Virus record (IMG/VR): IMGVR_UViG_3300007541_000258
Location: 1-22,108 of that record
Strand: one strand, 5' to 3'
Length of the DNA stretch: 22,108 bases
Source: a virus
The notes under the pieces were generated by a model, which made no database searches, had not been told where the DNA came from, and saw only the letters and a program-made list of their open reading frames with translations. Positions within the stretch are counted from its first letter, which is position 1, and each line of letters opens with the position of its first letter. The translations under genes and the position numbers were made by a program. Of this stretch, positions 1 to 22,108 are shown piece after piece.

Positions 1-10
1 AAGACGACCG

Positions 11-1189
11 ATGCCAGGGCTCACGAAAAGGGGCCAAATCTGGCACATCGACAAGTGCACCCCGCATGCCCCAGAAGGGAGGCTTCGAGAAAGCACTGGA
101 GTTGGTGAACTCGATGAAGCCGAACGGTACTTAGTTCACCGTCTTGAAGAACTGCGTAAGGCTGCTGTCTATGGCATCAGACCAAAACGGCGATTCGAAG
201 AGGCGGCCACAAAGTACCTGCTCGAAAATACTCACAAAGCAAGCATCCGCGATGACGGACGACACCTGAAACAGATGATGCCATATATCGGAGAACTGTA
301 TCTGCATGAGGTGTACGACGACACACTCCAACCCTTCGTTCAATATCGGTTGGGTAATGGAATCAAGCCGAAGTCGATCAATCTTGCGTTGAGTATTGTA
401 CGGCGGATACTGAATCTCGCTGCACGGTCATGGAGAGAAAACGGCCTCACCTGGTTGGAACAGGCTCCGCTAATCACCATGCTACCGCTCAAGGGAACTC
501 AGGCCGAACCCTATCCGCTGTCCTGGGACGAGCAAAAGAAGCTTCTGAAAGAGTCACCCGATCACTTGGCTGAGATGGCCTTATACAAGGTCAACACGGG
601 AAGCCGGGAACAGGAGGTCTGTCAGCTTTCATGGGAATGGGAGCAGGAGATCCCTGAGATAGGCCATAGCGTGTTTGTGGTACCGGCCTGGGTCAACGAG
701 GAAGACGGACGAGTCAAGAACAGAGAGGACCGCTTGATCGTCTTGAACACCGTTGCCCGGTCAGTGATCGAGGCCAAACGTGCTTCACGACCACAGGCCC
801 ACCTGGAAGGGTGCAAGTCACTGATGAAAGGAAAGGAGAAAGGAAGGTGCAATTGTGCCTATGGAGTTGTCTTCACCTATCGAGGGTATCAGGTAGGAAA
901 GATGAATAACTCCGGATGGAAGACCGCATGGAGAGCAGCGGGGCTGCCTGTCTCGAAGAAAGTCCTCAAGGGAGTGCATAACCTCAAGCACACCTTTGGA
1001 CGACGCCTGAGAGCCGCAGGAGTCCAGCTGGAGACCAGAAAGGTACTTCTCGGGCACACGACAGGGGACATTACGACCCATTATTCAGCGCCGGAGATCG
1101 AAGAATTGGTCAATGCCGCTGAGATGGTGTGTGGGGCTGATCCCCACAATTTCCCCACATTGACCTTGATAAAGAAAAAAGCCGGTTAG
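11..1189 (+). CDS. int: Phage tyrosine integrase
   Basis: Site-specific recombinase of the tyrosine recombinase family, which would integrate and excise the phage at the tRNA-Arg attachment core lying 40 bp after its stop. The 392 residues carry an N-terminal arm-binding/SAM-like part (about 1-165) and a C-terminal catalytic domain. Visible catalytic positions are R199 (NTGSRE), K236 (RVKNRED), H323 and K326 (HNLKHTFGRR), H349 (LLGHTTGD) and the nucleophile Y358 (THYS). The second catalytic arginine of the usual HxxR box is a lysine here; the rest of the motif is intact, so I think it is active. It is the only gene of the left part on the + strand and converges on the late operon. The start at 11 gives a normal N-terminus (MPGLTKRGQIWHIDK), but only 10 bases precede it, so its ribosome-binding site and promoter cannot be judged. 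Confidence 0.95.
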   Translation: MPGLTKRGQIWHIDKCTPHAPEGRLRESTGVGELDEAERYLVHRLEELRKAAVYGIRPKRRFEEAATKYLLENTHKASIRDDGRHLKQMMPYIGELYLHEVYDDTLQPFVQYRLGNGIKPKSINLALSIVRRILNLAARSWRENGLTWLEQAPLITMLPLKGTQAEPYPLSWDEQKKLLKESPDHLAEMALYKVNTGSREQEVCQLSWEWEQEIPEIGHSVFVVPAWVNEEDGRVKNREDRLIVLNTVARSVIEAKRASRPQAHLEGCKSLMKGKEKGRCNCAYGVVFTYRGYQVGKMNNSGWKTAWRAAGLPVSKKVLKGVHNLKHTFGRRLRAAGVQLETRKVLLGHTTGDITTHYSAPEIEELVNAAEMVCGADPHNFPTLTLIKKKAG

Positions 1190-1210
1190 GGCTGCCACCC
1201 ATAACCGGCT
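1180..1210. terminator. Bidirectional hairpin terminator between int and late operon
   Basis: A 9-bp perfect stem (AGCCGGTTA at 1180-1188 with TAACCGGCT at 1202-1210) can be extended by GGG/CCC (1189-1191 with 1198-1200) across one unpaired base. Read on the minus strand it is followed by TTTTTTCTTT, a classic Rho-independent terminator for the late operon. Read on the + strand it is followed by GTATTTCTTA, a weaker tail, and the stem includes the int stop codon. It therefore probably ends both convergent transcripts, most strongly the leftward one. Confidence 0.85.
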
Positions 1211-1228
1211 GTATTTCTTAGCAAAATA

Positions 1229-1276
1229 TGGCGCGCCCGGCACGATTCGAACGTGCGACCGCCTGGTTCGTAGCCA
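1229..1276 (-). other. attP: attP core: 3' half of tRNA-Arg(ACG)
   Basis: On the minus strand this reads as the 3' part of a proteobacterial tRNA-Arg: anticodon loop CTACGAA (anticodon ACG), 3' anticodon stem CCAGG, T-arm GCACG-TTCGAAT-CGTGC, 3' acceptor strand CGGGCGC, discriminator G and CCA. The 5' half (acceptor, D-arm) is missing; the bases beyond 1276 do not fit it. This is the normal form of a phage attachment core that rebuilds the 3' end of the target tRNA after integration. Phage genes lie on both sides (int to the left, lysis genes to the right), which is the arrangement of an attP rather than attL or attR. Confidence 0.85.
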
Positions 1277-1388
1277 TACGGCTATGTCAGTAAACGTTTA
1301 ATATCAGTAAGTTACAGGACGTCCGCAGCCCCCACAGTCCATAACTGCTCATGACGAATCTGGACCCATCCCCACAAAATCCCCGCAG
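1277..1388. other. Non-coding att flank with candidate integrase arm sites
   Basis: No gene is seen here. The stretch starts with a small inverted repeat at the core edge (TAGCC 1271-1275 with GGCTA 1280-1284). It then has two copies of TCAGTAA (1287-1293 and 1304-1310, 17 bases apart) and a palindrome AAACGTTT (1292-1299). Repeated short motifs beside an attP core are what integrase arm-type or excisionase sites look like, but the motif is short and the assignment is only an inference. The remainder up to the DUF5675 stop shows nothing further. Confidence 0.35.
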
Positions 1389-1790
1389 TCACACCCGCTG
1401 CACAATCCGGAGCTTGAACTCCTTTCCACCATATAGCGCCATGAGGTGATTGAAAGCATGCTTCGAGTTGATGCCCCTCCCCTTTCCATTGGTGAACTGA
1501 AGCGTCATATTCGGGGCAATGCACCCAGCCAGTTCCTCGGGATGATTCGCCAGGTGGAACTTGATCAGGGTTCTTGGACTGTCCTCTGGCATCACGATAT
1601 CTATCGCGTCATATCCGCCCTTGTTGTAGCGTCCGGGCTTGCACAGGTACTCACCCTCGGGAATGCAGGAGATAAACCGTTGGTTGTCGTGCCAGGGCCG
1701 CTCTACGGTGTGAATGATGGTGTTTCCGACCACCAGCCACCCGAATGCCCCTTCATCGGTGTAGATGCGCTCTAGGGTGATGGTGTCCAT
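1389..1790 (-). CDS. DUF5675 family phage protein, last gene of lysis module
   Basis: A 133-residue protein recognised as DUF5675 by its layout: LERIYTDEGAFGWL near the start, TVERPWHDNQ, then SCIPEGEYLC, followed by a conserved FHLANHPEELAGCI segment. The family is common in phage lysis regions, but its activity is not firmly established. It is the promoter-distal gene of the late operon, directly after Rz1, whose TGA overlaps its ATG (TGATG). A GTG one codon upstream (1793) is an alternative start. Because no muramidase, amidase or transglycosylase is recognisable in the window, this protein is a candidate for the missing cell-wall or host-lysis role; that is inference only. Confidence 0.8.
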   Translation of the reverse strand: MDTITLERIYTDEGAFGWLVVGNTIIHTVERPWHDNQRFISCIPEGEYLCKPGRYNKGGYDAIDIVMPEDSPRTLIKFHLANHPEELAGCIAPNMTLQFTNGKGRGINSKHAFNHLMALYGGKEFKLRIVQRV

Positions 1791-2080
1791 CACCGGTTCC
1801 CGTAGAGCTTCTGGATGACGTCGCGCTTCGCCTCGTTTCTGGCGTCACAGATCCGGCCATACCGTTCCAACTTCTTGGCCCAGGTCAGGGTGTTTTCGTG
1901 CTTCACACCAAAAGGCTCAGGGAGAGGGCCGCACCGCTGCATCGTAGCCGCTCCGACTGTTGGCGGATCGTACTTGATCAACCAACTCTTGCAGCCCTGC
2001 ATGGGTAAGGTCGCACTGATCAGGAGTGATATAGCCAGGAGGCGTCCGATAGACGGTCTCGTATTCGATTTCGATCTCAT
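1790..2080 (-). CDS. Rz1: Rz1-like o-spanin lipoprotein
   Basis: Predicted outer-membrane spanin subunit, which would pair with Rz to fuse inner and outer membranes at lysis. The 96 residues start with a basic n-region (MRSKSNTRPSIGR), a hydrophobic stretch LLAISLLISATL and a lipobox-like PMQGC with the lipid-anchored Cys at about residue 30. A proline-containing periplasmic part follows. The gene begins inside Rz in another frame and runs past its stop, the usual Rz/Rz1 overlap. The start at 2080 was preferred to the open frame's upstream extension because it gives a proper signal peptide and has GGAG about 7 bases upstream. The lipobox is somewhat atypical (Q at -2). Confidence 0.8.
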   Translation of the reverse strand: MRSKSNTRPSIGRLLAISLLISATLPMQGCKSWLIKYDPPTVGAATMQRCGPLPEPFGVKHENTLTWAKKLERYGRICDARNEAKRDVIQKLYGNR

Positions 2081-2324
2081 TCTCGGTCTCCACGAGTTGC
2101 TGATCTCGCTCTGCCAGATCCAGTTCCAGTTCGAGGCGTTGTTCCATTGCCTCTTCGATGGCGTTGGCGTGTTTGGCTTCCCAGATGGTGTCAGCCAGCC
2201 AGTAACCACCCCAGGCAGAACCCGCGGCGATACCAGCCACAACTACGGCCATAAACCACCACCCGGAGGCCCCGAGTGCGGCCATGCCGAATCGCTTGGC
2301 CAGCCATGACAAGATGACGTTCAT
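1917..2324 (-). CDS. Rz: Rz-like i-spanin
   Basis: Predicted inner-membrane spanin. The 135 residues contain one N-terminal transmembrane segment (about 17-42, rich in A, V, G and W). A long charged, helical periplasmic part follows (about 46-92: HANAIEEAMEQRLELELDLA and onward). This is the signature of Rz. The start at 2324 is fixed by an AGGAGG ribosome-binding site at 2335-2340 and by an ATGA overlap with the upstream holin. The open frame continues further upstream to 2645, but that part is a shadow of the holin and its neighbour. Its 3' half is shared with Rz1 in another frame. Confidence 0.85.
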   Translation of the reverse strand: MNVILSWLAKRFGMAALGASGWWFMAVVVAGIAAGSAWGGYWLADTIWEAKHANAIEEAMEQRLELELDLAERDQQLVETENEIEIEYETVYRTPPGYITPDQCDLTHAGLQELVDQVRSANSRSGYDAAVRPSP

Positions 2325-2554
2325 TGCCCTTCGTCCTCCTTTTTCTGCTTGCCTACACGCCACTGCCAAATACCGAATGCCGTGGCAGGCAGACCGATTA
2401 TTGAACCGACCAGGGTGGCTGTGGTTCCGGGTATGTCCGGGGTTTTGGTGAATGTCTCGAATACCACCCAGGTCACCAGCGCCAGGGCCCAAAGCACAAA
2501 CAGAATGACCAGGATTCCATGCTCGTGGACAAAGTCGATCAGGGCCCGTCTCAT
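2321..2554 (-). CDS. Holin-like two-TM membrane protein
   Basis: A 77-residue protein with two hydrophobic segments (about 14-32, ILVILFVLWALALVTWVVF, and about 44-64, TATLVGSIIGLPATAFGIW) and a charged C-terminal tail (RVGKQKKEDEGQ). Size, topology and position directly before Rz/Rz1 point to a class II-type holin that would permeabilise the inner membrane at the lysis time. It overlaps both its neighbours by ATGA, so the three lysis genes are probably translationally coupled. No specific holin family was recognised; an accessory membrane protein is the alternative. Confidence 0.7.
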   Translation of the reverse strand: MRRALIDFVHEHGILVILFVLWALALVTWVVFETFTKTPDIPGTTATLVGSIIGLPATAFGIWQWRVGKQKKEDEGQ

Positions 2555-2778
2555 GTCCGATACTCCGCCGGCAGTTGCCGCCGCTTTTGTTCTGATTCGT
2601 AGGACTGGCGGCAGTGTTGGTGCTGCCAGAAGAAGAGAAGATCAATCAGCCTGTAGGCTGCCTCCCATCCCTGGCCGTCATTGCGTTTTCGCCAGCACCT
2701 GGCCGAGAGGGTTTCGTCGGCCCAGCCGCCGAACATAGCGTTGAACAGTTGGTCAATGGCTATCAGTACCTGCTTCAT
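2551..2778 (-). CDS. Conserved small phage protein upstream of holin
   Basis: A 75-residue soluble protein with the pattern MKQVLIAIDQLFNAMFGGWADETLSAR followed by a W-rich middle and QHQHCRQSYESEQ near the end. Proteins of this pattern (LIAxDQLxNxxxGGWxDETxSxR) are widespread in proteobacterial prophages directly before the lysis genes; their function is unknown and some have carried misleading annotations. The gene ends in an ATGA overlap with the holin. I assign no activity. Confidence 0.7.
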   Translation of the reverse strand: MKQVLIAIDQLFNAMFGGWADETLSARCWRKRNDGQGWEAAYRLIDLLFFWQHQHCRQSYESEQKRRQLPAEYRT

Positions 2779-2794
2779 CTGCGTGTGCTCATCG

Positions 2795-4147
2795 TTAGTA
2801 CCAGGCCACTGATTGAGTGGCGTGAGTATTCCACTGCAGTTCCTCGGGGTGATAGCTCACGTTGTTGAATGCTGCCGAGGTGTATTTCGCGCCGCTGCGG
2901 TGGAGTATGTTGGTCAGCTTTGTGGCAGTTGGCAGATCAGCGTGGGCGCGATCACGCAACAGTACGTTGGTCGAGCTTTCGCCGGTGATGTTGGTTGTGT
3001 CGCTGTTGAAAACCCGCAACCCCTGCGACGCATCACCATTGGGAACGTAGTCCCAGAGGATTGTGTTTTCAGAGTGATAGAGGGCCTCCAGGGTGGCGCT
3101 CTTGGTCGAGAGGGTATCGCTGACGGTGTAATCGTGAACACGTGATGCCATGCCAGTATCGAACGTGAGGTCGCCGGTGGTGTTCAGCAGCGTGGTATAG
3201 AGGCTATCCACGACCGAAACCAGTTTGAGGTAGTCGTCGCCGCTGGCTCCTATCGGGTAGCAGCGCATGAGGGTCGTGTCGGTGTCGGTGCTCTGCCGGG
3301 TACCGGTAGCGTATCGGTCGAAATACGGTCTCACGCCGTCGTTGTCGATAGTGTCTGGCATCGAGGCCAGGTAGTCACCTGTTTCAACCCAGCCGGTGCT
3401 GGTGGACGAGTAGCAGTCGGCGGCGGTCTTAAAAACAGAGAGCGAGGCGGTTATGCCGTCGCCCAGGGTTGCCGGTATGAGTGAACCGTTGCCGTTGATG
3501 TCAATCTCAATCACTGCCTCCAGGCCAACCCCGCTGTACTCGGCTACATCAAAGCCGACGAGCCCGTTTGGGCTGTAGAGGTTGAAAAAGCATCGGCTCC
3601 CGTCCTCGTTTGGCTCTGCACCTAGTACGGGCGAGGGGCCAGTTGCCATGAGGAAGGTGTCAGCGCCCCCGAGGTCGGTGTCCCAGTTAAAAACCTGGGT
3701 TGCCAGCACCCGGTTTATGCTCGGGTAGCTGCCATCCGGCGAGAAACGTCCAAATAATTTTGTGAGGGTTACGGTGAGCTGAACGTCGTCATCGTTGTTC
3801 AGCATGGTCATTTCGGCTTTGATGATCCACGAACCACCACCAGGGTCTGCATAAATCCAGTGGTTTGCACCCAACTCGCTGGGGCCTATCTGGTTATTGC
3901 GGCCCACCAAAACAACGTAGTCGCGCCACTCGTAACCGTTGGCGGTGTCGAAGGCTTGTTGTTCTGCGTCTCTGGTGATCCCTGGTGCTGCCGGATGTCG
4001 CGCCACAATGACAGCGCCATCATGGGGTTGAGGTGCGGTTTTGGTGTCACTGTTCGGCAGCGTCAGGGTTCCGCCGGTGACGGGGCCATGAAACGGCAGG
4101 CCCAGCGTGTCGAGTTTTCCGTCTATGGGGTGCTGTTGCTGGCGCAT
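2795..4147 (-). CDS. Distal tail/receptor-region structural protein (unrecognised)
   Basis: A 450-residue protein with a composition typical of beta-rich virion proteins: many G, T, D, N and aromatic residues, no membrane segment, no catalytic motif seen. The N-terminus (MRQQQHPIDGKLDTLGLPFHG) is followed by a compact middle containing repeated YDxxDxD-like acidic turns. It is the last of four consecutive genes (952, 202, 103 and 450 aa) behind the tape measure and before lysis. Host-recognition fibres or baseplate parts normally lie there. I infer a tail-tip or receptor-binding component but do not recognise a family. Confidence 0.6.
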   Translation of the reverse strand: MRQQQHPIDGKLDTLGLPFHGPVTGGTLTLPNSDTKTAPQPHDGAVIVARHPAAPGITRDAEQQAFDTANGYEWRDYVVLVGRNNQIGPSELGANHWIYADPGGGSWIIKAEMTMLNNDDDVQLTVTLTKLFGRFSPDGSYPSINRVLATQVFNWDTDLGGADTFLMATGPSPVLGAEPNEDGSRCFFNLYSPNGLVGFDVAEYSGVGLEAVIEIDINGNGSLIPATLGDGITASLSVFKTAADCYSSTSTGWVETGDYLASMPDTIDNDGVRPYFDRYATGTRQSTDTDTTLMRCYPIGASGDDYLKLVSVVDSLYTTLLNTTGDLTFDTGMASRVHDYTVSDTLSTKSATLEALYHSENTILWDYVPNGDASQGLRVFNSDTTNITGESSTNVLLRDRAHADLPTATKLTNILHRSGAKYTSAAFNNVSYHPEELQWNTHATQSVAWY

Positions 4148-4150
4148 CGG

Positions 4151-4462
4151 TTACTCGTCAACGTAGTTCACTGGTATTGAATTTCCGTCACCGTCAAGGA
4201 ACTCTGTCGAGGCGATGTGCTGCCTAGTCAGCACAAAAAATCCATCACTGCTCACCAGTGAGCCAAGCGGATGAAATTCTTTAACACCACTCTGCTCATT
4301 GAGCGGTGGAGTAATGCCACCACCAGAACCACCGCCAACTACCCGCTTGCAGCGTGACTTGCTGGCCGGTATCGGGTCGCGATTGTCTGCAGCAGGCAAA
4401 CGCCCTTTTCCGCGTTTCTGCGGAATCAGGCGATTGAGGGCGGTTTTTAGGGTGGTGGCCAT
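4151..4462 (-). CDS. Small tail-region protein, basic N-terminus
   Basis: A 103-residue protein not recognised. Residues 1-45 are basic and low-complexity (KRGKGR, SKSRCKR), then comes a glycine linker GGGSGGG, then a C-terminal half containing VLTRQHIASTEFLDGDGN. It sits three bases behind the 202-aa gene and three bases before the 450-aa gene, so it belongs to the distal tail cluster. A role as a small adaptor or chaperone for the neighbouring fibre protein is possible but rests only on position. Confidence 0.6.
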   Translation of the reverse strand: MATTLKTALNRLIPQKRGKGRLPAADNRDPIPASKSRCKRVVGGGSGGGITPPLNEQSGVKEFHPLGSLVSSDGFFVLTRQHIASTEFLDGDGNSIPVNYVDE

Positions 4463-4465
4463 GGG

Positions 4466-5074
4466 TTATACAGCCGTCCTGCGCACCAGGTTGGGCCTGA
4501 TCTTCAGGTCGTCTGAGTTGTCGACGTAGAGCGTGGTGTCATCAACCCGAACCCAGAACTCAACGGCATTCGCAACACCGCCGGTGATGGTCAATGCGAG
4601 GTTGAGAGAGGCTCCGCCGGTGGCTGAATCCAGACCTACCTCGGTGGTGGCCAGTTTTACCTCTGCCGGGTCGTGGAGTTCTCCCAGACAAACCCAGGTC
4701 ACCTCGTTGTCAACAACGGTATTGCCGACGGTGGTTGGCCAGGTTGGTTCGCTGGCACCGGTAGCACCGCCGCCGCTGATGCTCTGCACGGCGTATTTGT
4801 AGTTGTTGTCAACGGTAGGGCGCACCACGTCATCAACCACCTGGGCAGTGGATGCCTGCCAAACACCGGCCTGGTACTCGATGGCCATGGCGATTTGGTC
4901 AACGCCAGGATCACTGTCTGCCTGGTACTGGTAGTTGCTGTCGGTGTCGCCAATCCAGAGTTGGAAATCAACCGGATCTGTGCTGCCGTCACTGTGCTGG
5001 GTGGCGATGAGGTCAGCCAACCCGCCCGATAGCTGGGTAGTCAGCGCGGCATCTGAATAGATTTGAATGGGCAT
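4466..5074 (-). CDS. Tail fibre/tip structural protein
   Basis: A 202-residue beta-rich protein. Around residues 90-130 it has YKYAVQSISGGGATGASEPTWPTTVGNTVVDNEVTWVCLG. The SEPxWPTxxGxxVxDxxVTW pattern within this stretch is a short module that recurs in phage tail-fibre and tip proteins. The start codon abuts the stop of the 952-aa hub gene (TAAATG), indicating coupled expression. No enzymatic motif is visible. Likely a small tail-tip or fibre-attachment protein. Confidence 0.6.
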   Translation of the reverse strand: MPIQIYSDAALTTQLSGGLADLIATQHSDGSTDPVDFQLWIGDTDSNYQYQADSDPGVDQIAMAIEYQAGVWQASTAQVVDDVVRPTVDNNYKYAVQSISGGGATGASEPTWPTTVGNTVVDNEVTWVCLGELHDPAEVKLATTEVGLDSATGGASLNLALTITGGVANAVEFWVRVDDTTLYVDNSDDLKIRPNLVRRTAV

Positions 5075-7933
5075 TTAGGCTGCCTCCTCGATGAGTTCGT
5101 CGTTTGGAATGTCGATGTCAAAGCGCCGTGCAGTACCGACACTGATGGCCTGCCGGTCTACGTCGGTGATCTCTGGCGTGGTGAGCGTGAATTGCTCGGG
5201 ATAGGTGCGGTCGATGACGGCATCCTCTGCCGCGAACGGGTCCGGGTTCTCGTCGTCGTACCAATAGTTGGTGGTGTAGCCGTCCCAATCCTCCTGATAG
5301 GGGTCGCTGGTCACCATGCCGCCAATACGGAACGGCAGCCAAACGGTTTTGGCGTATTCGGTCAACGGGTCGCTGGCTGGCGCTTCAATGGGCTCCAGGG
5401 CTGGCTCTTCAACCACACCAACACCGCCGCGCCGACTGATAGCCAGAGTGACACGGGTTGTTGCTCTGCCGGTGGTGATGTCCAGTTGATGGGAGATTGC
5501 GTAGATCTTGCCGGTAGCCTGCAGGGTGCTGATGTTGAGGCGCGAGGTGTGCGTCAGATCCAGGAACGGGTTGAACGGGATTTCGAACTCAACCCGGTTT
5601 TCCCGGTGCAGGCTCAGGATCTCTGTTTTCAGTTTATCCAGAATGCACTGCTGGGCGGCACTCATGGCTGTGCGCCCGTTGGTCTCGTACTCGGTGGCCT
5701 CGTAAAGCAGGTCGCCGTTTTCCAGCTCTACCGCGCCAGTAGGCATCACGGCCAGCATGCCGGCAACACTGGGCTTTCCGCCTCCGTCCGGGTATTTGAA
5801 CCGATAGGCGGTGCTTTGCTCGTGCGTGGTGTCGTCCTCGTCGTCCTGGGCGTCGATGCCGTAGTCCTCAACCGCATTCAGTGTGCCGTTGGTTTCAATG
5901 CTCTGGGGAGCGACTACCTGAAGGGTGTAGGTTTCGGTGACTGTCTGCACCCAGCGCATGCCCAGGGTGAAACGCGCGCCGATGCAGGCGGCGTCCAGGT
6001 CTGAAATGTCGGCACCCAGGAATGTTTTGTCCCAGATGCGGTTGTCCATTTCCCCGGTCTCTGATCGACCGCAGGGAACAACGCCAGGCTCCCACACAGC
6101 CTCGTAACTGATGCCGCCCTGCAGCGTCCAACCTGAACCGGTGGCGGCACTTTCAACCTGCGACCGCTGGGGCAGGTTGAATTGATCTCGCAGGTAGTCG
6201 CAGACCGTACCCGGAAACATAAACCCATAGGTTACGTTGCGCTGCTTGTGTCGGCTGAATCGAAAATCCAGGGTCACGGTGATGTCGTTGATCAGTCGGC
6301 CACGTTCGCCGTGCTGCACACGGGCACTGCCCTGCACAAAACCGCTGTTGGTGAATGTGTAGTCTGCTGACGCCTTAGCCGCCCAGTCGGTAACGCGCAT
6401 CGCGTTGTTGCGATCAACCCAGATTGAGGCGGCGCGGGTACTCAGGCGGTCCTGAGTGTATTGCCAGTTGCTGGCATCCTCGTCGAAGACATGCACTGAC
6501 CAGGTCCCGGCGGTCAATGCGTCGATCTGCTCTCTGGGCAGGCCCTGCAACCGCTTCTGCATGCGGGTGCTGCAGGAGAGCTTGACCAGGCCGGTTTCAG
6601 GCTCATGGCTTGGAGCATCGACCTTGCCAGTATAGAGGCGCGAACGCCACAGTTCGGTATTGCTGGCATCGACCTCGATATAGTCAACGGTGATTGCCTG
6701 ATCACTCCAGGCCAGCGGATCGAATACCCCCGCGCTCGGCTTGAGGGTGACCGATGCCATTGCGTTGGCACCCTCTTCAAATCCCGTGGAAACAATGCCG
6801 GTAACCCTTGCGGAGTAATCCACACCACCGATCACAACCCCAACACGCCACCGGTATGACGGGTCGCTGATAACCTGCTGGTGAATGTTGACCTCGGGCC
6901 GGACTGTTTCGTAAACCACCTGCCTGATGCCGACCTCTGGCCGGTAGGTAGCATGCGCTATTCGTTGCTCGATCAGCACCTCGGGGCGATGAGTGTCGTG
7001 GATAACCTGTTTGATCCCGACAGTTGGGCGGAATGTGCGCGCCGTGATGATCTGCTGAATGTTGACTTCGGGGCGGAATGTTTCTGCAGGCAGAATCACA
7101 CGCTGTTCAATCAGCACCTCGGGGCGGTGGGTGTCATACACCACCTGGTGAATACCAACCTCTGGCTGGTAGACGTCGATAATGCGCTGCTCGATCAGGA
7201 CTTCAGGGCGGTGCGTGTCGTAAACAATTTGCTGGATGTTGACTTCTGGGCTGGCTGTAATGCTTGCCGCGTAGTTGTCCGCCCACTGCTGAGCAGTCAA
7301 CGCATAGTCGTAAACGATTACCTCATCAACTGTTCCACTGAAATTCAGTGCTGAATTCAAACGCACCAACTTGCCAATGGACAATGTGTTGGTGTTGTTG
7401 ATATCACCAAACCACATCCCATTGTTGGAACCTGAGATAACCGTGATATCGGTTATCTCTACGCCATCGACATAGACCTTGTGAACCGTCCCGTTAGAGG
7501 ACAATCCAATGTGATGTTCTCCAACATGGACGCCAGCAACATTAAAACTGACCGTATTGTGCGGAGTTCCATTGTTGTTACAGCCAACCCTTACAGAGTC
7601 AGTCGTAACATAGAGCACAAAATAGTAGGTGTCGTCGGCAGTATTGCCGATTGCAAATATTCCGCCAGCCCCGTCATGGATCTTTGCTTCAATGGAACCG
7701 GCTGTATCGGTTGACCTGAAGTTGCTTACCGCTTTGTTGGCATAGTCCGTACTGCCATCAAGCGTCATCGCTGTGTCTTCATCACTGGCAATCAGGCCAG
7801 CCGCACCATAGACGGGAGTACCTGACCACACAAGGTCATGCACACCCATCTCATCAACAGCATTCCCGCTAGACTCACCCAGCCGCCACCAGTGAACCGG
7901 GCTCAGGGAATTGATTCTTGATTCCCAGATCAC
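5075..7933 (-). CDS. 952-aa tail hub/tip protein with LamG domain and nine-fold peptide repeat
   Basis: Large tail-tip protein in three parts. Residues about 1-226 look like a LamG/concanavalin-type beta-sandwich (opening SPVHWWRLGESSGNAVDEMG, centre VYVDGVEIT, end VIVYDYALTAQQWADNYAAS), a fold that often binds sugars. Residues about 228-359 are nine imperfect 13-16-residue repeats around [HYF]RPEVxIxQ. From about 361 (WRVGVVIGGVDYSARVTGI) to the end is a long part resembling phage tail hub/assembly proteins. The GTG start at 7933 follows a GAGGAG upstream. The gene lies two genes after the tape measure. I infer a tail-tip protein with a displayed lectin-like head on a repeat stalk; receptor binding is plausible, not shown. 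Confidence 0.75.
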   Translation of the reverse strand: MIWESRINSLSPVHWWRLGESSGNAVDEMGVHDLVWSGTPVYGAAGLIASDEDTAMTLDGSTDYANKAVSNFRSTDTAGSIEAKIHDGAGGIFAIGNTADDTYYFVLYVTTDSVRVGCNNNGTPHNTVSFNVAGVHVGEHHIGLSSNGTVHKVYVDGVEITDITVISGSNNGMWFGDINNTNTLSIGKLVRLNSALNFSGTVDEVIVYDYALTAQQWADNYAASITASPEVNIQQIVYDTHRPEVLIEQRIIDVYQPEVGIHQVVYDTHRPEVLIEQRVILPAETFRPEVNIQQIITARTFRPTVGIKQVIHDTHRPEVLIEQRIAHATYRPEVGIRQVVYETVRPEVNIHQQVISDPSYRWRVGVVIGGVDYSARVTGIVSTGFEEGANAMASVTLKPSAGVFDPLAWSDQAITVDYIEVDASNTELWRSRLYTGKVDAPSHEPETGLVKLSCSTRMQKRLQGLPREQIDALTAGTWSVHVFDEDASNWQYTQDRLSTRAASIWVDRNNAMRVTDWAAKASADYTFTNSGFVQGSARVQHGERGRLINDITVTLDFRFSRHKQRNVTYGFMFPGTVCDYLRDQFNLPQRSQVESAATGSGWTLQGGISYEAVWEPGVVPCGRSETGEMDNRIWDKTFLGADISDLDAACIGARFTLGMRWVQTVTETYTLQVVAPQSIETNGTLNAVEDYGIDAQDDEDDTTHEQSTAYRFKYPDGGGKPSVAGMLAVMPTGAVELENGDLLYEATEYETNGRTAMSAAQQCILDKLKTEILSLHRENRVEFEIPFNPFLDLTHTSRLNISTLQATGKIYAISHQLDITTGRATTRVTLAISRRGGVGVVEEPALEPIEAPASDPLTEYAKTVWLPFRIGGMVTSDPYQEDWDGYTTNYWYDDENPDPFAAEDAVIDRTYPEQFTLTTPEITDVDRQAISVGTARRFDIDIPNDELIEEAA
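6857..7252 (-). repeat. In-frame coding repeats [HYF]RPEVxIxQ (nine copies)
   Basis: Within the 952-aa tail protein, residues about 228-359 consist of nine degenerate repeats of 13-16 residues. Three copies contain the identical core DTHRPEVLIEQR (near 7184-7221, 7101-7138 and 6964-7001) and are also very similar in DNA. The others vary the hydrophobic and charged positions: PEVNIQQI, PEVGIHQVV, PTVGIKQVI, PEVGIRQVV, PEVNIHQQV. The alternating pattern suggests beta-strands stacked into a rod or fibre between the lectin-like head and the hub. Confidence 0.9.
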
Positions 7934-7936
7934 GCC

Positions 7937-8467
7937 CTATTTCTCCTCACACCGCAGGGTCCAGCTATAGGCGGCTGCTCCCTGGTCTGCGTTTTCGCTG
8001 AAAAATGCGTGAACGGTAATTTGCGGCCAGTAGTGAACCACATAGCCGGTTGCGCCTGTGACGGTTGCCAGGTTGACGGTATCGCCGACAATGCTGCTGA
8101 CGGTTGTCTCTACCATCTCGTCGTTGACAATGGCATAGCCGCGGGGGGTGTAGTCGGTGTCTGTGCGCCGTTTCGATGGAATGGCAATGGAGGCCGTGAG
8201 GCCGTGTATTGCCCGAGGTGTAGAGCACTTGAGTACGTAGGGCGTGTGCTTGTCCAGACCGGCAAGCGCAGCAGGAGCCCAGCCCTGCGGCCCGGTGATG
8301 GTGGTATTGAGCTTGTCCAGGGTACCGGCGAAGGTCTGCGGGATTTTGGATCCGTCGCCCAGCGTCAGCAGAGAGGTTGCGGTAGCGTCTTCGTAGGTCT
8401 GAGATATGCGGCCGTTGCCGCTCTCTACCGGGATGGTGATGTCGCCAATGGTGAATGAATACATCAT
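7937..8467 (-). CDS. Tail protein following tape measure (unrecognised)
   Basis: A 176-residue protein, beta-rich, starting MMYSFTIGDITIPVESGNGRISQTYED and with a C-terminal YWPQITVHAFFSENADQG segment. It is placed between the tape measure and the large hub gene, where lambda-like phages encode minor tail/distal tail proteins, and its start overlaps the tape measure stop (ATGATG across TGA). I infer a distal tail or tail-tip component. No family was recognised from the residues. Confidence 0.6.
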   Translation of the reverse strand: MMYSFTIGDITIPVESGNGRISQTYEDATATSLLTLGDGSKIPQTFAGTLDKLNTTITGPQGWAPAALAGLDKHTPYVLKCSTPRAIHGLTASIAIPSKRRTDTDYTPRGYAIVNDEMVETTVSSIVGDTVNLATVTGATGYVVHYWPQITVHAFFSENADQGAAAYSWTLRCEEK

Positions 8468-10362
8468 AGCTCACCCCTCGCAGCGGCTTCTTGGGTTAAT
8501 GCGTCGGCGAGAGAAACGCCATTTGATCCAGTTGTGGATACGTTAACCACCGCCTTGAATTCAAGCGGCGGCAAGCTGTTGATATATTCAACGGCGGCGG
8601 CATAACCGGCGTCGGCCTGCTGTCTGATTTGTTCCGGAGAAAACGCAACATCCATCGGGATTGCGCGGTTCGGGTCTTTCTCTGCAGCATCCTGGATGGC
8701 TTTTTCGGTGTCGCTTTGCGCGGCGGCATTGGCGATGCGCTCGAACTCTTTAGCGAGGCCGGTCATTGCAACCGTTGCGCCGTCGCCTTCCTGCTGCATC
8801 TGCTTGAGCATGGCTACGCCTTCACGGGCCAACTGAACGGCGCGTTCTGTATCGCCTGCATCCAGGGCTTGTTTGGCATCCAGCCGTTGCTTGGATGCGT
8901 CGATGAAGTCAACGTCTTTGCCGTCACCGCCGTTTTTAATCTCGGTCACGGCAGAGCCGAATTCATTGGCTATCGCCGCCTGTTCTTTCTCGGCATCCTT
9001 TACCTGCTTGAGGGCGTCCTGGTAGATTTTGATGCGCTCTTTCAGGGCCTTTGCCAACTCCTTGTTCCCATTCGCGGTTGCCTTAGCGACTTCAGCAGAA
9101 AGGCCACCCTTGCCGGCCTCTGCCTTCGCGTCTCGGGTGGCCTTGCTCACCTTTTCAATTCCGTCTACAGCGTCTTTTGCATCTTCTCCGATAACACCAA
9201 ACGCCTGACCGATGTTATTCACTGCGTCTGCTATATCATCGCCGTCCTCTTCAATGCCGCGCAGGAGTTCGCCGCCATACCGGTCGATGTCCTCTTTCAT
9301 CAGCCTGAATGCCTCTGAAACCTCACCAAAGGTGATTGCCTCCAGCGCGACAACAACTCCACGAATAGCGGTCAGGATGAGGCTTGCACCGATTTTGATC
9401 ATGAGCTGGAGACCGTTCCAAATCAGTCGAATGTGCTCAAATGATGCGGTAATACCCCGTGCAAGCCATGAAATGGCAGCATTAATTTCCTTAGAGCTTT
9501 CCTTTGTGGACCCTGTCATTTTCTCCCAGGATTCAGCGATGTACTGCATAAAGCCCACCCACTGCTCGTTCTGGGTGAACATCTGGCCTAGGGTTTCAAG
9601 GTAATCGCCATGTGCGGCATTTGCCTTTCGGATTGCGCCCTCGTATTCGTTGCCTATAGCTTCAGCCAATCCTCTGAAGTTGCCGTCCAATACTTCGGCG
9701 ACAATCTGCACCTTTCCAAGCTGGTCGGCTGACTCATGCGCGGCCTTCTGGACGTCGTTCATCACAACGCCGTACTCGCCCAGCGAACCAATGCTGCCGG
9801 TAATCGACTTCCCTAACTGGATTGCGATCGACTCTAGATCAACATCAGCGTTGCCTGCCCTTCTTGTGGCCTCTGCCATATCCAGCAGGCGGGGTGTGAG
9901 AATTGCGATCTCCTGGGCCGTAAGCTGGAAGGTGGCCAGCATGGCCTGAGCTGAGATGGTTGTCTCGTCACCGTAGCCGGTGGTCTGCTGCAAGGCGGAT
10001 GCCTGGTCATACAGCGCCTTGATTTCGTCCTCTCGCGCACCGGTGAGGTTGCGAAGGGTAGTGGCCAGCTTTGTCTCTGCGCGTTCCTGAACGGCTGCGG
10101 CCTGGGTCCACTTCGAGATTGCCGCGATACCGCCAGCAACAGCCGCACCGATCAGCAGGATTGCATTTCTCGCTTTGGAAGCGGCGGCACCTATGGCACC
10201 GAACGAACCGGCAGCCTGTTTGTTACTGCGCTCGATCTTCTCGGCTGAGTCGTCGGCGGCCTTTTCGATCTTGCGAAACGACCCCGTGACCTTGCTCACC
10301 TGGCCGGTGAAGCGGTCTTTCAGCTCGTAGGCAATTTCGACTATGCGGTCTTTGACGGACAT
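8464..10362 (-). CDS. Tail tape measure protein
   Basis: Determines tail length and is ejected with the DNA. The 632 residues show the expected layout: a helical N-terminus (YELKDRFTGQVSKVTGSFRK), a first hydrophobic segment (about 66-83), a long alanine/glutamine-rich helical part, a second hydrophobic region (about 316-346) and a charged helical C-terminal part. If tape measure length scales as in other siphophages, the tail would be of ordinary length, shorter than lambda's. The gene begins two bases after the GPZ-like gene stop. No tail assembly chaperone pair precedes it. Confidence 0.88.
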   Translation of the reverse strand: MSVKDRIVEIAYELKDRFTGQVSKVTGSFRKIEKAADDSAEKIERSNKQAAGSFGAIGAAASKARNAILLIGAAVAGGIAAISKWTQAAAVQERAETKLATTLRNLTGAREDEIKALYDQASALQQTTGYGDETTISAQAMLATFQLTAQEIAILTPRLLDMAEATRRAGNADVDLESIAIQLGKSITGSIGSLGEYGVVMNDVQKAAHESADQLGKVQIVAEVLDGNFRGLAEAIGNEYEGAIRKANAAHGDYLETLGQMFTQNEQWVGFMQYIAESWEKMTGSTKESSKEINAAISWLARGITASFEHIRLIWNGLQLMIKIGASLILTAIRGVVVALEAITFGEVSEAFRLMKEDIDRYGGELLRGIEEDGDDIADAVNNIGQAFGVIGEDAKDAVDGIEKVSKATRDAKAEAGKGGLSAEVAKATANGNKELAKALKERIKIYQDALKQVKDAEKEQAAIANEFGSAVTEIKNGGDGKDVDFIDASKQRLDAKQALDAGDTERAVQLAREGVAMLKQMQQEGDGATVAMTGLAKEFERIANAAAQSDTEKAIQDAAEKDPNRAIPMDVAFSPEQIRQQADAGYAAAVEYINSLPPLEFKAVVNVSTTGSNGVSLADALTQEAAARGEL

Positions 10363-10363
10363 A

Positions 10364-10906
10364 TTAGCCTTTGCTCAGTTCGTACTGGATTTCGTGCGCT
10401 AGGGTCTTTTCAAGATCTGGCGCGGTCTGGTTGATGATCTCGGGCAGTTTGTCGCCCATGATCTTGCTAACCGGTGGTCCGTATATCTGCTTGATCGGCA
10501 ACCGGCTGCGACTGGTTCGCCTGAAAACTCCAATGTGTCCGGATGGCATGCGGGCAATGAACGCACCCTTGAACACCATCCGGGGCTTGTCCTTGCGCAT
10601 GCGAACCGTCACGCCCTTTTTGGTCTGTCGCACACCGTTGAACTTGATCAGTGGCACGGGTTTGTATCTGCCCTGAACGGTTGAGCGGTGGTTATCAGGC
10701 GTTGCCCGGGTGACCTTCAGTTGGTCTTTGACCGTCTTGGCTTTCAGGTTCAGGGTTTTTCGAATCACCCGGCTTGATACGTTGCGGCCCTTGGTGGCGG
10801 TTTTGTTCAGTGCCCGGGCACCTGCCCTGCGCAACTTCCGCTGATGGCCCTTGACCTCCTTTTCAAGGGCGCGGGTTGCGGTAGAGATTGCGCTGGGGGC
10901 GATCAC
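10364..10906 (-). CDS. Minor tail protein Z-like (GPZ) protein
   Basis: A 180-residue very basic protein. Residues about 12-60 (LEKEVKGHQRKLRRAGARAL, then NKTATKGRNVSSRVIRKTLN) match the pattern of prophage minor tail protein Z, which in lambda acts late in tail completion. The start is GTG at 10906, eight bases after the tail tube stop, with only a weak upstream AGG. Gene order differs from lambda, where Z precedes the tail tube gene; here it lies between tail tube and tape measure, the place normally held by the tail assembly chaperones. Confidence 0.75.
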   Translation of the reverse strand: MIAPSAISTATRALEKEVKGHQRKLRRAGARALNKTATKGRNVSSRVIRKTLNLKAKTVKDQLKVTRATPDNHRSTVQGRYKPVPLIKFNGVRQTKKGVTVRMRKDKPRMVFKGAFIARMPSGHIGVFRRTSRSRLPIKQIYGPPVSKIMGDKLPEIINQTAPDLEKTLAHEIQYELSKG

Positions 10907-10913
10907 GTCACGT

Positions 10914-11642
10914 TTACGCCTGCTTGATTTCGGCGTACTGAGACAGGCCTGCAGTGGTGATGCTTGTATCTTTCAGCACGTCACCGGTCAGGCTGATTTC
11001 GCCGAACTCGTCACCGATCATTCCCAGGGTCTGGGCCCCGCCGAACTTGGCACGATGCACCTTGATAACAACCGGCGTACCGCTCTGCGCCTCGTTCAGG
11101 CCGTCAAACATCAACACGTATTCCTGGGCTGAACTGGTCAGCGCCTGGATTACATCAACCGCCTTCTTGGTGTAGTCGATAAGCAGTGCATCGCTTGCGC
11201 TGATGCTGCCTGCAGCCAAGATGACGATGCCCGATGCGGTAACGGTGTAGTCCGTGTCTTCGGTGTAGGTGGTGCCCGCCGGGTCACTGGTGACGGTGAC
11301 GGTCTGAGCGGTGTCAATGACGTTTGCGGTGGTAACCAGCGTATCGGCACTGAGGGTTGCCGGTGCGCTGATGCTCTCATCGGTGACCGTGGTTGCAGTC
11401 ACCGCAGAGGTTGAGCCGAACAGGGCAACAGCCAGATTCTCGGGGCTGAAGTCGTGCATTTTCAGACTCATTTCCACGCCGGTGATACGGCGCAGGGAGT
11501 TATACAGACCACCACCGGGACTGGTGAAATCAGGCAGCTCTTTCTTCTCTTCGTTGATGGAGAAGGTCAACTCGGACACGTTGCCAACCGCGCGGCCATT
11601 CAAGAAGACCTTGCCTTTTCCGATGTAACTTTTGTCAGCCAT
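10914..11642 (-). CDS. Major tail (tube) protein
   Basis: A 242-residue protein with the features of a tail tube subunit: N-terminal GKGKVFLNGRAVGNVSELTF, an acidic middle with Thr-rich strands, and a C-terminal part (FGEISLTGDVLKDTSI) typical of tube-forming phage proteins. Residues about 80-150 are an inserted-looking T/S/V/A-rich segment (VTVTSDPAGTTYTEDTDYTV) that could be an exposed beta domain on the tail surface. The ribosome-binding site AAGGAG lies about 9 bases upstream, one of the clearest in the operon and fitting a highly produced protein. Confidence 0.8.
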   Translation of the reverse strand: MADKSYIGKGKVFLNGRAVGNVSELTFSINEEKKELPDFTSPGGGLYNSLRRITGVEMSLKMHDFSPENLAVALFGSTSAVTATTVTDESISAPATLSADTLVTTANVIDTAQTVTVTSDPAGTTYTEDTDYTVTASGIVILAAGSISASDALLIDYTKKAVDVIQALTSSAQEYVLMFDGLNEAQSGTPVVIKVHRAKFGGAQTLGMIGDEFGEISLTGDVLKDTSITTAGLSQYAEIKQA

Positions 11643-11654
11643 TTTCAGGGCTCC

Positions 11655-12116
11655 TTACTGTGTGTCCGGGTTACCGTATTCGCGGACGTGGGGAATGGAA
11701 TAAACAACGCTGACGGAAACCACGTTGCTGTACTCTTCTGGGTATGAAATCTCGTCACCGGCAAAGCTTATGCCGTTGCCGTGCAGCAAGCCATCGAGGT
11801 TCTCGGGGTCGACCTCAACGGCCTTTTGAATGTCGGCCAGCATTTTGATAGCGGTGACTTCTGGGTCGGTGCTGTACTTGTGGTGCGCTTCTACAACCAC
11901 CGACGCATCCAGGCTCTGGCGCGCACCCCCAGACGATTGCTTTTCGACAGTTCTGGGTTGCAGGTAGACGCCACACGACGGAAGAGAATCTGTATCCAAG
12001 ACCGCCCGACCTCGATTCACATCCGCGCCTATATCGGTATGGTGTCCGTTGGCAATGCTGATACCGGCTACCCGGGTGACAATCGCGTCGATGATCTGCT
12101 GGAGCTTGATGGCCAT
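11655..12116 (-). CDS. Tail terminator/completion-like protein
   Basis: A 153-residue protein starting MAIKLQQIIDAIVTRVAGI and ending with VVSVSVVYSIPHVREYGNPD. Size, helix-then-strand layout and position between the head-tail joiner and tail tube suit a gpU-like tail terminator or minor tail protein. The start at 12116 is chosen because the ATG overlaps the previous stop as TGATG; the open frame continues 11 codons upstream inside the neighbour. Family assignment is from context plus weak resemblance. Confidence 0.65.
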   Translation of the reverse strand: MAIKLQQIIDAIVTRVAGISIANGHHTDIGADVNRGRAVLDTDSLPSCGVYLQPRTVEKQSSGGARQSLDASVVVEAHHKYSTDPEVTAIKMLADIQKAVEVDPENLDGLLHGNGISFAGDEISYPEEYSNVVSVSVVYSIPHVREYGNPDTQ

Positions 12117-12436
12117 CAGCTCACCACCTCGCGCACGGTCAGCGCCCACTCAACCTGGTACTTGTCGGTGGCACGTATGACGTTGAAATCGGTACCGTCG
12201 ACGGTCACCGTGTCGCCTTTGGCTGGGTTGGGGTAATCGCTTTTCAACACGTTGAGGATCGTCTGATCCTCTTCCACGGTAACGACAAAACCGTCTGGCA
12301 CCTGTTGCGCCTCGGTTTCACGCATCACTTTGAGGTCGAATGCGTCGCCCACACCCGGGGTGCAGGTGGCATCAGCACCAAGTCGCGCATAGATGGCGGA
12401 CGATGCCCTTTGTTTGAGTGCGAGAAAGCCGGTCAC
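12116..12436 (-). CDS. Head-tail joining protein, FII-like
   Basis: A 106-residue protein with GTG start. The segment YPNPAKGDTVTVDGTDFNVI (about 68-87) followed by WALTVREV is the typical ending of lambda FII-like and other head-tail connector proteins, which cap the portal neck and join the tail. It is directly followed, with TGATG overlap, by the tail completion-like gene, the order expected for a neck module. Confidence 0.7.
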   Translation of the reverse strand: MTGFLALKQRASSAIYARLGADATCTPGVGDAFDLKVMRETEAQQVPDGFVVTVEEDQTILNVLKSDYPNPAKGDTVTVDGTDFNVIRATDKYQVEWALTVREVVS

Positions 12437-12439
12437 CGA

Positions 12440-12832
12440 TCAGCCCTCGTAAACCCTGTCGGCCATAACAGCCACTGAGGTGATCAGTTTGGTGAGCACC
12501 ATTTTTACGCTGGGGTCTGCGGTTACGTTGGCATCAACCCAGGCTGCATGTTCTGCTGGGGTCATGGAACGAATAGCAACAATGAGCGGGTCAACGGCCA
12601 CCTGGTCGCTGATGCCTTCTTTTGCTTCAGATTCTTGCTGCTTTGAGATGACGTGGGCCAGGTAGTCAACCTCTTTGGCGTCAACCTGTGCCGCCGTGGG
12701 AGGCGTGATTCCGTCAGCCCATTCAACCTGGGTATCCAGGTAAGCCTGCAGGTCGTCGCCATCATTGAACGCACTGAGCGCACGAAGCATGAAGCCGGGC
12801 CAACCGAAATTGATAATCGCGGTAACGTTCAT
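12440..12832 (-). CDS. Unrecognised 130-aa protein of the head/neck region
   Basis: A 130-residue acidic, mostly helical protein (MNVTAIINFGWPGFMLRALS near the start, then QVEWADGITPPTAAQVDAKEVDYL, then PAEHAAWVDANVT). No membrane segment or catalytic motif is seen. It starts four bases after the 173-aa gene and ends two bases before the FII-like start. Position suggests a virion or assembly protein of the head/neck; I do not recognise a family. Confidence 0.6.
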   Translation of the reverse strand: MNVTAIINFGWPGFMLRALSAFNDGDDLQAYLDTQVEWADGITPPTAAQVDAKEVDYLAHVISKQQESEAKEGISDQVAVDPLIVAIRSMTPAEHAAWVDANVTADPSVKMVLTKLITSVAVMADRVYEG

Positions 12833-12835
12833 GGG

Positions 12836-13357
12836 TTAGCCTCCGGTGCAGTCGGTGATTGCCAGTGAAATATCCGTTGGAATAACAGTGCCTTTTAGTA
12901 CACCTCCAGAATCACCTTCCACCTCCCACACCACAAGAGAAACGGTTTGAGTGCCAGATGGGAGAGAATCCTGTGAAATCATGTAGGCGATGTTTGCACC
13001 GGAGGACAATGCACTTTTATATGCATCCTTAAAAGTGCCGCTTGCTGCTATCTCACCCACCCTCAGCGAATACTCTACTCCGTTGGATGTATAGGAAAGT
13101 GGATAAACTGTGGAGCCAATCTTTAACCCAAGTCGCGCCTGAATCGATCCGGCCGAAGCAGTTGCATCTACTCGGCTCTCTTCACTCATGACGTGAATAG
13201 CTCCAACAGTGGGGATATTCATCGAAACCGACTGGCCGATCTGCGCAGCACCGGCCTGGGTGGTTGGCAGTGAAATATCGGTGCTATCGGTAAAGCGGTG
13301 GATGATGGTGTTACCACCACCGCCGCCTGACACCGGTGGAAATATCAGGTCGCTCAT
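12836..13357 (-). CDS. Unrecognised 173-aa beta-rich virion protein
   Basis: The 173 residues begin with MSDLIFPPVSGGGGGNTI, a glycine linker, then a Ser/Thr/Gly/Val-rich domain ending SLVVWEVEGDSGG. This looks like a short anchor plus an exposed beta domain, as in head fibres or decoration proteins. Its ATG overlaps the stop of the 80-aa gene (TAATG). The gene stands out from its neighbours by lower GC and different codon use (more A and T in third positions), a hint of later acquisition. Confidence 0.6.
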   Translation of the reverse strand: MSDLIFPPVSGGGGGNTIIHRFTDSTDISLPTTQAGAAQIGQSVSMNIPTVGAIHVMSEESRVDATASAGSIQARLGLKIGSTVYPLSYTSNGVEYSLRVGEIAASGTFKDAYKSALSSGANIAYMISQDSLPSGTQTVSLVVWEVEGDSGGVLKGTVIPTDISLAITDCTGG

Positions 13358-13599
13358 TACACTACCCCCGTGGTGACAACCTTGGCGCTACCTGAGTCCG
13401 CCCTTGCATAGACGTTTTCTGAGCCGCTGTAGCTGACATTTTCTCCGCGTGATTTAGGGTGATAATCGTCCGTGCTGTCTGCAGGCGCAGATGCACCGAT
13501 ATGAATCCGCACTCCATTTCCGCCACGTACCTCTACAACGCATGCGCCGGCATTGAGCAGGGTGTAACTTTCAGTCAGGGTTGTGGTTGTGGTCGCCAT
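13357..13599 (-). CDS. Small 80-aa virion-like protein
   Basis: An 80-residue protein with a Thr-rich start (MATTTTTLTESYTLLNAGAC) and a core VEVRGGNGVRIHIGASAP, a pattern seen in small phage proteins that form a single beta-sandwich. GGAG lies about 6 bases before the ATG, and the stop overlaps the 173-aa gene. The two could act as a pair, for example as a surface fibre or decoration. Function not known. Confidence 0.6.
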   Translation of the reverse strand: MATTTTTLTESYTLLNAGACVVEVRGGNGVRIHIGASAPADSTDDYHPKSRGENVSYSGSENVYARADSGSAKVVTTGVV

Positions 13600-13611
13600 G
13601 GTGTCTCCGCG

Positions 13612-13878
13612 TTATTGCTCACTGCGTTTGTTTTCAAATACGGGTCTATAAAAATCCTTTTGGAACTGCTCAAGCTGACGCTCGACCTTGTGAAGGTCTG
13701 CTCTCAAATCCTTGACCTGTTCCGAAAGCACTTTCTGTGCTGCGTACATAACAACACTTGCCGTGACGCCTGCGATGATGAAAGCCTCGATCATTCTGGC
13801 TACTGATAAACGGTTGCTCTGACCAGTTACCAGCAAGAACGGAATGACTTGCGCCCAATCGATCTGTTTCCACGGCAT
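13612..13878 (-). CDS. Membrane-anchored coiled-coil protein in head module
   Basis: An 88-residue protein with one clear transmembrane segment (about 29-50, MIEAFIIAGVTASVVMYAAQ) followed by a charged helix with heptad character (about 51-78, SEQVKDLRADLHKVERQLEQ). Single-TM-plus-coiled-coil proteins of this size include holin-associated and superinfection-related phage proteins, but none is normally placed between decoration protein and neck genes. The frame is open to 13974, overlapping the DUF2190 gene. I prefer ATG at 13878 (MPWKQIDWAQ); ATG at 13899 directly follows a hairpin and has no ribosome-binding site. Neither start has a strong one. Confidence 0.6.
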   Translation of the reverse strand: MPWKQIDWAQVIPFLLVTGQSNRLSVARMIEAFIIAGVTASVVMYAAQKVLSEQVKDLRADLHKVERQLEQFQKDFYRPVFENKRSEQ

Positions 13879-13905
13879 TGTTTTTATTCCAGTGATCATT
13901 TTTTT

Positions 13906-13927
13906 AAGGGGCGCTATTGCGCCCCTT
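13906..13927. other. 9-bp hairpin after capsid/decoration genes
   Basis: A perfect stem AAGGGGCGC (13906-13914) with GCGCCCCTT (13919-13927) and a four-base loop lies between the DUF2190 stop and the next start. In the operon's direction it is followed only by TT and then A's, so it is not a good Rho-independent terminator. It could instead stabilise the 3' end of the abundant capsid message or attenuate downstream genes. On the + strand it is followed by TTG after the stem. Confidence 0.6.
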
Positions 13928-13937
13928 TTGCCTTGGG

Positions 13938-14324
13938 TTATGCGGTCAGGGTTGCAGGCTGGCCAGTCAGCCAAACGTTGCAGGTGGTTTCGAGGTTTGC
14001 GCCGTCCGCATCAGCACGGCACGAACCGGAAACGTCACCAGTTGCGGCAGTCGCCTGGTTGTCATCGAAGGCACTGGCGCTTGCGTCCCAGATCAGGGAC
14101 TCGCCTGCGGTGAATACGGCGGCAGATACCTTTGCGGCAGTTACGCCACAGTTGACGCCGACAGAGCCGCTTGCACCGTCTGCGATGTCGACCAGGGCAA
14201 CGGCTAGGGTGGCATCACCCAACGCGCCCATCACAACAATGTCTCCAGCAGATACCGCACCACCGGTGCCGTTGGTCCACTGGCGGGTCTCCATGTGGTT
14301 GGAGTTGTAAATATTGGTAGCCAT
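13938..14324 (-). CDS. DUF2190 capsid decoration/cement protein
   Basis: A 128-residue protein with the DUF2190 pattern: N-terminal TRQWTNGTGGAVSAGDIVVMG, then a repeated SVGVNCGVTAAKVSAAVFTAGESLIWD, and Ala/Thr-rich ending. Members sit next to the major capsid gene and are considered head decoration or cement proteins. A GAGGAAC ribosome-binding site lies about 8 bases before the ATG. It directly follows the protease-capsid fusion gene. Confidence 0.85.
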   Translation of the reverse strand: MATNIYNSNHMETRQWTNGTGGAVSAGDIVVMGALGDATLAVALVDIADGASGSVGVNCGVTAAKVSAAVFTAGESLIWDASASAFDDNQATAATGDVSGSCRADADGANLETTCNVWLTGQPATLTA

Positions 14325-14377
14325 TTATTTGTTCCTCTTTAGCCTGCCGGGCGGTTTATGCCGCCCGGCTTATGGGT

Positions 14378-16474
14378 TTATGCGCCTGCGTTGCGAACAG
14401 CGCCCGCGTAACCGACACCGGAAACACCGAAGTCAAGGCGGGCCTTGTACTGGGTGCCGTCAACGCTCCAGCCGTCCTGCATGTCGAGGAAGGGTTCCTG
14501 CTCACCGTCAAGGAACGAGACCTCAAGCACGGGGGCTTCATCAGGGCTGGCAAATACAAACCAGGGGTTGCCCGTCAGACGAGGTGTGCCGACCAGATCA
14601 GAGAAGTAGTTCTGATAGGGGTTAGGCACGTTGTCGTTCTTGCTCTTGGCGGGTGCGTCGGGGTCGTTGGTGGAGGCGTTGAGAACACGCGCAGTCAACT
14701 CAAGCGATTTTGGTCCAAGCCAGATGGCTGGCGTCAGGTCCAGATAGTCGTTGCCGTTGATGTCCTTCTGTCCGGCCATGGCCAGCACACAGGATTCAAC
14801 CGTCGCAACGGATGGGCCGCCTGCCGTTGCGGCAATGTTGCCGTGGTCTGCATGGAACAGGCTCTTGCCGTCGCTCAGGGTTGGACCCATGCCGCTGTTG
14901 AGCGCCAAGGTGCTGTAGACGGTTGATTCGATGGTGCGCCGTGCGGCACGACCCAGGGCGGACGCGAGTCCAACAAAAGCGCCCAGGTCATCGTTGATGA
15001 TGGCCTGACGGCTGATGTTGATCAGGTTGCCCTTGGTGCCAATGGAAACGGTCTCTTTGCTACCGTCGCCGATCTGCTTGTTCTGGAACTCACCCAGCTC
15101 AGTGAGATCATCCAGATTACCCAAGCTGCCGATCATGTAGCGGTTGTGAGCGCGGAAGTCGGATACAGACCCGACAGCACAAAACCGACTCCAGGTATCG
15201 GCGGCAGTGCGGTAGCCGGAGAGCAGCGCCTTGTGCATCGCGTTTTCCAGCAGCACGGGGAAATCACTGGTGCTCTGCGTAAAGGCGGCGGCCACAACCT
15301 CCATTTTGGTTTTGCCTCTGGTGTCATACCCGCCACTGGCCAGGCACTCACGAGCGAGGTCCATCAGCGACATTCCGCGGTAAGGGTTGCCAGCCATCTG
15401 AATGGCCTTGCCCTCTTCGCTCTTGATCTTGGCGCGAGCCAGGATGATGTTGCCTGCGGCTTCAATGCGCTTGTCACGCTCATCGGTAACCACATCAACA
15501 CGAACACCACCGGCGGCAGCCAGGGGCTCGTGCTGTTTACCGATGACATCCAGGATTTTTTCGCGTGCTGCGTCAACGGTGATTTCAGGATCAGCCAGGA
15601 TCTGATCCTTCAACTCACTCATGCCATTAACCTGCATGTGCGGGGTGATGATGGCGAGTACTTCGGTATTGCGCGCTTTGATAGCCTCGACCTGTCTGGC
15701 ATTGGCAGCGGCTTCGATTTCGGTGACGTTCACCGGCTTTTCTTCGGCGGTCGGTTCAGCGCCCGCCTTGGGGGTCTTCTTCTCAGGCATTGTTTTATCC
15801 TTTCGAGAGGTTGGAAGAGTAGCGGCGGGCATTGCCGCCAGGGTTGGAGATTTGAAATTACGGAAATCAATCCCGTCTGCGCAGGCTGCGATATCAACGG
15901 AATCGGTGGTGTCGTCGATGAGTCCGAGATCAAGGGCTTCTGATGCGGTGAAATAGTGGTCATCGCCATCTTTCAGCCAGCCCTCAATGTCGGCCTTGTC
16001 TGGACCGCCGTCACGGATATAGGCGTTGGTCATGGCGTCTGCGTATTTATCGAGGATGTCGGCCTGCTTGCGCATCTGCTGCGCATTGCCTGACGCCCAA
16101 GACATAGGCGCATGAATCATCAAAAGGCCGTTGTCTGCCATGATGACAGTCTCTCCGGCCATAGCGATGAGAGACGCAGCGGAGTAGGCCACAGCATCAA
16201 TCTCAACAGTTACAGCGCCGCTATGTCTGCGCAGCGCGTTGAAAATGGCAATGCCGTCTGCAACAGATCCGCCAACCGAGTTGATACGAACTGTGAGATC
16301 CTTGCCATCTACATCCTTCAGCTCTGCAATCAGCTGCTTTGCGGTAACGGATTCGTCATCCCAGTAGGATGGGCCGATGTTGCCGTAGATCAGAAGTTCT
16401 GCGCTGTCGTCGCCTGCGGCTTTGACTTCGTACCACGGCTTGGGTGTTGATTTGTCTTTCTTCGGCATGGTCAT
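14378..16474 (-). CDS. ClpP-type prohead protease fused to major capsid protein
   Basis: A 698-residue fusion. Residues about 14-205 form a ClpP-like serine protease with visible catalytic S98 (VAYSAASLIAMAG), H121 (LLMIHAP) and a probable aspartate at D171/D172 (DDHYFTASEALDLGLID). Residues about 229-345 are a charged, helical linker resembling a scaffold. Residues about 350-698 form the major capsid part (LLENAMHKALLSGYRTAADT, SLFHADHGNIAAT, GTPRLTGNPWFVFASPDEAP). Such protease/scaffold/capsid fusions are known in this phage group; the protease would process the precursor during head maturation. The start overlaps the portal stop (ATGA). A second, internal start is possible at 15790. Confidence 0.9.
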   Translation of the reverse strand: MTMPKKDKSTPKPWYEVKAAGDDSAELLIYGNIGPSYWDDESVTAKQLIAELKDVDGKDLTVRINSVGGSVADGIAIFNALRRHSGAVTVEIDAVAYSAASLIAMAGETVIMADNGLLMIHAPMSWASGNAQQMRKQADILDKYADAMTNAYIRDGGPDKADIEGWLKDGDDHYFTASEALDLGLIDDTTDSVDIAACADGIDFRNFKSPTLAAMPAATLPTSRKDKTMPEKKTPKAGAEPTAEEKPVNVTEIEAAANARQVEAIKARNTEVLAIITPHMQVNGMSELKDQILADPEITVDAAREKILDVIGKQHEPLAAAGGVRVDVVTDERDKRIEAAGNIILARAKIKSEEGKAIQMAGNPYRGMSLMDLARECLASGGYDTRGKTKMEVVAAAFTQSTSDFPVLLENAMHKALLSGYRTAADTWSRFCAVGSVSDFRAHNRYMIGSLGNLDDLTELGEFQNKQIGDGSKETVSIGTKGNLINISRQAIINDDLGAFVGLASALGRAARRTIESTVYSTLALNSGMGPTLSDGKSLFHADHGNIAATAGGPSVATVESCVLAMAGQKDINGNDYLDLTPAIWLGPKSLELTARVLNASTNDPDAPAKSKNDNVPNPYQNYFSDLVGTPRLTGNPWFVFASPDEAPVLEVSFLDGEQEPFLDMQDGWSVDGTQYKARLDFGVSGVGYAGAVRNAGA
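15788..15806 (-). promoter_or_regulatory. Internal ribosome-binding site and in-frame start in the protease-capsid gene
   Basis: On the minus strand GAAAGGATAAAACAATG presents an AGGA 7 bases before an in-frame ATG at 15790 (MPEKKTPKAGAEP). Translation from here would give a 470-residue product lacking the protease but keeping scaffold-like and capsid parts, similar in logic to lambda C/Nu3. The site lies at the predicted junction between protease and linker, which supports its use. Confidence 0.55.
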
Positions 16475-17946
16475 TCTTTCTCGCTGGTGATTAATTCCCA
16501 GCCGCGAGCTTGCGCGGTTGGTTTTGAGATGGTGTCTTCACTGTCGAAAGCGTCTTCCTTCATCTGCTTCCAGCGGCGCTGCTGGTCTGCGACATCACGC
16601 GGATTCATGCCACGCCGACGTATGATTTCGATGCCGCTGGCATGGCCGTTTTCTTCGAGATTGCCCCAGGCAACAGACTCTTTGACTGGATCAATCCACG
16701 GCATTTGAGGTGGCATGTAGAACGCATCACCAATGGTCAGTGGGTCTACGTCTGACGGGATGATCAGATCACCAGAGAGCAATGCCATTTCGAGGAATTT
16801 GTGATAGGTCGGCCTGACGAATTGGCCGATAAATTCAGAAGCCAGCACACCATACGCGCCATAACCCTCAACAAGCTCTTGCCGCTGTGCTGAATAGGTT
16901 CCGTTGTAGTCTTTTGAGAGGCTTGAGTAGGTCAGGTAACTGGATGAAGCCCAGGCCCGCAGCTGCCCGTTGCGGTAGGCTTCCAGGTTTACGTTCGGGC
17001 GCGAGGTGTCGATGGTGCCAATCTCTTCACCGGCCACCAAATCATCGAAAACCATGCCCGGGCTAAACCGTAAATCACGCGCTTCCGGTTCGCCGTCGCC
17101 ATCTAGATCGGTGTCATACAGATCCGAGCTTCCTTTTTTGATGTATGCCGCCATGCTTGCCGCAACCTTGGCGGCTATGCGTTCGCTCTCTTCGTAGTCT
17201 TTGATGTCGTCAATCCGCAGCATTGAAGCGGCGAATATTGATACGCCTCTGGTCTGCCCAATACGGTCAATCAGTTTGACGTGCAGCATGCGGTCGGCAC
17301 TGACGCGCTTTGTCTCTGCCGCAACTGAGTAGAGCCTGAAGTCTCCGGGGTGCTGCTTGTAGATATGGTAGGCAACCGGCTTACCCCACCCATTGAGTTC
17401 AACCCCCTGGACGATGCGAGGGTCACCTGCCTTGTTGAGGCCAAGCGGAAGCTGGTCTGCCTCGATCAGTTCGAGTGAAAATGGAACGCGGGTTCCGTGG
17501 TCAAGGCTTGGGAGTGTGCCGCTGATGGTCTGCGCCAGGCCTTCACCGTCTCTAAGCCAAGTGCGCCCCATCAACCGTTGAGCTGCCGGCCAGTCATGCT
17601 GGTGCGTGACTTCAGGACGCAATGACCAATCCATATAGGACGCATGAATTCTCTTTGCAAAGTCATCGTGGATGGATCCATCCGGCCTGCGCGGCTGTGG
17701 CTCTACCTGAATGCCGTTTGGTCCAATGACGTTCTGCACCAGGGTGTTGAGCGCCCCTTTAGCCAGGTCGTGATTTTGGTCGAGGTGGCGGGCCTGTTCT
17801 CTGATTGAAGTCCCGGCGCGTTGTACGGCGGTATCGGCAGAACCAGTCTCTCGGCGCTGTTTCTGGTAGCCGGTGCGCTTTCCGGCCTCGTAGTACATCT
17901 TGACTGGTACTCCGCCTCGCCAATGCACAACACGCCGTCTATTCAT
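16471..17946 (-). CDS. Portal protein, lambda family
   Basis: Forms the dodecameric head vertex through which DNA enters and leaves. The 491 residues match the lambda-family portal pattern: GTSIREQARHLDQNHDLAKG, LNTLVQNVIGPNGIQVEPQP, then LMGRTWLRDGEGLAQTI, FSLELIEADQLP, VAYHIYKQHP, ADRMLHVKLIDRIGQTRGVS and YSSLSKDYNGTYSAQRQELV. The ATG at 17946 overlaps the gpW-like gene end (GATGAATAG); a TTG five codons upstream is possible. Its stop overlaps the start of the protease-capsid gene. Confidence 0.93.
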   Translation of the reverse strand: MNRRRVVHWRGGVPVKMYYEAGKRTGYQKQRRETGSADTAVQRAGTSIREQARHLDQNHDLAKGALNTLVQNVIGPNGIQVEPQPRRPDGSIHDDFAKRIHASYMDWSLRPEVTHQHDWPAAQRLMGRTWLRDGEGLAQTISGTLPSLDHGTRVPFSLELIEADQLPLGLNKAGDPRIVQGVELNGWGKPVAYHIYKQHPGDFRLYSVAAETKRVSADRMLHVKLIDRIGQTRGVSIFAASMLRIDDIKDYEESERIAAKVAASMAAYIKKGSSDLYDTDLDGDGEPEARDLRFSPGMVFDDLVAGEEIGTIDTSRPNVNLEAYRNGQLRAWASSSYLTYSSLSKDYNGTYSAQRQELVEGYGAYGVLASEFIGQFVRPTYHKFLEMALLSGDLIIPSDVDPLTIGDAFYMPPQMPWIDPVKESVAWGNLEENGHASGIEIIRRRGMNPRDVADQQRRWKQMKEDAFDSEDTISKPTAQARGWELITSEKE

Positions 17947-18142
17947 CGGCAAATCTCGCAATACGGTGACGGGGTGAAAGTCGGGGCTTGGCGGCGTACA
18001 ACTCCGCCTCGATTTGATTTTGTATACGGATTAGCTCGTCCAGCGAACGGTAGGTGATCTGGCGATCACCAAAACGCACAGACAATTCGCCAGCGGCTAT
18101 TGCTGATTTAATACTGTCGAGGTCTTGTTGAGTGTACGCCAT
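17939..18142 (-). CDS. gpW-like head-tail joining protein
   Basis: A 67-residue protein MAYTQQDLDSIKSAIAAGEL followed by SVRFGDRQITYRSLDELIRI, the compact helix-strand-strand-helix pattern of lambda gpW, which binds the portal after DNA packaging. In lambda the order terminase-W-portal is the same. An ATG four codons upstream (18154) is the alternative start; neither has a clear ribosome-binding site. It is the first head gene after the accessory insert. Confidence 0.8.
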   Translation of the reverse strand: MAYTQQDLDSIKSAIAAGELSVRFGDRQITYRSLDELIRIQNQIEAELYAAKPRLSPRHRIARFADE

Positions 18143-18204
18143 GCTGGGAAGCATGGACGCACAACGACGGGCATTTTAGGGAAAGAGTGTCGGGGTTTAG
18201 GCGG
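18143..18204. other. Left flank of the cassette region
   Basis: Short non-coding stretch between the gpW-like start and the DUF551 stop. It ends with GGCGG, whose last G (18204) precedes the TTAAGT that opens the first cassette. I looked for another attC here and found no convincing hairpin, so this looks like the recipient side of a G^TT insertion point. Confidence 0.4.
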
Positions 18205-18387
18205 TTAAGTTGCAGGCGGCTCAGGAAGCGTCATCCAGTGAGTGAAATAGTCTTCATCAACAAAGGTGCCTGCATAGCTCCACATATGCCCAGAAAACCA
18301 AGTAACTTCCATCTCCCCGTCTCTTGAAAACCCGAGCACAAAATCTTTCTCGCCGGGCATCTGCTCAGTACATTTAATCCACTGCAT
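18205..18387 (-). CDS. DUF551 family protein (cassette 1 gene)
   Basis: A 60-residue protein with the DUF551 hallmark: MQWIKCTEQMPGEKDFVLGF at the start and THWMTLPEPP at the end. DUF551 proteins are common in phages and have no established function. GGAG lies about 7 bases before the ATG; an upstream in-frame ATG (18408) would run into attC A and is less likely. The TAA stop is formed exactly by the first bases of the cassette after the G^TT junction. The gene would be co-transcribed with the late operon. Confidence 0.75.
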   Translation of the reverse strand: MQWIKCTEQMPGEKDFVLGFSRDGEMEVTWFSGHMWSYAGTFVDEDYFTHWMTLPEPPAT

Positions 18388-18412
18388 AGCTTTTCTCCGT
18401 GAAAACACTGCA

Positions 18413-18498
18413 ACTTAACAAGTGGCTCTGGCCACTCGTCACTTTGTTCCTAGCTGGGACGGTCGCTTCGCTCCCGCCCCTAAGCATTGGCGTTATGA
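18413..18498 (+). repeat. attC: attC-like site A
   Basis: Starts with ACTTAAC (18413-18419, a perfect RYYYAAC R'' box) followed by AAG, and ends with GGC before GTTATGA (18492-18498, R' box). The middle contains an inverted repeat AGTGGC/GCCACT and a GC-rich segment. R'' and R' pair imperfectly in place, but R'' pairs perfectly with the start of the same cassette at 18204. The 86-bp length fits attC sites. Internal folding is less regular than in site B, so the call depends on the boxes, spacing and boundaries. It is not a terminator, as no T-run follows in the minus direction. Confidence 0.5.
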
Positions 18499-18657
18499 GG
18501 CGCTGGCCTTTTCTACAGCTTCTGAAACCTTGCCTAACAGCGTTTCCAGTTGTGGTGATTTCCATCCTTCTCCCATAGGCCCGCAATCACAATAATCTTG
18601 CAACACATCAACCAGCTGATCGGCCTCTTGGTCTGTTAAATCCAATATGATTTTCAC
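18493..18657 (-). CDS. 54-aa small acidic protein (cassette 2 gene)
   Basis: The 54 residues start with GTG: VKIILDLTDQEADQLVDVLQ, then DYCDCGPMGEGWKSPQLETL. The EAxxLxxxLxxYxDCGPxGEGWxSPxL pattern resembles small phage proteins of unknown function. GGAG lies 9 bases before the GTG; the open frame extends upstream to 18708 but that part crosses attC B and is probably not translated. The TAA stop coincides with the G^TT junction of attC A. Function unknown; two-helix fold with a polar hairpin is likely. Confidence 0.6.
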   Translation of the reverse strand: MKIILDLTDQEADQLVDVLQDYCDCGPMGEGWKSPQLETLLGKVSEAVEKASAS

Positions 18658-18685
18658 TGTTCTGTACTCCGTAGGTGGTCGCACC

Positions 18686-18753
18686 ATATAACAAGTGCGT
18701 AGAGTCACTGCGTTCGGTCTGGCTACGCCAGCCGCTCACCTCAAGCGTTAGCT
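18686..18753 (+). repeat. attC: attC-like site B
   Basis: A 68-bp element: ATATAAC (18686-18692, R''-like) followed by AAG, and CCGCTCACCTCAAGC before GTTAGCT (18747-18753, R'). The right end CTCAAGCGTTAG equals that of well-known attC sites such as aadA-type cassettes. An apical stem CTGGC-TAC-GCCAG is extended by CGG/CCG with one extrahelical T. A lower GAGT/A(C)CTC pairing leaves one extrahelical C, and TAAC pairs with GTTA in the R boxes. Unpaired bases and an imperfect palindrome are typical of attC. This is the stronger of the two sites. Confidence 0.65.
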
Positions 18754-19002
18754 TTCAACAGCAGCCGCTTGGCGCTCGCATTCGTAGATGAATGAATCCA
18801 CCAATATCGAATCGTTAGACACGTTTTTGATCTCCGCGCTTGTGTATGCGCGACAGAAACCGTACGTCTCTGCGCAGTACCAATGCGCCTCAATAATCAG
18901 GCCGTCACGGTTCCCGGGTCGGATAACAATATCGGCATTTGTGCCGAGTATTGGCGGGCACTGCGATTTTAGTTTTTCAATCAATTCAAGGGTGTTTTTC
19001 AT
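18748..19002 (-). CDS. Unrecognised 84-aa protein next to the cassettes
   Basis: The 84 residues start MKNTLELIEKLKSQCPPILG and contain an aromatic/cysteine-rich centre EAHWYCAETYGFCRAYTSAE. No family was recognised. The ATG at 19002 is preferred because GGTGATG precedes it; the frame is open to 19071 inside the Mor-like gene. It starts 13 bases after the Mor-like stop, with no attC between, so it may be an original phage gene. Its TAA lies exactly at the right G^TT junction (18747/18748), which suggests that the cassettes entered at its stop codon without damaging it. Confidence 0.6.
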   Translation of the reverse strand: MKNTLELIEKLKSQCPPILGTNADIVIRPGNRDGLIIEAHWYCAETYGFCRAYTSAEIKNVSNDSILVDSFIYECERQAAAVES

Positions 19003-19015
19003 TTCATCACCAATG

Positions 19016-19363
19016 CTACAAATTCCACTCACTCGAACCAAAGCCGGTATGCCTGCGGGTCTGCTTTGCAAGATAATCAGAAATCACACGGTCAACAGTT
19101 CGTCTGTCTACGTCGTGGTGCATGGCTATTTCCCCCCTCGGGGCTTTGCCCTTCCACATTGCAATAATACTCCTGTTGCGCTCTCTCCGCCGCTCCTTGC
19201 TGATCTGACGGATATAGTGACGATCTCCACCAAACCTGCCCCGAACATCCTCCTCGACGTTCTGAGCGATAGAGCGCGCCAATTCTGCATCTATCCCGGC
19301 GTCGGATAATGCACTGTTCAAGCAGGTACAAACGAACTCGGCGAGATCGTCGTACTCTGTCAT
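19016..19363 (-). CDS. Mor/C-family-like transcriptional regulator
   Basis: A 115-residue basic protein resembling the Mor activator family of Mu-like phages: helical N-terminus (LAEFVCTCLNSALSDAGI, dimerisation), then FGGDRHYIRQ (about 44-53) and a C-terminal helix-turn-helix (about 75-97, RGEIAMHHDVDRRTVDRVIS). Mor activates middle transcription in Mu. Here the gene sits between large terminase and head genes, with ATGA overlap to the terminase, so it could regulate late or other phage promoters. Its last residues (GFGSSEW) repeat the terminase C-terminal motif. Similarity is moderate; a general HTH regulator is the alternative. Confidence 0.65.
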   Translation of the reverse strand: MTEYDDLAEFVCTCLNSALSDAGIDAELARSIAQNVEEDVRGRFGGDRHYIRQISKERRRERNRSIIAMWKGKAPRGEIAMHHDVDRRTVDRVISDYLAKQTRRHTGFGSSEWNL

Positions 19364-21420
19364 AGGCGACTGCTCCAGTCATCCGAACCAAAGCCCCGCT
19401 TGTTCATCTGCTTCTTAACTTGCTTTTTCGTGGTGGATTCTGCGCCTGATACGTGAGAGTTCCTATCCCACACCGCCGCCCACTTCGGAGGCGTTTTCCA
19501 ATCTATTTTCTCGACGCCAAGATAAAGGTTCAGTGCCTTGCCGTAGTAAAGCAAATCCCCTGTCTCGTTTCTCTCGCTGCCAATGTTTTTCCAGCCGGTT
19601 GATGTTCTTGTCTCGGCAACGATTTCAGCGAAGTACTTCTCTTCCAGCCATGATGGAAGGTGAACAAAACCTGGACCCTCTTCTTTGCGCGTCAGATCGT
19701 TGTTGAGCGCGTCCTTGAGTTCGTTCGTGTTCAGAATCAACATCGGCACATCTCCACGCGCCCCGGAGTGCCGGTCTTTGCGCTTTGATGAGTCTGGGTA
19801 TGTTTCTCTCACTCGTGGGATTTTAGCGTTTGGTCTGTCACCCTCGCCCTTTATCAGCCGTACATTTCGGTTCTTGCCGCTGCGCCTGAGAGAGCGCCAC
19901 CAGTTCAGAGCCCTGGTGGTAACGCCCTTTTTACCTCCGGAGTCAACGCCAACGAAATGAACCGCCATTCTGCGGCCTGAATCATCACCCAGGGGGTACT
20001 CTTTGCCGATCAGTGCATTGAGTACAGTCCAGTCTTCCTGGTGGCCTGGTGGGTCGAGCGGCTCTTTCTCGCCTGCTGCAGTCACTCTATCTGACCAGTG
20101 AAGCGCGAACCGATCAACAATCCAGGATTCCTGTTCGATACCGTAGCCAGTGACCAGCACCTCGAATCGATTTCCCTGAACGTCGACTTTCGCCAACAGA
20201 TAACGAACGCCCTCCGGAACGGTCCCCCTGGTCCACTCAATAGCGCGGCTGATCAGCTCGTCTGCCGTCCTGGTGCTCTTCCGACTGATTGGCAGATACG
20301 GTGACCCCTGGTCAACGTTAACGGTGGTTTTCAGCGCCTTCTCTGAACCGGTGCGCTCATACTCAGCCTTAGCCTGGAGGTATTTCAGGACAATGGATTC
20401 CCATGTTTGAAAACGCGCGTTTGGTCCGTGCAACCAGAATGAGGCAATGGAAGAGCCGTATGCCTCGCCGGTGATTATTCCGCCCTTGCTTATTTTCAGG
20501 CCGTCTCTTACCCATGCGCCGTTCGCGTCCATCTCCGTTTTGTGCTCAGGCCCAATCTGGCATCCGCAGGATGGGCACACAATCTGAACCTGTGCGGCGG
20601 CTTCCTGGATGTTGTCTATCTCCGGATACCAGAGGCGGTCGAACGTAGGGATGAAATACTCATCACATTCAATGCACGGCCAGTAACGGCGGCGACGGTC
20701 TCCGCGGTTGAAGAGCGACATTATCCCGGGAGCCGGTGGCCCTTCGTGTGATGTCGTTGGGGTCCACTTCGGGTTAATGATCTCCTTCTTCGGTGAACTC
20801 TCCGCCATGCACATTCCGGCGGACATGAAGGTCTGAACACGCTTCAGCGCCAAAGCAAATGGTTCGCCTTCCCCGTCTACGTCCTCTGGCATAGAGTCGT
20901 AATCTGACAGCACCACATAGCGCATATCACGCTGGGCCATTCGGGAAGACGTCGGCCACAGCAGATCAACCAGCATCCCGTTTCTGAATGTTTTGCTGAA
21001 TAGGTTGTCATCGTGGGAGCGTGGCGAGATCATCGCGCGTATCTCATCACTCGCCTTGTTCAGCCTGTTGAGACGGCGTTTCGAGTAGTCCTTTGCGTTG
21101 CCCTCTACCGGGAAATAGAGACCCATATCACCCGGATCACACATCACCGCATAGCCATACCACCCATCAACCAGGCTCTGTGTCTTCGATGAACGGGCAG
21201 GCCCAACAAACACAACCGCCTCATATTCTCTGGCGGCGAGGGTGTCCATCGGCTCAACCATGTAAGGAGTCAGATCCGGATCGTAGGGGCCTTGGTACCC
21301 ACCAGGGGCGTTAACCGTCACATACCTGGACGCGGCCTCACTGACCCGCATCCGGACAGGGGCCTTCACTGCCTTGACGGCATCACTTCTGATTTCGGCA
21401 TAGGTTCCGTATGAGATCAT
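19360..21420 (-). CDS. Terminase large subunit, GpA family
   Basis: ATP-driven DNA packaging motor and nuclease. The 686 residues show a Walker A-like GPARSSKT (about 74-81), a Walker B-like RYVVLSDYD (about 168-176), a zinc-binding pair CIEC (250-253) and CPSC (283-286), and a nuclease half beginning around VRYLLAKVDVQGNRFEVLVT with an acidic D. These are hallmarks of GpA-type terminases, which cut at cos sites in lambda. The ATG at 21420 overlaps the stop of the small subunit (TGATG); a TTG one codon before is possible. The C-terminus GFGSDDW may dock on the portal, by analogy with lambda gpA whose C-terminus binds the prohead. Confidence 0.95.
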   Translation of the reverse strand: MISYGTYAEIRSDAVKAVKAPVRMRVSEAASRYVTVNAPGGYQGPYDPDLTPYMVEPMDTLAAREYEAVVFVGPARSSKTQSLVDGWYGYAVMCDPGDMGLYFPVEGNAKDYSKRRLNRLNKASDEIRAMISPRSHDDNLFSKTFRNGMLVDLLWPTSSRMAQRDMRYVVLSDYDSMPEDVDGEGEPFALALKRVQTFMSAGMCMAESSPKKEIINPKWTPTTSHEGPPAPGIMSLFNRGDRRRRYWPCIECDEYFIPTFDRLWYPEIDNIQEAAAQVQIVCPSCGCQIGPEHKTEMDANGAWVRDGLKISKGGIITGEAYGSSIASFWLHGPNARFQTWESIVLKYLQAKAEYERTGSEKALKTTVNVDQGSPYLPISRKSTRTADELISRAIEWTRGTVPEGVRYLLAKVDVQGNRFEVLVTGYGIEQESWIVDRFALHWSDRVTAAGEKEPLDPPGHQEDWTVLNALIGKEYPLGDDSGRRMAVHFVGVDSGGKKGVTTRALNWWRSLRRSGKNRNVRLIKGEGDRPNAKIPRVRETYPDSSKRKDRHSGARGDVPMLILNTNELKDALNNDLTRKEEGPGFVHLPSWLEEKYFAEIVAETRTSTGWKNIGSERNETGDLLYYGKALNLYLGVEKIDWKTPPKWAAVWDRNSHVSGAESTTKKQVKKQMNKRGFGSDDWSSRL

Positions 21421-21899
21421 CAAGCCGCCACCACCTTCGAGGCCTCAGACAGCTTCGAGTAGGCCTCGTCTCTAAATGCGTCAATCGATGCAATTACCCG
21501 TGCGGTCGCATGCGGCTGAATGCCGGCATCTCTTTCGAGCACATCCGGAAGCGTCTCCAAAAGAGAGACCATCGACTTCACCAGTTCAGCCGTCCCGCGC
21601 TCGACCTCTTCTGCGGGGATAAGCTGCCTCCTGGAAACCATCAGCTCATCCCTGGCCTGTTCTGCGCGATAGTATTTGAGACGCTCGTTTGGCGTCATTT
21701 TGTCTACAGGTAGCTGCTCTTCAGGCTCCTTTTCCTGGGCTCTCAAATAGCGAATATAGCCCTGAACAGATCCAACCAATGGATATTTCCCCCTGGAGGA
21801 TTTAGGTATATATCCAAGTTTCGCTAACTGCTGTATCCGGCGCGGGGATATCTCCAGCAGTTTCGAAATCACCTCTGTAGATAAAAGTTCAGAAGACAT
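21420..21899 (-). CDS. Terminase small subunit, Nu1-like
   Basis: DNA-recognition subunit of the packaging complex. The 159 residues start with a winged helix-turn-helix (STEVISKLLEISPRRIQQLA, then KLGYIPKSSRGKYPLVGSVQ) followed by a helical, charged part that would bind the large subunit (NERLKYYRAEQARDELMVSR). This is the layout of Nu1-type small terminases. AAGG lies 7 bases before the ATG. It is the first gene of the leftward late operon. Confidence 0.88.
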   Translation of the reverse strand: MSSELLSTEVISKLLEISPRRIQQLAKLGYIPKSSRGKYPLVGSVQGYIRYLRAQEKEPEEQLPVDKMTPNERLKYYRAEQARDELMVSRRQLIPAEEVERGTAELVKSMVSLLETLPDVLERDAGIQPHATARVIASIDAFRDEAYSKLSEASKVVAA

Positions 21900-21990
21900 A
21901 AAAAAAGCCTTGCTTTATAGCCCCCGTGGGGCTAGTATTAACTACAAGGGAAGGGCATGAGGCTCGGCCCAAACAACCAGGAGAATCCTG
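21900..21990. promoter_or_regulatory. Divergent control region with palindromic operator and candidate promoters
   Basis: The only open space between the leftward late operon and the rightward gene. A perfect palindrome AGCCCC-CGT-GGGGCT (21919-21933) overlaps a candidate + promoter, TTGCTT (21910-21915), 17-base spacer, TAGTAT (21933-21938). On the minus strand a TATAAA (21914-21919) next to the palindrome could be the -10 of the late operon, but no good -35 is seen. A regulator bound at the palindrome would affect both directions. Because the Nu1 gene follows, the packaging site cos could also lie here or just beyond. Confidence 0.5.
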
Positions 21991-22108
21991 ATGACTACCA
22001 TCCAAATCAAAAAATCCGAACTCATTAGCGAACTCACCAATTCCCTGCAATATGCAGGCTCCACCGAATGGGACCTCTACGTTCACGTCAATGGGGCACT
22101 GGATACGC
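21991..22108 (+). CDS. Unidentified + strand gene, 5' part only
   Basis: An open frame of 39 codons running off the window: MTTIQIKKSELISELTNSLQ and onward, polar and helical, ending in YVHVNGALDT at the edge. AGGAG is placed 7 bases before the ATG, and the candidate promoter at 21910-21938 points to it, so it is a real gene start. It is divergent from the late operon and may open the early or accessory block of the phage. Function cannot be judged. Confidence 0.65.
   Translation, partial: MTTIQIKKSELISELTNSLQYAGSTEWDLYVHVNGALDT

Follow-up and report, generated by a model that had tools for sequence, protein, structure and literature searches.

Integrons have mainly been studied as bacterial devices. 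Integrons or parts of integrons have been reported in 21 phages, and five of six phage attC sites that were tested recombined with attI1; the same work describes two virulent phages whose cassettes all point in one direction and have the typical bacterial structure (Qi 2023, PMC9892861). The phages of that work (PMC9892861) share with the virus described here cassettes bounded by attC, in some cases accompanied by the integron integrase IntI, and methyltransferase cargo; as a point of difference, the IntI of the present virus falls among viral IntI. The cassette genes of Shewanella phage M16-3, Vibrio phage Va_90-11-286_p16 (Va_p16), and Tetrasphaera phage TJE1 are parallel to attC (14 parallel, none antiparallel, and six unclear), whereas those of the present virus are antiparallel. 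The sedentary chromosomal integrons of Gammaproteobacteria resemble the present system in their IntI family, their attC boxes, the orientation of attC away from intI, and the pairing of a cassette start with its own R'' box. However, most bacterial cassette genes point away from intI (112:13), whereas those of the present virus read towards intI, behind a phage operon. Phage morons are accessory genes placed between the genes of operons. The present cassettes, like morons, are small co-directional accessory genes located between structural genes; they are bounded by site-specific recombination sites, whereas morons are bounded by random junctions. The bioreactor virus Rctr41k (KX853513) has an IntI-like gene annotated as xerD (L420 4680-5678), which is co-directional with the genes upstream of it, and no convincing attC was found in 13.6 kb of this virus (best score 20.2 with the attC scorer described below, and one Infernal match of 19.1 bits). 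The preliminary description of the locus considered its arrangement not commonly described. This is right in part: phage integrons and CALINs as such are published (PMC9892861), but cassettes with inverted genes and an IntI lineage belonging to phages were not found described in the open-access literature searched.

The stretch of DNA analysed here, called the window, is the entire IMG/VR record IMGVR_UViG_3300007541_000258 of 22,108 bp and belongs to a tailed phage. The late operon of the phage is encoded on the minus strand and includes, in order, the small terminase, a lambda-type TerL, a Mor-like activator, the genes for an 84-residue, a 71-residue, and a DUF551 protein, gpW, the portal, and a ClpP-capsid fusion. 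The features to which the text refers are the following.

11-1189, plus strand: ordinary phage tyrosine integrase (PF00589)
16471-17961, minus strand: lambda-type portal (PF05136, E 4e-90), used as the query for relatives
17939-18142, minus strand: gpW-like head-tail adaptor, downstream neighbour of the insert (phrog_2545, 9.8e-23)
18205-18492, plus strand (attC orientation): cassette 1, which runs from G^TTAAGTTGCAG (18204/18205) to the site A crossover and has a start that matches its own R''
18205-18408, minus strand: DUF551 ORF of cassette 1, likely ATG near 18387 (PF04448, 2.3e-11; phrog_924)
18416-18495, plus strand: attC site A, R'' TTAACAAG ... GGCGTTA R' (score 23.6; Infernal hit 18410-18499)
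18493-18747, plus strand (attC orientation): cassette 2, with junctions at 18492 and 18747
18493-18708, minus strand: 71-residue ORF of cassette 2, probable GTG start near 18657, with the TAA stop forming the junction TTA
18689-18750, plus strand: attC site B, R'' TATAACAAG ... AAGCGTTA R' (score 27.6; Infernal hit 18683-18754)
18748-19002, minus strand: 84-residue gene without its own attC, with a TAAC stop that is the right-hand junction
19016-19363, minus strand: Mor-like activator, the late-operon gene that lies next upstream of the insert (PF08765, 2e-7)

The preliminary description had recognized two attC-like sites and G^TT junctions in this segment, and both sites and the junctions were located. 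The start of cassette 1 (18204) is the exact complement of its own R'' over 12 nt, which reproduces the match noted previously, and the start of cassette 2 matches its own R'' over only 5 nt. The stops of the DUF551 ORF (18205), the 71-residue ORF (18493), and the 84-residue gene (18748) each coincide exactly with a junction TTA, in agreement with the earlier claim of stop codons at the junctions. The acceptor at the stop of the 84-residue gene is G^TTA on the antisense strand. The attC sites are on the plus strand and all three genes are on the minus strand; therefore, the genes are inverted relative to attC, a point absent from the preliminary description. In the usual, although not universal, form of a cassette, the gene is parallel to attC and the attC is at its 3' end, and this form is found neither in the window nor in the array described below. 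An assignment in which the genes are read from the minus strand with an attC downstream of each was rejected, because it would leave the DUF551 gene without an attC and because both attC models score the plus strand.

The sites were evaluated with two independent models. The first is a scorer that combines position weights of both arms with stem complementarity and was trained on 66 attC, chosen for clean stems, that remained after seven of 73 candidates had been removed by eye. The candidates came from 40 IntI-flanking stretches in genomes of one bacterial class, some of which contributed none. When applied to both strands of the window, the scorer ranks site B (27.6) and site A (23.6) first, both on the plus strand, followed by a score of 15.2 on the minus strand. 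Both sites are below the range of 28.8 to 58.1 obtained for the training attC by leave-one-array-out scoring. In 100 shuffles that preserve the dinucleotides of the window, the top score of a shuffle has a median of 17.3, a 95th percentile of 25.3, and a maximum of 29.8, and eight hits in total reach at least 23.6; therefore, site A alone is not significant. Judging from the shuffle counts, chance should rarely place a pair of such sites on one strand at a distance of about 200 bp. The preliminary description had proposed a check with an attC covariance model, and an Infernal model built from 29 bacterial attC ranks the same two sites first, with site B at 23.0 bits (E 2.8e-4) and site A at 15.9 bits (E 0.023, marginal alone), ahead of a third match of 10.9 bits (E 0.5). 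The attC of M16-3, Va_p16, and TJE1 listed at E <= 0.5 with the same model score 15.3 to 39.7 bits, which places site A at the low edge of published phage sites. Folding of both strands, also proposed in the preliminary description, was carried out and is unimpressive for either site: the stand-alone z values on the plus and minus strands are -0.8 and -2.4 for site A and -2.1 and -0.8 for site B, with poor separation from shuffles. A search of the window with Rfam returned nothing at gathering score and two sub-threshold, chance-like matches at E <= 10. The carrier of a published functional attC, P12002L, was matched by neither the scorer nor Infernal; therefore, the sensitivity of attC detection is incomplete. 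The attC-like identity of sites A and B is confirmed, and the placement of integron-type cassettes inside a phage late operon is supported by both attC models and by the junctions. There is a high likelihood that the window cassettes are real.

The window record itself encodes no integron integrase. The profile TIGR02249 was searched in 32 virus records with attC-like hits, of which five matched at E <= 0.001 and one exceeded the cut-off. This record, IMGVR_UViG_3300025655_000105 (G371), has a length of 38,265 bp and is the contig behind locus L002, one of the close relatives described below. The earlier comparison of the cassettes to a CALIN-like island therefore applies to the 22-kb record, which has no IntI, but not to the longer contig. 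The window is 100% identical to G371 throughout (bases 1-10847 and 10474-22108). The IntI of G371 (L290 6463-7449) is full-length with 328 residues and ends about 0.7 kb before base 1 of the window. It matches TIGR02249 over positions 1-314 (E 1.3e-116, 383.3 bits, cut-off 265) and is 43-51% identical to 30 bacterial IntI. The catalytic residues R135, K160, H266, R269, H292, and Y301 are conserved. The intI gene and its array are directly upstream of the phage tyrosine integrase (L290 8150-9343 in the longer contig), beyond the window. intI and the window virus are joined on one assembled contig only.

Four attC-like sites are located beside the intI of G371, all antiparallel to intI and to the cassette genes: the sites read away from intI and the genes read towards it. 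The scores of the sites are 36.3, 33.1, 24.9, and 20.8, and the same sites reach 23.3, 20.9, 13.6 (E 0.42), and 25.8 bits with Infernal; two of the four are inside the range of the window shuffles, and the site nearest to intI is weak by Infernal. Matches between cassette starts and R'' extend over 13, 13, 9, and 8 nt. The array encodes RtcB, a protein of 103 residues, and proteins similar to Lar and to DUF2188 (the latter below the Pfam cut-off). At the array junctions, four of the five preceding genes stop exactly at TTA, and the Lar-like gene stops about 8 nt short. A canonical Pc would drive expression away from intI and so could not serve the cassette genes, which read towards it. A G^TTATGAGGCGGG junction is located at L290 6414, 48 bp before the start of intI, where an attI would be expected. 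The junction at window position 18492, where cassette 2 starts, and the intI-proximal junction at L290 6414 have an identical stretch of 11 nt, GTTATGAGGCG, in register. The genes upstream of intI encode a lambda-exonuclease-family protein, a 313-residue protein, and CsrA, after which the array follows. The 313-residue protein resembles RecT from its sequence and has no NCBIfam match. The CsrA homologue (L290 2797-2982) is in the early operon next to recombination genes.

Relatives of the IntI of G371 occur in other viral contigs. A search of viral contigs with an alignment of nine IntI retrieved 132 relatives, and the 80 best matches were analysed. Among these 80, all 79 records besides G371 exceed the TIGR02249 cut-off (40/40 and 39/39), compared with none of 14 control genomes. 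Among annotated phage records, only nine of 50,697 match the IntI of the window virus at E <= 1e-30. An attC scoring at least 27 is present in the flanks of 49 of the best 80 viral IntI loci, and 148 of 150 attC in viral IntI loci are oriented to intI in the bacterial manner. It was considered that the strand of attC might have been miscalled, and this was rejected because of the retained orientation; it is the genes that differ. Hallmark genes were detected in 24 of 42 tested IntI/attC records (the lambda-type portal in 15 and the phrog_2 terminase in nine others), with the reservation that the same portal and terminase families also match 3 and 11 of the 14 control genomes.

Two trees were calculated without the short sequences L366 and L370 and with identical rows removed. 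In the first (78 viral and 30 bacterial rows), the label changes between viral and bacterial four times, compared with 25.8 in shuffles; in the second, calculated with FastTree (63 viral rows and 77 bacterial rows, kept from 79), it changes seven times, compared with 46. The IntI of G371 is among viral IntI in both trees. In the larger tree it belongs to a virus-only branch of 33 (support 89), which is a long branch with a program warning, and a second virus-only branch of 19 (support 99) nests among bacteria. Most of the viral IntI are in virus-only branches, which may reflect sampling, because the bacterial rows come from one phylum. L312, L328, L334, and L354 are single viral IntI amid bacteria. 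In L312 and L354 (records G414 and G423), intI extends to the last bases of the contig and clusters with bacterial IntI; these may be host integrons at prophage edges instead of phage integrons.

The orientation of cassette genes was called from ORFs that lie between consecutive attC and are preceded by an RBS-like motif, and the counts are given as canonical:inverted:unclear. Bacterial arrays have 112:13:38. The counts are 1:10:5 for viral IntI of the G371 branch (near-copies included), 10:22:22 for the nested viral branch, 0:5:1 for small viral branches, 6:5:5 for viral IntI amid bacteria, and 6:36:8 for viral contigs without an IntI over the cut-off. The same method gave the 14:0:6 of the three published phages. 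Calls by ORF length result in 150:9:4 for bacterial arrays, 46:38:16 for all viral IntI loci (11:0 of which come from L312), and 11:39:3 for viral contigs without IntI; a first, noisy count of canonical and inverted genes gave 150:7, 44:55, and 10:44, respectively. The three methods agree in direction, with the exception that all viral IntI loci taken together lean canonical by ORF length (46:38). Inverted ORFs of at least 60 residues that end exactly at a junction were counted separately, with L312 dropped and repeated attC merged. They occur at 7 of 203 bacterial sites versus 23 of 700 other GTTA, at 39 of 72 sites in viral contigs without IntI versus 31 of 400, and at 31 of 125 sites in viral IntI loci versus 58 of 272. 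In viral IntI loci, the exact stop is not a specific feature, because other GTTA have such ORFs about as often. Only for the contigs lacking IntI and, by inspection, for the window phage is the stop at the crossover a specific feature.

The search with the portal yielded 80 viral loci, among which L001-L003 are nearly identical to the window (100%, 100%, and 99.9% of DNA) and contain the insert. Eight other lineages have both a Mor-like gene and gpW (L004, L005/L006, L007, L021, L031, L032, L035, and L062). The Mor and gpW matches are 40-65 bp apart, without the insert, in seven of the eight, and the gap in L031 is longer, about 230 bp. Relatives of the 84-residue, 71-residue, and DUF551 proteins were not found in the related lineages at E <= 1e-3. 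Locus L024 has other genes between Mor and gpW. The preliminary description had looked to an empty site in related phages as decisive. At the level of genes such sites exist, since Mor is followed directly by gpW in seven of eight lineages, but the exact GGCGG|TTAGC join was not seen; the related lineages, which lack the 84-residue gene as well, have diverged too far for it. A search for an empty site in the same species found none. L025 and L026 were considered as a pair of empty and filled sites and rejected, since the stretch in which they differ holds a methyltransferase-like gene, which indicates mosaicism. The two are 98.4% identical over 3.8 kb; where they differ (L025 1-716 and L026 upstream of 3683), the methyltransferase-like gene replaces the cassette stretch, and L026 has the beginning of the following gene twice.

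The recurrence of attC near gpW and the portal was scanned in 180 loci (174 viral and 6 from genomes; 1.76 Mb including duplicates, with flanks of 6-7 kb at most). Strong attC, with scores of at least 30, are located upstream of the portal and within about 2.3 kb of gpW in L055/L164, L026/L184, L210, L239, and L237, and are antiparallel to gpW and the portal in all of these except L237. The cassettes of L055 directly precede gpW, and their starts match R'' over 9 and 10 nt. In L258, L265, and L282, which were found by the attC pattern alone, the attC likewise precede a lambda-type portal, to which they are antiparallel. Locus L237 (3137-3196) is a provirus contig, the name of which suggests an isolate genome, and has one attC upstream of gpW with canonical gene orientation.

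The window segments are probably gene-inverted integron cassettes that have entered the late operon at a TAAC stop, in a phage that has its own integron. In the proposed mechanism, the IntI of the phage, or that of a host, would recombine the folded bottom strands of attC, and the cassette would enter the stop codon of a gene at its antisense G^TTA. The acceptor gene would stay intact, with TAA kept at the crossover, and the insertion would add one complete gene that is co-directional with the phage operon. Because the cassette gene would read with the phage operon, no integron promoter would be needed. The cassettes of the main array are positioned behind the phage recombination genes and are read towards intI. 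Those of the window would form an outlying part of the phage integron in the late operon, presumably placed there by the phage's IntI.

It is unlikely that a host integron donated both cassettes by means of a host IntI and that the phage is only their carrier, as the preliminary description had proposed. Donation by a host is made conceivable by the ability of IntI1 to use phage attC (PMC9892861) and by the frequency of the integrase, with IntI matches at E <= 1e-70 in 139 of the 369 genomes sampled from one bacterial class (that of G001). The integrons of M16-3 and Va_p16, with their canonical genes, look like captured bacterial ones, and DUF551 genes occur on plasmids (266 records, mostly from E. 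coli); however, DUF551 genes are also present in phages (174 records) and in PHROG families. For the 71-residue protein, which matches no family, no relative was found in bacterial genome contigs or plasmids, and in viral contigs it was found only in near-identical copies of the window virus; a nucleotide search of plasmids with the cassettes gave only short matches (E 2-7). Host donation is not the best reading, since the window virus has its own IntI and array on G371, and inverted genes are common in viral arrays but a minority in bacterial ones (13 of 125 called).

The reading of the palindromes as common phage terminators or degenerated inverted repeats whose likeness to attC is fortuitous, with the genes inherited vertically, is very improbable. 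The score of site A within the shuffle range, the weak folding, and the silence of Rfam at gathering score are in keeping with it. However, the two models rank sites A and B first on the same strand, cassette 1 has the 12-nt match of its start to R'', the genes are missing in related lineages, and strong attC precede gpW or the portal in relatives (46.8 bits in L055 and 55.6 bits in L258 by Infernal). That G371 is a metagenomic chimera of a phage and a bacterial integron is extremely improbable, because, although a single contig spans the junction between phage and intI and the window record stops 0.7 kb short of intI, all 22,108 bases of the window are identical in G371, the array genes are inverted, partly phage-like, and unlike those of bacterial arrays, the IntI groups with viral IntI in both trees, and 79 further viral records have an IntI over the cut-off, with a portal or terminase hallmark in 24 of 42 tested.

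The virus of the window has its own integron, and its cassettes, like many of the viral ones scored, are gene-inverted. Some phages thus appear to run their own gene-shuffling system. The balance tips slightly towards a phage-native class of integrons, in which old virus-specific IntI lineages would have their own pool of inverted accessory-gene cassettes, inserted antisense at TAAC stops, so that any phage operon could act as both acceptor and promoter; in lambda-type phages, the preferred region would be that before gpW and the portal. If this is true, phages would have a means of trading accessory and counter-defence genes with one another rapidly and at specific sites, with the inverted cassettes read from phage promoters, and a TAAC stop flush with an antisense attC would be a rule for recognizing such cassettes. 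Phages would also be a new place to seek the origins of integrons and their cassettes, since both IntI and attC may move from phages to bacteria or back.

The cargo was analysed in 75 cassette-type genes, 73 selected for an inverted ORF of at least 60 residues that ends at a viral attC junction and two from the window virus. Only thirteen Pfam families match any of them: three N6/N4 and two C5 DNA methylases and two Lar were found, together with single matches to RtcB, DUF551, DUF5131, DUF3850, an HNH nuclease, exonucleases, and others. Methyltransferases and Lar are among the first 25 of 56 PHROG families as well. The cargo resembles phage accessory genes and, as a reasonable guess rather than a result, counter-defence genes. 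In L026 (3370-3484) and L210 (464-580), the ORF of the next gene appears to start inside the attC hairpin, so that the arms would be translated, and GGSAL-type stretches are similar in the reading frames of the two attC.
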